Below are positions 1 to 64,000 of a stretch of DNA of 64,000 nucleotides, one piece after another (positions within the stretch are counted from its first letter, which is position 1; each line of letters starts with the position of its first letter). Under the pieces are notes generated by a model. That model was not told the origin of the DNA, searched no databases, and saw only the letters and a list, made by a program, of their open reading frames with translations. This DNA is from Cytophagales bacterium (GTDB lineage: Bacteria > Bacteroidota > Bacteroidia > Cytophagales > Thermoflexibacteraceae). Position numbers and translations under genes: made by a program. Where the stretch lies: positions 1 through 64,000 of the forward strand of contig JAAFKA010000009.1 of NCBI GenBank assembly GCA_013299115.1, given 5' to 3'.

Positions 1-2153
1 AAGACCTTTCAAATGTAAAGGCGGTTGTCTATCTACAAGGCAAGGCTTTTTATGCTCTTTTTGAAAAATCAAAATTTAAAAATGAATTTGAATTAGAAAA
101 TCAAATTCAAAAAATTACTAAAAATTTAGAAGAAGTAAAACCTACTTTGATTACAAATTTACGAGATGAAAACGAAATAGATAAACGTCATTTAGCCCAA
201 CTACTTTTTAATAGTTTGGCTAATACTTCTAATACTGAAAATGCTAAAAGTTCAAATATTACAGGTGGTTTGTATTGGGTAGTAGAAGCTATCAATTCAA
301 AAGAAGATAAGGAAAAAAATGATAAGCAAAGGGTGATTTGGCAATACATTACGCTGAAAGTGGAATTAGATTATTATTTGCATATAAAATTAGAAGTAAA
401 AACATTTTCTAATTTCTTAATGACTGGTAAAATGGATTTTGATAAGAGGGTAACTAAGTTAAAAGACCTTGTTCAATATGAAATATTGCCTGATAATGTT
501 AGAAGTATGAGAAGATTAAAAAGTTCTGAACAAGTAATATTTAGAAGTGAAGAAGAGCAAGAAAAATTATCAGAACAACAAAGAAAAAACGACAAGGTAA
601 AAGCATCACAAACTTATATCATATCCCAAATAGACAGAAAGAAAAGTACAGTTTCATTTTTAGATTTTTCTAATTATGAAAATTTTGCTGTTTCAAAAAG
701 TGGTGTGCTATATGAATTTCTGAAAGAAATAAAAACCCAACTGAATAAATACATTACAGTCAAATTTATAGCATTACCTTTTAATGAGGAAAAAATAGAG
801 TTTGACAAACAACTTTCTAAAAGTGTAAAAACAAGAATAGAAAATTTTTATCGGAGTAAACCTATTGTTATAAATATTGCTAAAAGTTTAGAAAATGACG
901 GAAAGGCAATAAAGTTAGCAAAAGATTTATATTCTTTCTTAACAGATAAAGACAGGGATTACAAAGCACCTAACGTAAATCTTGGAGATTTACAAAAAGA
1001 TGCTATCAATATTCGCATTATTCGCAACAAAGATTATTACAAAAATAGCAACCTTGTAGATGAACATTTGGAAGATAAAAATTTTATTGTGCAACACATT
1101 ACTACTGATGATTTTGATGTAGATATTGAGAAAAAGACCAAGAAAGGTGAAAAATTAGATGCGTTGCCTGAAATTGATAAAATACTTAATGAAATTTATA
1201 TCAAAAATGATATTAAGCAGGGTAAAATTACAATTTTAGATTGGACTTTTGGCGAGTGGGTTTTTATTGACAGGGAAGAAATCAAAAATGAAAAAGAGTC
1301 TAATACAGAGAATCAACCCAAACGGTATTGGTACAGAGTTGTTAAAATTTTTGAAAATGGAGGTTTAGATTTTGAAATTTTTGAAAATGCAACAGAGTTC
1401 AAAAAATATCAGAAAGAAGTACAAAAAATACTGCCTTATCTTAGTGGAGATGATAAACACTGGGAAGAAAGAGCCAAATTTAAAGGCTTAGTTATTTCCA
1501 ATAATGGTGATATAAATTTCATCGAAGACACCCAAAAATTTACTATCCAAGAAATAGAAACCATAGGCGAAACTTTGGAATTGGAAAGCAAGCTAACTGT
1601 TTTTAGCAAAAATGAACTAATTAAACTGTTTAATCAGTTTATCACTCAAAATAGTGAGTTTAGTAAAGACGAAAAATGGTTAAATACCTTTTCAAATCTT
1701 GTAAAATATAAAGAAGAAATTACAAAAGACGAATTAAATAAACTGTTTGAAAATAGTGGATTGAATAACAGAACTAAAATAAAGAAAGAATTTTGTAAGT
1801 TCTATTATGAAAATTCTGAATCTATTCTCGGTAGAAAAGATGTTTTATGGCATTTTTTTAAGGGAGAGGAACAAATGGAAGAACTATTTGCTTCTAAAAC
1901 TAATGTTTACTATCAAATCAATAATGAAACAGAAGCATTTTATTTCGTTGGAGTCATACCAGAGCAAATACAGACAGATTTTACAAATGCTACTAACATT
2001 CGTAAAATAAAAACAGTAAAAAATCTGCAAGGACAACAAAGTAAACTTGTTTTTGACCAGCTTTTAGAAACAATGGCTGTAGATTTTGTAAAACAAGGCA
2101 ACTTAACGGTTGTACCTTTTCCTTTCAAATACCTAAGAGAAAGCAGACAATAA
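1..2153 (+). CDS. Large AT-rich protein of unknown function, 5' end outside window
   Basis: The reading frame is open from the first base of the window to the stop at 2151-2153, so the true start lies upstream; the TTG at 147 is an internal codon, not a start. About 716 residues are visible. They are rich in Lys, Asn, Glu and Ile and the DNA is clearly more AT-rich than the housekeeping genes downstream, which suggests acquisition by transfer. No signal peptide or membrane segment is visible in this part. Alternating helical and strand-like stretches are present, with conserved-looking patches such as ILDWTFGEWVFIDRE, FIVQHITTDDF and a C-terminal LTVVPFPFKYLRE. I do not recognise the family. 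The size and composition would suit a mobile or defence-type gene, but that is inference only. Confidence 0.75.
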   Translation, partial: DLSNVKAVVYLQGKAFYALFEKSKFKNEFELENQIQKITKNLEEVKPTLITNLRDENEIDKRHLAQLLFNSLANTSNTENAKSSNITGGLYWVVEAINSKEDKEKNDKQRVIWQYITLKVELDYYLHIKLEVKTFSNFLMTGKMDFDKRVTKLKDLVQYEILPDNVRSMRRLKSSEQVIFRSEEEQEKLSEQQRKNDKVKASQTYIISQIDRKKSTVSFLDFSNYENFAVSKSGVLYEFLKEIKTQLNKYITVKFIALPFNEEKIEFDKQLSKSVKTRIENFYRSKPIVINIAKSLENDGKAIKLAKDLYSFLTDKDRDYKAPNVNLGDLQKDAINIRIIRNKDYYKNSNLVDEHLEDKNFIVQHITTDDFDVDIEKKTKKGEKLDALPEIDKILNEIYIKNDIKQGKITILDWTFGEWVFIDREEIKNEKESNTENQPKRYWYRVVKIFENGGLDFEIFENATEFKKYQKEVQKILPYLSGDDKHWEERAKFKGLVISNNGDINFIEDTQKFTIQEIETIGETLELESKLTVFSKNELIKLFNQFITQNSEFSKDEKWLNTFSNLVKYKEEITKDELNKLFENSGLNNRTKIKKEFCKFYYENSESILGRKDVLWHFFKGEEQMEELFASKTNVYYQINNETEAFYFVGVIPEQIQTDFTNATNIRKIKTVKNLQGQQSKLVFDQLLETMAVDFVKQGNLTVVPFPFKYLRESRQ

Positions 2154-2347
2154 AAACGGTAGGCAACACTGTATTTGGTATTTGTGCAAGGTGAGTAAAC
2201 ATACTAAAAAGAACTTTTGTGCTTTCTATTTGGTTTAGTGCTTTGCGGGGGGTAGCACCACCCTACACAAATGCTTTCCATTAGGGGCTTATTTCAGTTT
2301 TGAAAAACCCAAAACCACTGAATACCTAAAAAATACCTTACAAGTTC

Positions 2348-2377
2348 TTTGCTACTCTTGATTTGTTTGTATATTCG
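2348..2377 (+). promoter_or_regulatory. Candidate Bacteroidota promoter for mdh
   Basis: TTTG at 2348-2351 and TATATTCG at 2370-2377 are separated by 18 bases. This resembles the Bacteroidota consensus (TTTG at -33, TAnnTTTG at -7) with one mismatch. It would give a leader of about 85 bases before the mdh ATG, and that leader contains the hairpin at 2397-2431. The rest of 2154-2468 shows no gene. Confidence 0.4.
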
Positions 2378-2396
2378 CAACCAAAGACCTTAAACC

Positions 2397-2431
2397 AAAC
2401 CTTACAAGGTTTTGGAAACCTTGTAAGGTTT
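2397..2431. repeat. Perfect 16-bp inverted repeat, hairpin upstream of mdh
   Basis: Arms AAACCTTACAAGGTTT (2397-2412) and AAACCTTGTAAGGTTT (2416-2431) are exact reverse complements with a 3-base loop and a following T run. Each arm is itself nearly palindromic. The same unit recurs at 3614-3669, and a variant at 27621-27655. It could terminate transcription from upstream, or act as an attenuator if the promoter at 2348-2377 is used. Confidence 0.7.
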
Positions 2432-2468
2432 TTACAAAAAAATTCATAAAATAAACCTCAATAATTCC

Positions 2469-3401
2469 ATGAAAGTAACCGTAGTAGGTGCTGGCAACGT
2501 AGGTGCTACTTGTGCAGACGTATTGGCGTACAAAGAAATAGCCAACGAAATCGTATTGGTCGACATCAGAGAAGGTTTTGCAGAAGGCAAAGCCCTCGAT
2601 ATTTGGCAAAAAGCCCCCATTGATTTGTACGACTCTCGTACCATAGGCTCTACCAACGACTATGCAAAAACTGCCAATTCAGACATAGTAGTCATTACTT
2701 CGGGCTTGCCTCGCAAACCGGGCATGACCAGAGATGATTTGATTGCAACCAATGCAGAAATTGTAACAGGTGTAACCAAAAACATAGTGGCTCACTCGCC
2801 AAACGCCATTATCATTGTCGTTTCTAATCCATTGGACGTCATGACTTATGCTGCCCACATCACTTGCAAATTGCCCCGCACCAGAGTAATGGGCATGGCA
2901 GGTATTTTGGATACGGCTCGTTATCGTGCATTTTTGGCAGAAGCTTTGAATGTATCGCCAAAAGATATTCATGCTATGATTCTTGGCGGACATGGCGACA
3001 CGATGGTGCCTTTGCCTCGCTATACAACCGTAGGCGGTATTCCTGTTACCGAATTGATAGACGCAACTACGCTTGATGCCATTGTAAAACGAACTATCAA
3101 CGGCGGCGGCGAATTGGTAAAACTCATGGGTACTTCGGCTTGGTATGCACCAGGTTCGGCTGCTGCTCAAATGGTGGAAGCTATTGCAAAAGACCAACGC
3201 AGGGTATTGCCTGTTTGTATCAACTTGGAAGGTGAATATGGTATCAAAGATTGTTACTTAGGTGTACCTGTTATTTTGGGCAAGAATGGTGTTGAAAAAG
3301 TAATAGAATTGCAACTGAATGATGCTGAAAGAAGTTTGTTAGAAACTTCTCGCAAGCACGTGAAAGATGTAATGGAGGCTTTTGATAAAATGAGAAAATA
3401 A
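2469..3401 (+). CDS. mdh: Malate dehydrogenase (NAD-dependent, LDH-like type)
   Basis: The 310-residue protein catalyses malate to oxaloacetate with NAD+ in the TCA cycle, in the cytoplasm. The Rossmann motif GAGNVG is at residues 7-12 and the NAD-selective acidic residue is D32 (VLVDIREG). The substrate loop reads GLPRKPGMTR with the two arginines that distinguish malate from lactate enzymes, followed by the VSNPLD segment, and the catalytic histidine lies in GGHGDTMVP. Length is normal for the family. The ATG at 2469 begins the Rossmann strand directly, so the start is secure. The gene stands alone, convergent with secDF. No odd features are visible inside the coding region. Confidence 0.97.
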   Translation: MKVTVVGAGNVGATCADVLAYKEIANEIVLVDIREGFAEGKALDIWQKAPIDLYDSRTIGSTNDYAKTANSDIVVITSGLPRKPGMTRDDLIATNAEIVTGVTKNIVAHSPNAIIIVVSNPLDVMTYAAHITCKLPRTRVMGMAGILDTARYRAFLAEALNVSPKDIHAMILGGHGDTMVPLPRYTTVGGIPVTELIDATTLDAIVKRTINGGGELVKLMGTSAWYAPGSAAAQMVEAIAKDQRRVLPVCINLEGEYGIKDCYLGVPVILGKNGVEKVIELQLNDAERSLLETSRKHVKDVMEAFDKMRK

Positions 3402-3405
3402 TTCT

Positions 3406-3448
3406 TAATGTTGAATGTTGAATGTTTTTAATTCAACATTTAACATTA
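3406..3448 (+). terminator. Hairpin terminator after mdh
   Basis: TAATGTTGAATGTTGAAT (3406-3423) pairs with ATTCAACATTTAACATTA (3431-3448) with one mismatch around a T-rich loop, starting five bases after the mdh stop codon. The position fits a 3' end of the mdh transcript. Confidence 0.55.
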
Positions 3449-3548
3449 GAGGTTATTACGATTTGTACTGTACCCTTCAGGGTGTAAGGTCAATTAGCTG
3501 AAAATCAACAAGTTAATTTTCTATACAAAAATTATCGTCATAACCTCT
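3447..3548. repeat. MITE-like element with AGAGGTTAT termini
   Basis: An element of about 100 bp runs from TAGAGGTTATTACG (3447-3460) to CGTCATAACCTCT (3536-3548), giving 13-bp inverted ends with one mismatch. The interior has no ORF but resembles the interior of the element at 18890-19006 (both share stretches like CTGAAAATCAA and an ACAAAAATTATCGT end). The outer nine bases match the ends of the IS5-type element at 36974-37779, suggesting mobilisation in trans by such a transposase. Confidence 0.65.
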
Positions 3549-3613
3549 CATGTTAGATTTATTCGTTGTTGTAAATGTCTGAAAGATTCTGGTAAATAAA
3601 CATAATACATTTA

Positions 3614-3669
3614 ACCCTTACAAGGTTTTAACGCAAACCTTACAAGGTTTTTGAAACCTTGTAAGGTTT
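3614..3669 (-). terminator. Palindromic repeat cluster between mdh and secDF, probable terminator
   Basis: Three units of the AAACCTTACAAGGTTT family are present: a degenerate one at 3614-3629, then a perfect inverted pair at 3635-3650 and 3654-3669. The pair lies seven bases beyond the secDF stop codon in the transcript direction of secDF. The hairpin therefore probably ends the secDF mRNA, and may also stop read-through from mdh. Confidence 0.6.
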
Positions 3670-3676
3670 TTGAAAA

Positions 3677-6600
3677 TTACACTGCTGGTTTTTCGTTTAC
3701 CACCACTGCATTATCGGCAGTTTCTTTGTTGCCGTATTTCTCTAAGGTATCTGCCACAATAGCCGTAGATACATAGATAGACGAATACGTACCAAACAAA
3801 ATACCCATAATCATAGAAAAACAAAAGCCTTGCAAAGTTTGTCCACCGAAAATCATCATGATAAACAACACAAGCAACGAGGCTACGGCTGTAATCAAAG
3901 TACGGCTTAACGTATCATTTACAGAGTCATTCAAAGTTTTTTCTATTTCTTCGCCTGCAATTCGTTTGTTCATAAACTCACGAATACGGTCAAACACAAC
4001 CACCTTGTCATTGATAGAGTAACCCACAATAGTCAAGATAGCAGCCACAAATACTTGGTCGACCTCGAAAGAGAAACCTACCAAATTGGCTATGGCATAA
4101 AGGGCTATTACAATCAAAACGTCGTGTAACTCTGCAATGACTGCACCCAAACCAAACTGCCAGCGTTGGAAACGGACAACGATATACAAGAAAATGCCCA
4201 ACAAGGCTGCCAACGTAGCTTGCCATGCCGAACTTTTAATGTCGTCTGCTATGGTAGCCCCAACTTTTGAGGTACTTACAATTTTCGGCTCAAGGCTTGC
4301 CATATCTTTCAAACCTGTTTCGAGGGCTGTTTGCACTTTTTTGTCTGCCTCTTCGGTTTCGTCATCTATCAAGTAAGTGGTAGTGATTTTTACCTTGTTG
4401 TTAGAGTTGTAAGATTTTACCTCTGTACCTTGGTTTTGGAAATTATCTACTACTTTGTCTTTAATTTCAGACGCAACTACGGCATTTTTAAACTCTACAA
4501 TGTAAGTACGACCACCTTTGAAATCTACGCCCAAATTCATTCCACCTTTGACAATAATTGCAACCAAACCTAACACAATGATAGCAGCCGAAGTCAAATA
4601 AGCCATTTTGCGTTTGCCTTTGCTGATAAAATCGTAGTTTGTGCCTGTTGCAAAGTTGTTGGTTAGGCTGTTGCCAAATTTCATTGTGTCGGGAGATTTT
4701 TTAGCCCACCAGAAAATAATCACTTTTGAAACGTAAACAGCCGTAAAGAATGAAATCAAAATACCAATAACCAATGTAACAGCAAAACCTTTGATAGGTC
4801 CAGAACCGAACAACAAGAGAATAACACCTGTCAATAAAGTAGTAACGTTAGAGTCAAAGATAGCAGCAAAGGCTTTTTCATAGCCTAATTGCAAGGCTTC
4901 GATAATAGATTTGCCTAATTTGATTTCCTCACGCACCCTTTCATAAATCAATACGTTGGCATCGACAGCCATACCAAAGGTCAAAACGATACCTGCAATA
5001 CCGGGCAAGGTAAGGGCAGACCCAATTTGTGCCATGATACCAATGAGGAAGAAAATATTGAAAGATAAGGCTACGTTTGCCACCAAACCTGCTTGGGCGT
5101 AGTAGAAAATCATAAAACCAACGACCAACAACAAACCAACCAAAGACGAAATCAAACCTTGATTGATAGCCTCAGCACCCAAAGAAGGACCTACTACGGC
5201 TTCCTCTACTATGCGTGTGGGGGCAGGCAACTTACCAGCTTTCAGAATATTAGCCAAATCTTGTGCTTCTTCTATTGTAAATTTACCAGAGATAGATGAA
5301 TTGCCACCGCCAATTTCAGACTGCACCACAGGAGCAGAATAAACCAAGCCGTCAAGCACAATCGCAATGCGGTTTTGAATATTGGCTGCGGTTACTTTTT
5401 TCCAAGTTTTAGCACCTTCGGGATTCATTTGCATCGCAATATCTGGTGTGCCGCGTTGGTCAAAACCTTGACGAGCATCGTCCACCACTTCGCCACCCAA
5501 AGCAGCTTTGCCATTTCTACCTTTTTTCAATACATACAACGTGTAGTAGGCTTTGCCTTTTTCTTTGTCTTCAAAAGAAGGTTTTGCGTCCCACGCAAAG
5601 GTCATGTTTTGAGGCAAAATAGCACGCACTTCTTTGTCGTTAATCAAACGAGTGATAACAGCCGTATCTGCACCTTCATAAACCAAATCTCTTGGGCTTG
5701 CCAATTTTGAGAACAAAGGCGAAACCTCCGTAGCTTTGGGGGCTTTGGTAGAGTCGGCTTTGCCTGTGCTGTCGGTTGGCGTATTTCCTTTTAGTTTGTC
5801 CGCCAAATTGTCGGTTTTTGCAGTGTCCGTAGGTGTAGTACCTGCTTGTTTCAATGTATCAGGTGCTGCTGTTTTTACGGTCGTATCACCCAATAAAGAT
5901 TTAGATTTTTCTCTTTTTACGAGCAAATCATTAGCTTTTTGAATGTATTGGGCGTAGTCTTTGCTTTCGTAAACTTCCCAAAACTCTAATTGAGCCACCC
6001 CTTGCAAGAGTTTACGCACCCTTTCTGGATTGTCCACACCGGGCAACTCCACCTGAATACGACCTGTACCTGGTATCAACTGCACGTTAGGTTGCGTAAC
6101 ACCAAATTTATCGATACGAGTTTTTACAATTTGATAGGCTCTTTTAATTGCCCCTTTTACTTCCTCCTCAATAATTCTTTTGATTTCGGCTTCGGGAGTT
6201 TTCACGTCTATTTTGCCTTGATTGGAAGCATTTGCAAAAATTTCAGCCAATTTGCCTGCACCCGCCACTTTTTCATACTCCTCAAAAAACAACTTCACAA
6301 ACTCTGTTTGGCTGTCTTTTTGGCGTTGTTTGGTGTTTTCCAATGCTTTTTTGAAGTTTTCGTTTTCAGCCTCTTCGTCTGCCAAACCTCTTAAGATTTC
6401 GACAGGAGAAACCTCCAAAACCACGTGCATACCACCTTGCAAGTCAAGACCCAACTGCAATTCGGCATTTTTCACTTCTTTATAAGTAAACTCTGTAAAG
6501 CCCAAGTTATAAACAGGCAAATTCCAGATAGAATCCAAATATTTTTGGCGTTTTTGGTAATCTACGCCATTGCTTGTTTTCGCATATTCGTTGGCTTGCC

Positions 6601-6697
6601 CTTGAATTTTGCGAGAAACTAATGTGAATGATAAATAATACAAACACAAAAGAGAAACTATCACCGTCAATGCGATGATGCCATTTTTGTTACGCAT
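3677..6697 (-). CDS. secDF: Protein translocase subunit SecDF (fused)
   Basis: The 1006-residue inner-membrane protein uses the proton gradient to help SecYEG complete export. The SecD half starts with a single membrane segment, then LGLDLQGGMHVVLEV, the periplasmic P1 region and a membrane bundle containing GMAVDANVLIYERVREE, whose Asp is on the proton path. The SecF half contains LGVDFKGGRTYIVEF and GYSINDKVVVFDRIREF. A low-complexity Thr/Asp/Lys/Pro segment interrupts P1, a common feature of Bacteroidota proteins. I chose the ATG at 6697 (MRNKNGII); a start 19 codons upstream at 6754 would add unrelated residues overlapping a palindromic repeat. Fused SecDF is usual in this phylum. The gene is monocistronic here. 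Confidence 0.95.
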   Translation of the reverse strand: MRNKNGIIALTVIVSLLCLYYLSFTLVSRKIQGQANEYAKTSNGVDYQKRQKYLDSIWNLPVYNLGFTEFTYKEVKNAELQLGLDLQGGMHVVLEVSPVEILRGLADEEAENENFKKALENTKQRQKDSQTEFVKLFFEEYEKVAGAGKLAEIFANASNQGKIDVKTPEAEIKRIIEEEVKGAIKRAYQIVKTRIDKFGVTQPNVQLIPGTGRIQVELPGVDNPERVRKLLQGVAQLEFWEVYESKDYAQYIQKANDLLVKREKSKSLLGDTTVKTAAPDTLKQAGTTPTDTAKTDNLADKLKGNTPTDSTGKADSTKAPKATEVSPLFSKLASPRDLVYEGADTAVITRLINDKEVRAILPQNMTFAWDAKPSFEDKEKGKAYYTLYVLKKGRNGKAALGGEVVDDARQGFDQRGTPDIAMQMNPEGAKTWKKVTAANIQNRIAIVLDGLVYSAPVVQSEIGGGNSSISGKFTIEEAQDLANILKAGKLPAPTRIVEEAVVGPSLGAEAINQGLISSLVGLLLVVGFMIFYYAQAGLVANVALSFNIFFLIGIMAQIGSALTLPGIAGIVLTFGMAVDANVLIYERVREEIKLGKSIIEALQLGYEKAFAAIFDSNVTTLLTGVILLLFGSGPIKGFAVTLVIGILISFFTAVYVSKVIIFWWAKKSPDTMKFGNSLTNNFATGTNYDFISKGKRKMAYLTSAAIIVLGLVAIIVKGGMNLGVDFKGGRTYIVEFKNAVVASEIKDKVVDNFQNQGTEVKSYNSNNKVKITTTYLIDDETEEADKKVQTALETGLKDMASLEPKIVSTSKVGATIADDIKSSAWQATLAALLGIFLYIVVRFQRWQFGLGAVIAELHDVLIVIALYAIANLVGFSFEVDQVFVAAILTIVGYSINDKVVVFDRIREFMNKRIAGEEIEKTLNDSVNDTLSRTLITAVASLLVLFIMMIFGGQTLQGFCFSMIMGILFGTYSSIYVSTAIVADTLEKYGNKETADNAVVVNEKPAV

Positions 6698-6734
6698 GGT
6701 AATTTTAAATTTTAAATTTTTAATGAATAAAGTA

Positions 6735-6754
6735 GTGTGGACTTTAGTCCACAC
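6735..6754. repeat. REP-like palindrome, CTTTAG family
   Basis: GTGTGGACTTTAGTCCACAC is a near-perfect palindrome with a central CTTTAG. It belongs to the family also seen at 9938-10002, 10951-10972, 14536-14643, 30841-30895, 50311-50334 and 51316-51475. Confidence 0.7.
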
Positions 6755-6760
6755 AAACCT

Positions 6761-6816
6761 ACTGCCGTTGTTTTACTGCCGTTGTTTTACTGCCGTTGTT
6801 TTACTGCCGTTGTTTG
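6761..6816. repeat. Four tandem copies of a 14-bp unit
   Basis: ACTGCCGTTGTTTT occurs four times head to tail (6761, 6775, 6789, 6803), the last copy ending in G. The array lies directly upstream of secDF on its transcription side. Copy number could vary by slippage. Confidence 0.9.
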
Positions 6817-6979
6817 TGTCCGCACAAACAACCTCTTTTGGATTAATAAAAGTAAAAGCAAATTTGTTTTGCACAGACTAAAGTTCAATACTGTTAAGCT
6901 AAGAAAGTATATTTACAACCTCGAAGAGCAATTCCATTGTGGGTTGAACAATAATAGCCCTACGTGCAACGTAGGGACA

Positions 6980-7342
6980 CTAAGGAGCATTGATGAGAAT
7001 AGCCGAATTGAAGATATTTTGGAAGTAAGACAACAAAAAGACAGACCAGTTGGCTGCATTTGTTAGTCTTTCTTTGGGGGTAGTAGCAAAAAAAGCAACA
7101 ATGAACTGGGGAATGTCGAGGACAATTTTGTGAAATTCGCACTGCCACGCCACTTGTATCAGGGCATCGAAAGGCAGAGTTTCAGACAAAGTAGGTTGGT
7201 CTGAACTTTGTTCGGTGGCTGTTATGGGCTGTTTTTCAGCCTTTTCTATTGGTGTGGGATAAACAGCAAGAAAACTTGCGTGTAAGACCAGCAATAGAAA
7301 CAGCCAAGCAATGCTTTTTAATATGGTTTGGTTTCTCAACAT
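6980..7342 (-). CDS. Small exported hypothetical protein
   Basis: The 120-residue product has an N-terminal hydrophobic segment after a short basic start (residues about 9-27), typical of a signal peptide or membrane anchor, then a polar Pro/Glu/Gln/Thr region and a more hydrophobic C-terminal half ending in FNSAILINAP. I do not recognise a characterised family. The reasons to call it a gene are the export signal, the plausible composition, and the absence of any gene on the opposite strand here. It lies on the same strand as secDF but about 280 bases upstream with repeats between, so co-transcription is doubtful. A cysteine (CEF) lies in the middle of the mature part. Confidence 0.55.
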   Translation of the reverse strand: MLRNQTILKSIAWLFLLLVLHASFLAVYPTPIEKAEKQPITATEQSSDQPTLSETLPFDALIQVAWQCEFHKIVLDIPQFIVAFFATTPKERLTNAANWSVFLLSYFQNIFNSAILINAP

Positions 7343-7486
7343 AAAAAATTGGCTGCAAAACTATAAAATGATTTACAAACTACAAAATAAAAGTTAAAAA
7401 ACCTTTTGGGTATAACTAAAACAGGGGCTAAGAGTTTTTAATGCGGTTGCCATAGTCTTGACGGGACTGCCGATGGTTAAAAAAAT

Positions 7487-7518
7487 ATTGGTTTCTTTGC
7501 CAATTTTGTTTACATTTG
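7487..7518 (+). promoter_or_regulatory. Bacteroidota-type promoter for the AAA-ATPase gene
   Basis: ATTG at 7487-7490, a 20-base spacer and TACATTTG at 7511-7518 match the TTG / TAnnTTTG consensus. Transcription would start roughly 15 bases before the ATG at 7541. Confidence 0.55.
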
Positions 7519-7540
7519 CAAGAATAATTTTGTAAACCGA

Positions 7541-9100
7541 ATGAAAAAACTATCCTTACCTCTCAACGATTTTGCCAATGTGATAGAAGGCAATCGTATT
7601 TATGTGGACAAAACAAGGTTCTTGCTTCCTTTAATAGAAAGTCAAGGCTTTTATTTTCTTTCTCGTCCTCGCCGTTTTGGTAAATCTTTGCTATTGAGTA
7701 CCTTAAAATATATTTTTCAGGGTCGCAAAGAGTTGTTTGCAGGGTTGTATATAGAGGACAAAATAGAGTGGAAAATCTACCCTGTTATTCATTTAGATTT
7801 TTTGAATATTAGTTACAAAGATACAACCCTGGCAGAAGGGTTGAAATATTATTTGCGAAAAGAAGCAAAAAAAGAGAATATTACCTTAGAAAGTGATTCG
7901 CCAAGAGATTTATTTTCTGACTTGATTACAGCATTGAAAGCCAAATATCAGCAAAATGTAGTTATTTTAATAGACGAATACGACAAAAGTATTGTGGACT
8001 ACATAGACGAACCTGCCCAAGCTGCAATTAATCGAGATACTCTCAAAAATTTTTTCGGTACATTAAAAGGAATGACTGCCGATTTGCAGTTTATTTTCTT
8101 GACTGGTGTTTCTAAGTTTAGCAAAGTTTCGCTATTTTCTGACCTCAATAACCTAACAGATTTAACTTTAAAAGACCATTTTTCCACTGCCTTAGGTTAT
8201 ACGCAAACAGAATTGGAAACCTATTTTGTGGATTATTTGGAAAGGGAAAGCAGCAAAAAAAATATGCCTCTCCCAGAATTATTGGCAGAAATCAAACGAT
8301 GGTACAACGGGTATTCGTGGAATGGTGTGGATAGTGTATATAATCCCTATTCAATTCTAAATTTTTTGGACGACGGCGAATTCTTGAACCATTGGTTTAG
8401 CACAGGCACACCGACAATGGTGGTGAAAATGCTAAACAAAAGGTATCTCAAAGATTTTAAAGATGTGCCATTTGGTATTTTCGAATTAGAAAGATACGAT
8501 ATTACCCAAATAGAAAAACATTTGGTTTCCTTGCTGTTCCAAACAGGCTACTTGACTATTACCACAAAAATAGATGCCCAAAATTTTCTATTAAACTATC
8601 CGAACCAAGAAGTTCGAGATGCTTTCAATTACTTTCGGGTTGCCGAATACATTGAGGGTGATACCAGCCTCGATGAATTGAAATATAACCTCAAAAATAG
8701 CTTGTTTGCTGGCAATATAGACTTGTTTGTAGAAAACTTAACCATTTTGTTTGCCCAAATACCTTATCAAATTGTAATTCCTAATCGGGAGGCTTATTAT
8801 CAACTGATTATTTATTTGACGTTGAAAATTTTAGGTGTCGAAATCATAGCCGAAGACAACACCAACAAAGGTAGAATTGATGCCGTTATTTTTGTACCCA
8901 ATTATATTTACATCATAGAATTTAAGTTTTCGAGCAGTACCAAACAAGCACTGTTGCAAATCAAAGACAAGAAATATTATGAAAAATATCTTACAGACAA
9001 CAGACCAATTTGTTTGGTGGGCATGAACTTTGACTACGAAAACCGAACTGTGGTGGAGTGTGTGATGGAGAAAATAGAACAAGATAAATCAAGAAAATAA
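7541..9100 (+). CDS. AAA-ATPase-like protein with C-terminal PD-(D/E)XK nuclease domain
   Basis: The 519-residue protein has the architecture of the AAA-ATPase_like / PDDEXK_9 (DUF1703) family, which is expanded in many Bacteroidota. The N-terminal P-loop variant SRPRRFGKS is at residues 41-49 and Walker B is VVILIDEYDK. The C-terminal nuclease-like fold contains GRIDAVIFVP and YIIEFKF, giving the D...E-x-K set. The biochemical role of the family is not established; roles in DNA processing or conflict between mobile elements have been suggested. The gene has its own promoter and a downstream hairpin, so it appears to be a single-gene unit. All key motifs appear intact. Confidence 0.88.
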   Translation: MKKLSLPLNDFANVIEGNRIYVDKTRFLLPLIESQGFYFLSRPRRFGKSLLLSTLKYIFQGRKELFAGLYIEDKIEWKIYPVIHLDFLNISYKDTTLAEGLKYYLRKEAKKENITLESDSPRDLFSDLITALKAKYQQNVVILIDEYDKSIVDYIDEPAQAAINRDTLKNFFGTLKGMTADLQFIFLTGVSKFSKVSLFSDLNNLTDLTLKDHFSTALGYTQTELETYFVDYLERESSKKNMPLPELLAEIKRWYNGYSWNGVDSVYNPYSILNFLDDGEFLNHWFSTGTPTMVVKMLNKRYLKDFKDVPFGIFELERYDITQIEKHLVSLLFQTGYLTITTKIDAQNFLLNYPNQEVRDAFNYFRVAEYIEGDTSLDELKYNLKNSLFAGNIDLFVENLTILFAQIPYQIVIPNREAYYQLIIYLTLKILGVEIIAEDNTNKGRIDAVIFVPNYIYIIEFKFSSSTKQALLQIKDKKYYEKYLTDNRPICLVGMNFDYENRTVVECVMEKIEQDKSRK

Positions 9101-9135
9101 AACTTGATAAATCAAGTTGCTACGACTACTTATTA

Positions 9136-9178
9136 AAAAAGGCTATTCGGTGCTTTGTAAGCATTGAGTAGCCTTTTC
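9136..9178 (+). terminator. Hairpin terminator after the AAA-ATPase gene
   Basis: An AAAAGGCTA arm pairs with TAGCCTTTT across an extended imperfect 19-bp stem and is followed by CTTTTTC. A homologous hairpin is at 11631-11671, so the terminator is part of the duplicated block. Confidence 0.65.
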
Positions 9179-9440
9179 TTTTTCAGAATCCCACCAAAAT
9201 CCTGCCAAAATACTGAAAAGTCCTTATCAATCTTGACTACTCCACCCTACTTTTGAGAGGACAAAAGCAAAAAAAACAGATGTATCATTAGTATTGACGT
9301 TTCGCTGCATTGTCTAATTGCACAACTTTGTAAAAACATTAGACAGACAAAGTTTATGTTTTGGCTATGCAAGTTTTTTGCCTCTAAACTTTTCTCAGAC
9401 TTTAAAACGAATGACGATTATGAAAATCTTAAAAAATTTG
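9136..9440 (+). repeat. Duplicated upstream block, copy 1
   Basis: This block is about 80-90 percent similar by eye to 11631-11930. It contains the hairpin, a shared stretch beginning TTTCAGAATCCCACCAAAATC, a shared TTGACGTTTCGCTGCATTG, and the start of the following gene's signal peptide (MTIMK-LKN). Similarity ends inside the signal peptides; the mature proteins are unrelated. Confidence 0.85.
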
Positions 9441-9893
9441 GCTTACCACCTCTTGTTGATAGGCACAGTGAGCTTTGCCACTGGTTGTAAAGACGAACCC
9501 AAAGAACCTCTTTTAGTAGGACAAGATGGCAATCCTCGTTTCAACTTGCAGTTTACAAACCCCGATGGCGTGGACTTAGACCTTTATGTGCAGGACACCA
9601 ACGGCGAAATTATCTATTACAGCAATAAGTTTTCTCGGTCAGGAGGTTCTCTTGACGTAGATTGTAGGTGTGAGAGTTGTCCCAACGGACCGAATGAAAA
9701 CATTTTTTGGCTCGATGGCAAAGCTCCCAAAGGTGTGTATAAATATTGGGTGGAGTATTATGACTATTGCAAAAATCCTGATGATGCTTCCGAATTTACA
9801 TTGAGGCTTATCCAAAATGGTAAAATCATAGCTACCCAAAAAGGTAGGTTGATTAACGGAAAAAGCCAAGTGTGGACACACGAACAAAAGTAG
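9420..9893 (+). CDS. DUF2135/YfaP-like lipoprotein
   Basis: The 157-residue product carries a lipoprotein signal peptide with the lipid-modified cysteine at C23 (SFATGC). The mature domain has the pattern of the YfaP/DUF2135 family: DGVDLDLYVQDTNGE, a Gly-rich SRSGGSLDVD, a GPNENIFW-like segment and APKGVYKYWVEYYDYC, consistent with a beta-sandwich that may bind calcium or ligand at the surface. Four further cysteines could form disulfides. I chose the ATG at 9420, where the signal peptide begins; ATG 9411 is equally possible (MTIMKILK), and a TTG at 9318 would place non-signal residues ahead. It is first in the run of exported proteins to 14448. Function is unknown beyond the fold assignment. 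Confidence 0.75.
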   Translation: MKILKNLAYHLLLIGTVSFATGCKDEPKEPLLVGQDGNPRFNLQFTNPDGVDLDLYVQDTNGEIIYYSNKFSRSGGSLDVDCRCESCPNGPNENIFWLDGKAPKGVYKYWVEYYDYCKNPDDASEFTLRLIQNGKIIATQKGRLINGKSQVWTHEQK

Positions 9894-9937
9894 TTTTAAA
9901 CGATTGGTGCTTTCGGTTGCTCACAACCGAAAGAATA

Positions 9938-10002
9938 TAGCATAGACTTTAATCTGTGCCTATTCTAAGTACAAAAAATGCACAGACTAAAGTCTATGCT
10001 AC
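9938..10002. repeat. Inverted pair of CTTTAG-family palindromes
   Basis: TAGCATAGACTTTAATCTGTGC (9938-9959) faces its near reverse complement at 9980-10002 with a 20-base spacer. Each half can fold alone, or the two can pair into one long hairpin between the two lipoprotein genes. A separate small hairpin, CTTTCGGTTG / CAACCGAAAG, lies at 9910-9933. Confidence 0.7.
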
Positions 10003-10039
10003 AAAATTTTCACATTTTAAACCAAAATCATTAAAAACA

Positions 10040-10525
10040 ATGAAAACATTAAAAAATTTGGCTTACTGCCTTTGGTTGGTGGTGGCTGTGTTCGGATTAA
10101 ATGCTTGTGGGGGAACTGATACGGTGAATCCTGCTGTTCCCCAACCTCTTCCTCCTCTAAGAGAAGGTACAGGAAAAATGACAGCAACTATCAATGGTTT
10201 ATCTTTTGTTCCAGATAGAGATATTTATTGTAAGGAAAACTTACGAGGATTTGTTTCTATTGCTGGTAGCTTTTATCAATATAAATTAGAACTTGTAGGA
10301 GTTCCTTTAAAAGTGGGTAAATACCAACTTTATATTACGCCAAGTTTTCCAGGTACAACACCTATGGTTGCTGGTGCAAGTTATGACGGTGCTTATGCAA
10401 GGTCAGGAGAAGTAAATGTAACAGAAATAACAAATACAAAGTTAAAAGGTACTTTCAGTTTTATTGGTACAGGTAATGGACAATCTGTCAATGTTACCAA
10501 TGGCGTTTTTGACTATAATTTTTAA
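10040..10525 (+). CDS. Small lipoprotein, DUF6252-like
   Basis: The 161-residue product has a lipoprotein signal peptide with C23 (GLNACGG). The first nine residues, MKTLKNLAY, nearly repeat those of the gene at 9420. The mature part is preceded by a Pro-rich linker and contains GKMTATINGLSF near its start and NVTNGVFDYNF at the end. That beta-rich pattern resembles the DUF6252-type lipoproteins of Bacteroidota, whose function is unknown. I used the ATG at 10040 because it begins the signal peptide; the upstream in-frame extension from 9956 runs through a palindromic repeat. It lies in the same orientation as its neighbours, separated by repeats. Confidence 0.7.
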   Translation: MKTLKNLAYCLWLVVAVFGLNACGGTDTVNPAVPQPLPPLREGTGKMTATINGLSFVPDRDIYCKENLRGFVSIAGSFYQYKLELVGVPLKVGKYQLYITPSFPGTTPMVAGASYDGAYARSGEVNVTEITNTKLKGTFSFIGTGNGQSVNVTNGVFDYNF

Positions 10526-10567
10526 CCATTAAAAGTTTGATGGTGGCTTTTAGGTTGGCAATTTTTG

Positions 10568-10603
10568 TACGATTGGCAAGGTCTGCGACCCTTGCCAATC
10601 GTA
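10568..10603. repeat. GC-richer inverted repeat after lipoprotein gene
   Basis: TACGATTGGCAAGG pairs with CCTTGCCAATCGTA around a short CTGCGA-type centre, followed by an A run. As the run is A rather than T on this strand, its use as a plus-strand terminator is uncertain. A related GGCAAGG/CCTTGCC hairpin occurs near 52315-52356. Confidence 0.55.
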
Positions 10604-10614
10604 AAAAAACAGTG

Positions 10615-10846
10615 CTACCAATATAAAGTCCCTATCGGGACAAAAAAATGGTGGTGTTGTGTATCAATTTCTACCAATATAAAGTGCCTAAATGCACAAA
10701 AATACGGTATGTCTTTTTTGCTACCAATATGTAGTGCCTACGAGACGGAAAACATTGTGTCTTTTTGTCCCGATAGGGACTTTATATCGGTAGAAAATGC
10801 AAATGGATAACGTGATTTTGTGCCTTTAGGCACTTTATATTGGTAG
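10615..10846. repeat. Cluster of five CTACCAATAT hairpin repeats
   Basis: Three direct copies (10615-10644, 10671-10701, 10731-10762) and two inverted copies (10762-10793, 10814-10846) share a constant CTACCAATATAAA-type prefix, then a short hairpin, then an A-rich tail. The hairpins differ but stay paired: GTCCCTATCGGGAC, GTGCCTAAATGCAC, GTCCCGATAGGGAC, GTGCCTTTAGGCAC. Single copies are at 11591-11622 and 51351-51384. ORFs through this cluster are artefacts. Confidence 0.85.
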
Positions 10847-10950
10847 CACTTTCGGTTTCGCAAAACCGAAAACATACGAAACAAACCATCGGCAGGGCTT
10901 GCAGCCACTGCCGAGGTAATAAAAAAACAAGTACAAAAGTAAATAAAAAC

Positions 10951-10972
10951 CGCAGGCTGAAGCCTACGCTAC
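10951..10972. repeat. REP-like palindrome, CTGAAG variant
   Basis: CGCAGGCTGAAGCCTACGCT is a member of the CTTTAG/CTAAAG palindrome family with a G-containing centre, 30 bases upstream of the next gene. Confidence 0.65.
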
Positions 10973-11001
10973 ATTCATTTTTAAATCTAAATTTCAATTT
11001 T

Positions 11002-11526
11002 ATGAACAAGTTAATTTATTTGTTTGTTGTGTGCTTTTTTGTAAGCCTCAACAGTTTTGCAGCAGGTGTTTCGGCTGCTAATCCACAGACTAAGGCTGTC
11101 TTTGTAGGGTCTTTGGTTGCTTTGTCGGGTGGTGCTGGCGGTGGTGCTGCCAATCCACAAGATTTGCGAGCCAAGCAAAACCTGACTTTTACCCAAAGAC
11201 TTGCCTTGCGAATCTTGCAGAACAAAGCTGCAAAGACAGAGGCAAAAAAGGCTAAGTTAGAACAAGAACTGGCTACGGCAGTGGCAGAAAACAACACCAA
11301 AAAGGTGCAAAAAATCAAAGACAAGCTAAAAACAGCAGGAGATATTGATTTTAAAGGTTGGGGCATCAAGTTATTGATTGGGGGGTTGTTAGCTGTTGTT
11401 TTGGGTTATGTCTTGCTATTTGCAACAGGATTATTATTTGGTGCTTTATTTATTTATTTGGGCTGGCTCGTTGCCACTGTGGGTGGCGTGTTTTTACTTA
11501 TTTGGTTAGTCAATAATAGCAAATAA
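11002..11526 (+). CDS. Exported coiled-coil protein with two C-terminal membrane segments
   Basis: The 174-residue product begins with a signal peptide (MNKLIYLFVVCFFVSLNSFAA), then a Gly/Ala-rich stretch, then a charged helical segment (about residues 60-112) rich in Lys, Glu and Ala that should form a coiled coil, and two closely spaced hydrophobic segments near the C terminus (about 125-150 and 150-170). I do not recognise a named function; small proteins of this layout are common in Bacteroidota. The ATG at 11002 fits the signal peptide, whereas an upstream extension from 10840 would read through repeats. It lies in the cluster of exported proteins and may share its job, which is inference from position. 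Confidence 0.7.
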   Translation: MNKLIYLFVVCFFVSLNSFAAGVSAANPQTKAVFVGSLVALSGGAGGGAANPQDLRAKQNLTFTQRLALRILQNKAAKTEAKKAKLEQELATAVAENNTKKVQKIKDKLKTAGDIDFKGWGIKLLIGGLLAVVLGYVLLFATGLLFGALFIYLGWLVATVGGVFLLIWLVNNSK

Positions 11527-11590
11527 AAAATGGTGGTTAAATTGCTACAACCAAAAGTGTCTTGGGTTGTAGCAACCCCCAACACAGGTG

Positions 11591-11622
11591 CTACTAATAT
11601 GAAGTGCCTGCGGCACAAAAAA
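11591..11622. repeat. Single CTACCAATAT-type hairpin repeat
   Basis: CTACTAATATGAA is followed by the hairpin GTGCCTGCGGCAC and an A run. It is a degenerate-prefix member of the family clustered at 10615-10846. Confidence 0.7.
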
Positions 11623-11630
11623 TTATTTCT

Positions 11631-11930
11631 AAAAGGCTATCCTATGTTTCAAAAGCACCCGATAGCCTTTTCTTTTTCAGAATCCCACCAAAATCCTGCC
11701 AAAATCCTGAAAAGTCCCTATCAATCTTGACTATTCCACCCCAATTTTGTGAGAACAAAGGCAAAAAAAATGGCATATCGTCAGCATTGACGTTTCGCTG
11801 CATTGTCTAATTGCACAACTTTGTAAAAACATTAGACAAACAAAGTTTATGTTTTGGCTATGCAAGTTTTGCCACTAAATTTTTCTCACACTTAAAACGA
11901 ATGACGATTATGAAAACATTAAAAAATTTC
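11631..11930 (+). repeat. Duplicated upstream block, copy 2
   Basis: This is the second copy of the block at 9136-9440, starting with the AAAAGGCTATC / GATAGCCTTTT hairpin (11631-11671) and ending in the signal peptide of the next gene. Both copies conserve TTGACGTTTCGCTGCATTG and the sequence encoding MTIMK. They probably carry a promoter and leader copied to drive two genes alike. Confidence 0.85.
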
Positions 11931-13277
11931 AGTTGCTGCCTTTTGTTGGCAGTAATTTCAATGATGAGCTTTGAAAGCTATGCACAAGGCTTTTTGAAAG
12001 GATTGAAAAAAGATGTTGATGACATCAAAAACAGCATAAAACAAGGTCAAGATGCGGTACAAGCTACCCAGGCAACTTTTCAAGAACTCAAAGAACTGCA
12101 CGACGATTTAAAAAGTTTGAAAGGTAGTTTGAAATCCAACAAAGATTTTGACGAAAAGGTAAAAGTTTCTACGGGCAACAATCCGAACAGCAAAGAGGCT
12201 GGTATGTTGGCAAAAACTGCCGAAAAATTAGAAATTAAAGACAGTAAAACTGTAAATCTGTCATGGGATTATACAGCTTATTTTGAAGACCAACTTTTTC
12301 CTTCGAGCATTATCAGTATGGCAAGTTATCAAGGACCCGTTAGTTCAGAGTTAGCAGCCATTAAAAGTAGTGCATTGGGTTTTATCTTCAATAGTCTTTC
12401 GGCTAATATGGCTGTGAAATGGGAAATAGAATGTGGCGATGAAAGATATTTTAAGAAACAATCAGGGACTTACATTTGCGAAAGCCCACGCCAATTCTAT
12501 TATTTCATGCCCGAATTAGCTTGGAATTATGGATTACTTGCCAAACAAGAAGTAAGCACTAAGTTGTCAATCACTTTTAGAGTTTTTGACGAAAAAGGCA
12601 ACAAAGAGGAAAAAGTAGTTACCATTGATTTACGAAGTGTAAATGATTGTATCTTATCTTACAGGGGAACTAATCTACTATTTTTATTTGCTGCCTATGT
12701 AAATGAAGAGCATCCTGAAATAGATAAAGTTTTGCGTGAAGGATTAAATACCAAAATTATTAATTCTTATGTAGGTTATCAAAGGGATAGTGAAACTGTA
12801 CTATTGCAAGTAGAGGCTGTTTGGAAAGCCTTACACAATAGAAAGTTTACTTATAGCAACATTGCAGAAACAAGTGGTGATAATAAAGGAGTTTTTAGCC
12901 AATCTGTTCGAAGTTTTGATAAAGCAGTCAAAACCAGTCAAGCTAACTGTGTAGACGGTACGGTGGTGCTTGCGTCTATTTTGAAAAAAATAGGTATCAA
13001 ACCTGTGATGGTTTTGGTACCAGGACATTGCTTTTTAGGTTTTTATACAGATGAAGAAAAAAACAATATTGCATTTTTAGAAACTACTATGCTTGCCTCA
13101 AAAGATGTAATAAACCCCAAAACAAAAAAAGTAGAGCAAACTGCTTTTAGTGCTGCTTTGGTAAAAGGAAAGCAACAATATCAAAAACATACGCAAGGCA
13201 ATTCTAATTCGGTCGAAATCATAGACTTAGAAGAGGCACGCAGAAAAGTAAAACCTTTGCCTGTGGCTACGAACTAA
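11910..13277 (+). CDS. Secreted transglutaminase-like (papain-fold) protein
   Basis: The 455-residue product has a signal peptide (cleavage after SYAQG), a Lys/Asp-rich coiled-coil region near residues 20-80, a central beta-rich domain and a C-terminal transglutaminase-like core. There the nucleophile is C347 in SQANCVDGTVVLASIL and the histidine is H373 in VPGHCFLGFY. The third position probably falls in IAFLETT about 18 residues later. In this fold the spacing NCVDG...PGH...LET is typical of bacterial cysteine peptidases and amidases rather than true protein crosslinkers. I use ATG 11910; ATG 11901 is the alternative. It shares its leader and signal-peptide start with the gene at 9420 and precedes the trypsin-like protease gene, so the two may act together. 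Substrate unknown. Confidence 0.75.
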   Translation: MKTLKNFSCCLLLAVISMMSFESYAQGFLKGLKKDVDDIKNSIKQGQDAVQATQATFQELKELHDDLKSLKGSLKSNKDFDEKVKVSTGNNPNSKEAGMLAKTAEKLEIKDSKTVNLSWDYTAYFEDQLFPSSIISMASYQGPVSSELAAIKSSALGFIFNSLSANMAVKWEIECGDERYFKKQSGTYICESPRQFYYFMPELAWNYGLLAKQEVSTKLSITFRVFDEKGNKEEKVVTIDLRSVNDCILSYRGTNLLFLFAAYVNEEHPEIDKVLREGLNTKIINSYVGYQRDSETVLLQVEAVWKALHNRKFTYSNIAETSGDNKGVFSQSVRSFDKAVKTSQANCVDGTVVLASILKKIGIKPVMVLVPGHCFLGFYTDEEKNNIAFLETTMLASKDVINPKTKKVEQTAFSAALVKGKQQYQKHTQGNSNSVEIIDLEEARRKVKPLPVATN

Positions 13278-13285
13278 AAACAGAT

Positions 13286-13315
13286 GTGCTTTGGGTTATT
13301 CACAACCCAAAGCAC
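13286..13315 (+). terminator. Hairpin after the transglutaminase-like gene
   Basis: GTGCTTTGGGTT and AACCCAAAGCAC form a perfect 12-bp stem with a 6-base loop, followed by TTTAA. It lies nine bases after the stop codon and 47 bases before the next ATG. Confidence 0.6.
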
Positions 13316-13362
13316 TTTAAAGCACATTAAAAATTTCATTTTCACTTTAAACTCAAAAAATC

Positions 13363-14448
13363 ATGTCTATTATAAAAAAAGTTGGCTATCCGTTAGCCAT
13401 AGTGGTTGCTTTGGCAACAGGTTTTGTTATTTATAAATACACAGCCAAATCTGACCCCGAAGAGCTATTTGAAACCTACTCCAAAAGTGTGGTAATGATA
13501 AAAAATGAGTACGTTTATGTTGCCAAACTTCGCAACAGTAAAAATACAGAACTGTATTTTACAGATGTGGAGGCAGGCGAATTTAAAAACATGGAAGTAG
13601 GTTCAATGGAAAAAGTGCCTACCAAAACAAGTTACGGGACAGGTTTTATTATTTCGAAAGATGGAAAAATAGCCACCAACCGCCACGTAGCAGCACCTGC
13701 CATAGACAATGCCCAGCAACTCCTCGATGTTTTAAAAACTCGTTATGAGGCAAAAAGACCAGCTTACATGGACACTTTAACCTTATGTGGACAAAGAATA
13801 AGGGAACTCCAAGACCTCGCGGACAGACACGGTGATAATTTAGACGAGGCAACAAGGCAAAGAATTAGAGAAAGGATAGCATACTGGGAGCAAAAACGCA
13901 GGATTGCCAATGAGGTATTAAGTATCATGGATTTTAACCCCAAAAATGCTTCTATTGAGGCAAAAATAATCAACTTGGGTATAGTCTATGAAAATACTCA
14001 CATTACCGAAAAGACCGACTACGAGGAATGTGTTTTATTGCAAGTTGCCAAAGACAAGGCAGATTTGGCGGTTATTCAGCTAACAGATAAATCTTTGCCT
14101 GAAAGTGTCAAAAATATTTTTGAAGTGCCAGAAAACGACGGCAAAAAAGAGGAGGGCTATAAGCTAAAACTAAATACAGACCTTTATATGATTGGCTACA
14201 ATTACGCCAGTGTAATAGGAGATTCGGATGGGGAAGGACTAACAGCACAACTTACGCAAGGAAAGTTGAGCCAAAAACCAAAAAAATTTAAGTTTTTGCA
14301 CTCCATTCCCACCCTAAGTGGTTCCAGTGGTAGCCCTGTTTTAGACGAAAACGGTACTTTGGTTGGGGTTAATTTTGCAGGCATTGGGTCGCAAAGTTTT
14401 AATTATGCAGTGCCTGTCAAAAACCTCCGCAAACTCTTAGACGAATAA
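13363..14448 (+). CDS. Membrane-anchored trypsin-like serine protease (HtrA-like)
   Basis: The 361-residue protein has an N-terminal membrane anchor (residues 8-26) and a chymotrypsin-fold protease domain facing the periplasm. The triad is H108 (ATNRHV), D234 (ADLAVIQL) and S322 (SGSSGSPV), and the GTGFIISKDGKIATN strand is typical of HtrA/Deg proteases. There is no PDZ domain. Between His and Asp sits a highly charged helical insertion of about 90 residues (120-210, rich in Arg, Glu and Gln) not found in standard Deg proteins. It probably degrades or processes exported proteins. It is last of the exported-protein run and 85 bases after the transglutaminase-like gene. Intact active site and correct length support a working enzyme. 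Confidence 0.87.
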   Translation: MSIIKKVGYPLAIVVALATGFVIYKYTAKSDPEELFETYSKSVVMIKNEYVYVAKLRNSKNTELYFTDVEAGEFKNMEVGSMEKVPTKTSYGTGFIISKDGKIATNRHVAAPAIDNAQQLLDVLKTRYEAKRPAYMDTLTLCGQRIRELQDLADRHGDNLDEATRQRIRERIAYWEQKRRIANEVLSIMDFNPKNASIEAKIINLGIVYENTHITEKTDYEECVLLQVAKDKADLAVIQLTDKSLPESVKNIFEVPENDGKKEEGYKLKLNTDLYMIGYNYASVIGDSDGEGLTAQLTQGKLSQKPKKFKFLHSIPTLSGSSGSPVLDENGTLVGVNFAGIGSQSFNYAVPVKNLRKLLDE

Positions 14449-14496
14449 CACTTTTTTGCTTAATTTCCCAAAATTATACAAAAAAAGTGTATAAAA

Positions 14497-14532
14497 AACA
14501 TTGGCAGGGTTTTGCAACCACTGCCAATGTTT
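14497..14532 (+). terminator. Strong hairpin after the protease gene
   Basis: AAACATTGGCAG pairs with CTGCCAATGTTT, with an inner GGTT/AACC stem. It lies about 50 bases after the stop of the protease gene. Confidence 0.6.
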
Positions 14533-14535
14533 AGT

Positions 14536-14643
14536 TTCTCACACGCTAAAGCGTATGTTACATTCTCACACGCTGAAGCGTATGTTACATTCTCACACGC
14601 TGAGGCGTATGTTACATTCTCACACGCTAAAGCGTATGTTACA
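14536..14643. repeat. Four tandem 27-bp copies of a CTAAAG palindrome
   Basis: The unit TTCTCACACGCTAAAGCG plus TATGTTACA is repeated four times (starts 14536, 14563, 14590, 14617). The copies vary at the centre (CTAAAG, CTGAAG, CTGAGG, CTAAAG). The array ends two bases before the rpoD stop codon on the opposite strand, so it lies in the rpoD 3' region. Confidence 0.92.
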
Positions 14644-14645
14644 TT

Positions 14646-15509
14646 TTAGCCCAAATAAGTTTTCAGTGCTTTGCTGCGTGAAGTGTGTCGCAAACGGCGA
14701 ATAGCTTTTTCTTTAATTTGGCGTACTCTTTCTCTTGTCAGGTTAAATCTCTCGCCAATTTCCTCCAAAGTCATGGCGTGTTCTCCGTTCAAACCGAAGT
14801 ATAACATCACCACATCAGCCTCTCTTGGTGTGAGGGTGGACAAAGCACGTTGCACTTCTTTGCGTAAAGAGTCGCTAATTAAGCCCGAGTCGGGAGTTTC
14901 TTCGCCATCATTTTCCAAGACATCGAGCAAACTGTTTTCTTCGCCCTGCACAAAAGGTGCGTCCATAGATACGTGCCTGCCCGATATTTTTAGTGTATCA
15001 ACTACTTCGCTGGTCGTAACTTCCAAAACTTCTGCCAATTCGTCAGGTGAAGGTTCACGTTCAAATTTTTGTTCGAGTTCCGAAAAAGTCTTAGAAATTT
15101 TGTTTAACGAACCCACTCTGTTCAAAGGCAGACGCACAATCCTCGACTGCTCGGCTAAAGCCTGCAAAATAGATTGGCGAATCCACCAAACAGCATAAGA
15201 AATAAACTTAAAACCTCTGGTTTCGTCGAATCGTTGGGCAGCTTTGATAAGCCCCAAGTTGCCTTCATTGATTAAATCTCCCAACGAAAGTCCCTGATTT
15301 TGATATTGCTTTGCTACGGACACCACAAAACGCAAGTTTGCTTTGGTTAGTCTTTCCAAGGCAAATTGGTCGCCATCTCTTATCCTTTTTGCAAGATCTA
15401 CTTCCTCGTCAGGGGTAAGCAAATCCACTTTTCCGATTTCTTGCAAATACTTGTCTAAGGATTGCGATTCTCTGTTGGTAATTTGCTTACTGATTTTCAG
15501 TTGTCTCAT
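14646..15509 (-). CDS. rpoD: Primary RNA polymerase sigma factor (sigma-70 family)
   Basis: The 287-residue protein directs core polymerase to housekeeping promoters. Region 1.2 starts near residue 16 ([20 protein letters not shown]), region 2 contains [16 protein letters not shown] and the DNA-melting stretch [13 protein letters not shown], region 3 follows, and region 4 ends with the helix-turn-helix [19 protein letters not shown]. Region 1.1 is absent and the length is that of the Bacteroidota primary sigma factor, which recognises TTTG / TAnnTTTG promoters such as those noted here. The ATG at 15509 fits family N termini. The gene is monocistronic, with a repeat array directly after its stop codon. 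Confidence 0.96.
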
Positions 15510-15574
15510 CTTTGTTGGGTTATTTTAAAATGTTATGCGTTTTTTACTATTCTTTTATTTTTAGAATATTTATT

Positions 15575-17077
15575 TTAACTCTCAAAAATATCATTTGTTA
15601 CATTGTCTTGCGTTTTTCGTTCTGCTTTTTTCACAACTTGTATGGTCGTGGGCAAATACATAGTTTTTCCGTCTAAAATTTGTTGCACTTCAACCACTTC
15701 TATTTTTGAATAAGTATGCCCAACCAATTTATTTTGGTAAGTCCCATATTTTGCAGCCTCTTTTGCCAAATTAGGCATCGGATATAGCGTAAGCAAATAA
15801 CCAATGGCTGCATTTTCTCTGTCCAGCACACCCGCCAAATCACGAATGACCGAAGGCGAAAGTTTTTTGCTGGATTTGACCGAAAACAACACTTTTTTTA
15901 GTTCTTGTTTGTTTTGCTCGTCAAAATCTAACATAAAAGCCGTACCGTCTATGCCGCCATCACCACCTTTTTTGTCGTTGATAATTGCCCTATTATTAGA
16001 GTAGGTTAATACAAACCATTTTTCAAACTCTTTTCGCACCCTGTCGTCTTGTTTGTTTGCCAAAGCCACAGCACTATCAAAATCTTGTGGAATACCCGAC
16101 AAGGTAAATACGTCTTTTTCTAAAACAGACTTTCCAAAACTTTCTTCCAATCTTTTCATAATTAAAGAAACAGATTGATAGGTAATATCAATCCCTATCC
16201 AATTTCTTTTCAATCTTTCGGCAACGGCAATCGTAGTTCCGCAACCACAATAGGCATCAAGAATTACATCACCTTCGTTTGAACTTGCTTTGATAATTCT
16301 CTCTAACAAACTTTCAGGCTTTTGAGTTGGGTAGCCCAATCTTTCTTTTGATTGTGAGTTGATTGGAGAAATTAACCACCAATCTTCTGGAATTTTACCT
16401 AATTCATTTGGGGCATAACTTTTATCAGAACCTTTATGACTTCCCCATGCTTTGGGAGATTTATATTTCTCTATGTCTAAATTATAAGGAACTCGTATTT
16501 CATCTGCATTGAAAACGACTTTATCTGTTTTTGAGTAACGTAGAATAACATCATGTTTCCTTGCAAAATCCTCATTTGGTCTGCCACCACCAGAGTATGC
16601 CCAAATAATTTCATTCCTAAAATCTCCACCTTGCGAACAGAAAATGGCATCTAAAACCAATTTCAAATAATGGCTTGCCGTAGGGTCGCAATGCAAATAA
16701 AATGCACCTGTTGGCTTCAACACCCTATAAATTTCTGCAATTCTTTGCGTCATGCTCACCAAATAGGCAAGTAAACTACCTTTGCCCAAGACTTGCGAAA
16801 GTCCTGCAATCAAACTAATGCTTTGGGCAGTAAATACACCATTTTTATTGCTAATAATTTCGTCATAGCCTTCATTGGCTATCATGTTCCAAGTCCATGT
16901 ATCTACAAAAGCCTGTGCTTGGGCTGCATCTTCTTTGCCAATGTTGTTATAAATCTGATTATAATTTCGTTTGGAATTAAAAGGAGGGTCTATGTAACAT
17001 AAATCCACACTTTCATCTTTCACGTGCTTGCGTAAAACATCTAAGTTATCTCCATAGTAGAGTTTGTTTTTAGTCAT
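15575..17077 (-). CDS. Site-specific DNA methyltransferase fused to an Mrr-like nuclease domain
   Basis: The 500-residue protein has an N-terminal amino-methyltransferase domain of the beta type. The catalytic DPPF lies at residues 30-33, ahead of the SAM-binding motif DAYCGCGTT near residue 275, with YPTQKPESLLERII before it. This arrangement gives N4-cytosine or N6-adenine methylation. The C-terminal third has GGDGGIDG (near 371) and VLFSVKSSKK (near 400) followed by a helical RDLAGVLDRENAAIGYLL stretch, the layout of an Mrr/PD-(D/E)XK nuclease. A single chain could thus modify and cut, or the nuclease could act on wrongly modified DNA. It stands alone between rpoD and pyrB with no separate restriction gene, consistent with insertion as a self-contained unit. 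Target sequence unknown. Confidence 0.85.
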   Translation of the reverse strand: MTKNKLYYGDNLDVLRKHVKDESVDLCYIDPPFNSKRNYNQIYNNIGKEDAAQAQAFVDTWTWNMIANEGYDEIISNKNGVFTAQSISLIAGLSQVLGKGSLLAYLVSMTQRIAEIYRVLKPTGAFYLHCDPTASHYLKLVLDAIFCSQGGDFRNEIIWAYSGGGRPNEDFARKHDVILRYSKTDKVVFNADEIRVPYNLDIEKYKSPKAWGSHKGSDKSYAPNELGKIPEDWWLISPINSQSKERLGYPTQKPESLLERIIKASSNEGDVILDAYCGCGTTIAVAERLKRNWIGIDITYQSVSLIMKRLEESFGKSVLEKDVFTLSGIPQDFDSAVALANKQDDRVRKEFEKWFVLTYSNNRAIINDKKGGDGGIDGTAFMLDFDEQNKQELKKVLFSVKSSKKLSPSVIRDLAGVLDRENAAIGYLLTLYPMPNLAKEAAKYGTYQNKLVGHTYSKIEVVEVQQILDGKTMYLPTTIQVVKKAERKTQDNVTNDIFES

Positions 17078-17179
17078 GCTTTGCTAATTATAAAGAGTTG
17101 TTTGTCAATAAGGTTTAATGTAACATTACCTTAACGTAAGGTAGCAAAAAAAGTTCAGGAATTGTTAAAAAATCTTGTG

Positions 17180-18109
17180 TTACCTCCCAATCTTTTCTGC
17201 CAACAAATATAAAACTGCCATTCGGACAGCTACCCCATTCTCCACTTGCTGCAAAATAATGCTATGAGCCGAGTCTGCCACATCACTGCTGAGTTCTATT
17301 CCTCTGTTTATGGGACCTGGGTGCATAATCACTATTTCCTTGTCTAATTCGTCTAACAAAGTTTTGTTGATACCAAAATACAGCGTATATTCTCTCAAAG
17401 AAGGAATGTTTTTGCCTTGCTGCCTCTCCAACTGAATACGCAATACATTGGCAACATCACACCAATTGAGGGCTTGCCTTACGTCAAACGAAACTTTGAT
17501 ACCTAAACTATCTATATATTTGGGTATCAAGGTTTTAGGTCCGCAAACCATTACTTCTGCACCCAATTTTTTGAGGGCAAAAATATTAGACAAAGCAACA
17601 CGAGAATGTGAAATATCACCAATAATTGCCACTTTGACTCCTTCTATTCTGCCCAATTTTTCTTTAATAGAGTAGGCATCGAGCAAAGCCTGTGTGGGGT
17701 GTTCGTGTGTGCCATCGCCTGCATTGACTATGGCTGCGTTGATGTGTTTGCTCAAAAAGTGAGGGGCACCAGGACTTGCGTGTCGCATCACGAGCATATC
17801 CACCTTCATTGCCAAGATATTATTGACCGTATCGAGCAAAGTTTCGCCTTTTTTAACTGAACTTTGGGCTGAAGAAAAATTGAGGGTATCTGCCGACAAC
17901 CGCCGTTCTGCCAACTCAAACGAGAGTCGGGTACGGGTAGAGTTCTCGAAAAAGACATTCGCAATGGTAATATCTCTCAACGAAGGTACTTTTTTGATAG
18001 GTCGGTTTAGCACCTCTTTAAAACGGTCTGCTGTTTCTAATATCAACTGAATATCAGTTTCTTGCAGGTCTTTAATACCTAATAAATGACGGACACTGAT
18101 AGAGTTCAC
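17180..18109 (-). CDS. pyrB: Aspartate carbamoyltransferase, catalytic subunit
   Basis: The 309-residue enzyme condenses carbamoyl phosphate with aspartate in pyrimidine synthesis. The carbamoyl-phosphate loop STRTR is at residues 57-61, the mobile-loop lysines are in SVKKGET (86-87), HPTQALLD follows the GDGTHEH segment, and the aspartate-binding region ends with MHPGPINRG. Length is typical. No regulatory subunit gene pyrI is adjacent. The ATG at 18109 begins just before the conserved LLGIKDL segment. It is divergent from pdxH, with about 125 bases between that must hold both promoters. Confidence 0.96.
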   Translation of the reverse strand: MNSISVRHLLGIKDLQETDIQLILETADRFKEVLNRPIKKVPSLRDITIANVFFENSTRTRLSFELAERRLSADTLNFSSAQSSVKKGETLLDTVNNILAMKVDMLVMRHASPGAPHFLSKHINAAIVNAGDGTHEHPTQALLDAYSIKEKLGRIEGVKVAIIGDISHSRVALSNIFALKKLGAEVMVCGPKTLIPKYIDSLGIKVSFDVRQALNWCDVANVLRIQLERQQGKNIPSLREYTLYFGINKTLLDELDKEIVIMHPGPINRGIELSSDVADSAHSIILQQVENGVAVRMAVLYLLAEKIGR

Positions 18110-18236
18110 TGGTCGTAGATTTTGGAGTTTGGTTGCGTAGTTGCAAATATCTATAAAATTTCTCTAAAAAATGATTGCGTGTTATTTTTTTTCGTAACTT
18201 ACCAACTCTTAAAAATTTTCAATACATTTTCAATCC

Positions 18237-18872
18237 ATGGATATTGCAGCTATTCGCAAAGAATACACTTTAAAAGCCTTTGATGTGGCAGATGCCCATG
18301 CCAATCCTTTTGAGCAATTTAAGATTTGGTTGCACGAGGCAGAAACTACCCAAATCAACGAACCTACGGCTATGCACTTGGCTACGGTTTCCTTGTCGGG
18401 CAGACCTTCGGGGCGGATTGTGTTGTTGAAAGGTTTGGATACAGGTTTTGTTTTTTATACCAACTACGATAGTCGCAAGGGCAAAGATTTGATTAACAAT
18501 CCTTTTGCTTCTATCACGTTTTTTTGGGCAGAAATGGAAAGACAGGTACGAATAGAAGGCACAGTAGAAAAAGTAAAAACCGAATTGGCAGAGCAGTATT
18601 TTGCCAGCCGACCTTTCGACAGCAGAATAGGGGCTATTGCATCACCGCAGAGCCAAATTATAGAAAGTCGCGAAGTTTTAGAACATAAATATGCCGAATT
18701 GTGGCAGCAATATGAGGGTGCAGAGCCACCAAAACCCGAAAATTGGGGTGGTTTCAGGCTCTTACCCGAAGTTTTTGAGTTTTGGCAAGGACGCAAAAGT
18801 CGCCTACACGACAGGCTCCGCTACAAACCTACCACCGAACAAGCGTGGAAAATAGAAAGATTGGCTCCGTAA
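18237..18872 (+). CDS. pdxH: Pyridoxamine 5'-phosphate oxidase
   Basis: The 211-residue flavoenzyme oxidises pyridoxamine or pyridoxine phosphate to pyridoxal phosphate using FMN and oxygen. Recognisable segments are PTAMHLATVSLSGRPSGRIVLLKGLD, GFVFYTNYDSRKG, ERQVRIEGTVEKV, the substrate-binding SRPFDSRIGAIASPQSQ, GFRLLPEVFEFWQG and the C-terminal RLHDRLRY with the conserved Arg and His. Length matches the family. The ATG at 18237 fits. A MITE-like element begins 17 bases after the stop, so any native terminator has been displaced or is formed by that element. Confidence 0.96.
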   Translation: MDIAAIRKEYTLKAFDVADAHANPFEQFKIWLHEAETTQINEPTAMHLATVSLSGRPSGRIVLLKGLDTGFVFYTNYDSRKGKDLINNPFASITFFWAEMERQVRIEGTVEKVKTELAEQYFASRPFDSRIGAIASPQSQIIESREVLEHKYAELWQQYEGAEPPKPENWGGFRLLPEVFEFWQGRKSRLHDRLRYKPTTEQAWKIERLAP

Positions 18873-18889
18873 GAAAGTTTATGAATAAC

Positions 18890-19006
18890 AGAGGTTATTA
18901 CGGTTTTGTACCGTACCCTTTGGTGGGCGTTGCCTCCAACTGCAAAGTCAAGTAACTGAAAATCAATAAGTTATTTATCTACACAAAAATTATCGTAATA
19001 ACCTCT
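18890..19006. repeat. MITE-like element with perfect 13-bp ends
   Basis: AGAGGTTATTACG (18890-18902) and CGTAATAACCTCT (18994-19006) are perfect inverted repeats bounding 117 bp without an ORF. It is the best-preserved copy of the family also at 3447-3548; 63216-63246 looks like the two ends joined. It lies between pdxH and dnaX. Confidence 0.75.
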
Positions 19007-19062
19007 AATAAGTTTTTTATTTTTCATTCGCAATTTCCAATTTTTTTGTAACTTGCCTTTGT

Positions 19063-20772
19063 ATGGAGAATTTTATTGTTTCGGCACGCAAATACAGACC
19101 AGCCACGTTTGACACCGTAGTTGGGCAAAGCCACGTTACAACGACCCTCAAAAATGCTATCCAAAATAATCACTTGGCACAAGCATTTTTGTTTTGTGGA
19201 CCCAGAGGCGTAGGCAAAACGACTTGTGCAAGGATTTTGGCTAAAACTATCAACTGCCAACAACTCACCGCAGAAGGCGAGGCTTGCGACCAGTGCGACT
19301 CTTGCGTTGCCTTCAAACGAAATGCGTCTTACAACATCAGCGAATTAGATGCTGCCTCCAACAACTCCGTAGAAGACATACGCAATTTGATAGAACAGGT
19401 GCGGATTCCTCCGCAGATGGGCAAACGCAAGGTGTATATCATAGACGAAGTACACATGTTATCTACGGCTGCTTTCAATGCTTTTCTCAAAACATTGGAA
19501 GAACCGCCAAGTTATGCCATTTTTATTTTGGCTACTACCGAAAAACACAAAATTTTGCCTACTATTCTTTCCCGTTGCCAAATTTTTGACTTCAATCGGA
19601 TAAAAATCACGGACATGGCAAACCATTTGGCAAGTATTGCCAAAAAAGAAAGCATAGAGGCAGAAGACGAAGCCCTGCGACTCATAGCCCAAAAAGCTGA
19701 TGGTGGTTTGCGAGATGCCTTGTCTATGTTCGACTTGATTGTTACATTTTCGGGCAAAACTATTTCGTATAAAAAGACCATAGAAAACCTGCATATCCTC
19801 GACTATGACTATTATTTTAAAATGACTGATGCTTTTTTGACCGAAAATTTACCGCAGGCTTGGCTTTTATTCGATGAAATTTTGCGTCATGGTTTCGATG
19901 GACATAATTTTGTTGTCGGTTTGTGTGAGCATTTTCGCAATTTGTTGGTCTGCAAAGACCCCGCTACGGTTATTTTATTGGAGGTTTCAGAAAATATACA
20001 AAAAAAATATGCAGAGCAAGCCCAAAAATCCTCTGTTTCTTTCTTATTGTCAGCTGTAAACATTGCCAACCAAGCCGACCTGAACTACAAAAGTAGCAAA
20101 CAATCCAAACTGCACGTAGAGGTTACGCTAATGAAATTGGCTTACCTCCACCGAGCCTTAGATTTACCTGCTCTGATGGAGGACTTAAAAAAAAAATCTG
20201 AACTAAAAAAGCAAGCTACCAATTCGCAGGTTTTGCCACCTGTTAATCAAACTGTACCTAATCCACAAGTGCTTGATAATGAGCCTACACTGAAAAGTAC
20301 GCCCAAAATTACACCCACTTCAACACCTCAACCCCAAAGTGCTAAGCCTGAAACAGAACAGCAAAACATGGTCAAAGAACCTACTATTTTGTTGAATAAA
20401 CCTATTCAGGAGGAGGAATTAAAGGCACAGTGGCTACTATTTGCAGAAAAAATAAAGGCAGATGGCAAATTGCGAGCCTATACAAGTCTTACCTCCTACC
20501 CTATCAATATCAAAGGTACAAACATAGAACTACCTTTGGCTAATTCGACCATAGAAGAACCTGGTATCAAAGAAATACGCGAGGCTTTAACTCTGCACTT
20601 GCGGGCTACTTTGCAAAATAGCCAAATTATGTTCACGACCACCAAAGCCACTGCCAACACCGAAACCCCAAAAAAGGTATTTACCAACCAAGACAAGGCT
20701 CGAAAATTAATGGAAAAATACCCTGTATTTGCAGAACTCAAAAACCTATTAGGTTTAGATATTGATTTTTGA
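19063..20772 (+). CDS. dnaX: DNA polymerase III subunits gamma and tau
   Basis: The 569-residue clamp-loader ATPase opens the sliding clamp at the replication fork. Walker A GPRGVGKT is at residues 46-53, the zinc cysteines are C65, C75, C78 and C81, Walker B is VYIIDEVHML, and the arginine-finger segment reads ILSRCQIFDF. The ATPase and collar domains end near residue 375. A Pro/Thr/Gln-rich linker follows, then a short tau-type C-terminal domain. A run of ten A residues sits exactly at the junction (see 20187-20196), where slippage would release a gamma-like short form. The ATG at 19063 fits the family start. Monocistronic. Confidence 0.96.
   Translation: MENFIVSARKYRPATFDTVVGQSHVTTTLKNAIQNNHLAQAFLFCGPRGVGKTTCARILAKTINCQQLTAEGEACDQCDSCVAFKRNASYNISELDAASNNSVEDIRNLIEQVRIPPQMGKRKVYIIDEVHMLSTAAFNAFLKTLEEPPSYAIFILATTEKHKILPTILSRCQIFDFNRIKITDMANHLASIAKKESIEAEDEALRLIAQKADGGLRDALSMFDLIVTFSGKTISYKKTIENLHILDYDYYFKMTDAFLTENLPQAWLLFDEILRHGFDGHNFVVGLCEHFRNLLVCKDPATVILLEVSENIQKKYAEQAQKSSVSFLLSAVNIANQADLNYKSSKQSKLHVEVTLMKLAYLHRALDLPALMEDLKKKSELKKQATNSQVLPPVNQTVPNPQVLDNEPTLKSTPKITPTSTPQPQSAKPETEQQNMVKEPTILLNKPIQEEELKAQWLLFAEKIKADGKLRAYTSLTSYPINIKGTNIELPLANSTIEEPGIKEIREALTLHLRATLQNSQIMFTTTKATANTETPKKVFTNQDKARKLMEKYPVFAELKNLLGLDIDF
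20187..20196 (+). promoter_or_regulatory. A10 slippery run in dnaX
   Basis: TTA followed by nine A encodes three lysines at residues 376-378. A shift to the -1 frame reads ATC TGA and a shift to +1 reads CTG AAC TAA, so both alternative frames stop within three codons. The product would be about 379 residues long, matching a gamma subunit that lacks the tau tail. Slippage itself is inferred. Confidence 0.5.
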
Positions 20773-20932
20773 AAAATTATTTAACTTTACTATCAACTTT
20801 TATACGAATTATTGCGTTTAAGCTAAAATATAGCATAAACTTAGTTGCTTTTTTCTATAAAAAAACTAAATTTGAGGTTAGTTAGTATTAATTTTTGGTG
20901 TTTATTCATAGCAATTATAAAATATCTACAAA

Positions 20933-23900
20933 ATGATAAAATCTCTTACAAAATTTAGAACAAGTAAGCTATTTACTTGTTCTTTTGCCCTTTTGTTAGG
21001 TGCGGCAGTACCTACTCTTGCCCAGACTGGTCCGGGTGGTGTAGGCAACCCCACAGGTGCAGGCGGACAGCCTCGCGTAGCTTTGTGGCTCCGTAGTGAT
21101 TTGGGTGTAACGCCAGGCACCAATGCAGTAGGCGTAAGTGCATGGGCAGACCAGTCAGGCAATGGCAATAACTTTGCCCAAGCTGCTGCAGGCAACCAAC
21201 CTGTTTATAATACCAACATCATCAATGGCAGACCTATTTTGCGGTTTGATGGCATAGATGATTTTATTCGTGCTTCGGGTGCAGGTTTACACTCTGCCAA
21301 TGCGTTGCCTATTTCCTTTTTTGCTGTAACCAATAGCAATGCCTCTCAAACCAACCCCAAGGGATTGTTTGACTCTGCTCCTGGTAATACCAATGTGTTT
21401 CGTTTTTTTAATGACGGGGGCGGAGCAGGTAATGTACCACCAGCTGGTGCAGATAATACAGTAGAATTTTGGGCTAATAACCCAGCTCTTGGTGGATATA
21501 CCCTCAATGCTTCTGCCCCAAGTGTGCTAAGTGTGATAGGAGATTTGAATGCGGGCAACAGAAGACTTACCGCATTTAGAGATGCCGTACAAATACGCAC
21601 AGCCACAGGTAATAATACAGCCGTAGTATTTGCAAATAATCCTCAATTTGGACGTATAAATGCAGCAGATGGTTTTTTTAATGGCGATATAGGTGATGCT
21701 ATTATTTTCAATACAGTAGCCCTGAATGCAGCCCAACGATTGGTAGTAGAAAACCACTTAGGAGCTAAGTTTGGGAGAAATCTGGGAGCAAATGATTATT
21801 ATGAACACCCAAACACTTCGGGGGCAACAGGTTTCAATTATGATGTAATTGGCATTATGGGCTTAAATACAGGTGAAAAACAAAGCAATAGTAGCACACC
21901 TAATGGAGCAGTTAATCTAACAGAGCAAACAGGTACACTAACCACAGCAGGTACGCCTAAGTGTACTTTCATTGGGCATAATAACACAGGCATAGCAGCT
22001 ACCACTAATTTTATGACTGGGTTGTCGCCAACCTATACCCATAATTTAAGTCGTGATTATTGGATACAATCCACAGGGACTCACAGTTACGCCATTACCT
22101 TTGATTTCGCAGCAGCAGGTTTCACTTGTCTGCCTTCTACTAATCCAAATGATTATATGTTTATTGCGAGGTCAGACCAAGTAAGTAACTATGGTCCTGT
22201 ACCTATTGTAGGCACCCCCGTATTAAGTGGAACAAAAGTAACTTTTATACACAGTACCACTGGTGGTAGTGCTTTTATCAATGTTGGTTATAAAAATTCA
22301 AGTGTTGTCACACCTACTATTTATTCTTTTAATACAAACTGCTCAGGTGGTTGTGATTGGAGCAATAATGCCAACTGGACAGCAGACCCCACAGGTCTTA
22401 CTTATGTAGCACCGCTATTTTGTTCGGTAACTTCTCGAGTTATTTTAAATGGACATACGGTCAATATACTTACCAATGGAGCAACTTCTCCTTCTGTAAC
22501 AATCAATGCAGGAGGCAGACTAAATTTAGGAACTACCACAGGACATACATTTACTACACTTGCAGGTGGCGGTACGTTGGGTTTGGCAAGTGCAACTTTC
22601 CCAACTGTTACCACCAATACACACATTACCACAGCAGGGAGTACAGTGGAGTTTAATGGCACAAATAATTACAATGTACCTGCACCACCTAATTTAGCAA
22701 CAACTTATAGAAACTTGACAATAACGGGGGGCGGCAGTTCTATCAAAACTCTTGTAGCTAACTGCAATGTGGCAGAAAATTTGGTTATTGCTAATTTAAC
22801 CTCGTTTCAAGTAGCTGCCAATAATCTTACTGTATTAGGCAGCACCAATATAGATGGAAACTTTTTAGATGGTAACGCAGTGGGGACAACTTCCTTGCAA
22901 AACGTAGCCTTAAATGCAGGGAGTATAGACGGCGGTGCTGTTGGAATTGTCAATATTGCAGGCACTTTAGCTTTGAGTGTAGGTAGTAGCACTATTGGAC
23001 AAACTACCCTAACCGTAGCAGGTGCAACAACTATTCCTGTGGGTGCAACGGTTAATTTTACCAATGCCAATGGAGATAAAACCTTTACAGGGGCAATAAC
23101 TATTGACGGAAATTGGACTAACTCAGGCAACGAGGAGTTTTTCTTTGGCAATAATTTTACCCTTAATTCTACTTCTTCTTTTGTAGCTGGCATCAACTGT
23201 AACTATACTTTCCAAGGAACAGGCACAATTGGCGGCACAATGACTACCTACACCTTGCCTATCATGCGGGTGCGCGGTGCTTATACCAATAATGTACAGC
23301 AACTTTTTGTAACAGGGGATATTAGAATAGAGCAAGCAGGTAAATTAGTCAATGCAACAGGTATTGTTCCGCCTTACTTTATGGGTTTTAATACCACAAG
23401 ACTTCCTTGTTGGCGAATGAATGCGACAAGTGTGTCTAATGATGTAGGAAATTCTGCTGTTAATAATACAACGAATACAATAACCTTTACAAGGGCAGCA
23501 GGTGCTTTATATACGGTTCGTCATACAGACATTCAAACGAATACACCCCCAGTAACTGCACAAGCTATTATGGTACAGTTTACACTGGGAACTAATGCAA
23601 ATGCTGCGGCAACAGGTATAGCTACTATCAGTGTGGGCAACGGAGGAGATTTTGCAGACAATGCCAACGTGCCTACTGCTGCCAATACCACTGCTGCTTT
23701 AACAGTAAACTTTGAAACTGGTAATTCTATGTCCCTCACCGCAGGAGCTACCAATGTAGGCGTGGTAGCTAATTCAGGCTATACCTGGTTTATCAATCCT
23801 ACAGGAGCTACTATTACCTATAAAACACCTTTTACCAATGGCACATCTACCGTTGGTGCAGGCACTATGGACGTTTGGCGGGGCAATGCACTGGGTGCAG

Positions 23901-26900
23901 ATGAGATACCAATAACCAATACAGGCGTAACCCCAACAGATTTTAAATTTGTGTTTAATAGTGGAGTTGGAAATGTTGTGATGTCTAATCTACTCATTAA
24001 CCCAATCACTACGCCTATCATTGGTACAGTTGCCACTGGTTATTGTACTTCCTTGACAGCCCCGTCAGCTCCTTTCAATGTGCCTTTTTCTTTGCCACCT
24101 TCGGATGGTGTGGACACACATTTTAATCCGAATAATACGATACAGGTGCAGTTGTCTAATGCAACAGGAAGTTTTGCTACCCCTACCATTATTGGTACTT
24201 TAACCACAACAGCCATAAGTGGTACTGTAACTTGTGCCATTCCTGCCAATACACAAGGAGCAGCTTTTCGTATGCGTGTAGTAACAAGAGAAAGTGGTGG
24301 ACAAGGAGGATTTGTATCAGCAGACAATGGAGCAGATATTGCTATCAATGGTTACCGAACATCGCCCACACTGCCCCAAGTCGTAAACATAGCAGGAACA
24401 GGTGCCACATTGAGTATTACCAATTTTGCGGGTGGGGCACCAAGTCCAACACCGACAAGTTATCAGTGGGCATACCGCATTTTAGGCTCACCAACGGTCT
24501 ATAATATTGCAGGGGCAACAACTTCTACTTATGCACCTGCACCACCAATGACCAATACAACAAATACGTACTATGTATTTTGTATTTTAACCTCCTCATG
24601 TGGGTCTTCTTTCTCAGATGCTGTGGCTGTATTGGTAAACTGTGCCGTAACTACAGATTTGCTAACCAATGGCAATTTTTCGGCAACAAGTGGCACTTAT
24701 GCAGGTACATTGCCTGTTACAGCACCAAGACCTCACGTAGATACAGGTTTATCATTTGCTACCCAATACGGACAGCCCGCAGCAGGTACACAAGCCCTAT
24801 CTGTAATTAATTGCAGCAGTGGTGGTCGTGAAACTTGCTCTATGTTCCCAGAAACTACTTACGCAGTCAGCTTTAATCCGCGAAATCACCACACCAACTT
24901 CTGCGACCTGAGAACAGATAGAGGCTTAAATGTTGTTACCACTCGTACAGGTGATATCAATGCTGTTACTAATGGTTCTACGGCTGTTACAGGTACAGGC
25001 ACAAACTTTACTTCTATGGGAGGATTAGTAGGCAGTGTGCTAACCAATGAATATACCATACAACGTGATTATGGTACATTAACGATTAATGCTAACTTCT
25101 TTACTATCACAAGAGCAGGTGGTACTTTCGCCTTTGATGCAGGATTAGTTGGTTCTTACTTGACTATAACTGTTGCAGGTACTACCCAAACAAGAAGAGT
25201 TACAGGTTTTACAGATGCAAGCACAATTAGCACAGACCCAACAAACTTATTCACAATGACAGGGGCTTCTGCTTCGGGTAGCTATAATTTTGCCTATTCT
25301 AATGAAAGAGTTATTGCCTCTGTTACAAGTGCAACAGCCATGACCGTAACACCAGCTTGGAATGTAACAGATGCTTATTTTTCTACTAATCAAACCGCCA
25401 GAAGCTACCGATACATTCATGGCTCTCGTGTAGTAGGTGGTTCGGGTGGGTATATGCTCACTGCCAATGGTGCTGTAGGGTCTTCTATCAATCTTTGGCA
25501 GCAAAATGTAACCGTAACACCAGGGAAAGACTATATTTTAAGTTTCAATGCCATCAATCTGAATAGTGCAAGTCCTTTGCAATTTGCCACTATCTTTAAC
25601 TGCGTACAAGTGGGTACAGCCATAGATAACCCTGCTCCTGAATTGTGTAGTTGGGCAAGATACTCCGTACAGTGGAACAGTGGGTCAAAAAATTCAGTAA
25701 GCATAGCCATCAGAAACATTGGTGCTTTTGCCTCTGGTAATGACATGACCATAGACGACATTGTATTCTATGAATGTGCAACCCCAGTAGGCTACCCAAC
25801 AGGCGAAAGTTTTGTTTGGAGAGGCATTACCAATGATTGGTTTAATGGAGATAATTGGGGTACTTGCAATGCGCCGCTTTGTGGTGATGATGTACTAATA
25901 CCCGTAGTGCCTTTTGGCAGATTCTATCCTGTCATTAATAACACAGGAGCAACAGCAAGAAATATACAACTCGACGCAGGGGCATCGCTGACCATGTTTC
26001 CAAACAGAAACTTAGATGTCTGTGGAAATTTTAACAACGATGGCACAACTATTTTTGACCCTTCTTCTTCTGTTAGTTTTGTTACAGACACTCGCAACCC
26101 ACAATTAGTAACTGGTAATTGGACAGGGGCAAACCGTTTTGCAAACGTCATTGTAAACAAAGCAACTAATGGCACTGTTCTGCGTTTTGATACAGACATC
26201 GATATTTTGCGGAATTTTACCATTACCAGAGGAACAGTAGATGGAAATTCAAAACAAATAACTGTGGGTGCAAATTTTACCAATGATGTAAATGGTACTT
26301 TTACGGCGAACAATAGCACAGTTACTTTCAATGGTGGAAATTTAACCAATAATGGTGCTGTAAACCAAGTGTTTACAAACAATGCAGCAGCTACAGCTTG
26401 TCAGTTTTACAATGCTACGCTGAATCAAAGTGCTACAAACTTCATTTTATTGAATCACGACTTCACTGTTATCAATGTATTGACTTTGACAAGGGGCAAG
26501 TTTCAACGAAATGGGGCTAGTGGTTTCCGTTATGTAAATGTAACCAACAATGCAGCAGCAAGTATAGTAGCCTATAACACCAATAGTTATATTGCTACCA
26601 TACCTTTCAATAATGACAGGCTAATTTTAAGACGTGCCATAGCAAATACGTCCAGAGTCTATGATTACCCAGTGGGTGATATTACCAATTATGAATTAGC
26701 ACGTTTGGAAATTACAGCAGGTTTGGGGGCTGCCGTTACGCAAATAGACGGTTTCTTTACGACATTAGATGCAGGAGGTACACTATCTAATGGAAATTGT
26801 AACTACCAACCTTGTTCAGGTGGTTATTGGACACTAAACCCCAATGCAGCTTTGGGCGGCACAGCCTTGTATAACATGGAGTTGTTTCCTATCGGATTTA

Positions 26901-27601
26901 CTTGTGCAACTGTTTGTACGGTGCAGCCTATTACCATTGCCAAAGGAACTTATCCTAATACGTGGAACTTTGGAGGTAGTTCTTTCACAAGTGCCTATAA
27001 ACGAAGTGGTTTTACTTCATTTACCGACTTTGTGCCTATGGGTGGCTTTGTAATTTTGCCTGTAACTTTGGTTTCTTTTGAAGCTGTAGCAAAAGGTGAT
27101 GTAGCCGAATTGACTTGGATAACTTCCTCCGAAAGAGATAACAAGCAATTTATCATACAAAGAAGTGCCAACGGCATTGATTTTCAAGACATAGGCATAA
27201 AACAAGGGGCAGGAAACTCAAACAGATTAGTCAATTACCAATTTATAGATACCAAACCCCAAGCAGGTACAAACTACTACCGTTTGTTACAAGAGGACTT
27301 AGACGGCAAAAAGTTCTATTCTAAAATAGAAGCAGTCAATTTCAGCAACGCAATAGGTGGCATAGCAGTCTATCCAAACCCTGTGCAGGGCAATAGCTTG
27401 ACTGTAAAAGTTCCTGTAGAATTGGGTGAGGAAGTGCTGTTTACCTTGACTGATATGTTGGGTAAAATAATTTACCAAGACAAACAGACCTACAAAGGAC
27501 AGTACAATTTGGAAGGCAACTATCCAACGGGTGTTTATATCTTGACTGTTATCACACCCTACAAAATTTACCAAGAAAAGGTGAAGTATTTGCAGAAGTA
27601 A
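20933..27601 (+). CDS. Very large secreted protein with T9SS C-terminal sorting domain
   Basis: The 2222-residue protein has a Sec signal peptide (cleaved near TLAQTG), then a laminin-G-like/DUF8202-type lectin domain (about 45-275, with ALWLRSDLGV, WADQSGNGNN, PILRFDGIDD and AQRLVVENHLGAKFG). Next come long stretches rich in Thr, Asn, Gly and Ala with beta-strand periodicity, a carbohydrate-binding-like segment with DNGGR-type features around 1240-1640, and recurrent 'NWxGxxNxxWxxxxNW'-type modules (CDWSNNANWTADPTG; TNDWFNGDNWGTC). It ends in a fibronectin-like LVSFEAVAKGDVAELTWIT segment and a type A sorting domain (VYPNPVQGN ... PTGVYILTV). It should be exported by T9SS and held on the surface, perhaps as an adhesin or polysaccharide-binding protein. 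No catalytic domain is recognised. Confidence 0.9.
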   Translation: MIKSLTKFRTSKLFTCSFALLLGAAVPTLAQTGPGGVGNPTGAGGQPRVALWLRSDLGVTPGTNAVGVSAWADQSGNGNNFAQAAAGNQPVYNTNIINGRPILRFDGIDDFIRASGAGLHSANALPISFFAVTNSNASQTNPKGLFDSAPGNTNVFRFFNDGGGAGNVPPAGADNTVEFWANNPALGGYTLNASAPSVLSVIGDLNAGNRRLTAFRDAVQIRTATGNNTAVVFANNPQFGRINAADGFFNGDIGDAIIFNTVALNAAQRLVVENHLGAKFGRNLGANDYYEHPNTSGATGFNYDVIGIMGLNTGEKQSNSSTPNGAVNLTEQTGTLTTAGTPKCTFIGHNNTGIAATTNFMTGLSPTYTHNLSRDYWIQSTGTHSYAITFDFAAAGFTCLPSTNPNDYMFIARSDQVSNYGPVPIVGTPVLSGTKVTFIHSTTGGSAFINVGYKNSSVVTPTIYSFNTNCSGGCDWSNNANWTADPTGLTYVAPLFCSVTSRVILNGHTVNILTNGATSPSVTINAGGRLNLGTTTGHTFTTLAGGGTLGLASATFPTVTTNTHITTAGSTVEFNGTNNYNVPAPPNLATTYRNLTITGGGSSIKTLVANCNVAENLVIANLTSFQVAANNLTVLGSTNIDGNFLDGNAVGTTSLQNVALNAGSIDGGAVGIVNIAGTLALSVGSSTIGQTTLTVAGATTIPVGATVNFTNANGDKTFTGAITIDGNWTNSGNEEFFFGNNFTLNSTSSFVAGINCNYTFQGTGTIGGTMTTYTLPIMRVRGAYTNNVQQLFVTGDIRIEQAGKLVNATGIVPPYFMGFNTTRLPCWRMNATSVSNDVGNSAVNNTTNTITFTRAAGALYTVRHTDIQTNTPPVTAQAIMVQFTLGTNANAAATGIATISVGNGGDFADNANVPTAANTTAALTVNFETGNSMSLTAGATNVGVVANSGYTWFINPTGATITYKTPFTNGTSTVGAGTMDVWRGNALGADEIPITNTGVTPTDFKFVFNSGVGNVVMSNLLINPITTPIIGTVATGYCTSLTAPSAPFNVPFSLPPSDGVDTHFNPNNTIQVQLSNATGSFATPTIIGTLTTTAISGTVTCAIPANTQGAAFRMRVVTRESGGQGGFVSADNGADIAINGYRTSPTLPQVVNIAGTGATLSITNFAGGAPSPTPTSYQWAYRILGSPTVYNIAGATTSTYAPAPPMTNTTNTYYVFCILTSSCGSSFSDAVAVLVNCAVTTDLLTNGNFSATSGTYAGTLPVTAPRPHVDTGLSFATQYGQPAAGTQALSVINCSSGGRETCSMFPETTYAVSFNPRNHHTNFCDLRTDRGLNVVTTRTGDINAVTNGSTAVTGTGTNFTSMGGLVGSVLTNEYTIQRDYGTLTINANFFTITRAGGTFAFDAGLVGSYLTITVAGTTQTRRVTGFTDASTISTDPTNLFTMTGASASGSYNFAYSNERVIASVTSATAMTVTPAWNVTDAYFSTNQTARSYRYIHGSRVVGGSGGYMLTANGAVGSSINLWQQNVTVTPGKDYILSFNAINLNSASPLQFATIFNCVQVGTAIDNPAPELCSWARYSVQWNSGSKNSVSIAIRNIGAFASGNDMTIDDIVFYECATPVGYPTGESFVWRGITNDWFNGDNWGTCNAPLCGDDVLIPVVPFGRFYPVINNTGATARNIQLDAGASLTMFPNRNLDVCGNFNNDGTTIFDPSSSVSFVTDTRNPQLVTGNWTGANRFANVIVNKATNGTVLRFDTDIDILRNFTITRGTVDGNSKQITVGANFTNDVNGTFTANNSTVTFNGGNLTNNGAVNQVFTNNAAATACQFYNATLNQSATNFILLNHDFTVINVLTLTRGKFQRNGASGFRYVNVTNNAAASIVAYNTNSYIATIPFNNDRLILRRAIANTSRVYDYPVGDITNYELARLEITAGLGAAVTQIDGFFTTLDAGGTLSNGNCNYQPCSGGYWTLNPNAALGGTALYNMELFPIGFTCATVCTVQPITIAKGTYPNTWNFGGSSFTSAYKRSGFTSFTDFVPMGGFVILPVTLVSFEAVAKGDVAELTWITSSERDNKQFIIQRSANGIDFQDIGIKQGAGNSNRLVNYQFIDTKPQAGTNYYRLLQEDLDGKKFYSKIEAVNFSNAIGGIAVYPNPVQGNSLTVKVPVELGEEVLFTLTDMLGKIIYQDKQTYKGQYNLEGNYPTGVYILTVITPYKIYQEKVKYLQK

Positions 27602-27620
27602 TTTTGCTATATAAAAACAC

Positions 27621-27655
27621 AAAACTTATAAGGTTTTTTAAACCTTATAAGTTTT
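27621..27655. terminator. Bidirectional terminator between convergent genes
   Basis: AAAACTTATAAGGTTT (27621-27636) and AAACCTTATAAGTTTT (27640-27655) form a perfect 16-bp stem with a TTT loop and flanking A/T runs. It lies between the T9SS gene and the convergent transporter gene and is a variant of the 2397-2431 palindrome. Confidence 0.75.
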
Positions 27656-27660
27656 TAATA

Positions 27661-28926
27661 CTACTTTGCCTCATAACCCTTCCAGCCAAACCACGCAATA
27701 TACACATAGCAAGCAGCAGGTAACAAAAAGGCGTATTGCAAACCTACGGCATCTGCCAATAAACCTTGCACCAAAGGCACAACCGCACCACCAAAAATAG
27801 CCATACTCAAAAACTCTGTTCCTCTGTTGGTAAGGCTACCCAAATTTTTGATAGCCAAGGTAAAAATAGTTGGAAACATAATAGAATTGAACAAACCAAC
27901 GGCAAGCATTGTCCACATACCCAATTCGCCTGCCACCAAAATAGAAATTATAATCAAGACCACAGCCACCAACGCATTGAAAGCCAATACTTTATGTGGT
28001 GCTAATTCTTTGAGTGCTAAAGCTCCTGCAAACCTGCCAATCATAGCTCCGCCCCAATAGTAAGCCAAATAGTTACCAGCCTGATATTCAGACAAATCCA
28101 TAATGTAAGGCTCGCCAATGTAGTTAATCAAAAAATTGCCAATCGTAACCTCTGCTCCCACGTAGCAAAAAATTGCCACAATTCCAAAAACTAAATGCGA
28201 ATGGGCAAACAAACTTTTAGGTGCTTGTTGTTGGTTGGGGTTGTCCTGCGGTTTGATAATGGGTAGTTTCAACACAGCTACAATCCCTGCAATAGACATC
28301 AGGGCTATTGCCAACCCAATATAGGGTGTTTGTACGGCTTGGAGGTTCATTTCCAACTGTTCGGTAGTCAAAGGTACACCCTCTACGGGCTTTATCATCT
28401 TACTCAATATGATTTCCGTACCAAAAAGTGGGGCAATGAAAGTGGCTAAGGAATTGAAAGCCTGCGTCAAGGTCAAACGGCTGGAAGCAGTTTCAGGCTT
28501 GCCCAAAATGGAAATGTAAGGATTGGCAGCCACTTGCAACAGTGTAATACCACAAGCCAAGATAAAAATAGCAAACAAAAACAAAGGATAAGAATGAGAT
28601 TGGGCGGCAGGCAAAAAGAGCAAACAACCCACGCTGGCAACTGCAAAACCAATAATCATACAAGTTTTGTAGCTGGTGTAATGAATAATACGCCCTGCGG
28701 GAACAGACAAGAGCAAGTAAGCCGAAAAAAAGAAAAATTGGATTCGGGCTGCTGCTGCATAATCTAAGGCAAAAGCATTTTTGAAAAACGGCGTTAAATT
28801 GTCGTTCAAACAAGTGATGAATCCCATCATAAAAAAGAGAATCATCAGCGAAATTAAGGCGGGTGCATAACTCTGTTGCGAGTTTTCACTGCCCATTGGT
28901 TGTGATGTAGTCGAAAAATTTGCCAT
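27661..28926 (-). CDS. Sugar MFS transporter, FucP/GluP family
   Basis: The 421-residue protein has about twelve membrane segments. It opens with the family hallmark FFMMGFITCLNDNLTPFFKNAF in the first helix, followed by YLLLSVPAGRIIHYTSYKTCMIIGF and LQVAANPYISILGKPETASSRLTLTQAFNSL, as in proton-linked L-fucose and glucose/galactose permeases. The second half includes YVGAEVTIGNFLINYIGEPYIM and YWGGAMIGRFAGA. The exact sugar cannot be told. No catabolic genes are adjacent. The ATG at 28926 gives a short hydrophilic N terminus typical of the family. Convergent with the T9SS gene and divergent from aroE. Confidence 0.92.
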   Translation of the reverse strand: MANFSTTSQPMGSENSQQSYAPALISLMILFFMMGFITCLNDNLTPFFKNAFALDYAAAARIQFFFFSAYLLLSVPAGRIIHYTSYKTCMIIGFAVASVGCLLFLPAAQSHSYPLFLFAIFILACGITLLQVAANPYISILGKPETASSRLTLTQAFNSLATFIAPLFGTEIILSKMIKPVEGVPLTTEQLEMNLQAVQTPYIGLAIALMSIAGIVAVLKLPIIKPQDNPNQQQAPKSLFAHSHLVFGIVAIFCYVGAEVTIGNFLINYIGEPYIMDLSEYQAGNYLAYYWGGAMIGRFAGALALKELAPHKVLAFNALVAVVLIIISILVAGELGMWTMLAVGLFNSIMFPTIFTLAIKNLGSLTNRGTEFLSMAIFGGAVVPLVQGLLADAVGLQYAFLLPAACYVYIAWFGWKGYEAK

Positions 28927-29099
28927 ATTTTACAAGATAGGTTTAGATTTTTTGCAAGTTAATAGAGTTTGTGAATAAATTGGAAAAATAATTTTGAATT
29001 TTGTTGCTTGTGTCCTCACAAACAATAAAAATTGCCTATGCGGACACCGGCAATGGCGTAACTTCAAAACAAAAAACTAAAAATTCAACATTAAAAGAA

Positions 29100-29918
29100 A
29101 TGAAAACTTACGGCTTAATTGGTTTCCCACTTACTCATTCTTTTTCGCAACGCTATTTTAGCGAAAAATTTGCAAAAGAAGGAATTGCTAACTGTCAATA
29201 CCAACTGTTTGAATTGCCTGACCTCAAAGATTTGCCTGCTCTTGTGGGCAATACACAAGGACTTTGTGGGCTAAACGTAACCATTCCACACAAACAAAAT
29301 GTGTTGGCTTATTTAGATGAGTTAGACCCCGTAGCTGCCCAAATTGGTGCTGTCAATGTGATTAAAGTGCTTGCAAATGGCAAGCTAAAAGGCTATAATT
29401 CAGACTATTATGGCTTTAAATTATCTTTGGAAAAAATGTTAAGAGCAAGCAATTCGTTTGCAGATTTCGGTTGTGAGCAACCTCAAACACAACTGCAACC
29501 TCAACAAACACAGCCATTGCAACAAACATCTCCCCTACCCTCTTTGCGTGCCTTCATATTGGGCAATGGCGGCGCTGCCCAAGCTGTAAAAGCTGCCCTC
29601 AATACTTTGCAGATAGACTACCAAGTTGTTTCTCAAAAAAATACAACAGAAAGTATTGGTTATGAAGAAGTTAGCAATTTGATGTCTTCACATCATTTGG
29701 TTATCAACACCACGCCTTTGGGTATGTACCCTAACCTTGCTACTGCCCCTCTCCTACCCTACTGCCAATTTACGCCCCAACATTTTGCTTTTGATTTGGT
29801 CTATAATCCTGAACAAACTCTGTTTATGCAGCAAGCAGCCCAGCAAGGAGCTACTGTAAAAAATGGATTGGAAATGCTATATTTACAAGCCGAAAAAGCA
29901 TGGGAAATTTGGCAATAA
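29100..29918 (+). CDS. aroE: Shikimate dehydrogenase
   Basis: The 272-residue enzyme reduces 3-dehydroshikimate to shikimate with NADPH in aromatic amino-acid synthesis. It begins with the diagnostic YGLIGFPLTHSFSQRYF. GLNVTIPHKQNVLAYLDELD carries the catalytic lysine, AVNVIKV and GYNSDYYGF follow, and the nucleotide-binding loop is ILGNGGAAQAVKAAL. NTTPLGMYPN and LEMLYLQAEKAWEIW close the protein. An unusual Gln/Pro-rich insertion of about 30 residues (near 125-160) precedes the Rossmann strand, so the protein is longer than the usual 245-250. I chose ATG 29100, where family homology begins; the frame is open further upstream to 29001 but that part shows no family resemblance. Confidence 0.94.
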   Translation: MKTYGLIGFPLTHSFSQRYFSEKFAKEGIANCQYQLFELPDLKDLPALVGNTQGLCGLNVTIPHKQNVLAYLDELDPVAAQIGAVNVIKVLANGKLKGYNSDYYGFKLSLEKMLRASNSFADFGCEQPQTQLQPQQTQPLQQTSPLPSLRAFILGNGGAAQAVKAALNTLQIDYQVVSQKNTTESIGYEEVSNLMSSHHLVINTTPLGMYPNLATAPLLPYCQFTPQHFAFDLVYNPEQTLFMQQAAQQGATVKNGLEMLYLQAEKAWEIWQ

Positions 29919-30186
29919 GTTTGTTACATTTGTCTAAACTGGTGGCAGTTCCTCATTTGGCAAATCTTGATTTTCCTTGCTGGCTATGGCTTACAATATC
30001 AGTTGCTTGCCTTCGACTATAGCCTCTTTTGTAATGCTTTGCTATAAATCTACAAAAAAAATTCCAATGAAATACAGATAAAATACAATTTTTTATAGCA
30101 AAATTTTGTAATTTTGTATTTACACTGCGAATAAGTAACTTTTAAGCAGCATTTTCGTAACAAACAAAAAGATTGTTTTATTTGCA

Positions 30187-30332
30187 ATTGTTTGTGTACT
30201 TTGATAACGACATTTCAAATTTGTATTTTCGTTTTGTCATTTTGAGCGTAGTGAAGAATCTGGCAGATTCTTCACTACGCTCAAAATGACAAAATACTAA
30301 ATAGTTTTGTCGTTATCAAACTTACAAACAAT
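30187..30332. repeat. Nested inverted-repeat element between aroE and the J-domain gene
   Basis: The outer arms ATTGTTTGTGTAC plus TTTGATAACGACA (30187-30212) match the complement of TGTCGTTATCAAA and beyond at 30308-30332. Inside lies a perfect 31-bp hairpin with a one-base centre (30232-30262 / 30264-30294) containing GAGCGTAGTGAAGAATCTG. There is no ORF, so it is a non-autonomous mobile element or a structured RNA. The rest of 29919-30418 shows only AT-rich sequence, with a possible TAATTTTG promoter box at 30109-30116. Confidence 0.75.
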
Positions 30333-30418
30333 AAAATTTAGTTGCTTGTGAGGACACAACCAATGGCATTAAAAAAATTCAAAACTCCAAATTAAACATT
30401 CAAAATTCAAAATTATCT

Positions 30419-30838
30419 ATGTTTGACCGTATCTTCAATATTTTAAAAGCCAATATAGGCGATGCCCTCCACAAAGACGAGATAAAAGTGGGAGATAAGA
30501 CCGTAGATGAAATTTATGCAGATTACCTCAAAAAAATGAAAGAAGACGAGGAGCAAGCCCAAAATTCTCAATATACGCCCCATAACTCTACGCACTACCA
30601 ACCCAACCAACAGCCACCCAAACCGCAGTTTACTGCCGAAGAATTGGAGGCTTACAAAACATTGGAGGTAAAAGCAGGGGCAAGTTTTGAGGAAATTAAG
30701 GTGGCTTACAAGGCAATGATAAAAAAATATCACCCCGACAAGTTTCACAACGACCCTGTGCGTTATAAAACTGCCTTAGAATTGTCGCAAAAAATAAACA
30801 AGGCATATAACGTCTTGGAAGTAAAATTTGGTAAGTAA
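30419..30838 (+). CDS. J-domain protein (DnaJ-like co-chaperone)
   Basis: The 139-residue protein carries a J domain at its C terminus (residues about 75-139, AYKTLEVKAGASFEEIKVAYKAMIKKYHPDKF) with the HPD motif at 105-107 that stimulates Hsp70 ATPase. The N-terminal half is helical and charged, followed by a Gln/Pro/Asn-rich linker (45-70). It lacks the Gly/Phe, zinc and C-terminal domains of DnaJ, so it is a type III J protein. It lies 85 bases upstream of pspA in the same direction with two palindromes between, and may recruit DnaK to a membrane-stress process; that link is inferred from position. The ATG at 30419 is the only reasonable start. Confidence 0.85.
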   Translation: MFDRIFNILKANIGDALHKDEIKVGDKTVDEIYADYLKKMKEDEEQAQNSQYTPHNSTHYQPNQQPPKPQFTAEELEAYKTLEVKAGASFEEIKVAYKAMIKKYHPDKFHNDPVRYKTALELSQKINKAYNVLEVKFGK

Positions 30839-30840
30839 TT

Positions 30841-30895
30841 GTAGCATAGGCTTTAGCCTGTGCATATCTGTTGTAACATAGGCTTTAGCCTGTGA
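30841..30895. repeat. Two direct copies of the CTTTAG palindrome
   Basis: GTAGCATAGGCTTTAGCCTG (from 30841) and GTAACATAGGCTTTAGCCTG (from 30873) lie head to tail between the J-domain gene and pspA. They start two bases after the J-domain stop codon. Confidence 0.75.
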
Positions 30896-30922
30896 GTAAT
30901 CAATTTCAGCCATTTCGTACCC

Positions 30923-31726
30923 ATGTTAGATATACTCAAACGGATTTTTAACTTAGGCAAAGCCGCAGCCTCCAAAAAAATAGAGAAAGCCGAAGACCCT
31001 ATTTTGCTCATCGAGCAACAAATCAGAGAACTCAAAACAGCCTTAGCCGAAAGCCTTAAAAGTTTGGCGGAGGTCAAAGCCTCACATATTCGGTCTAAAA
31101 GAGAAATTCAGCAGCAACTTTCCGTAGGCAACGACTATGAAAGAAAGGCTATTTTGCTCCTCCAAAAAGCCCAAACAGGCGAAATAGACAGCAAACAAGC
31201 CGACTTTTTGGCTGCCCAAGCCCTGAGCCGAAAAGAGGAAATAGAGCTAAGGGTACAGCAAAACTCCAAAAATCTTGCAAATTATGAGGCAATGGTGCAA
31301 AAATTGGAAACCAATGCTTCGCAACTCCGCAACCAAATAGAAAATTGGGAACAAGAGCTGCGTGCCTTGAAAGCAAGGGCAAAGGTAAGCGAAGCTACTC
31401 GCAAACTGAATGAGCAAATGGCAGGTATGGACATCAACGGCACAGTCAATTTGATGAACAGACTGAAAGAAAAAGTTGACCAACAAGAGGCATTGGCAGA
31501 GTCTTACAACTCGGTATTAGGCTCGCAAAATTCCTTAGATGCAGAGATAGACAAAATTTTGGGTGGCAATTTTTCTCCCCAAGTCAATTCTAAGCTTGAC
31601 CTCCTCAAATCGCAGTTGCAAACACCACCTAATTTAGAAAGTGGTAAAAGCCTTGACAATCAACCTATTAACGATAATCTGAACGCAGAAATAGAAAGGT
31701 TGAAAGAGCAACTGAAAAAAAAGTAG
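30923..31726 (+). CDS. pspA: Phage shock protein A / IM30 family protein
   Basis: The 267-residue protein is predicted to be almost entirely helical, with the PspA/IM30 start MLDILKRIFNLGKAAASKKIEKAEDPILLIEQQIRELKTAL and long heptad-rich coiled coils. It belongs to the ESCRT-III-related membrane-binding family that stabilises the inner membrane when proton motive force drops. The extra C-terminal tail (after about 220) is polar and ends in a short Lys/Glu helix. The only PspB/PspC-like partner in the window is the PspC-domain gene 22 kb away. Followed by tRNA-Thr. Start ATG 30923 matches the family N-terminal amphipathic helix. Confidence 0.9.
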   Translation: MLDILKRIFNLGKAAASKKIEKAEDPILLIEQQIRELKTALAESLKSLAEVKASHIRSKREIQQQLSVGNDYERKAILLLQKAQTGEIDSKQADFLAAQALSRKEEIELRVQQNSKNLANYEAMVQKLETNASQLRNQIENWEQELRALKARAKVSEATRKLNEQMAGMDINGTVNLMNRLKEKVDQQEALAESYNSVLGSQNSLDAEIDKILGGNFSPQVNSKLDLLKSQLQTPPNLESGKSLDNQPINDNLNAEIERLKEQLKKK

Positions 31727-31860
31727 AAAAAAATGAAAAAAAGTGATTGCAAAATTTGGAAAAATAAATTTAAAGCCTCACTTTTGTAACGCAAATCACA
31801 AGGGGAGCAGAACTAAAACGGTTTTAACAACTTAAAAGATTTGTTTGAAATAGGAAGTAA

Positions 31861-31933
<73 letters not shown>

Positions 31934-31934
31934 C

Positions 31935-31970
31935 AAAAGGATAATCAATTTATTTTGGTTATCCTTTTTT
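31935..31970 (+). terminator. Terminator after tRNA-Thr
   Basis: AAAAGGATAA (31935-31944) pairs with TTATCCTTTT (31959-31968), followed by further T residues. It is positioned one base after the mature tRNA end. Confidence 0.75.
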
Positions 31971-32048
31971 GTTTTTAAAATAGTAAACCTCTTTGGTAAT
32001 TTTGCATAATTATGGTTGGTAAAATAAATTAAAGAGCAAAACTAAGCA

Positions 32049-32130
32049 TAACAAAAATAAAAGAGTAACAAAAATAAAAGAGTAACAAAAATAAAAGAGT
32101 AACAAAAAATAAAAGAGTAACAAAAATAAA
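32049..32130. repeat. Tandem 17-bp repeats before the acetyltransferase gene
   Basis: TAACAAAAATAAAAGAG is repeated four times (starts 32049, 32066, 32083, 32100, the fourth with one extra A), with a partial fifth copy. The array fills the space just upstream of the ATG at 32137, where it would set promoter or leader spacing. Confidence 0.9.
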
Positions 32131-32136
32131 ATAACA

Positions 32137-32769
32137 ATGGAAAATCCTGTACTTATCTTTGGAGCAAAAAACTTAGGCAAAATAGCCTTAGATATTTTTA
32201 ATAGTAATGAAGTAGTAGTTTATGGCTTTCTCGATGATGACAAGAGCTTACACAATCAAGAGATTCGCCACTTAGTAGTCTTTGGAGATACAGAAAACGA
32301 AGATTTTTTGAAACTCTTAGGCAAAGGCTGTGAAGCTTGTGTAGTAATAGACGATAGCAAAGAAAGAAAATTTACTGTAGATATGCTCAAGGAACAATAC
32401 AAAATAGTGCCTATCAATGCTATTCATCGCAGAGCTTTTATAGAAAATAGTGCCTCATTAGGTCATGGAAACCTCATAGGAGCAGATGCCAAACTGCTAA
32501 CTGAAGTACAGGTCGGCAATCATTGTCTGGTTCATGCAGGAGCTACTCTGGATTATGGAGCAAAAATAGCAGATTTTGTAGAAATAGGGGCAGGGGTTTT
32601 GGTCGGAGCAGAAGTTACCGTAGAAGAAGGTGTTTTCATAGGGGCTGGTGCAGTGATAGTGTCAGGGCTAAAAATAGGCAAAAAAGCAAAGATTGGGGCA
32701 GGCTCGGTGGTCGTGCAGTCTATTAAGGCAGGCGAAACAGTTTTTGGTGTTCCAGCTCAGAAAGTATAG
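32137..32769 (+). CDS. NeuD-like sugar O-acyltransferase (left-handed beta-helix)
   Basis: The 210-residue protein has the two-part NeuD/PglD layout. The N-terminal Rossmann-like half (ENPVLIFGAKNLGKIALDIF, VYGFLDDDK) binds the nucleotide-sugar type substrate. The C-terminal half of hexapeptide repeats forms a left-handed beta helix (SLGHGNLIGADAKLLTEVQVGNHCLVHAGATLDYGAKIADFVEIGAGV). The acetyl-CoA-type catalytic His is probably the one in CLVHAGATLDYG. It ends with FGVPAQKV, typical of the family. It would O- or N-acetylate a surface-sugar precursor. No sugar biosynthesis genes are adjacent, which is unusual. Convergent with the methyltransferase gene 53 bases away. Confidence 0.82.
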   Translation: MENPVLIFGAKNLGKIALDIFNSNEVVVYGFLDDDKSLHNQEIRHLVVFGDTENEDFLKLLGKGCEACVVIDDSKERKFTVDMLKEQYKIVPINAIHRRAFIENSASLGHGNLIGADAKLLTEVQVGNHCLVHAGATLDYGAKIADFVEIGAGVLVGAEVTVEEGVFIGAGAVIVSGLKIGKKAKIGAGSVVVQSIKAGETVFGVPAQKV

Positions 32770-32822
32770 TTATAATTTTGGGGTTCGACTATAGTTTTGA
32801 TATTAGTAGAAACCACACATCA

Positions 32823-35138
32823 CTACCTTTTCAAAAACCCATGTTCATACACTTTTTCGGCTATTTTTTCTCCCAAAACTTGCAAAGCCTCACGCAAATT
32901 GCCTATCAATTCATTGTAAGTTTCGTCAGTGCTTTTGTTGTTCATTTTGCCTGCTGCGTTGCGACCTTGAAAATAGACTTTTATGTCATAAAAAGAAGCA
33001 TTAGAATTACAATTTGGTTGTTTGTGATAATAAATCCACAATAATTTTCCTGTTGCAAAAACAGTTTGGGCTTCATCTGAAAAAATTAAAGGGGCTTGTG
33101 GTAAAGACATAGTTGCTTCAAATAAAGCCTCTTTGTTATCATATTTTAGTTTACCTGCCATGAATTGGGACATGAAATTACTTGCAAATTTTTCTTTTGC
33201 ATTGATTTCATATTCCGTAAAAGGTAGCCAATGGTTGATAGTGTGGGCTGCACTTATCATATTTTTGCCATAAAACAGACTAAAAGCTAAACAGTTATTT
33301 TGAAATTCAACGTCTTGCTGCCAAGCATCGTGTGGATATAAAAATTGGTCTTGATTATTCAACCAAGTGTGTTTAACAGCATGGCGAACAGCCAAATAAA
33401 TAGCCATTGGTATCACATTATTTTTTGTAATTAAGGCTGTTTTGTGCTGCTTTATATCACTTTCTGTAGGTTCGGAAGTAAAATACACACCACCCTGTTG
33501 CTGCATATCAACACCAGGTAGGATAATATAACCTATTTTTTCTCCTTTTTTGTCATAAAACTTACGCAACCAATTACTAATGGAATTGATTTTTTCCATA
33601 GCATAAAAGGATTTTTGCAAAGGCTTAGTTTTAGAAACAGGAGTTTCCTCTATCATATCTACATCTATCTTTACAATTTCGTTTTTAGCAGATAAATCCC
33701 AAATTAAAAAACTAATAGGGAATTGCCCTTTTACATTATCAAAACTATTAGCCTTACACATAAATCCTTTTTCATATTTTGCTTTAAAATATTGGCGAAA
33801 TTTTGAAAAATTTTGAGAATTAACAAATTTTACGGTACAAAAAGAGGCTAATCTTACATCAGGCATTTCTTTATACACACGCAAGAAAAATTGTGCAAAT
33901 AGTTCACGAGTGGCAGTACCTACTATTGGGTTAAAACTATCATAGACCTTGCTCGTAGTGGCTACTTTGGATTTGTGTTTGCCTGTGGCTCCAATGGTTG
34001 TTCTGTTGCCATGTTCTGCATAAGGCGGATTGATATAGACCACTAACTTTTTCCTTTTTTCGGGGCTGTTGATAATTTCTTGCAAACTTTTTGGCAGTTT
34101 TTTGAAATCATCATTCAAAAAATCAAATTGAAAAACATGGCTTTCTAATAAATTTGTTCCATTTTGTATTCTGTCTTTCATCACGTCCACGTCTTGCCTG
34201 TCCAGCGTAGAAGCCCAAATATTGTACTTGTTTGTTAGTCCTGCCAATAAATTGCCTGTGCCTGCTGCACAATCCCAGATGTAATATTCGTCCTGCCAAT
34301 CTTCGCCCAGCACTTTTGCCAAATATTCTTGCGACAACTCCACCCAAATTTGTGGCGTAAAAAAACTACCTTTTCTTTCCCTTACGTCTTGCGGAACTAA
34401 CAAATCTCTGCGATTGATGATATACTCCCAATATTGCTCTTGTGGTGGTCTTTCGTATCTGTTCCAAAATTGCGTATGAGCAACTTGCTTATCTGTAAAA
34501 CTTGTTTTGCTGGAATTGAACAAACCTATTTCATTCACTGTTCTATCCAATTCATAGTGATTCTTTCGCAACACAACATACAATTTTTCCCGCAAGGTTT
34601 CATTGTCAGCAGCCAACAAATCTGCCAAAAAAAAGTCCCCATCGATAATACCCACGCTGCGAGCCACTTCCCAATTAACAGCTATGGTGGGCTTGACAGC
34701 AGCCAACCATTTGTTATAAATCGTAATAAAATTATTTTTGTCAATGCGGGTTTTAGTCAAACCAAACTTACCAACCACAAAATTAGTTTTGATAAATTCA
34801 CGCAATTCTGAGTCGTCTTTTTGGTAGTAAAACAGCAAAGTTTCGTTCTCAATCGTAGTTTTTACCTTGTCATAAACTTGCTTAAATTCTTTGGTTTCAT
34901 GGTTAGAAGGGGCAACATTCCAATTAAAATCATTTTGATAAAAAACCTCCTGAATGGCATTGTAAGGCAGAAAAGCAATTTTTTCGGCATCAAAAGCACC
35001 AAAAAAGGGCGGAGGCAGCACCTTGTCAAAAGTCCTCGCCTTGCCAATGGTCAAAATCAACTGCACCACAGATTTATAAACGTCTGATACGCCTTTTTTG
35101 GCTTCTGCCCAAAGAAGACTAAGCCCCCCAGCCCCCAA
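32823..35138 (-). CDS. N6-adenine DNA methyltransferase, gene broken near its 5' end
   Basis: This 771-codon frame has a gamma-class amino-methyltransferase core. The SAM motif is WDCAAGTGNLLAG (near residue 288) and the catalytic motif is VVYINPPYAEHG (near 367). QDVRERKGSFFTPQIWVELSQEYL ahead of the core is typical of Eco57I/type I HsdM-like enzymes. The C-terminal 350 residues probably recognise the target. The frame opens only inside a GC-rich repeat (35121-35240); its real N terminus, MKQNLQNLGEEELKNK, is encoded in another frame from 35362. So the gene is frameshifted as read, unless slippage in the G/C runs joins the frames. The TTG at 35138 is a nominal start only. No restriction or specificity gene is adjacent. 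Confidence 0.8.
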   Translation of the reverse strand: MGAGGLSLLWAEAKKGVSDVYKSVVQLILTIGKARTFDKVLPPPFFGAFDAEKIAFLPYNAIQEVFYQNDFNWNVAPSNHETKEFKQVYDKVKTTIENETLLFYYQKDDSELREFIKTNFVVGKFGLTKTRIDKNNFITIYNKWLAAVKPTIAVNWEVARSVGIIDGDFFLADLLAADNETLREKLYVVLRKNHYELDRTVNEIGLFNSSKTSFTDKQVAHTQFWNRYERPPQEQYWEYIINRRDLLVPQDVRERKGSFFTPQIWVELSQEYLAKVLGEDWQDEYYIWDCAAGTGNLLAGLTNKYNIWASTLDRQDVDVMKDRIQNGTNLLESHVFQFDFLNDDFKKLPKSLQEIINSPEKRKKLVVYINPPYAEHGNRTTIGATGKHKSKVATTSKVYDSFNPIVGTATRELFAQFFLRVYKEMPDVRLASFCTVKFVNSQNFSKFRQYFKAKYEKGFMCKANSFDNVKGQFPISFLIWDLSAKNEIVKIDVDMIEETPVSKTKPLQKSFYAMEKINSISNWLRKFYDKKGEKIGYIILPGVDMQQQGGVYFTSEPTESDIKQHKTALITKNNVIPMAIYLAVRHAVKHTWLNNQDQFLYPHDAWQQDVEFQNNCLAFSLFYGKNMISAAHTINHWLPFTEYEINAKEKFASNFMSQFMAGKLKYDNKEALFEATMSLPQAPLIFSDEAQTVFATGKLLWIYYHKQPNCNSNASFYDIKVYFQGRNAAGKMNNKSTDETYNELIGNLREALQVLGEKIAEKVYEHGFLKR

Positions 35139-35240
35139 AGGGGGAGTAGCCCCCCAGCCCCCAAAGGGGGAGTAGCCCCCCTGCCCCCCAAAGGGGGAGT
35201 AAATGCGTCAAAAACTCCCCCTTCGGGGGGTTGGGGGGCT
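35121..35240. repeat. GC-rich palindromic repeat inserted in a methyltransferase gene
   Basis: Near-copies of AGCCCCCCAGCCCCCAAAGG plus GGGAGT occur in tandem (from 35122, 35148 and 35174), followed by an inverted copy CTCCCCCTTCGGGGGGTTGG (35215-35234). Runs of five and six C or G recur. The composition is wholly unlike the surrounding AT-rich gene, and the insert changes the reading frame of the host gene. Confidence 0.88.
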
Positions 35241-35362
35241 TTTGGACTTACACAAAAATCCACATTCCCCACAATTTGTGTGCAGTCAAATTCGCCAAAA
35301 TAATTTTGGGCTATTTTGTTTTTCAGCTCTTCTTCTCCAAGGTTTTGTAAATTTTGTTTCAT
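35206..35362 (-). pseudogene. Displaced N-terminal coding segment of the methyltransferase
   Basis: From ATG 35362 the frame encodes MKQNLQNLGEEELKNKIAQN and onward for about 40 natural-looking residues up to DFCVSPK, then runs into Pro/Gly/Leu-rich repeat translation and stops at 35057. The ATG overlaps the mscS stop codon as TAATG, a typical coupled start, so this is the original start of the methyltransferase. The continuing homology after the repeat (WAEAKKGVSDVYKSVVQL) is in a different frame. Confidence 0.65.
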
Positions 35363-36486
35363 TAGTTAGTTTGGCTATCCAGCAAAATATTTTTTCCTTG
35401 TTTCACTATCAAAGTGCGGTGCGGATACGGAATCTCTATGCCCACTTGCTCAAATTTTTCTTTTATTAGTTTGTTCAGGTCGCAGTGCATATCAAAGGCA
35501 TCATCAGCATTTTTTGCCCACACATTGGCACGCAACGTAACACCATAATCCGATAATTTGAGAGTCCGCAAACGAACTTGTGGTAGCCCACGCCTTTTGT
35601 CTTCCTCTGTTCGTTGGTCTATGCAGAGAGGGTGATTCAGGGCTGCGGTTTCCATTATTTTCATAGCCGTTTCAATGTCCGATTCGTAACTGATAGTAGC
35701 CTCCACATAACGGCAGACTTTATTTTCAGGAAAAGACGAATTTTTGATAACCAAACTATCAATATTGGCATTGGGAATAATCACACTGCGGTTTTCGTAG
35801 TTCAAAATCCGCGTATGTCGCAGCGTAATGTCTTTCACTTCACCCAAGTTGCCATCGACTTCTATCACATCACCCACGCGAAAAGGCTTGAAAATGACAA
35901 TAAAAATACCACTGACTAAGTTGGCAAAAGCCTTTTGCGAAGCCAAACCAATGAAAGCAGCAAACAAGCCTGCACTGGCAAACAAAGTAAGAGCAAAAGA
36001 CCTTAATTGCGGAATAGAAAAAATAACGGCAAAACCCGCCACCAAAAACACCAACAAATCTAAGGTATTTTGCAAAAACGAAAACTTTGTTTTGTCGTTA
36101 TTGTCCTCTAAGGCATCTAATTTGGAATTAATGTAAAATACCAAAACTTTGTGCAAGAAAAAAGCAGCCAAAATAATTTCTATTCCTGTCAAATATTTGT
36201 TGGCAATGATAGGAATTTCGCTGGCAGCCACCAAAACAAAGACCGCAGTGGCAATAAACGAAATCAAATCTTGCAAAAAATCAAAGAATTTTACATTTTC
36301 AGTAGGTTTTCCTTTGCGGTTTACCAATCGCCGTATCACATAATTGATGGACTTGCTGGCAAGCAAAGCCACTAAACCCACAAAAACAATTTCGAACAAT
36401 GTATCGTCATTAATCCGAAAATTGCGAAGTAAAACTTGTTCAAATTTGCGGTATAATTTAGCAAATTCTATAAAAAAGAAATCCAT
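35362..36486 (-). CDS. Small-conductance mechanosensitive channel family protein
   Basis: The 374-residue MscS-family protein has four to five N-terminal membrane segments, then the pore-lining helix SAGLFAAFIGLASQKAFANLVSGIFIVIFKPF. The beta domain follows (RVGDVIEVDGNLGEVKDITLRHTRILNYENRSVIIPNANI), then the cytoplasmic vestibule with the EATISYESD strand. These channels open on hypo-osmotic shock. The extra N-terminal helices make it longer than E. coli MscS (286 residues). The stop codon overlaps the next ATG as TAATG, coupling it to the methyltransferase, an odd functional pairing. The ATG at 36486 is the first of the frame. Confidence 0.92.
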   Translation of the reverse strand: MDFFFIEFAKLYRKFEQVLLRNFRINDDTLFEIVFVGLVALLASKSINYVIRRLVNRKGKPTENVKFFDFLQDLISFIATAVFVLVAASEIPIIANKYLTGIEIILAAFFLHKVLVFYINSKLDALEDNNDKTKFSFLQNTLDLLVFLVAGFAVIFSIPQLRSFALTLFASAGLFAAFIGLASQKAFANLVSGIFIVIFKPFRVGDVIEVDGNLGEVKDITLRHTRILNYENRSVIIPNANIDSLVIKNSSFPENKVCRYVEATISYESDIETAMKIMETAALNHPLCIDQRTEEDKRRGLPQVRLRTLKLSDYGVTLRANVWAKNADDAFDMHCDLNKLIKEKFEQVGIEIPYPHRTLIVKQGKNILLDSQTN

Positions 36487-36508
36487 TGGAATTAAGTTGT
36501 AAGGTTGT

Positions 36509-36617
36509 CCAACAATTTTTGTGGAAACGTAGTCTTTGATTTATCAAAGCCCCTTTTTGGGCAAAGCATTTGATAAATCATGAGCCTGCATTATTCTCAT
36601 TCCACAAAAATTGTTGG
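36509..36617. repeat. MITE-like element with perfect 18-bp ends, copy 1
   Basis: CCAACAATTTTTGTGGAA (36509-36526) and TTCCACAAAAATTGTTGG (36600-36617) are perfect inverted repeats. The interior shares AACGTAG, TTTATCAAAG and GGGCAAAGCATTTGATAAATC with the copy at 59276-59405. No ORF is present. Confidence 0.8.
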
Positions 36618-36659
36618 CTAATCAGTTGTAATTTGTTTTGAATGCAAAGTTTTGTTTTT

Positions 36660-36956
36660 TTAGTTTTCTTTTTCCTCTTTCATTTTTTCGAGGGCTGCAA
36701 TTTTTTTGTCTAATAAAAACAAGTAAACAAATAGACCACTTAAAATAACCATAATTACTGCTACGACCACATAAATTTTTCCATCGGCTCGAAAAGTATC
36801 AGCCATTTCTACATTAGAATTGCTATAATCTTGGGTTACTATTTTTATTTTTTCGGTTTTTTCTTGAGACTTTGCTGGCAAAGAATCGGGTTGCTGGGCA
36901 AACAACGTGGGACAAAGAGCCACGACAAGGAACAGAGATTGGAAGTATTTTTTCAT
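36660..36956 (-). CDS. CcmD-like small membrane protein
   Basis: The 98-residue protein has a signal peptide (MKKYFQSLFLVVALCPTLFAQ), a Lys/Ser-rich linker, then MADTFRADGKIYVVVAVIMVILSGLFVYLFLLDKKIAALEK: one membrane helix followed by a Leu/Lys-rich cytoplasmic tail. This matches the CcmD-type proteins of Bacteroidota that accompany heme export for cytochrome c assembly. The ccm genes themselves are not in the window to the left; an IS-type element interrupts the region immediately upstream, so it may have been separated from them. Function is by resemblance only. Confidence 0.68.
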   Translation of the reverse strand: MKKYFQSLFLVVALCPTLFAQQPDSLPAKSQEKTEKIKIVTQDYSNSNVEMADTFRADGKIYVVVAVIMVILSGLFVYLFLLDKKIAALEKMKEEKEN

Positions 36957-36973
36957 AATTTTTTTTACAAAAA

Positions 36974-37779
36974 TAGAGGTTATTAAGGTAAATTATGTTG
37001 CGAATTTAGTATTTCTTGAATAGTTACGTAAATTATGTAGTGCTGCTGCAATTTGTGCTACACTATCTCTGATGCTTTCGCCCTTCATTCTTATCTTTTC
37101 TCGTACAATCCTTAGCGTTTCGAAAGCCTCAATCAAGAGTTTTATCATGAACTTTCCCTTCCACCGTAGGACTAATAAAATGAATAACCCGTTTGGTATC
37201 TACAACTAACTCATTTTTACAAGTATGCATTTTTTGCTTGCCTGAATCATCAGTTTCCTGGTTGTCCTTGTCTGTTTGTCTTGGTATAGGTCTTTCTACG
37301 GCCTCATGGAGAACAATTTTTTCTTCTTCGGCTACTTTGAGCAACCTTGAATAAAGTTCCTCAGCAGTGGTGGCAGGCATACAATCAACTTTTTTCAGGC
37401 TTTTATGCAACAAGGGCAACAAGACCTTAAGCCATTGGCTTACTTTACTTTGCGAGAGTGTAAACATAGTCCCAATAACCTCTTGCAACGTATTGGTTTT
37501 CAGATACACCAGAATAAAAAATAATTTGGCAGTACTGCCGTAGAGGATACTATTTTTAGCTTCATTAAATTTTTGGAATTTACGTGGATTACCAAAAGCA
37601 TCATGGTATGCAAAGTATTTTTCACAAATGGGGGAGAAAGCACGCAATAAATCGTCAAACTCACTGGGTTTAAGGCTGGTTAAGGCTAAAAAACGAGTTG
37701 AGTTTTGGTAAATAGTTTCAAAAGATTGCATAAAACGAAAAATTTTGCTAAGTTAGTAAAATTATTTTAATAACCTCTA
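36974..37779. mobile_element. Internally deleted IS5-type element
   Basis: An 806-bp element is bounded by TAGAGGTTATTAA (36974-36986) and TTAATAACCTCTA (37767-37779), perfect 13-bp inverted ends; the symmetry extends a few bases outward (AAATAGAGG / CCTCTATTT). It encodes N- and C-terminal parts of one transposase with the central catalytic part missing. It is therefore non-autonomous, but it shares termini with the small elements at 3447, 18890 and 63216. Confidence 0.8.
36993..37731 (-). pseudogene. IS5-family DDE transposase, internal deletion
   Basis: The 200-codon N-terminal part (37129-37731) has the helical DNA-binding region ending in LSQSKVSQWLKVLLPLLHKSL, then HEAVERPIPRQTDKDNQ, the HTCKNELVVDTKRVIHFISPTVEGKVHDKTLD stretch that normally contains the first two catalytic acidic residues, and an immediate stop. 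In an adjacent frame downstream, codons for EAFETLRIVREKIRMKGESI and SVAQIAAALHNLRN follow to a stop at 36993. That is the usual C terminus of these transposases. About 60-100 residues in between, including the last acidic residue, are deleted. The first acidic position also reads Glu in place of Asp. The enzyme cannot be active. Confidence 0.78.
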
Positions 37780-37827
37780 TTTCTTAAAATTTATTTTCTA
37801 AGTCCGTTAGGACTTAAAAAAGGCAGT

Positions 37828-37974
37828 TTATTTAATTTTCATTCCTAATGTTGCCAAAGAAAATTTTTTAGGTTTGTATTGATACAAATTTGCCGTATCT
37901 TCAAAAACATAATTGCCTAATGCTTTGTATTTTTCATAATTTGCCTCCCTTATTGTCTTTTCCAAACTATCCAT
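37828..37974 (-). pseudogene. Remnant of a small membrane protein gene
   Basis: The frame encodes MDSLEKTIREANYEKYKALG and continues to FSLATLGMKIK and stop, 48 residues from this ATG. The same frame stays open upstream to about 38070 and reads like a membrane helix (YFPIWVVCLSFFAFLGFGQH), but it has no proper start codon before a TAA. I take it as the 3' end of a gene whose start has been lost. The rest of 37780-38144 shows nothing else recognisable. Confidence 0.4.
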
Positions 37975-38144
37975 TTTTCTATGTTGCCCAAATCCCAAAA
38001 AGGCAAAAAAAGATAAGCAAACAACCCAAATAGGGAAATATTTGTTGGGATTATAAAATAAATTGCAAAGGTTTTTTATTTATTATTGGTTTTTTGTAAC
38101 TACAAAGGTACAAAAAAAATTAACACACAAGTTTTAAAACTTGT

Positions 38145-38176
38145 CTTGTCATTTTCGTAAAGTTCTTTTATATTTG
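38145..38176 (+). promoter_or_regulatory. Bacteroidota-type promoter for the first kinase-phosphatase gene
   Basis: CTTG at 38145-38148, a 20-base spacer and TATATTTG at 38169-38176 match the consensus fully. The ATG at 38207 lies about 25 bases after the predicted start. An in-frame start at 38141 would put the promoter inside the gene, which argues for 38207. Confidence 0.65.
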
Positions 38177-38206
38177 TTAAATACTAAACTACTAACCTCA
38201 TTTTTT

Positions 38207-41200
38207 ATGCTCACTTTTCAAGACATAGACCTTTTAGCCGAACTCTATCAGAGTGAAGACAGCATTGTCTTCAAAGGCTACGAGAAAACCAACAAGCAAA
38301 ACGTAATTGTCAAGGTGCTGAAAGAGGATTTTCCCTCGATGAATTTGGTTGCCCAATTCAATGGCGAATATGACATCACCAACAAGCACGACTTGCAAGG
38401 CATACGCCGAGTGTTGAACAAACGAAAGGTGCAGAACAAGCACGTATTGGTGCTGGAATACATAGACGGCGTAACCATTCAGGAACACATAGCCAATCAG
38501 GTGCTTGATGTGGCGGCTTTCCTCAAATTGGCTATTCGATTTGCCGAAGTGTTGGCAGAAATTCACCAAGCTGGTATTATTCACAAAGATATTAACCCAA
38601 AAAATGTAATTGTTACGACTGATAACAAAATCAAAATTATTGATTTTGGTGTGGCAACTTCGGTCAAACGTGAACTGCAACCACAATCTAATTTGTATAT
38701 TCTGGAAGGAACTTTGGCGTATATGTCGCCAGAACAAACAGGACGTATGAACAGGTCGGTGGATTATCGCAGTGATTTGTATTCGTTGGGCGTAACTTTT
38801 TATGAAATGCTAACGGGGCAGTTGCCTTTTGTGTCTGATGATGCAATGGAATTGGTGCATTGCCATATAGCCAAATATGCCCGACCAATTCACGAAATTC
38901 GCAAAGATATACCCAAAGCCTTGTCTGATGTGGTGGCAAAGCTGATGGAAAAAAATGCAGAAAATCGTTATCAATCGGCTTATGGTTTGCAAATGGATTT
39001 GGCTGCTTGCCTCAAACAGTGGCAAACTAAACGGACAATTAGCTTAGAAAAATTGGCTACGCAAGATGTATTCAACATCTTTCACATTCCTGAAAAACTC
39101 TACGGCAGACAAACTGAAATCAATAAGTTGTTAGAAGTTTTTGGTAGAACCACCAGAGGAAGCAAAGAAATGGTCTTAGTGGCGGGCAGGTCAGGTATTG
39201 GCAAAACGTCTTTGGTCAATGAAATTCACAAGCCAATGACTACCAACAACGCCTATTTTATCAAAGGAAAGTTTGAGCAGTTTCAACGTGATTTGCCTTA
39301 CAGTGCTGTGATACAGGCTTTTAACGACTTGGCATCGCAAATTTTGGCAGAACCCATAGAAAAATTAAGTGTGTGGAAAGACGAAATTTTGGCTTCCGTA
39401 GGCGACAATGGACAAGTGCTGTTAGACGTATTGCCAAAGTTTGAGTTAATTATAGGCAAACAGCCTGCGGTATTGGATTTGCCCCCTTCCGAAAGACAAA
39501 ATAGGTTTAACAATGTCTTTCAAACTTTTATTCGAGATATTTGCAAACCAGAACACCCCATTATTTTGTTTATTGACGATTGGCAATGGGCAGATATGGC
39601 AAGTTTGAATTTGCTCAAATTGCTGATGACAGATGCCCAAAGCCATGCCTTGCTCGTCATCAGTGCATACAGGGACAATGAAGTGGAGGCTTCGCACCCC
39701 TTTAATTTGGTGGTGGAGGAAATAGAAAAACAGACAGGAGCAGTGCAACGAATTACGTTGCAACCTCTTAGGCAAGAGGTTGTCAATCAATTAGTTGCAG
39801 AAACTTTGCACACCACGCCTGATGAAGTAGAAAGTTTGGCAGACCTGATTTACAAAAAAACTAATGGTAGTCCTTTCTTTGTCAATCAATTTTTGGGTGA
39901 ACTCTACGAAAGAAATTTCCTAAACTTCGATGCCGAACAGCGTTGTTGGTTGTGGGATTTTGAGCAAATTCAAGACCTCAAAAGTACGGACAATGTGGTG
40001 GAATTGTTGGTAAACAAAATACAAAGATTGAACCCCGAAACCCAAAATGTCTTGCAATTAGGGGCTTGTATTGGCAATAATTTTCCGCTAAAAGTGCTGT
40101 CTTATATCAACAACAAAGACCAAATTACTACACTTGGTGAATTGCGAGAGGCAATAGAAGAAGGTGTAGTGTTGCCAATTCGGGGCAATATGAAAGCCGT
40201 AAGTGAGGAAACCATAGATGCCAATGTGTATTTTAAATTCTTGCACGACAACGTAGAGCAAGCAGCTTACTCTATGATAACCAACACCTTACGCCAACAA
40301 ACGCAGCTAAAAATTGGGCGAATGGTGCAAGAAAAAAGCACCGAAGCATACGTAGAAGAATTTTTGTTTGACATTACCAATTATTTTAATGCAGGTCGTT
40401 TTTTTATTTCAGACGAAACCGAAAAGCAACAAGTAGCCCAGCTAAATTTGCGGGCTGCCAAAAAAGCCAAAGCAGCAGCAGCCTATAAATCTGCCTTAAA
40501 ATATTTGGACATAGCCCACGAAATTTTGGGCGAGGAAGTTTGGGAAACAGACTACCAAACAGCCTATAATTTGCACAAAGAAAAAGGCGAAAACCATTTT
40601 TTAATTGGCGAATTTGCCAAAGCAGACGACTATTTGCAAATAGCCCTGAAAAATGCAACTACTGTTTTTGACAAGGTAAATGTATTGCAAATCAAGATGA
40701 TGCAACTTTCTGCACAAGGTTTGTTTCATGACGGTGTGCGAACTGCAATAGAAGCTATTGGTTTGTTGGGCGAGGAAATGCCAAAATTAGAAGATGCCGA
40801 AGGACTGCAAAAAGCCACAGGCGATGTAATTGGGGCTGTTTTTCAAGCTATGGAGGGCAGAACCATAGAAAGTATTTATGAGTTGCCCGAAGTGCAAGAC
40901 CAAGCCATTCGCAAAATTTTAGAATTGTTGGTCGTAAGTTTGGATATTGTAGTGATGGGAGTTCCAGATTTGATAGCCTTGTTTTCTGGGCGGATTGTGA
41001 AGTTGGTGCTGCAACATGGCTTGACCGAAAACGTAGCTTTTGGTTTCTCTTTTTGGGGGGTGGTCATGGCTGGCGGGTTCAAAAAATATGCAGAGGCATA
41101 TAAATTTGCCGAATTAGCCTTTAAAATTGAGCAAAACAAGCTACCAAACAAAGGAATTAAAGCAAAATTGGCTGCTTTGGGTGGCTACTCCACCGCCTAC

Positions 41201-43519
41201 GCCCATCACATCAGGCGAAGTGCCGAAGTGGAAATGGAGGGTTATTATGCAGGGTTAGAAAACGGCGATATGGTGTATTGTTGCTATTGCTATGCCATTG
41301 GTCCTCGTTTTACGGTTCTTTTAGACTTGCAAGAAGCAAGCGAAGTGTGGGAAAAATCCTTAACTTTCCTCAAACCTTTGAGTTTACCTTCTTATTGGAT
41401 TGGGTCTTGTTCGGCAAGCTATGTAAAATTGCTGCAAAATCCCTTGGCAGACACTCAACCTTATACCTTTGCGATTGGTGATTTTCACGAAAAAATCATA
41501 GCCGAAAACAATTTTGCCCAAACTGCTCCACTTATTTACGCCTTGTTTAAAAGATACAAAACCCTCATTTATTTGATTTATGAGGAATATAGCTTGGCAA
41601 TGGCAGAAGTGCAGCAACGCCAACCTTTGATTGCTGCGTTGGGTGGTTTAGACCCAATTTTTAAAGTAGATTTCCATTTGGCTGCTGCCTTGTCGGTAGC
41701 TGCTCTGTATGCAACCGCAACGGAGGAAGAAAAAGCAAATTATTTGGAAATAGTAGAAGAAAGTATAGCAGAAATAGGTTTGCAGGCTGCGGTGTGCAAA
41801 ATCAACTTTGAGGCTGCACATTTGGCTGTGCAGGCAGTTAAGGCGTGGGTACAAAATCAATATAGCGAGGCAATGGATTGGTTTGATGAGGCTATGCAAG
41901 CTGCTCAACAGTATGAAATTCCGCAACACGAAGCCCTGATAACCGAAGCAGCAGCCCGTTTTTATGCAGCACGCAACAAGACAGATATTGCAAAACTCTA
42001 TTACCAAAAAGCCCACCAAGCCTACAAAATTTGGGGTGCAGAGGGCAAATGTTTGCAATTAGAAATGGCTTATCCTACGTTTATTGCCCGAAAAACCAAT
42101 AAAATGCACCAAACTCACGTGAAAACCAGCCACTTGGCTACGCAAGTACGCACCATGCACAGAGGTAGTTCTCACTTGTCGAGTTTAGATTTTAACAGCG
42201 TAATGAAAGCCACCCAAGCCATTTCGGGTGAAATTCGCACCGAGCATTTGCTTTCCAAAATGATTGACATTCTCATAGAAAATGCAGGTGCAGAACGTGG
42301 AGTTTTGATACAAGAAGACGACCACCACCACTTAGTTGTCAATGCAGAAGGACACATTGCCAGCACAGAAATTCGGTTATTGCAAGCCACACCCATAGAA
42401 AAAGCAGATTTGCCTCTTGCCATTATTCGGTATGTGGAAAGGACAAAAGAAACTTTGGTGCTTGACGAAGCCACCAAAGACCGCAGATTTTCACACGACA
42501 GTTACATTGGTGGCAAGCAAGCAAAATCTATTTATTGCTCTCCGATTGTGATACAGGGACAAGTGAAGGCAATTTTGTATTTGGAAAATAACCTTTCTAC
42601 TCATGTTTTTGACGAGCAAAACACCTTGTTGTTGAGCATTTTATCGGGGCAAATTGCAATTTCCTTAGAAAATTCTTCGCTTTACACCAATTTGGAGAAA
42701 AAAGTAGAGGAAAGAACCAAAGAACTGAACAAAAAACACGAAGAATTATCGGAGAAAAACGCAAGAATTACGGACAGTGTGCGATATGCCTTGAATATTC
42801 AAGCTGCTATTCTGCCTTTGGAAAGTGAAATGAGCAGGTTATTTCCTCAACATTTTGTAGTTTACAAACCCAAAGATATTGTATCAGGAGATTTTTATTG
42901 GGCAACAGAAGTAGATAATTTGCGTTTTTTGGCAGTCTTAGACTGCACAGGGCATGGCGTACCAGGGGCATTTATGAGTATGTTGGGCAACTCTTTGCTC
43001 AATCAAATTGTCAATCAGGCAAACACCATTCCACCCGCCACTATCTTAATGCAACTCCACGAGGGCATTACCAACTTGCTCAAACAAGAGGAAACGGAAA
43101 ACAAAGATGGTATGGACGTATGTTTGTGCAGTTTTGAAACTTTGGAAGACCAAACCACTAAAATCACTTTTGCAGGTGCAAAAAGACCTTTGTACTATGC
43201 CATAAACGGAGAATTGCAAGAAGTTCAGGGCAACCGTTATTCTATTGGTGGCATTTTGCGAAACATAGAAAGGCAGTACAAAGACAACGTATTAATTTTG
43301 CCTCCTCGCAGTATGGTCTATCTCTGCACAGATGGGCTAACAGACCAAGCAAATGCCAAACGAGATAGGTTCAGTATGTTGCGGTTGCGTACTTTCATCT
43401 CTCAAAACTGTACCTTAGATGTGCAACAACAGAAAGAAGTGCTGCTCTCCGACTGGGACTACTTCCGCCAAAACACCGAACAACGCGACGATGTTACGTT
43501 GATTGGGGTAATGCTGTAG
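38207..43519 (+). CDS. Ser/Thr kinase - STAND ATPase - GAF - SpoIIE phosphatase, copy 1
   Basis: The 1770-residue protein begins with a protein kinase domain (1-275) with Lys36, HKDINPKN (126-133), DFG at 146-148 and an APE-like MSPEQ. Next is a STAND/AAA_16-type ATPase (about 310-600) with Walker A GRSGIGKT at 327-334 and Walker B ILFIDDW near 456. A long helical, TPR-like region (about 620-1310), a GAF domain (about 1343-1498), a coiled coil and a C-terminal SpoIIE/PP2C phosphatase (about 1540-1770, SGDFYW, DCTGHGVPGAF, CTDGLTDQ, RDDVTL) follow. All catalytic motifs are present. It probably senses a signal through the helical/GAF parts and sets phosphorylation of a partner in either direction. 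No signal peptide, so cytoplasmic. Start chosen by match to the second copy and promoter position. Confidence 0.92.
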   Translation: MLTFQDIDLLAELYQSEDSIVFKGYEKTNKQNVIVKVLKEDFPSMNLVAQFNGEYDITNKHDLQGIRRVLNKRKVQNKHVLVLEYIDGVTIQEHIANQVLDVAAFLKLAIRFAEVLAEIHQAGIIHKDINPKNVIVTTDNKIKIIDFGVATSVKRELQPQSNLYILEGTLAYMSPEQTGRMNRSVDYRSDLYSLGVTFYEMLTGQLPFVSDDAMELVHCHIAKYARPIHEIRKDIPKALSDVVAKLMEKNAENRYQSAYGLQMDLAACLKQWQTKRTISLEKLATQDVFNIFHIPEKLYGRQTEINKLLEVFGRTTRGSKEMVLVAGRSGIGKTSLVNEIHKPMTTNNAYFIKGKFEQFQRDLPYSAVIQAFNDLASQILAEPIEKLSVWKDEILASVGDNGQVLLDVLPKFELIIGKQPAVLDLPPSERQNRFNNVFQTFIRDICKPEHPIILFIDDWQWADMASLNLLKLLMTDAQSHALLVISAYRDNEVEASHPFNLVVEEIEKQTGAVQRITLQPLRQEVVNQLVAETLHTTPDEVESLADLIYKKTNGSPFFVNQFLGELYERNFLNFDAEQRCWLWDFEQIQDLKSTDNVVELLVNKIQRLNPETQNVLQLGACIGNNFPLKVLSYINNKDQITTLGELREAIEEGVVLPIRGNMKAVSEETIDANVYFKFLHDNVEQAAYSMITNTLRQQTQLKIGRMVQEKSTEAYVEEFLFDITNYFNAGRFFISDETEKQQVAQLNLRAAKKAKAAAAYKSALKYLDIAHEILGEEVWETDYQTAYNLHKEKGENHFLIGEFAKADDYLQIALKNATTVFDKVNVLQIKMMQLSAQGLFHDGVRTAIEAIGLLGEEMPKLEDAEGLQKATGDVIGAVFQAMEGRTIESIYELPEVQDQAIRKILELLVVSLDIVVMGVPDLIALFSGRIVKLVLQHGLTENVAFGFSFWGVVMAGGFKKYAEAYKFAELAFKIEQNKLPNKGIKAKLAALGGYSTAYAHHIRRSAEVEMEGYYAGLENGDMVYCCYCYAIGPRFTVLLDLQEASEVWEKSLTFLKPLSLPSYWIGSCSASYVKLLQNPLADTQPYTFAIGDFHEKIIAENNFAQTAPLIYALFKRYKTLIYLIYEEYSLAMAEVQQRQPLIAALGGLDPIFKVDFHLAAALSVAALYATATEEEKANYLEIVEESIAEIGLQAAVCKINFEAAHLAVQAVKAWVQNQYSEAMDWFDEAMQAAQQYEIPQHEALITEAAARFYAARNKTDIAKLYYQKAHQAYKIWGAEGKCLQLEMAYPTFIARKTNKMHQTHVKTSHLATQVRTMHRGSSHLSSLDFNSVMKATQAISGEIRTEHLLSKMIDILIENAGAERGVLIQEDDHHHLVVNAEGHIASTEIRLLQATPIEKADLPLAIIRYVERTKETLVLDEATKDRRFSHDSYIGGKQAKSIYCSPIVIQGQVKAILYLENNLSTHVFDEQNTLLLSILSGQIAISLENSSLYTNLEKKVEERTKELNKKHEELSEKNARITDSVRYALNIQAAILPLESEMSRLFPQHFVVYKPKDIVSGDFYWATEVDNLRFLAVLDCTGHGVPGAFMSMLGNSLLNQIVNQANTIPPATILMQLHEGITNLLKQEETENKDGMDVCLCSFETLEDQTTKITFAGAKRPLYYAINGELQEVQGNRYSIGGILRNIERQYKDNVLILPPRSMVYLCTDGLTDQANAKRDRFSMLRLRTFISQNCTLDVQQQKEVLLSDWDYFRQNTEQRDDVTLIGVML

Positions 43520-43561
43520 AAAAAATAAAACCTTAACCATTATAGACTAACTTCATTTTCC

Positions 43562-46500
43562 ATGCTCACTTTTCAGGACATAGACCTTTTAGACGAACTT
43601 TATCAGAGTGAAGACAGCATTGTCTTCAAAGGCTACGAGAAAACCAACAAGCAAAACGTAATTGTCAAGGTGCTGAAAGAGGATTTTCCCTCTATGAATT
43701 TGGTTGCCCAATTCAATGGCGAATATGACATCACCAACAAGCACGACTTGCAAGGCATACGCCGAGTGCTGAACAAACGAAAGGTGCAGAACAAGCACGT
43801 ATTGGTGCTGGAATACATAGACGGCGTAACCATTCAGCAATACATAGCCAATCAGGTGCTTGACGTGGCGGCTTTCCTCAAATTGGCTATTCGTTTTGCC
43901 GAAGTGTTGGCAGAAATTCACCAAGCTGGGATTATTCACAAAGACATTAACCCAAAAAATGTAATTGTTACGACTGATAACAAAATCAAAATAATTGATT
44001 TTGGAGTAGCAACTTCTGTGAAACGTGAATTGCAAAGCCACTCTAACCTTTATATTTTGGAGGGAACTTTGGCGTATATGTCGCCCGAACAGACAGGACG
44101 TATGAATAGGTCTGTCGACTATCGCAGTGATTTGTATTCTTTGGGCGTAACTTTTTATGAAATGCTAACGGGGCAACTGCCTTTTGTGTCCGATGATGCA
44201 ATGGAGTTGGTGCATTGCCACATAGCAAAATACGCAAAGCCAATTCACGAAATTCGCAAAGATATACCCAAAGCCTTGTCTGATGTGGTGGCGAAGCTGA
44301 TGGAAAAAAATGCAGAAAATCGTTATCAATCGGCTTATGGTTTGCAAATGGATTTGATAAATTGCCTCAAACAGTGGCAGACCAAACGGACAATTAGTTT
44401 AGAGAAATTAGCAAGTCAAGATGTTTACAATATCTTTCACATTCCCGAAAAATTGTATGGTCGTCAGGCAGAAATAGACCAATTATTGACTATTTTTAAC
44501 CGAACAACGCAAGGCAATAAAGAAATGGTCTTGGTTTCGGGCAGGTCGGGCATTGGCAAAACGTCTTTGGTTAGTGAAATTCACAAACCAATGACCGAAA
44601 AAAATGCTTATTTTATCAAAGGTAAATTTGAGCAGTTTCAACGTGATTTGCCTTACAATGCTATTATTCAGGCTTTTAATGACTTGGCATCGCAAATTTT
44701 GGCAGAACCCATAGAAAAATTGGAGATTTGGAAAAATGAAATTTTGGCTTCCGTAGGCGACAATGGACAGGTGCTGTTAGACGTATTGCCAAAATTTGAG
44801 TTTATCATTGGCAAGCAAAATGCAGTGGTAGAATTAGCCCCTTCTGAAAGACAAAATAGGTTTAACAATGTCTTTCAAACTTTTATTCGCAATATTTGCA
44901 AACCAGAACACCCCCTAATTTTGTTTATTGACGATTGGCAATGGGCAGATATGGCAAGTTTGAATTTGCTCAAATTGCTGATGACAGATGCCCAAAGCCA
45001 CGCCTTGCTCGTCATTGGTGCTTATCGTGATAATGAGGTTGATACTTCGCACCCTTTTGCTTTAATGCTGGAAGACATCAAAAAAGTGAGAGGGACAATT
45101 CAAAACATTGTGCTTACGCCTTTGAGCAAAGAGGTTGTCAATCAATTAGTTGCAGAAACTTTGCACACCACGCCTGATGAAGTAGAAAGTTTGGCAGACC
45201 TGATTTACAAAAAAACTAATGGTAGTCCTTTCTTTGTCAATCAATTTTTGGGTGAACTCTATGAAAGAAATTTCCTAAACTTCGATGCCGAACAGCGTGG
45301 TTGGTTGTGGGATTTTGAGCAAATTCAAGACCTCAAAAGTACGGATAACGTAGTGGAATTATTGGTAAACAAAATACAAAGATTTAACCCCGAAACGCAA
45401 AATGTGCTGCAATTAGGGGCTTGTATTGGCAATAATTTTCCGCTAAAAGTTTTGTCTTATATCAATAACAAAGACCAAATAACCACCCTCAACGAACTGC
45501 GAGAGGCAATAGAAGAAGGCGTAGTGTTGCCAATTCGGGGCAATATGAAAGCCGTAAGTGAGGAAACCATAGATGCCAATGTATATTTTAAATTCTTGCA
45601 CGACAACGTAGAGCAAGCAGCTTACTCTATGATAACCAACACCTTACGCCAACAAACGCAGCTAAAAATTGGGCGAATGGTGCAAGAAAAAAGTACAGAA
45701 GCATACGTAGAAGAATTTTTGTTTGACATTACCAATTATTTTAATGCAGGTCGTTTTTTTATTTCAGACGAAACCGAAAAGCAACAAGTAGCCCAGCTAA
45801 ATTTGCGTGCTGCCAAAAAAGCCAAAGAAGCAGCAGCCTACAAATCTGCCCTCAAATACTTAGACATTGCCGAAGAAATTTTGGGTGAGGAAATCTGGCA
45901 AACCGACTATCAAACTGCCTACGCACTGCACAAAGAAAAAGGCGAAAACTATTTTTTGATTGGAGAATTTGCCAATTCGGACACCTATCTGAACATTGCC
46001 TTAGAAAAAACTACCAATATTTTCGACAAAGTAGATGTACTCAAAATCAAAATAGCACAACTATCAGGACAGGGACAATTTCAAGAAGGCACTCGAACAA
46101 CAGGCATTGCCTTGCGAATGTTGGGCAATGATTTTCCCGACCTCGACAACAAAGAGGCGGTGCAAAATGCAATAGGACAAGCAATAGGTGAGGCTTTTCA
46201 AAAGATGGAAGGCAGAACTATTGAAAGTATTTACGATTTGCCCTATGCGGAGGACTTGCGGGTGCAAAAAACCATAGAACTATTGATTATTAGTTTAGAG
46301 ATGGTTGTCATTGGTTCTCCCGATTTAGTTCCCTTGTTTGCAGGGCATACCATAAACACCATTCTCAAAAATGGCTTGACCGAATTTGCCTCTTTTGCCT
46401 TTTCTTTTTGGGGAATGGTGCTAACAGGTGGTTTCAAAAAATACCAAGAAGCCTACCAATTCAGCGAATTATCTTTCAAAATTGAGAACAACAAGTATCC

Positions 46501-48910
46501 GAACAAAGCCTTGCGTGCCAAATTGTGCCATATCAACGCCTACTTTTCTATTTTGTCAAAACATATTTCGGCAGGGGGAAAAATGAACAGAGAAGGCTAT
46601 TATCACGGATTGGAAAACGGAGATTTTATTTACTGTTCTTACGCCATTGCCGTAGAGCCTCGTTTTATCATTCCTTGCAATTTGGAGGAGGCAGCAGCAG
46701 CAGTAGAAAAAGCTATTTCTTTCTTAAAAAGTATCAATAATGAGATAGTTGTGTTGGTAATGGAAGGTTACAAAGGTTTTATAGAAACCTTGCAAGGAAA
46801 CTACGAAAACCATTTTGACTTTTCGCATGGCGACTTCAAAGAGCAAACCCTCACCGATGTTTTTGAGAAAAATGCACCTTTGCTGTATGCTATTTACAAA
46901 AGATACAGGTTGCTCAATTACCTAATTTACGAAGACTACCAATTAGGTTTGGCAGAACTCCAAACCCGATGGACTTGGATAAATATTTTGGGTGGTTTGG
47001 ATTTTGCATTGAAAGTAGATTTTCACTTAGTATCGGCTTTTGTGGTTGCCGAACTTTTTGCAAAGGCAACAGCGGAGGAAAAAGTTAAGTATTTGGAAAT
47101 AGTAGAGGAAAGCATAGCCGAAATAAGCCTGTTGGCTGCCGTTTGCGAAATCAACTTTGAGGCTGCACATTTGGCAGCAAAAGCCACCAAAGCAAGGCTG
47201 CAAAACCAACATAGCGAGGCAATGGATTTGTTTGACGAGGCTATTGCTATGGCACAAAAACACGAAATTCCTCAACACGAAGCCCTGATAACCGAAGCAG
47301 CAGCCCGTTTTTATGCAGCACGCAACAAAACAGACATAGCCAAATTGTATTACCAAAAAGCCCACCACGCCTATAAAATTTGGGGTGCAGAAGGAAAATG
47401 TATGCAATTAGAAACCGAATATCCAACCTTTGTGTTGCGAAAAGCTAACTATGTGCAGCAGACCAAAATAAAATCTACCAACACCAATACCAAAACCTTG
47501 CACGCAGGTACACAGGCAAGCATACACACAGGTACGCACATACGCACTATGCACAGAGGTGGAGGTATGTCGAGTTTGGATTTTAACAGCATTATGAAAG
47601 CCACCCAAGCCATTTCGGGTGAAATTCGCACCGAGCATTTGCTCTCCAAAATGATTGACATTCTCATAGAAAATGCAGGTGCAGAACGGGGCGTATTGAT
47701 ACAAGAGGACGACCACCGCCATTTGGTTGTCAATGCAGAAGGACACATTGCCAGCACAGAAATTCGGTTGTTGCAAGCCACACCCATAGAAAAAGCAGAT
47801 TTGCCACTTTCCATTATTCGATATGTGGAAAGAACTAAAGAAACCTTAGTGCTTGATGAGGCAATGAAAGACCGCCGTTTTGCCCAAGATACGTATATTG
47901 GTAGCAAGCAAGCAAAATCTATTTATTGCTCACCTATCACCATTCATGGCAAAGTAAAAGCTATTTTGTATCTGGAAAACAACCTATCTTCTTATGTTTT
48001 TGACGAGCAAAACACGCAAATTTTGAGTGTTTTATCAGGACAAATTGCAATTTCCTTAGAAAATTCTTCGCTTTACACCAATTTGGAGCAAAAAGTAGAG
48101 GAAAGAACCAAAGAACTGAACAAAAAACACGAGGAGTTATCAGAGAAAAACGCAAGAATTACGGACAGTGTGCGGTATGCCCTGAACATTCAGGCTGCCA
48201 TTCTGCCTTTGGAAAGTGAAATGAGCAGGTTATTTCCCCAACATTTTGTGATTTACAAGCCCAAAGACATTGTTTCGGGAGATTTTTATTGGATTGGCGA
48301 AATAGCAAATCATAAATTGTTGGCAGTCGTAGATTGCACAGGGCATGGCGTGCCTGGGGCATTTATGAGTATGTTAGGTAATTCCTTGCTCAATCAAATT
48401 GTCAATAGCAACCACATCACTTCGCCCGCCAGCATCTTGACAAACTTGCACGAAGGCATCAGCAAGGTGCTAAAACAAGAGGAAACCGAAAACAAAGACG
48501 GCATGGACGTGTGTTTGTGTAGTTTTGAAACGACAGAAAACAACCAAACCAAAGTTACTTTTGCAGGTGCAAAAAGACCAGTGTACTATATGCTCAATGG
48601 CGAATTGCAAGAAATACAAGGCAACCGTTATTCTATTGGCGGTATTTTGCGAAATACACAAAGAAATTACCAAAACAATCAAATAATTCTGCCAACAGGT
48701 AGCCTTGTCTATCTAAGCACAGATGGTTTCACAGACCAAGCCAATCAGTCCAGAGATAGGTTTAGTATGTTGCGTTTGCGGGCTTTTATTGCTCAACATG
48801 GCAAGTTGGAAATCACAAGACAAAAAGAAATCTTGCTCTCCGAGTGGGAATATTTTAGGCAAAACACCGAACAAAGAGATGATGTTACGTTGATTGGGGT
48901 GATGGTGTAG
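43562..48910 (+). CDS. Ser/Thr kinase - STAND ATPase - GAF - SpoIIE phosphatase, copy 2
   Basis: The 1782-residue paralogue lies 42 bases after copy 1 with the same domain order. Kinase, ATPase, GAF and phosphatase parts are nearly identical to copy 1, in places at DNA level (for example around 45130-45300 against 39780-39960). The helical middle (about 860-1230) has diverged strongly, and the linker before GAF has a Thr/His-rich insertion (TNTNTKTLHAGTQASIHTGT). Kinase motifs (HKDINPKN, DFG), Walker A GRSGIGKT and phosphatase motifs (DCTGHGVPGAF, STDGFTDQ, RDDVTL) are intact. The pattern suggests tandem duplication, divergence of the sensing part and continued gene conversion of the enzymatic parts. 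It is probably co-transcribed with copy 1. Confidence 0.92.
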   Translation: MLTFQDIDLLDELYQSEDSIVFKGYEKTNKQNVIVKVLKEDFPSMNLVAQFNGEYDITNKHDLQGIRRVLNKRKVQNKHVLVLEYIDGVTIQQYIANQVLDVAAFLKLAIRFAEVLAEIHQAGIIHKDINPKNVIVTTDNKIKIIDFGVATSVKRELQSHSNLYILEGTLAYMSPEQTGRMNRSVDYRSDLYSLGVTFYEMLTGQLPFVSDDAMELVHCHIAKYAKPIHEIRKDIPKALSDVVAKLMEKNAENRYQSAYGLQMDLINCLKQWQTKRTISLEKLASQDVYNIFHIPEKLYGRQAEIDQLLTIFNRTTQGNKEMVLVSGRSGIGKTSLVSEIHKPMTEKNAYFIKGKFEQFQRDLPYNAIIQAFNDLASQILAEPIEKLEIWKNEILASVGDNGQVLLDVLPKFEFIIGKQNAVVELAPSERQNRFNNVFQTFIRNICKPEHPLILFIDDWQWADMASLNLLKLLMTDAQSHALLVIGAYRDNEVDTSHPFALMLEDIKKVRGTIQNIVLTPLSKEVVNQLVAETLHTTPDEVESLADLIYKKTNGSPFFVNQFLGELYERNFLNFDAEQRGWLWDFEQIQDLKSTDNVVELLVNKIQRFNPETQNVLQLGACIGNNFPLKVLSYINNKDQITTLNELREAIEEGVVLPIRGNMKAVSEETIDANVYFKFLHDNVEQAAYSMITNTLRQQTQLKIGRMVQEKSTEAYVEEFLFDITNYFNAGRFFISDETEKQQVAQLNLRAAKKAKEAAAYKSALKYLDIAEEILGEEIWQTDYQTAYALHKEKGENYFLIGEFANSDTYLNIALEKTTNIFDKVDVLKIKIAQLSGQGQFQEGTRTTGIALRMLGNDFPDLDNKEAVQNAIGQAIGEAFQKMEGRTIESIYDLPYAEDLRVQKTIELLIISLEMVVIGSPDLVPLFAGHTINTILKNGLTEFASFAFSFWGMVLTGGFKKYQEAYQFSELSFKIENNKYPNKALRAKLCHINAYFSILSKHISAGGKMNREGYYHGLENGDFIYCSYAIAVEPRFIIPCNLEEAAAAVEKAISFLKSINNEIVVLVMEGYKGFIETLQGNYENHFDFSHGDFKEQTLTDVFEKNAPLLYAIYKRYRLLNYLIYEDYQLGLAELQTRWTWINILGGLDFALKVDFHLVSAFVVAELFAKATAEEKVKYLEIVEESIAEISLLAAVCEINFEAAHLAAKATKARLQNQHSEAMDLFDEAIAMAQKHEIPQHEALITEAAARFYAARNKTDIAKLYYQKAHHAYKIWGAEGKCMQLETEYPTFVLRKANYVQQTKIKSTNTNTKTLHAGTQASIHTGTHIRTMHRGGGMSSLDFNSIMKATQAISGEIRTEHLLSKMIDILIENAGAERGVLIQEDDHRHLVVNAEGHIASTEIRLLQATPIEKADLPLSIIRYVERTKETLVLDEAMKDRRFAQDTYIGSKQAKSIYCSPITIHGKVKAILYLENNLSSYVFDEQNTQILSVLSGQIAISLENSSLYTNLEQKVEERTKELNKKHEELSEKNARITDSVRYALNIQAAILPLESEMSRLFPQHFVIYKPKDIVSGDFYWIGEIANHKLLAVVDCTGHGVPGAFMSMLGNSLLNQIVNSNHITSPASILTNLHEGISKVLKQEETENKDGMDVCLCSFETTENNQTKVTFAGAKRPVYYMLNGELQEIQGNRYSIGGILRNTQRNYQNNQIILPTGSLVYLSTDGFTDQANQSRDRFSMLRLRAFIAQHGKLEITRQKEILLSEWEYFRQNTEQRDDVTLIGVMV

Positions 48911-49033
48911 GGGGAAGTTGTAAAGCAAAAAAATTTCTTTGTTCAAAATAATTTGGTATATTCGCAAGATAAGTCCCACAGGAGTTTAAACTATTGTGAG
49001 CTTATTTTCTACGTATCATCAAAACTAAAAATT

Positions 49034-49498
49034 ATGTTAAATAGAGAAAAATTTGAAGAGGTAAAAAAAATATTTACAGCCTATTTAGAAAAAAAGCAAC
49101 TTCGCAAAACCCCTGAGAGGTATGCTATTTTGGAGGAAATCTATTCGCGAACAGAGCATTTTGATGTGGAGGCTTTGTATATCAGTATGAAAAATAAAAA
49201 CTACCAAGTAAGCCGAGCCACCGTTTACAATACCTTAGACTTATTGGTAGAGTGTGATTTGGTAAGCAAACACCAATTTGGTAGGAACTTAGCACAATAC
49301 GAAAAATCTTATGGTTTCCGCCAACATGACCATATTATTTGCACAGATTGCCACAAAGTAGTGGAGTTTTGCGACCCTCGAATTCATGCCATTCAAACAA
49401 TGGCAGGAGAGTTGCTAAACTTCAAAATTCAGCATCATTCCTTAGTTTTATACGGCACTTGCACCCACGACTGTCCGAATAAGGAGAAAAAAGAGTAA
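49034..49498 (+). CDS. fur: Fur-family metal-dependent repressor
   Basis: The 154-residue protein has the Fur winged helix ([29 protein letters not shown], recognition helix [13 protein letters not shown]) and a metal-binding dimerisation half with [19 protein letters not shown] and GTCTHDC. The two CxxC-like pairs form the structural zinc site and the histidines form the regulatory site. It would repress iron uptake genes when iron is available; Zur- or PerR-type specificity cannot be excluded. I chose ATG 49034, since family homology starts there; upstream codons to 48953 overlap a promoter-like TTTG (48938) and TATATTCG (48957-48964). Convergent with lpxH. Confidence 0.9.
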
Positions 49499-49543
49499 GT
49501 TTTTTTTGCCTATCCTTCCTCTACCCTTTTACAGTTACCTCCC

Positions 49544-50299
49544 CTACCCCTCAAATTTGAGCAACTCCATCTTTTGCCCATCAAAAACAGCGTAAGTATT
49601 GTAGGTAAGCCATTCGCCCAAGTTGATATAACGGCTGGTAGGGTTTCCTGCCACCTCCACAGGCAGGTCTAAGGGCAGGTGGCGATGCCCGAAGACATAA
49701 AAATCGTGGTGTTGCTCTTGTTCTATGGTTTTGCAGTAGCCCCAAATCCATTCGTTTTCGCCTTGAAAAACCTCAACTTTGTGGGCATTTTTCTTTTTTC
49801 GGTGGTCAGACCACGCAAAACCAAAGCCCATGCCCAAACGGACAGGCAGCAAGTTGCGAAAAAGCCATTGACAAACCGAATTGGTAAAAACTTTTTTCAA
49901 CAGTTTATAGTGGTAGTCGCCAGCACCCAATCCATCGCCATGCCCTAAGTGAAAAGTTTTGCCCAATAAAGTCAAAGAAATAGGCTGGTGATAAACAGGA
50001 ATACCAAACTCGGTGGTAAAATAATCTTGAAGCCAGAGGTCGTGGTTGCCTGTAAAAATGCTAATAGGCACACCAGCATCTGCCAATGCTACCAATTTTG
50101 CCTGAAAACGGACAAATCCTTTGGGTATCACATGAGTATATTCAAACCAAAAGTCGAACAAATCTCCCATGAGGTAGATGTGGGCAGCTTGCGGGGCTAC
50201 CTCGTCTAACCAGCGTATGATGCGTTGCTCACGTTCACGACTTGCTGCACCCGTAGGGTAGCCCAAATGAAAATCGGAGGCAAAATAGATTTTTTTCAT
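49544..50299 (-). CDS. lpxH: UDP-2,3-diacylglucosamine hydrolase
   Basis: The 251-residue metallophosphoesterase makes lipid X in lipid A synthesis at the inner-membrane face. The five metal-binding blocks are visible: DFHLG (D9, H11), GDLFDFW, GNHDLW, LGHGDG and GHRHLPLD. The EYTHVIPKG and Tyr/Arg-rich middle match the Bacteroidota LpxH group. ATG 50299 (MKKIYFASD) starts the first strand; a longer start at 50329 would add residues encoded by a palindromic repeat. It lies 43 bases after the ChaN-like gene on the same strand, with a hairpin between them. Confidence 0.92.
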   Translation of the reverse strand: MKKIYFASDFHLGYPTGAASREREQRIIRWLDEVAPQAAHIYLMGDLFDFWFEYTHVIPKGFVRFQAKLVALADAGVPISIFTGNHDLWLQDYFTTEFGIPVYHQPISLTLLGKTFHLGHGDGLGAGDYHYKLLKKVFTNSVCQWLFRNLLPVRLGMGFGFAWSDHRKKKNAHKVEVFQGENEWIWGYCKTIEQEQHHDFYVFGHRHLPLDLPVEVAGNPTSRYINLGEWLTYNTYAVFDGQKMELLKFEG

Positions 50300-50310
50300 A
50301 CAAATTGAAA

Positions 50311-50334
50311 AGTGTGGGCTAAAGCCCACACTAC
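50311..50334. repeat. REP-like CTAAAG palindrome
   Basis: AGTGTGGGCTAAAGCCCACA and the following CTAC form a near-perfect palindrome between the ChaN-like gene and lpxH, a member of the CTTTAG family. Confidence 0.7.
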
Positions 50335-50342
50335 ATAAAAAA

Positions 50343-51212
50343 CTAATAGGTTTTAGTCATATCGGCAGGCGTACAAATCATAAAATCTGCCTTTGCCTTG
50401 TTTTTGTCCTCTATTGCCTGTATGTCTTCTTGCTCTAAGGTGCTGATAGTCAAAATATTGAGAGAAGGATTGTATTTTTTGAGATACCAAACAATTCCCT
50501 CGTAGTTGTCAGAATGATAAGCCCCATTGAAGTGCAAAAAGCAAGTACCTTTTTTGGCGTTTTGCATAATTTTATACGCCATCGTTGCATCTTTTACGGC
50601 TTGTGCAGCCACAAAATTAGTGGGTTCTCCTCGCATACCTGCCCCCATCATGCCCAACATATTTTTGTAACTTGGCAACTCCATATTTACTTCCAACGGC
50701 AGGGGCGGAAAATAATTGGCTTTGACGTAACCATCGGCTTTGTCTAAGGTGGCAGCACCATTGGCAGCTACGGCTGCTGCATAACGGCGAGGAATATTGG
50801 TAGCTATAAAAGGTAGTTGGTTTTGTTTGGCAAAAGTCATCAAAGGTTTGTAGTCGGTGGCGTAGTTGTCCCAGAGCCTTGCTTCTTTTTCAAAATTACT
50901 TTCTTTGATATAGCCCGACAAATATTCGTTGATAACCAACTGCACATCAGCCTCAAACATCTCTGCACCCAACGCCAATTTGCCTTGTGTAGCCTTGTGC
51001 AAGTCCTTAGTAAGTTGCAACTGCAACCAATGCGAAATCGGATTGTTGTGAGTTTCGCCAAACAAAACCACATCAGCAGCTTGGGCTTTCTGCAACAGTT
51101 CTTGATAAGTGGTAGCTTTGCCCTCTTTGTTGTAGAGCAAATAAGCAGGTTTGTCTTGGGTGAACACAGTGGTAGATAAAAACAAACAAAAGATAAGTAA
51201 TAAATTTTTCAT
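50343..51212 (-). CDS. ChaN-family exported protein
   Basis: The 289-residue protein has a signal peptide (cleaved near FTQDK), followed by DVVLFGETHNNPISHWLQL and the GAEMFEADVQ segment that define the ChaN/DUF399 family. The GETH histidine and acidic residues form the active or heme-binding centre. LPFIATNIPRRYAAAVA and CFLHFNGAYHSDNYEG are further family blocks. Family members are implicated in heme binding and iron acquisition, which would fit the nearby fur gene, but this link is inferential. The ATG at 51212 begins the signal peptide. It is upstream of lpxH in the same direction. Confidence 0.86.
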   Translation of the reverse strand: MKNLLLIFCLFLSTTVFTQDKPAYLLYNKEGKATTYQELLQKAQAADVVLFGETHNNPISHWLQLQLTKDLHKATQGKLALGAEMFEADVQLVINEYLSGYIKESNFEKEARLWDNYATDYKPLMTFAKQNQLPFIATNIPRRYAAAVAANGAATLDKADGYVKANYFPPLPLEVNMELPSYKNMLGMMGAGMRGEPTNFVAAQAVKDATMAYKIMQNAKKGTCFLHFNGAYHSDNYEGIVWYLKKYNPSLNILTISTLEQEDIQAIEDKNKAKADFMICTPADMTKTY

Positions 51213-51315
51213 TTTTTGGGTGTTGAATAGAATTTTACAAATTTATTCATAAACCTATTGCCAATGGCAAAGTTTCCAATTAAATTTGTAAACTTTGTGT
51301 AAGTTGTGTGGTGTT

Positions 51316-51475
51316 GTAGTGTGGACTTTATAGTCCACACACAAATTTTACTACCAATATACAGTCCCTAACGGGACAAAAAACAATTTCTTAGTTTAAT
51401 AGCATTGGGCTTTAGTCCACACATAAATCGTCTTTTGCCAATTAAGAAAATTGTGTGGACTAAAGTCCACACTAC
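51316..51475. repeat. Mixed cluster of palindromic repeats
   Basis: Between two divergent genes lie a CTTTA-type palindrome (51316-51340), a CTACCAATAT hairpin repeat with stem GTCCCTAACGGGAC (51351-51384), a degenerate half unit near 51404-51423 and a CTAAAG palindrome (51451-51475). The region 51213-51504 holds no gene. Confidence 0.78.
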
Positions 51476-51504
51476 AGTAGGTTTGCATTAATTCAAAATA
51501 ACCA

Positions 51505-52302
51505 ATGTTTCAAAAAACTTTTTGCATCTTATCTTTTATCCTTTGCCTATCTTTCATTGGCAAAGGACAAAATACGCCCGAACAAGTAATAGATAGTTTG
51601 GAAAATTTGGTGCAAAAAAAGAGCTTAGACAGCCAATCTTTTTTGATAGAAAAAGCAAGCATAGACAGTAGCAAAATAGAGGTAAGGGCTTTTGACAAAG
51701 CTACGCTGGCAAGTTACAAAGAAAAAGACGAGTTTCAATACAACCGAATAGCCCCCAGACGGACTTCATTTTGGGATGAATTTCTGCGTTGGCTTTCTAG
51801 AACACTGTTCAGAACGGAGTTTAGCGAAACAACAGATGCCACAATTAAATACGCAATTTACGTTATCGTTGCTTTGGTTACGTTGTGGGCAATATTCAAA
51901 ATTAGTCAAACCGACATATTTTCCATCTTTTTTCTCCAATCTTCCAAAAAAAGTGCTACTCCACAAGGAGAATGGTTGCAAGACACTATTCATGGCGTCG
52001 ATTTTGACAAGCAAATAAAAGAGGCTGTTGCACAAAAAAATTACAGAATAGCTGTTCGGTTGTTTTATCTCTATACACTGAAAAAATTGAGTGATAAAGA
52101 GCTGATTGCGTGGGAAATAAACAAAACCAACCACGACTATACAGATGAGTTGCAAAAAACAACCAAAGGTAGCCTACTCAAAGAAGATTTTGAAAAAGCC
52201 ACCTACTATTTCGAGTATGTTTGGTATGGCGACTTCAAGGTCAATGATTTGCAATTTGAACAAGCAAAGGCTCTGTACGAACAGTTTATTAAACGAATTT
52301 GA
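51505..52302 (+). CDS. DUF4129 domain membrane protein
   Basis: The 265-residue protein has a signal peptide (FIGKGQ), a Ser/Asp-rich extracytoplasmic part and one membrane segment (about residues 112-132, YAIYVIVALVTLWAIFKI). The cytoplasmic DUF4129 domain includes AVRLFYLYTLKKLSDKELIAWEINKTNHDY and FEYVWYGDFKVNDLQFEQAKALYEQF. DUF4129 proteins usually sit with MoxR ATPases and DUF58 proteins; here the gene stands alone. Function unknown. ATG 51505 begins the signal peptide. An imperfect TTTTACG / CGTAAAA hairpin at 52315-52356 may end the transcript. Confidence 0.83.
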   Translation: MFQKTFCILSFILCLSFIGKGQNTPEQVIDSLENLVQKKSLDSQSFLIEKASIDSSKIEVRAFDKATLASYKEKDEFQYNRIAPRRTSFWDEFLRWLSRTLFRTEFSETTDATIKYAIYVIVALVTLWAIFKISQTDIFSIFFLQSSKKSATPQGEWLQDTIHGVDFDKQIKEAVAQKNYRIAVRLFYLYTLKKLSDKELIAWEINKTNHDYTDELQKTTKGSLLKEDFEKATYYFEYVWYGDFKVNDLQFEQAKALYEQFIKRI

Positions 52303-52471
52303 AAGAACCCTACATTTTACGATTGTCAAGGTCTTGCTACGCTTGCCAACGTAAAATTAGTGAAACCTTGCCAATAGTCGATAGACTCTGGTAAGGGTTG
52401 AACGGCAGGCAACGAACCCATTAGTAGGGCAAAAATCGGAGTGCCACCCAACTACTGCCAAAGTTTACTTT

Positions 52472-53380
52472 TCACTCTGGTAACAACAAAGTATAGTCTT
52501 TTTTGCTTACAACTAACTGATAGGTATCATTGTCGTCGAGCCAAGGATTAAGTTTTTTGATAGTTTTGTACGAAGTATTTTGCTCTATGGCAAAAGCTGC
52601 CAAATCTGCAATAGTCCGTTTCACAGCATAAGTTTTGGTCTTAAAAGGTTGATATTTTTCGGCTGCTGTCAAATGAAAACCGTAAGTCGTTGGATTTTCC
52701 ATAATCACTTTGAGAGCCAAAATTCTAAAGATATAACGATAAGTTTCTTGATTCAAGTACAATTCGTAATAAGAATTTTGTTTTTGGGCTGTTACGGCTT
52801 TTTCCATTCCTGTCATTCCTCTGTTGTAAGAGGCAGCTACCAAAGTCCAGTTTCCAAATTTTTGGTGTGCTGTTTTCAGGTATTTGCAAGCCGCTTGAGT
52901 AGCCAACAGCACATCACGTCGCTGGTCGACTTGGGGCGAAATTTCCAGACCAATTTCCTTTCCCGTAGCCCGCATAAATTGCCAAAAACCATGCGCACCC
53001 ACAGGCGAAAGAGCATAGACATCTAACTCACTTTCGGCAACTGCCAAATAAAAAAAGTCTTCGGGTACGCCATTTGCCTTTAATTCGTCTTGCAAAAGTT
53101 GCCTCCAACGACCTTCTCTTTTAAGAATGAGCAACATAGCCGACAATTTGTAGGTATTGTGGATTAATTCCCTTTCCAATCTTTCTTTCACGTCTTCATT
53201 GGTCAGCGGCACTTCCTCGCCTGCAAAGGTCAATTTGTCGGGCAGAGGGACAGACTGAATTTGTTGAAATGCAGTTTTGTTTGTAGTTTTGGCAGTAGGC
53301 GGCTGTAAATTATCCGTAGGAAAAAAAAACGTAAAACTTAGTTTGCCAATCCAATAAGCAATGAAAAATATTGTAACCAT
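52472..53380 (-). CDS. Membrane-bound lytic murein transglycosylase (SLT family 23)
   Basis: The 302-residue protein has an N-terminal membrane anchor or signal (MVTIFFIAYWIGKLSFTFFF), then the transglycosylase core: FYLAVAESELDVYALSPVGAHGFWQFM with the catalytic Glu in AESE, GLEISPQVDQRRDVLLATQAA, WTLVAASYNRGMTGMEKA, and the ETYRYIFRILALK helix. It cleaves peptidoglycan between MurNAc and GlcNAc, and resembles MltD. The last 60 residues (FAIEQNTSYKTIKKLNPWL) look like a LysM-type domain. I chose ATG 53380 because the promoter at 53403-53435 overlaps the longer start at 53413. Divergent from the PspC gene. Confidence 0.9.
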   Translation of the reverse strand: MVTIFFIAYWIGKLSFTFFFPTDNLQPPTAKTTNKTAFQQIQSVPLPDKLTFAGEEVPLTNEDVKERLERELIHNTYKLSAMLLILKREGRWRQLLQDELKANGVPEDFFYLAVAESELDVYALSPVGAHGFWQFMRATGKEIGLEISPQVDQRRDVLLATQAACKYLKTAHQKFGNWTLVAASYNRGMTGMEKAVTAQKQNSYYELYLNQETYRYIFRILALKVIMENPTTYGFHLTAAEKYQPFKTKTYAVKRTIADLAAFAIEQNTSYKTIKKLNPWLDDNDTYQLVVSKKDYTLLLPE

Positions 53381-53402
53381 AATTCTATTAGTTGCGTATA
53401 AG

Positions 53403-53435
53403 CAAATATACAAACAAAGATAGCTTGCTTACAAA
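53403..53435 (-). promoter_or_regulatory. Bacteroidota-type promoter for the lytic transglycosylase gene
   Basis: On the minus strand, TTTG (53435-53432), 21 bases and TATATTTG (53410-53403) match the consensus; an overlapping TATCTTTG may be an alternative -7 box. The ATG at 53380 lies about 20 bases beyond. Confidence 0.6.
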
Positions 53436-53473
53436 AGTTTGTACTTATTTTATTACTTTAAATTCTTATTAAT

Positions 53474-53662
53474 ATGAATCTTGTCCGTTCAACTTCCGAT
53501 AAATATTTGTTTGGTGTCTGTGGTGGCGTAGCCGAACAATTTGGCATCAGTTCTACCCTCATCAGGGCTGGCTTGGTGGCTGTTACCTTGTTCACATTCA
53601 GTATTCCCATTGCGGTTTACATTGCATTGGGTTTAGTACTGCCCAAAGACGACAAGTATTAA
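53474..53662 (+). CDS. PspC domain protein
   Basis: The 62-residue protein is little more than a PspC domain: LVRSTSDKYLFGVCGGVAEQFGISSTLIRAGLVAVTLFTFSIPIAVYIALGLVLPKDD. It has the basic start, the GVCGG turn and one hairpin of hydrophobic segments. PspC-type proteins sense inner-membrane stress with PspA in Proteobacteria; the pspA of this window is 22 kb away. The ATG at 53474 is the only start. Two terminator hairpins follow. Confidence 0.88.
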   Translation: MNLVRSTSDKYLFGVCGGVAEQFGISSTLIRAGLVAVTLFTFSIPIAVYIALGLVLPKDDKY

Positions 53663-53669
53663 AAATATC

Positions 53670-53704
53670 TATTCCCGCAAGGGTTTAAGACCCCTGCGGG
53701 AATA
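53670..53704 (+). terminator. GC-rich hairpin after the PspC gene
   Basis: TATTCCCGCAAGGGT (53670-53684) pairs with ACCCCTGCGGGAATA (53690-53704) with one mismatch around a TTAAG-type loop. Confidence 0.6.
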
Positions 53705-53717
53705 ATAGTTCGAAAAG

Positions 53718-53750
53718 ACTAACATTTCTTAGCGAAATGTTAGTTTTTTT
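53718..53750 (+). terminator. Classical intrinsic terminator
   Basis: ACTAACATTTC (53718-53728) and GAAATGTTAGT (53734-53744) form an 11-bp stem followed by T7. The stem sequence nearly matches the palindrome at 58498-58536. It overlaps a possible but unlikely start codon at 53737 of the next frame. Confidence 0.75.
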
Positions 53751-53793
53751 ATTGCATTTATTTTTTTATGTTTGCTACCCAAATCAGTTGTTT

Positions 53794-54216
53794 ATGCAAG
53801 AACATATTTCTGAAGATAGCACAAAAGATACTACCAAACGTCAATTCTACATAGCCGTAGGAGCAACTTTGGTCTTTCTGCTTTGTACGTTGTATCAAGT
53901 CATTGTTTGGAAACAATTTACCAGTGAGTATGAAAAAACTTTTGGCATTATTGTAAAAAATAAAATGGACAAGGAGAAAAAATATTACCCTGTCATTAGA
54001 TTTAAAACTCTTGATAATCAACGAATTAGCTTTACTGCACCCGAACCTGCTAAAACCAAATACAATGAAGGCGACACTGTTTATGTCTATTATGATTTGC
54101 TCAATGCAGATGACGCAAAATTAGCAGGTGGCGAATACAGGGGCATTGCTATTTTTTCTGTGCTTGTCTTGTTAATGGCAACATGGGCAATTTATTTGTA
54201 TAAAAAAACTCAATAG
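53794..54216 (+). CDS. DUF3592 membrane protein
   Basis: The 140-residue protein has two membrane segments (about 17-38, YIAVGATLVFLLCTLYQVIVW, and 112-134) flanking an extracytoplasmic beta domain: KTFGIIVKNKM, YYPVIRFKTLDNQRISFTAPEP and YNEGDTVYVYYDLLNADDAKL. This is the DUF3592 layout, widespread and of unknown function. I chose ATG 53794 (MQEHISED); a start at 53737 would lie in the terminator stem. The preceding terminator suggests its own promoter, which must then lie in the 40 bases before the start, and I could not identify it. Confidence 0.78.
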   Translation: MQEHISEDSTKDTTKRQFYIAVGATLVFLLCTLYQVIVWKQFTSEYEKTFGIIVKNKMDKEKKYYPVIRFKTLDNQRISFTAPEPAKTKYNEGDTVYVYYDLLNADDAKLAGGEYRGIAIFSVLVLLMATWAIYLYKKTQ

Positions 54217-54334
54217 TCTTTGGGAATTTGCAAATTAATGTTTTTTAAAACCAAAACATCTGTATATTTTTTGCCAACGGCTGCGAAGTTTATCATAGGA
54301 ATAGAAAATCAAATAGTTTTAATGGCAGAAACAT

Positions 54335-56992
54335 CTAAATCCGTATGCCCACCACCGTAATATCGTCTGTCTGCTGCTGTTTGCCCTCTGCTATCCACTG
54401 CGAAATTGTATTGTTGAGTATTTTTTGTTGAGAACTTAAATCCATGGTTTGAACCGAAATTAGCAATTCTCGCAACTTTTTCACCATAAATTTGCGTGCC
54501 TCTTTGCCTCCAAATTGGTCTTGATAACCATCAGAAAGTAGATACAACGTAGTTTGATTGACTATATAGGGAATGGTTTGTTTGCTAAAAACATCATTGT
54601 CCGCCATAGATTTGCCACCAATAGGCATTTTATCTGCCTTTAACTCCCAAAAATCAAGAGGGTGCAAGGCTGCAAATTCCTCTGCCCTATTTGTTTGGTG
54701 TTTCACCGTATTTTTAGTTTCCAATAATCCAAGTTCTCCGTTGGCAAACACAAACATAGAGTTCATTGCCCCTGCATACTCAAAAACCTTTGCAGTTTTG
54801 TCTATCACAACCATGGCTATGTCCATACCATCTCGGTTGTTGGTAATATTTTGTTTCAGGGCATTGCAAATTCCCAAAGACAACTGGGTCAGCACAACAT
54901 CAGGGCTTATTTGTTTGTCTATGTTAATAATTTGGTTCAACACCTCGTTGCCAATCATAGACATCAAGGCACCTGGAATACCATGCCCTGTGCAGTCGGC
55001 AACTGCCATAATCAAGAGGGGATTTGCGTTTGTGTTAAAATTTGCGGGGATTTCCTGAAACCAATAAAAGTCGCCAGACACAATATCACGAGGGCGAAAG
55101 AGAATAAAGAAATTATCTTGCCCCAGCCCTTTGGCTATTTCCTCCTCCAAAGGCAACATAGCCTCCTGAATACGTTTGGCATAGGCAATAGACGCAAAAA
55201 TATCTTTGTTTTTTCGGGCAAGTTCTTCGTTTTGGGTTGCCACAATTTGCAGGGTACTTTGCATTTCCTCGTTGATTTGCTTCATTTCCCCATTTTTTTC
55301 GGCAATTTCGGTCTTTTGCAGCTCAATCTGAAAGTTTTTATCCGACAGCACCTTGTTTGCCCTTTGCGTGTTTTGCTTACTTCTATAAAATAAAATTGCC
55401 AACAACAACAGCAAAACCACCCCAACAGCCAAACCCAAGCCCACAAACTGTTGGATTTTGCTTGCCTCCTCTTGCAATAGCTGTTCTTTTTTCAGCAAAC
55501 TGATATTGGTCTGTTGAATTTCCTTGTCTTTATTCAACAACCTAATTTGCTGTTCTTTTTCAATAGCCTGTGCTGCTTGGGTCTGTTTTTCTTGTTCCAA
55601 TAACTTCAATTCTTGCGTTTTCAGGGCTTGCGTTTGGGTGAGCAACAAAATTTGTTGTTGTTTGCGGTCATTTTCTGCACTTTCTAAATCCTTGCTTTTT
55701 TGCAACAACACAATTTCTTTCTCTTTTTTCTCCATTGCATAGTCAAACTCCAATGCCTGCAATTTTTTGCTAACCGCATCACTCGAAATACTATCTTTGT
55801 AAATAACATGAATTTCACGATACTTGTAAGCCTGTTCATAATTTTTTAGTTCCAAGTAAGCAAGAGCTAACATTTCAGTACTATTTTTTATTGTAGTTTT
55901 TAATCCTATTTTTTGTGCCAACTCTAATGATTTTGTCAAATATTCAATCCCTTTTAATGGTTGTTTATATTTTACATAGTATTTGCCTAAATTAACTAAA
56001 GTAACTGCTTGCCCCTCTCTATCATTTATTTCTGTTTTTATTTTATAGGCTTCATTAAAGTATTCCAATGCTTTTATTGAGTCTCCTAAGTTATAGTAGG
56101 CATTTCCTAAATTCATCACAAGGCTTGACGCATTTTTTTTATCTCCAATTTTTAGGGCAAACTCTTGTGCCATTTTATAATTTTCAATGGCTTTGGGATA
56201 ATCTCCTAAATTAGAATAGACTACACCAAGTCCCATAAAAGCTCCTAATTTACCAAAAAAATTATTTTCATTTTGCATAGCTAAGGATTTTTGCTGCATT
56301 TCTAACTGTTTCTGATAATCCTCCGTTGCCTGATAAATGTATGCCATGCTCGAGTATGTTGATGCCTGTGCTTGTGTGTCGCCTAATTCCTCCCTAATTT
56401 TTAGGGCTTTTTGGTAAGCAATCAACGCATCTGCCGAGTTTCGTTGGGTTCTGTGCAGCAAACCCATTTGGTGATAAATATCTCCCTCCAATTTTTTGCT
56501 TTTACTTTCTTGTGCCAAAATTAAGGCTTCTTTTAAATATTTAATACTTACTTGATATTCACTTTTATCAAAAAAAATCAACCCAAGGTCATATAAACTG
56601 CTTGCAAAATCTTTTTTATTTCCTAATTTTCTTCGCAATTCTAATGCCTGCAAAGCATATTTTATGGCAGGTTCAAAATTTCGTTGTTTCCGATAGGTGT
56701 CCAACATATTTTTACAACAATTAGCCAGACCCGCAGTATATTGTATTTCCTCTGCCAATTCGTAGCCTTTTTTTGATACAAAAATTGCAGAATCATAACG
56801 CTGAGCTTTGTAGTGGAATATCCAAATTTTATTCAGAATATTTACTTTTTGGCTGTCTATTTTGGAGCTATTAAATTTTTGGTGCAAACTGTCTAAACTA
56901 CTTGTCTTTTGGGCAAGGGCAGGCAAAGCTACACAAGCAATGGATAGTAACCACAAGAAAGTACCCAAAAACCTGATGCAATAGCTTTTCAT
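54335..56992 (-). CDS. TPR repeat protein with membrane anchor and SpoIIE phosphatase domain
   Basis: The 885-residue protein has a signal peptide (residues 1-28, LPALAQ), at least seven TPR repeats (about 60-420; for example ALIAYQKALKIREELGDTQA and AIENYKMAQEFALKIGDKKN), a Gln/Glu-rich coiled coil, a membrane helix (about 515-536), a second coiled coil and a C-terminal SpoIIE-type PP2C phosphatase (about 600-885) with SGDFYW, DCTGHGIPGALMSMIG, RDGMDIAMV and LSDGYQDQF. The TPR part faces the periplasm and the phosphatase the cytoplasm, so it can carry an outside signal inward to dephosphorylate a protein, as in partner-switching systems. I used ATG 56992, where the signal peptide begins. Confidence 0.92.
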   Translation of the reverse strand: MKSYCIRFLGTFLWLLSIACVALPALAQKTSSLDSLHQKFNSSKIDSQKVNILNKIWIFHYKAQRYDSAIFVSKKGYELAEEIQYTAGLANCCKNMLDTYRKQRNFEPAIKYALQALELRRKLGNKKDFASSLYDLGLIFFDKSEYQVSIKYLKEALILAQESKSKKLEGDIYHQMGLLHRTQRNSADALIAYQKALKIREELGDTQAQASTYSSMAYIYQATEDYQKQLEMQQKSLAMQNENNFFGKLGAFMGLGVVYSNLGDYPKAIENYKMAQEFALKIGDKKNASSLVMNLGNAYYNLGDSIKALEYFNEAYKIKTEINDREGQAVTLVNLGKYYVKYKQPLKGIEYLTKSLELAQKIGLKTTIKNSTEMLALAYLELKNYEQAYKYREIHVIYKDSISSDAVSKKLQALEFDYAMEKKEKEIVLLQKSKDLESAENDRKQQQILLLTQTQALKTQELKLLEQEKQTQAAQAIEKEQQIRLLNKDKEIQQTNISLLKKEQLLQEEASKIQQFVGLGLAVGVVLLLLLAILFYRSKQNTQRANKVLSDKNFQIELQKTEIAEKNGEMKQINEEMQSTLQIVATQNEELARKNKDIFASIAYAKRIQEAMLPLEEEIAKGLGQDNFFILFRPRDIVSGDFYWFQEIPANFNTNANPLLIMAVADCTGHGIPGALMSMIGNEVLNQIINIDKQISPDVVLTQLSLGICNALKQNITNNRDGMDIAMVVIDKTAKVFEYAGAMNSMFVFANGELGLLETKNTVKHQTNRAEEFAALHPLDFWELKADKMPIGGKSMADNDVFSKQTIPYIVNQTTLYLLSDGYQDQFGGKEARKFMVKKLRELLISVQTMDLSSQQKILNNTISQWIAEGKQQQTDDITVVGIRI

Positions 56993-57100
56993 TTGCCTAT
57001 AAAATTTGTTGTAAAGATTAAAGTGGTTGTTTGGTAGTTTTTGCTTCATTGGAACAATGTAGGCATTTAATTTGTCAAATTTAGCAACTACCGAAAAATT

Positions 57101-57141
57101 AACTCCGCAAGAGGTAAAAAAACCTTGCGGAGTTGTTTTTC
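57101..57141 (-). terminator. Hairpin between hpf and the TPR-SpoIIE gene
   Basis: AACTCCGCAAGAGGT (57101-57115) pairs with ACCTTGCGGAGTT (57122-57134) with a small bulge; T or A runs flank both sides. It probably ends the xerC-hpf transcript. Confidence 0.6.
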
Positions 57142-57192
57142 TATTGGTCTTAGTAGGCGAAGTGCTAAGACAAATAGAGAATCTAAGGAGTT

Positions 57193-57498
57193 TTACATTT
57201 TTTCTTGCAATCTTTCCTTGTATTTTTTGATTTGTTGTTTGAGTGATTCGGCTACTTCGTCTGTGGCTGCCTCAAAAGTTTCGTTTTGTTCTTTGGCAAA
57301 CAAAGTGGTGCCAGGCAGATTGATTTTTACCTCTACAATTTTGTTGTCTTTGCTGTGTTCTCCCTTATCCAATCGAAGATAGACCTCCCCGTCTAAAATA
57401 CGGTCGAAAAAAGTGTCTAATTTGTCTAATTTTTTTTGGATAAATTCGAGTAATCTGTTGTCCGCATCGAAATGAATGGACTGAATCTGAAGTTTCAT
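57193..57498 (-). CDS. hpf: Ribosome hibernation promoting factor, short form
   Basis: The 101-residue protein has the HPF/YfiA fold. It starts MKLQIQSIHFDADNRLLEFIQKKLDKLDTFFDRI, continues with the beta strands VYLRLDKGEHSKDNKIVEVKINLPGTTLFAKE, and ends with a helix DEVAESLKQQIKKYKERLQEK. It binds the small subunit and silences or dimerises ribosomes in stationary phase. The short length lacks the C-terminal dimerisation domain of long HPF. It is 33 bases after xerC on the same strand, an order seen in other Bacteroidota, so the two probably share a transcript. Confidence 0.92.
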   Translation of the reverse strand: MKLQIQSIHFDADNRLLEFIQKKLDKLDTFFDRILDGEVYLRLDKGEHSKDNKIVEVKINLPGTTLFAKEQNETFEAATDEVAESLKQQIKKYKERLQEKM

Positions 57499-57531
57499 TG
57501 AGTAATTGGTTTTAGTGAAAAATAAGTTAAA

Positions 57532-58452
57532 CTATGCTTTGGGGTGGGCTTTGTCATAAACAGCTTTTAGTCTTTCCATCGTATTGTGTAGATAGACCTG
57601 TGTAGAGGCTAAGGTCGTATGTCCCAGCAACTCTTTCACTGCATTCATGTCTGCCCCTTTTTCTAAGAGGTGCGTAGCAAAGGTGTGTCGCAACACATGA
57701 GGACTTTTTCGTTCTATGGTTGTGATTTGGTTTAAAATATTGTTTACTATTCTGTAAACCAACATTTTATACCCTTGTTCTCCTTTGTCTGTTTGCACCA
57801 AATATTCCCCACTATTAAGTTGCACATATTTTTTGAGAAAGTCAAGCAAAACCTGATTTAATGGTATAATTCTTTCTTTATCTCTTTTTCCACAAACTTT
57901 AATCGTGGCATCATAAAAATTAATATCACGTTTTCTAAGTTCCAATAACTCCGAAATCCTGATTCCTGTGCCGTAGAGCATCTCAAAAACAAAAAGGCTG
58001 CGTTGCCCATCGTAGTCGTCTGAAAATGGAATTTCGTTAAACAGTTTTCGCATTTCTTTCTCACGCACAAAAAGGGGCAAAGGTTGGGCTGTTTTCAATC
58101 TTTTCAGTCTTTTGGTCGGATTGTCTGCTACCAAACTCCTACTTTCTAAAAATTTGAAATAGGCTTTCAGGGCTGCAATTTTGCGGTTGATAGAACGAGG
58201 GTGCAGGTCTTCGTCGCCCATGAGGGTAACAATCCACGCCTTGATAACGTGAGTTGGTGTTTCGTGGATTGGTATTTCTTGCAATTCCTCTTTTGTTCTT
58301 TCTGCTTTTGGCGGTTCTCCGTTGGGGTTTTGGTAGTTTGTATAGACCGCAAAAAAATCTGCAAACTGTTCTAAATCAGTCATATACGCCAAAATGGTGT
58401 GCTTGCTACTTCGTATTTCAGATTTCAGATATTTTTCGTAGACAGGCAGCAT
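57532..58452 (-). CDS. xerC: Tyrosine recombinase XerC/XerD type
   Basis: The 306-residue protein has an N-terminal SAM-like DNA-binding domain and a C-terminal catalytic domain with the full tyrosine recombinase set: Arg in YGTGIRISELLELR, Lys in GKRDKERIIPL, HVLRHTFATHLLEKGAD, the GHTTLASTQVYLH block with the nucleophilic Tyr in VYLHNT. It resolves chromosome dimers at dif and length fits XerC/XerD rather than a phage integrase. The assignment to XerC rather than XerD rests on the hpf neighbourhood and is less sure. An extra charged segment (about 45-65) in the N-terminal domain is slightly unusual. Confidence 0.9.
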   Translation of the reverse strand: MLPVYEKYLKSEIRSSKHTILAYMTDLEQFADFFAVYTNYQNPNGEPPKAERTKEELQEIPIHETPTHVIKAWIVTLMGDEDLHPRSINRKIAALKAYFKFLESRSLVADNPTKRLKRLKTAQPLPLFVREKEMRKLFNEIPFSDDYDGQRSLFVFEMLYGTGIRISELLELRKRDINFYDATIKVCGKRDKERIIPLNQVLLDFLKKYVQLNSGEYLVQTDKGEQGYKMLVYRIVNNILNQITTIERKSPHVLRHTFATHLLEKGADMNAVKELLGHTTLASTQVYLHNTMERLKAVYDKAHPKA

Positions 58453-58497
58453 ACTAATTTTTAGTTGTTAATTCTTAGTTTTTAATGATGTAAGTTA

Positions 58498-58536
58498 CTA
58501 AGAACTAACATTTCTTTGAGAAATGTTAGTTCTTAG
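58498..58536 (-). terminator. Perfect 18-bp hairpin between DUF1684 and xerC genes
   Basis: CTAAGAACTAACATTTCT and AGAAATGTTAGTTCTTAG are exact complements with a TTG loop. It lies just beyond the DUF1684 stop codon (58550). Its core, ACTAACATTTC, is shared with the terminator at 53718-53744, so it may also be a dispersed repeat. Confidence 0.68.
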
Positions 58537-58549
58537 CAAAACTACAGCC

Positions 58550-59188
58550 TTAGTTCTTAAATTTTTTAAACACCCTTTCGCCTGCCAAAATTCTCACATT
58601 CAGCATATTTTCGTCTGGTGGCACAGGGCAACTATACATTTCGTTATAGGCACAGTAGGGATTGTAAGCCAAGTTGAAATCTATGAGCAAGGCATCATTT
58701 TGAGGTTTTTCTACGTCTATGTACCTGCCCGCCTCGTAAGTTTCTGTACCCGAAGTGAGGTCTTTAAAGCCCAAAAAGTAGTAATTTGGCGTGTCTGCCT
58801 CTGCCGATTTGAGTAGCAATAATTTTTGCAACTTGTCTTCTATCATAAATTCTACGTTTGCATATTTATAGAAACGGCGAATTTCGTTGCTTGTCGTGAG
58901 GTATTTATAAACAGTGTCATTGTTTATTTTGGTCAATTTGCCTACGACTTTATACTTTTCGTCAGGAACAAAGTAATCTAAGTGCTTAAATTGGTGCTTT
59001 TGGTCTATATCCAGCGGCGAAAAGTCTGCATATTTGAAATCTTTGTCCTTCTTTTCGCGGTGTTGCCTTATTTTTCGCGGATAGTTTTCGTCTATGGCTG
59101 TATTGTTGAAAGTATAAAACAAAATAAACGCAAGGGCTACTGCAAACCCCGCCAACAAGAGTAATCTGATGGGTTTATTATTCTGCAT
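58550..59188 (-). CDS. DUF1684 family protein
   Basis: The 212-residue protein has an N-terminal membrane anchor (residues 8-27) and a beta-rich extracytoplasmic DUF1684 domain. Its most diagnostic part is GRYIDVEKPQNDALLIDFNLAYNPYCAYNEMYSCPVPPDENMLNVRILAGE, including the DFNxAYNPxCAY and CPxPPxEN signatures. The function of the family is unknown; some members sit with metal or FMN proteins. The ATG at 59188 fits the anchor. It lies upstream of xerC in the same direction but a strong hairpin separates them. Confidence 0.87.
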   Translation of the reverse strand: MQNNKPIRLLLLAGFAVALAFILFYTFNNTAIDENYPRKIRQHREKKDKDFKYADFSPLDIDQKHQFKHLDYFVPDEKYKVVGKLTKINNDTVYKYLTTSNEIRRFYKYANVEFMIEDKLQKLLLLKSAEADTPNYYFLGFKDLTSGTETYEAGRYIDVEKPQNDALLIDFNLAYNPYCAYNEMYSCPVPPDENMLNVRILAGERVFKKFKN

Positions 59189-59275
59189 AGTTGTTGAAAA
59201 AATTAATCAATTCGTTCAGTAAACGTAAAGTGAGGCAAAATAGTTTTGTAGGGTAATTCAAATAAGTTTGGTTGT

Positions 59276-59405
59276 CCGACAATTTTTGTGGAAACGTAGG
59301 TCTTCGATTTATCAAAGAACCTTTTGGGCAAAGCATTTGATAAATCATAAGCCTACTTTTATAAATCAAATGCCTACATTATTCTCATTCCACAAAAAAT
59401 GTCGG
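59276..59405. repeat. MITE-like element, copy 2
   Basis: CCGACAATTTTTGTGGAA (59276-59293) and TTCCACAAAAAATGTCGG (59388-59405) are near-perfect inverted ends; TTGTCCGAC and GTCGGACAA extend them. The interior matches the copy at 36509-36617 but has about 20 extra bases (a second TATAAATCAAATGCCTAC unit). No ORF. Confidence 0.78.
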
Positions 59406-59451
59406 ACAAATAAGTCCTGTGCAAAAGCATCATTAACAATTGTATAAACAG

Positions 59452-60225
59452 TTACACCACTTTTTCTTGTTTAGCAGGAGTTTCAGTCAAGTCTATGCCT
59501 TGTTTACGCATTTTGATAATGTGCAACCAACTCATTATTTTGATAATAGGATAAGCAGGGTCAAACTCCCACCATTTTTTAGCAAAATTAGGGCTGGAGG
59601 CGTGGCTATGGTGGTTGTTGTGCAGTCCTTCGCCAAGCATGAGGAGGTCTATGTTCATCATATTTTTTGAGGTGTCGCTGACTTTGTAGTTGGTGTAGCC
59701 AATTTTGTGGGCAAACCAATTAATCACAGCCCCGTGAATAGGCCCCATGATATAGTGCATAGGCAGGAGCAAATACATCCACCATTCGGTTGCGAAGTAG
59801 ATATAATACAAGGAGTAAAACACACCCCAAGCCATACGCACCCAGAGGTTGTCGCCAAATCTTTCCATAAATTTCCAATTAGGCAATTCTTTCAAGTATT
59901 TAGCATCAACTTTAAAGTTGTTGTTCAAAATATCGTTATAGATTTTGCGAGTTTTCCACATCATATCAAAAATATTTTTAGAAAACTTTGGCGAGTGAGG
60001 GTCTCCCTCTTTGTCGGCATAAATATGGTGCAAACGGTGCAAAGCCCCATAAACATAAGGGCTAAGAAAAGACGAGCCTTGCGAAATAAATGTAAGAAAA
60101 TAGAAATACTTTTCCCAAAATTTACTCATGCTAAACATACGGTGGGCTGCATAGCGGTGCAAGAAAAAGGTTTGGCAGAACAAAGACAAGTACCAATGTC
60201 CTACGAAGAAAGAAATAATAGCCAT
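59452..60225 (-). CDS. Acyl-CoA / fatty acid desaturase
   Basis: The 257-residue membrane protein has the three histidine boxes of the delta-9 desaturase family: HRYAAH (H23-H28), HRLHH (after YVYGAL) and GEGLHNNHHSHASS near the C terminus, which bind the di-iron centre. Four membrane helices surround them. It inserts a double bond in acyl chains to adjust membrane fluidity and needs an electron donor not seen here. Length is normal for bacterial members. The ATG at 60225 starts within the first helix; a slightly longer form upstream is not supported. It stands as a single gene. Confidence 0.9.
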   Translation of the reverse strand: MAIISFFVGHWYLSLFCQTFFLHRYAAHRMFSMSKFWEKYFYFLTFISQGSSFLSPYVYGALHRLHHIYADKEGDPHSPKFSKNIFDMMWKTRKIYNDILNNNFKVDAKYLKELPNWKFMERFGDNLWVRMAWGVFYSLYYIYFATEWWMYLLLPMHYIMGPIHGAVINWFAHKIGYTNYKVSDTSKNMMNIDLLMLGEGLHNNHHSHASSPNFAKKWWEFDPAYPIIKIMSWLHIIKMRKQGIDLTETPAKQEKVV

Positions 60226-60327
60226 TGTGTAATAAGTTTTGGCGGTTAATAAAAAAACACAATTCAGTCTGTGTTAGCTTTTGCTACAAAGGTGCAAAAT
60301 TTATTTTAAAAAAAGTATTAAAAAATG

Positions 60328-61092
60328 TTAAAACTCTTTGCTTACGCCCATGCCAAAAAGAGCAAAGTCATATTTTACAGGGTCTTTGGGGTCAAACTGT
60401 TTGAGATGGGTGGTTAGTTCTACGGCTGCCTCCCAATCTGTTTGGGGTCTTTGCAACAACCCTATTTTTCGGGCTACCCTTTCCACATGAACATCTAAGG
60501 GGCAGACGAGTTGCGAGGGGCTGATGTTTTGCCACAAACCGAAGTCCACCCCTTGCGAGTCTTTGCGGACTAACCAGCGGAGGTACATATTCAGCCGTTT
60601 GCAGGCAGACTTGGCTGCGGGCGTGGCTATGTGCTTGCGTGTACGTGCAGGAAAGTCGGGCAGGCTGCAAAATAATTGGTGAAAACCCACTAAGGCTTTG
60701 CCCACGTGCTGGTCTTGTGGCGTGATAAATTGGGCAAAAGCTGTTTCCAAACTTTGGTGTTGGGTGTAATATTGCTTAAAAAAATGCACAAAATATAATA
60801 AATCAGTCGCATTAAAAGTGCGGTGTTTGAAGTGCAGCAAAGTTTTGAGGTCATTTTCGGTGTGGTGCAGCATAAAATCGTGAGGAGTATTGCCAAACAA
60901 TTCGCACAATTCTTTACTCTTGTTGATAATGGTTTTGCGTTGCCCCCACGCCAAAATAGCTGCAAAAAATCCCATAATTTCTATGTCTTGCAACTTGCTG
61001 AAACGGTGAGGAATCTGCACAGGGTCGTCTGCTATAAAATCAGGCTGGTTGAATAATTTGTAATAATGGTCTAAGAGTTTGTGTGTTGTCAT
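60328..61092 (-). CDS. TIGR02757 family protein (DUF2400)
   Basis: The 254-residue protein starts with a helical segment, then DPVQIPHRFSKLQDIEIMGFFAAILAWGQRKTIINKSKELCELF, followed by FKHRTFNATDLLYFVHFFKQYY. After RLNMYLRWLVRKDSQGVDFGLW it ends with LVCPLDVHVERVARKIGLLQRPQTDWEAAVELTTHLKQFDPKDPVKYDFALFGMG. These blocks define TIGR02757, a family common in Bacteroidota, with a helix-hairpin-like C terminus that resembles DNA glycosylases. A role in DNA repair is suspected but not shown. No membrane segment. The ATG at 61092 fits the family. Confidence 0.88.
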   Translation of the reverse strand: MTTHKLLDHYYKLFNQPDFIADDPVQIPHRFSKLQDIEIMGFFAAILAWGQRKTIINKSKELCELFGNTPHDFMLHHTENDLKTLLHFKHRTFNATDLLYFVHFFKQYYTQHQSLETAFAQFITPQDQHVGKALVGFHQLFCSLPDFPARTRKHIATPAAKSACKRLNMYLRWLVRKDSQGVDFGLWQNISPSQLVCPLDVHVERVARKIGLLQRPQTDWEAAVELTTHLKQFDPKDPVKYDFALFGMGVSKEF

Positions 61093-61156
61093 GTTTTGGG
61101 ATTGTTTCCAAAAATATCAGAAAAACAATCACTTTTGCAAGTTATGTAAAAAAACT

Positions 61157-62833
61157 CTATTTTTTATAAAACACCAAAAAACCATTCAGTTGTCTGTCTA
61201 TTTGCTCTATTTGCGAAAAACTTTGCAACCATTCTATTTCTTTTTTGGCAGTAACTTTCACTACAAAATAAGTAGGCTTTTTGTTTTCGACAGAAAGCAA
61301 CCAATCTGTATCTCTGCGTTTGGGTGTGGAGTCGGGCATAATTTGCGGATAGAAATAGTGGGCATAGCTTTTAAACCCAACCACCTGCACATAAACATTT
61401 TTACCTTGCAAGGTCTTGTAAAAATCTATCAAACTGCCTTGCGTGTATCTTTCTATTTTGGGAACTATTACTGCCATTGCCAAAAACATAAAAATTGCTG
61501 TAGCCGACAACAGCAAATTGATTGCCCGCACATACCTCGATTGGCGAAAACAGTACAAGGCAAAGCCCACCGCCACGCCATAGACCAAACCAACTAAGCC
61601 ATGATACCACTGCCAATCGACTTGGGCTTGCAAGTTGGCTACTGCAAAATCGTCTTTGATAAAAGGCACTAATTGCTGGGCATGGCTACCAACCAAAGGC
61701 AGTAGTGTAAACAACAAACTAATCAAAAAACCAACAACGCCCAATAAAATGCTATCTCTGCGTGTCCACGTGGCTTTGTACTCCAAAAATTGCCAGCAAC
61801 GGTAGGCTGCAAAAAACGTCAAAGGATAGTAAGTTAGCGAAGAATAATGCACAATTTTGGTAGTTGCCAAAGAAAATAAGAGCAAAACTACCCAAAAAAG
61901 AATGAAAAACATGAGCAATAAATTGTCTTCTTGTGCTTTTTTCCAATTTACAAGCAAGGGCAGAGCCAAAATAGAAATAGGAAAACAGCCGAAAAAGACC
62001 ACTACAAAATGATAATGAAAAGGTTGGTCGTGTCCTGCAACGGGTTGGGTAAACAAATCTATTTGGTATTTGACAAACTCGACCAAAAACCACAAACCAT
62101 TTTCCAAAATATCTAAGCCAAACCACGCCAACGAAACCACCAAAATACAGGCACTAAACACCAATACGGCTCGCCATTCGAAAATAGCCCTGAATTTTTG
62201 GCTGATAGCATAGACCACATAACACAACAAAGGCACTAAAAAACCTACAGGTCCCTTGGTCAAAATAGCTAATCCAATACAAAATCCCGACAAAGCAGCT
62301 TTGCTTAATAAGGCAACAGATGAAAGTGCATAAGTTATATCAGCATTTTGCTTTTTCAATAAAGCTAAGGTTTGGCTCAGAAAATAGACCCCATTGAAAA
62401 TAAAGAAATTGAAAACAGGGTCGATGATTCCAGATTTGAAGTAAAAATGAGGCAAAATAGCCCCTGCATAGCACATAGCCCACAAAACTCCAAAAGTTTG
62501 CGATTGGTATTTTTTGCCAACGTGATACAGCGTAAGCAAAGTGAAAACACCAAACAAAGCATTTGGAAAACGTGCAGCATATTCATTGACTCCAAAAAGG
62601 TGCATACTCAAAGTTTGCAGCCAAAAAAACAAAGGTGGTTTCTCCGAAAACGGCTGAAAATCTATCTGCACTTTGCGATAATTGCCAGTGAGCAGCATTT
62701 CACGTGCCGACTCTGCAAAGTTGATTTCGTCCCAATCAAACAAGTGGACATTGCCCAAAAAAGGGAAAAACAAGCAAGCCCCCAACAACGCCAAAACAAG
62801 GTGAAAGTAGGGAAAATATTGTCGAAAAATCAT
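61157..62833 (-). CDS. ArnT-like glycosyltransferase (GT39/PMT type)
   Basis: The 558-residue protein has about eleven membrane helices. The first periplasmic loop has FDWDEINFAESAREMLLTGN, with the acidic residues that bind the lipid-phosphate sugar, followed by FSEKPPLFFWLQTLSMHLFGVNEYAARFPNALFGV, the PMT_2/ArnT hallmark. It would transfer a sugar from an undecaprenyl-phosphate carrier to lipid A or a protein at the periplasmic face. The last 120 residues form a soluble C-terminal domain. The acceptor cannot be predicted. The ATG at 62833 starts just before the first helix. Confidence 0.9.
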   Translation of the reverse strand: MIFRQYFPYFHLVLALLGACLFFPFLGNVHLFDWDEINFAESAREMLLTGNYRKVQIDFQPFSEKPPLFFWLQTLSMHLFGVNEYAARFPNALFGVFTLLTLYHVGKKYQSQTFGVLWAMCYAGAILPHFYFKSGIIDPVFNFFIFNGVYFLSQTLALLKKQNADITYALSSVALLSKAALSGFCIGLAILTKGPVGFLVPLLCYVVYAISQKFRAIFEWRAVLVFSACILVVSLAWFGLDILENGLWFLVEFVKYQIDLFTQPVAGHDQPFHYHFVVVFFGCFPISILALPLLVNWKKAQEDNLLLMFFILFWVVLLLFSLATTKIVHYSSLTYYPLTFFAAYRCWQFLEYKATWTRRDSILLGVVGFLISLLFTLLPLVGSHAQQLVPFIKDDFAVANLQAQVDWQWYHGLVGLVYGVAVGFALYCFRQSRYVRAINLLLSATAIFMFLAMAVIVPKIERYTQGSLIDFYKTLQGKNVYVQVVGFKSYAHYFYPQIMPDSTPKRRDTDWLLSVENKKPTYFVVKVTAKKEIEWLQSFSQIEQIDRQLNGFLVFYKK

Positions 62834-62938
62834 TTCCTGTATAATTCGCCTAAAGGCGAATGATTTGCAAGCTAAAAAAAGAGTGTTTGAAAAGTCAAAA
62901 ATTTAAAATTTTTAAAAATATAACTTATTGAAAATCAA

Positions 62939-63031
62939 TAGAGTTTATAAATAATCTTCGAAAGATGTCATTTTTCAAAAAAATGACATCTTTTTTCAAA
63001 CCTCATAGCAAAAATTTATCCATAAACTCTA
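62939..63031. repeat. Inverted-repeat element with internal hairpin
   Basis: TAGAGTTTAT (from 62939) and ATAAACTCTA (ending 63031) bound 93 bp. Inside is a strong hairpin AAAGATGTCATTTTT (62961-62975) / AAAAATGACATCTTT (62979-62993) followed by T residues. It may be a small mobile element that also ends transcription. The rest of 62834-63243 shows no gene. Confidence 0.6.
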
Positions 63032-63215
63032 ATTAATTATACTTATTTTTTCATTTTTGTGACTTTTTGGACAGCCTCTACGGACAAAATTACAATTATT
63101 TTTTATCAAACCAAATTCGCAATAAATGTGGCTAAGTTTTTCGCCTTTTTAGCTTTTAGCTTATGCAAACAGACCTTGTTGTAATCAAAAATAATTTCCG
63201 CCAGTTGATAGACAA

Positions 63216-63246
63216 TAGAGGTTATTACAATTTGTAATAACCTCTA
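63216..63246. repeat. 31-bp palindrome covering an aldehyde dehydrogenase stop codon
   Basis: TAGAGGTTATTACAA and TTGTAATAACCTCTA are perfect complements with one central base. The outer 13-14 bases equal the ends of the 18890-19006 element, so this looks like two termini joined with the interior deleted. The TAG stop of the dehydrogenase gene is its last three bases. Confidence 0.75.
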
Positions 63247-64000
63247 ATAGGCAATACAAATATTTTTGGTTTCCGTAAAAAACTCCAAAGCCTCCATGCC
63301 ACCTTCTCTGCCTACGCCAGATTGTTTCATACCGCCAAAAGGAGTTCGCAAATCTCGCAAGAGCCAACAGTTTACCCACACAATGCCACTATCTAAATGG
63401 GCTGCTACGCGATGTGCTTGTGTCAAGTGCGTAGTCCATACGCTGGCTGCTAATCCGTAAGGCGTGGCGTTGGCTGCTTGCACTGCTTCGTTTTCGGTGT
63501 CAAAAGGCTGCAAAGTGGCAACTGCCCCAAAAATTTCCTCTTGATTAGTTCGACAATTTTGGGTCAAACCCTCGATGACTGTGGGGGCTATGAAATAACC
63601 TTTTTCGCAACGACCTTGCAACTGTACGGCACGACCTCCACAAAGGATTTTGCCCCCTTCTTGTTGAGCTAAGTCTATGTAAGACAACACTTTGCGGTAA
63701 TGCGATGCAGAAACTACAGCCCCCAAATCAGCCTCTGCCAATAAAGGGTCTTGCACTTTCAGTTGTTGCACTTTCTCGACAAATAGCTTTTTAAACTGCT
63801 CGTAAATAGACCTTTGTACCAAGATTCTCGACCCACAAAGGCAAATTTGCCCCTGATTGGTAAAGGCTGCTTTTACAGCCATTGTTGCACTTTGCTCTAT
63901 GTCTGCACTCTCAAAAACAAGGGTTGCGTTTTTGCCACCCAACTCCAAAGATAATTTTTTGAATTGTGGGGCTACTAAGGCTGCAATTTGCTTGCCTGTT
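63244..64000 (-). CDS. Aldehyde dehydrogenase, ALDH8-like, 5' end outside window
   Basis: About 252 C-terminal residues are visible; the frame is open to the window edge, so the start is beyond 64000 (a TTG at 63948 is internal). KKLSLELGGKNATLVF contains the general-base Glu, FTNQGQICLCGSRILV contains the catalytic Cys after GQI, EEIFGAVATLQPF carries the NAD-binding Glu, and the C terminus reads GIVWVNCWLLRDLRTPFGGMKQSGVGREGG. The NCWLLRDLRTPFGG wording is closest to 2-hydroxymuconic or 2-aminomuconic semialdehyde dehydrogenases, so a role in tryptophan (kynurenine) or aromatic breakdown is likely. No partner genes are in view. Confidence 0.88.
   Translation of the reverse strand, partial: TGKQIAALVAPQFKKLSLELGGKNATLVFESADIEQSATMAVKAAFTNQGQICLCGSRILVQRSIYEQFKKLFVEKVQQLKVQDPLLAEADLGAVVSASHYRKVLSYIDLAQQEGGKILCGGRAVQLQGRCEKGYFIAPTVIEGLTQNCRTNQEEIFGAVATLQPFDTENEAVQAANATPYGLAASVWTTHLTQAHRVAAHLDSGIVWVNCWLLRDLRTPFGGMKQSGVGREGGMEALEFFTETKNICIAY

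Follow-up and report, generated by a model that had tools for sequence, protein, structure and literature searches.

How might a single polypeptide that carries both a Ser/Thr kinase and a phosphatase be employed in bacterial signalling, and on what would its two enzymes act? The question is raised by two adjacent genes, A and B, in a 64,000-nucleotide stretch of a Cytophagales genome, referred to here as the window. An earlier note on this DNA described them as a tandem pair of kinase–STAND–GAF–SpoIIE proteins, whose single chains could add and remove phosphate under the control of one ATPase switch. The reading that we consider probable, with moderate confidence, is that A and B are STAND-gated, SiaA-like inputs to SiaB/SiaC partner switching.

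The gene pair and its architecture

Gene A (38207..43519) encodes a kinase–STAND–TPR–GAF–SpoIIE fusion of 1770 amino acids, and gene B (43562..48910) is a second copy of 1782 amino acids, 80% identical to it. Both reading frames are free of stops and lie adjacent on the + strand, as do all the features of the pair given below, and the intergenic gap of only 42 bases (43520..43561) suggests that they are probably on one transcript. The four enzymatic and sensory domains expected from the earlier description were all recovered above the curated Pfam cut-offs in both proteins: Pkinase (E 1.5e-36 in A and 1.8e-36 in B), AAA_16 (1.7e-40 and 4.1e-40), GAF (4.2e-10 and 2.9e-10) and SpoIIE (4e-19 and 1.2e-19). 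The kinase domain of A (aa 19-258, 38261..38980), with its HKDINPKN and DFG motifs, is followed by a STAND/AAA_16 NTPase (aa 297-485, 39095..39661; Walker A GRSGIGKT, Walker B IDD), a TPR-like superhelical sensor (aa about 735-1288, 40409..42070), a GAF domain (aa 1346-1487, 42242..42667), a linker that by its sequence is probably a coiled coil and that aligns with the linker of SiaA (aa 1496-1545, 42692..42841), and a SpoIIE/PP2C phosphatase of SiaA type (aa 1546-1767, 42842..43507), assigned from Pfam, NCBIfam and its alignment with 6k4e. Pfam places the corresponding domains of B at aa 19-261 (kinase, 43616..44344), aa 297-485 (STAND/AAA_16, 44450..45016), aa 1358-1499 (GAF, 47633..48058) and aa 1586-1780 (SpoIIE/PP2C, 48317..48901). 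The kinase residues K36, D128, N133 and D146 and the STAND Walker residues were all found to be present. A promoter-like site 5' of A (TTGTCA-N17-TATATT, then TG; 38146..38174) matches the consensus only, and with 23 sites of this type in the stretch, where 30.3 are expected in shuffles, it is no evidence on its own.

The helical sensor was modelled with AlphaFold2, over residues 286-1325 of A and from a 65-row alignment, at a mean pLDDT of 87.9. The predicted structure consists of the STAND ATPase and then helical repeats, comprising the STAND arm and, at model residues of about 450-1003, the TPR-like superhelix. Its structural matches include MalT (8bob; Z 18.5, rmsd 5.2, 386 residues aligned), other TPR proteins and the TPR-sensor STAND protein 6mfv (Z 15.6, rmsd 9.3, 619 residues aligned), which is also the top Foldseek match (E 1.7e-11). 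Judged by this model, the long helical sensor of A is real, and Walker A and B motifs are accompanied by a predicted MalT/Apaf-1-like fold. Thus Pfam, the residue checks and AlphaFold2 together bear out the description of two genes, each with a complete kinase, STAND ATPase, helical sensor, GAF and SpoIIE domain.

Several other genes in the surroundings were recorded. Directly upstream of the pair lies a short HTH_Tnp_4 transposase-like frame, probably a remnant (37129-37731, - strand), and 5.4 kb downstream a 904-aa TPR protein with a SpoIIE C-terminus (54335-57049, -). A tyrosine recombinase gene is found at 57532-58452 (-) of the window, and another (L055 5182-6087, -) directly adjoins a SiaC gene. 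The window's own genome holds a third open frame with the layout of A and B, 34% identical to them (G000:C10:60680-66007). A role in defence was also considered, by way of PADLOC; the families listed, 25 each for A and B (PD-T4-6 and mad6, for example), match the kinase region, with or without the beginning of the STAND domain, and nothing else, and were uninformative.

The two copies differ unevenly along their length. Identity is 92% over aa 1-500 and 52% over the sensor stretch of aa 781-1150 (40547..41656 in A). Differences at four-fold silent sites amount to 0.15 in two regions (the first part of the kinase and the C-terminal part of the STAND domain), 0.24-0.33 in the remainder of the kinase, the N-terminal STAND part, GAF and linker, 0.44 in the phosphatase and 0.42-0.63 across three sensor segments, and the longest identical DNA tract, of 133 bases, was reached in none of 1000 shuffles of the mismatch positions. 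Since silent sites should not track protein constraint in this way, partial gene conversion combined with a diverged sensor appears to be the simplest reading of the alignment. A relative of the same genus (L058) has a sensor 72-74% identical to that of A and 39-51% identical to that of B. The nearest sensor to that of B is still that of A (57%; 291 genomes, up to five candidates scored in each), and for this reason local divergence of the B sensor is likelier than import from a known relative. The pair falls well below 38 other pairs with cores at least 85% identical, in which the median sensor identity is 89.5% and the lowest 28%. As A and B have remained alike at their catalytic ends and are least alike in the sensor, they may convey two different inputs to one output.

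An impression from chosen pairs, that a diverged sensor is a hallmark of adjacent copies, was rejected: the median drop in identity from core to sensor was 28 points in 14 adjacent pairs against 29 in 1,339 other pairs with core identities of 55-99.9% (p 0.46). The L143 pair, with its identical core, lies outside this range; these adjacent copies (L143 9995-20902) share 100% identity in the kinase and N-terminal STAND part and 20-31% in the sensor.

A common core with exchangeable outputs

The known large cyanobacterial-type relatives of these proteins had been said in the earlier note to end in a histidine kinase, and a survey of genomes for the same domain order was proposed there. This survey found the architecture not to be rare. 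Long matches to the query (E<=1e-85) occur in 80 of the 291 genomes of the window's order, about two candidates having been scored per genome, and a scan of named genomes contributed the best 80 of at least 514 confirmed places. C-terminal outputs were labelled with local models made from Pfam-verified examples, 166 frames receiving a label and 10 fragments none, and removal of duplicates and partial cores left 152 non-redundant cores. That the architecture might be unique to the window's genome is ruled out by the order survey, the named-genome scan and these cores. The statement about histidine kinase ends does not hold among them: 65 end in SpoIIE, 60 in a histidine kinase, 17 in a class III cyclase and the other 10 in AAA_35 (six), GGDEF (two) or GGDEF-EAL (two). 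The SpoIIE-ended cores divide, by likeness to two exemplars, into 53 of the SiaA type found in the window and 12 of a second type, which may be RsbU-like. Phosphatase-ended forms are present in Bacteroidota, Thermodesulfobacteriota, Pseudomonadota (Gallionella and relatives of Beggiatoa) and Cyanobacteriota.

On one FastTree tree a minimum of 30 output changes is required, 19 of them between SpoIIE and another output. A single origin of the phosphatase-ended form was rejected by an AU test on 31 rows, hand-picked from the 152 cores, in which one clade of all 15 SpoIIE rows received a p-AU of 6.5e-7; a single clade of the 10 SiaA-type rows was likewise rejected. The starred branches of the IQ-TREE analysis of this set alone force seven SpoIIE changes, and clustering of the SpoIIE labels on it does not exceed that of shuffled labels (9 changes, a number as low as this occurring in 113 of 500 shuffles), with the proviso that gene conversion between neighbours, as at L133, may mimic exchange. 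At that locus, in Parabeggiatoa (L133 4006-16396), two adjacent copies with cores 91% identical end one in a histidine kinase and one in SpoIIE. The kinase–STAND–GAF core is thus widespread, its C-terminal outputs are exchangeable, and they have been swapped many times on the same core. The open-access literature that was searched yielded no publication on this architecture, which does not imply its absence from print.

These counts bear on the suggestion that kinase and phosphatase of one chain work oppositely on one substrate, with the STAND switch choosing between them. It would be consistent with the intactness of both enzymes in A and B, and with the retention of K36, D128, N133 and D146 in all 65 SpoIIE-ended cores as against 56 of 60 ending in a histidine kinase; fusions of a kinase with PP2C are, moreover, already in print, as passages on Pseudomonas (PMC1262709) and Campylobacterota (PMC9239204) attest. 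The same four residues are, however, kept almost as strictly with other outputs, namely in 16 of 17 cyclase-ended, 6 of 6 AAA_35-ended, 2 of 2 GGDEF-EAL-ended and 1 of 2 GGDEF-ended cores, and the outputs have changed repeatedly behind the same kinase. Because it is intact whatever the output, the kinase is, to judge from these residues, part of the shared core and so not a dedicated counterpart of the phosphatase, though the phosphatase-ended group is without exceptions. Furthermore, separate SiaB kinases are encoded in the window's genome and beside a phosphatase-ended fusion in Gallionella. What stands of the original proposal is that both enzymes are intact behind a STAND ATPase on one chain; their pairing as opposites is unlikely, and SiaB/SiaC switching with A and B as SiaA-like inputs is the likelier reading.

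A SiaA-type phosphatase and its candidate partners

The case for SiaA-like inputs begins with the phosphatase itself. Among solved structures, the SpoIIE half of A together with its linker best matches the PP2C domain of Pseudomonas aeruginosa SiaA (6k4e, E 1.7e-37, residues 1-268 of 271), as entry 6K4E is identified in part of PMC7647112. RssB follows weakly (3es2/3eq2, E 0.001-0.0025), and RsbU and SpoIIE are absent among the four solved-structure matches. The SpoIIE motifs of A align with SiaA, and the top NCBIfam family in both A and B is SiaA (NF038263), matched over the phosphatase part only with 197 and 208.6 bits, below the whole-protein cut-off of 700 bits. According to passages of the P. 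aeruginosa literature, SiaA removes the phosphate from T68 of SiaC and SiaB adds it (PMC7647112), and unphosphorylated SiaC activates the diguanylate cyclase SiaD (PMC8457831).

The window's genome is well provided with such partners. It encodes nine SiaC proteins, with the threonine aligned to T68 invariant in all nine, six SiaB proteins above the cut-off together with one weak match, and two full siaA-siaB-siaC rows, on contigs C45 and C10. About 89 genes bear SpoIIE, including the three fusions, a count of 88 merged places in which the window pair is one place and one place is weak (E 1.3e-4), and most of these genes were seen solely as matches to the phosphatase part of A and were not typed singly. 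The window's contig, C74, gave no match to siaB or siaC. GGDEF was not matched in this genome by a search that was positive in 8 of 14 control genomes, and the ten genes adjoining its SiaC genes show no evident common effector. One siaB-siaC pair of the genome lies near a 7TMR-DISM protein (L052 3497-6842). Two relatives, G047 and G102, have 170 and 176 first-look SpoIIE candidates. Partner-switching-like control, as the earlier note had it, is the best reading given a SiaA-type phosphatase and the SiaB and SiaC proteins of the genome. That note named no substrate; for the phosphatase the nine SiaC proteins are the obvious candidates.

Genomes of the window's order whose fusions end in a phosphatase are also richer in SiaC. 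Four or more SiaC were found in all 35 of them against 5 of 40 with other endings, and at least one in 35 of 35 against 13 of 40, counts that are loose, with up to 14 SiaC scored per genome, and that come from related and hence not independent genomes, the association following family lines. Seventy-five of the 80 genomes enter this comparison, namely those with a judged C-terminus, and G056, G136, G153, G161 and G163 are left out. Among the 35, G148 is represented by an 854-aa fragment with the kinase not in frame and G279 by a fusion split over two frames. Loci were fetched from 19 of the 40 others (20 loci), 18 being labelled by sequence and G147 unlabelled, and 21 were judged by the end of the query match. 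The median number of SpoIIE candidates, unconfirmed and from a first look, is 59 in phosphatase-ended genomes against 5 in the others, and in the three mixed families every phosphatase-ended genome exceeds every other (9 against 5-6 in f15, 31-44 against 10-20 in f18, 15 against 2-8 in f19). SiaC separates cleanly only in f15 (6 against 2, 2, 2 and 2), barely differs in f18 (5, 5 and 5 against 5 and 4), and meets exceptions in f19, where G249 and G267 have other endings with 10 and 7 SiaC. Twenty-six named loci, hand-chosen from the 80, belong to 25 genomes, of which all 5 with SiaA-type fusions (L129, L131, L150, L165 and L174) gave SiaC matches, as did 4 of the 8 whose fusions carry the second SpoIIE type and 2 of 12 with other outputs. 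One of the five is not independent, since the L150 genome shares its SiaC coordinates with G068 of the order survey and appears to be identical to it.

Gene order provides a further indication. The flanks of 150 fetched loci, which include five duplicated genes and a few fragments, were scanned with local models of SiaC, SiaB, STAS and RsbW, many flanks being only 1.5-3.5 kb long. Of the 68 loci with a phosphatase-ended frame, two gave siaB and siaC matches, and of the 82 others none did. At the first, in Gallionella (L131), the fusion (9944-15304) is followed on the same + strand by SiaB (DUF6272; 15373-15927), SiaC (15943-16329) and a class III cyclase (16322-17575), with 68 bases between fusion and SiaB, 15 between SiaB and SiaC, and an overlap of 8 bases between SiaC and cyclase. 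This row has the order of siaABCD with a different cyclase, of class III, replacing the GGDEF enzyme; a second SiaB-SiaC pair lies at L131:134-1078, and the two SiaC of L131 are those found in the Gallionella genome. The row points to SiaC as the substrate and SiaB as the opposing kinase, and it suggests class III cyclases as one SiaC-controlled output. It is unreplicated: long matches were obtained in 16 of the 399 genomes of the Gallionella order, two candidates having been scored per genome, and only that of Gallionella itself reaches the phosphatase. At the second, L174 of Desulfobacter vibrioformis, a SiaB and the one SiaC found in the genome lie upstream of the fusion on its strand, the SiaC ending 4.1 kb before it. 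Between these two genes and the fusion are a gene for a hybrid histidine kinase, one for a response regulator-GGDEF protein and a 161-aa frame outside the scan. Radical-SAM and YcaO genes lie directly 3' of this fusion (L174 15330-19449).

Classical sigma-factor partner switching, in which the phosphatase would act on STAS anti-anti-sigma proteins and RsbW-like kinases would oppose it, has also to be considered. Three STAS and two RsbW-like matches occur in short frames of the window's genome, one STAS-HATPase pair being adjacent on C17, and these stand-alone proteins could be alternative partners; the second SpoIIE type, in 12 of 65 fusions, belongs to Beggiatoa relatives and cyanobacteria, and half of their eight genomes that were searched gave no SiaC match. 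The SpoIIE domain of the window is, however, SiaA-like, no SpoIIE match lies on C17 or C25, the contigs with the two RsbW-like genes, and STAS or RsbW matches were found in the flanks of none of the 150 loci, with models from only three and two seeds. On C74 there is no STAS match, and one HATPase_c_2 match, below the cut-off, lies about 17 kb downstream in a 351-aa frame (C74:66004-66231). We regard this form of switching as improbable for A and B. Very unlikely, in our estimation, is an automatic reset, whereby the phosphatase would act mainly on the targets of its own kinase, or on the kinase itself, and SiaC would be irrelevant. Such a simple arrangement in cis would suit the conserved kinase and the lack of siaBC beside the window genes, but it leaves unexplained the Gallionella row, the SiaA-type domain and the cyclases and histidine kinases found in the same place.

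If A and B are SiaA-like inputs, a ligand or partner at the TPR superhelix would switch the STAND ATPase, as in MalT/Apaf-1-like proteins, and promote assembly. By way of GAF and linker, the signal would bring the C-terminal PP2C domains together as a pair and activate them, as linker-driven activation described in parts of the RsbU study (PMC12143880) would lead one to expect. These domains would then dephosphorylate at least one of the nine SiaC proteins at the conserved threonine, the residue that separate SiaB kinases would phosphorylate, and unphosphorylated SiaC would bind its effector. Because GGDEF was not found in the window's genome, a diguanylate cyclase is improbable as this effector. 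The N-terminal kinase probably acts on something else, be it itself, the switch or another protein; it is possible that it also phosphorylates SiaC, or that both enzymes share one substrate.

Comparison with known systems

An orphan multi-domain protein is thereby placed in a testable pathway, with nine candidate substrates, six candidate opposing kinases and a known phospho-threonine position. The same sensor-switch core is, besides, joined in nature to PP2C, histidine kinase, class III cyclase, GGDEF, EAL or AAA_35 outputs, a series useful for testing the control of unrelated enzymes by one switch, and SiaC in a genome without a GGDEF match raises the question of SiaC targets outside c-di-GMP. 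We would suggest, tentatively and at a little below an even chance, that dozens of SiaA-type phosphatases, here and in related bacteria, converge on few SiaC and SiaB proteins (nine and six in this genome), forming a many-to-few partner-switching network that acts as a main signalling system, in which no diguanylate cyclase was found and in which the kinase–STAND fusions are the meeting point with eukaryote-type kinase signalling on one chain.

The architecture of A and B is that of an HstK-type kinase–STAND core with a SiaA-type output. HstK-type dual kinases, with a Ser/Thr kinase, GAF and histidine kinase, include Alr2258 of Anabaena and the adjacent, co-transcribed and iron-responsive pair Alr0709/Alr0710, according to portions of PMC2176072. 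Histidine kinase-ended cyanobacterial proteins, compared here without the Anabaena proteins themselves, have a homologous kinase–AAA_16–helical–GAF core in the same order and also occur as adjacent copies, whereas A and B lack the C-terminal HisKA/HATPase and carry a SpoIIE phosphatase in its place. To SiaA of the P. aeruginosa SiaABCD system they are linked by a PP2C domain and preceding linker that align over nearly the full query, and by SiaB and SiaC, with its phospho-threonine position, in the genome. They differ in an input made of kinase, STAND, TPR and GAF, in siaBC that are not adjacent, in a genome without a GGDEF match and in the many SiaA-like genes set against few SiaC. With the STAND ATPases MalT and 6mfv, which have a TPR sensor, A shares the predicted fold and the Walker motifs; A and B additionally bear kinase and phosphatase domains.

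The TOMM system kinase/cyclase fusion family TIGR03903 matches two stretches of each protein (E about 4e-54), the best being the STAND part (aa 298-774 of A), yet the score is far below the curated cut-off (184 against 705.75 bits) and A and B have no cyclase domain. With the neighbours of the Desulfobacter fusion, this sub-threshold match may indicate a link of the fusions to peptide-modification clusters. Unlike the RsbU/SpoIIE sigma-factor phosphatases, A and B have no neighbouring STAS and RsbW-like genes. Finally, the RsbU study (PMC12143880) hypothesised swaps of PP2C, histidine kinase and GGDEF behind a GAF domain and coiled-coil linker. The same outputs are exchanged here, in this case naturally on one large kinase–STAND core, and class III cyclase, EAL and AAA_35 outputs are exchanged as well.
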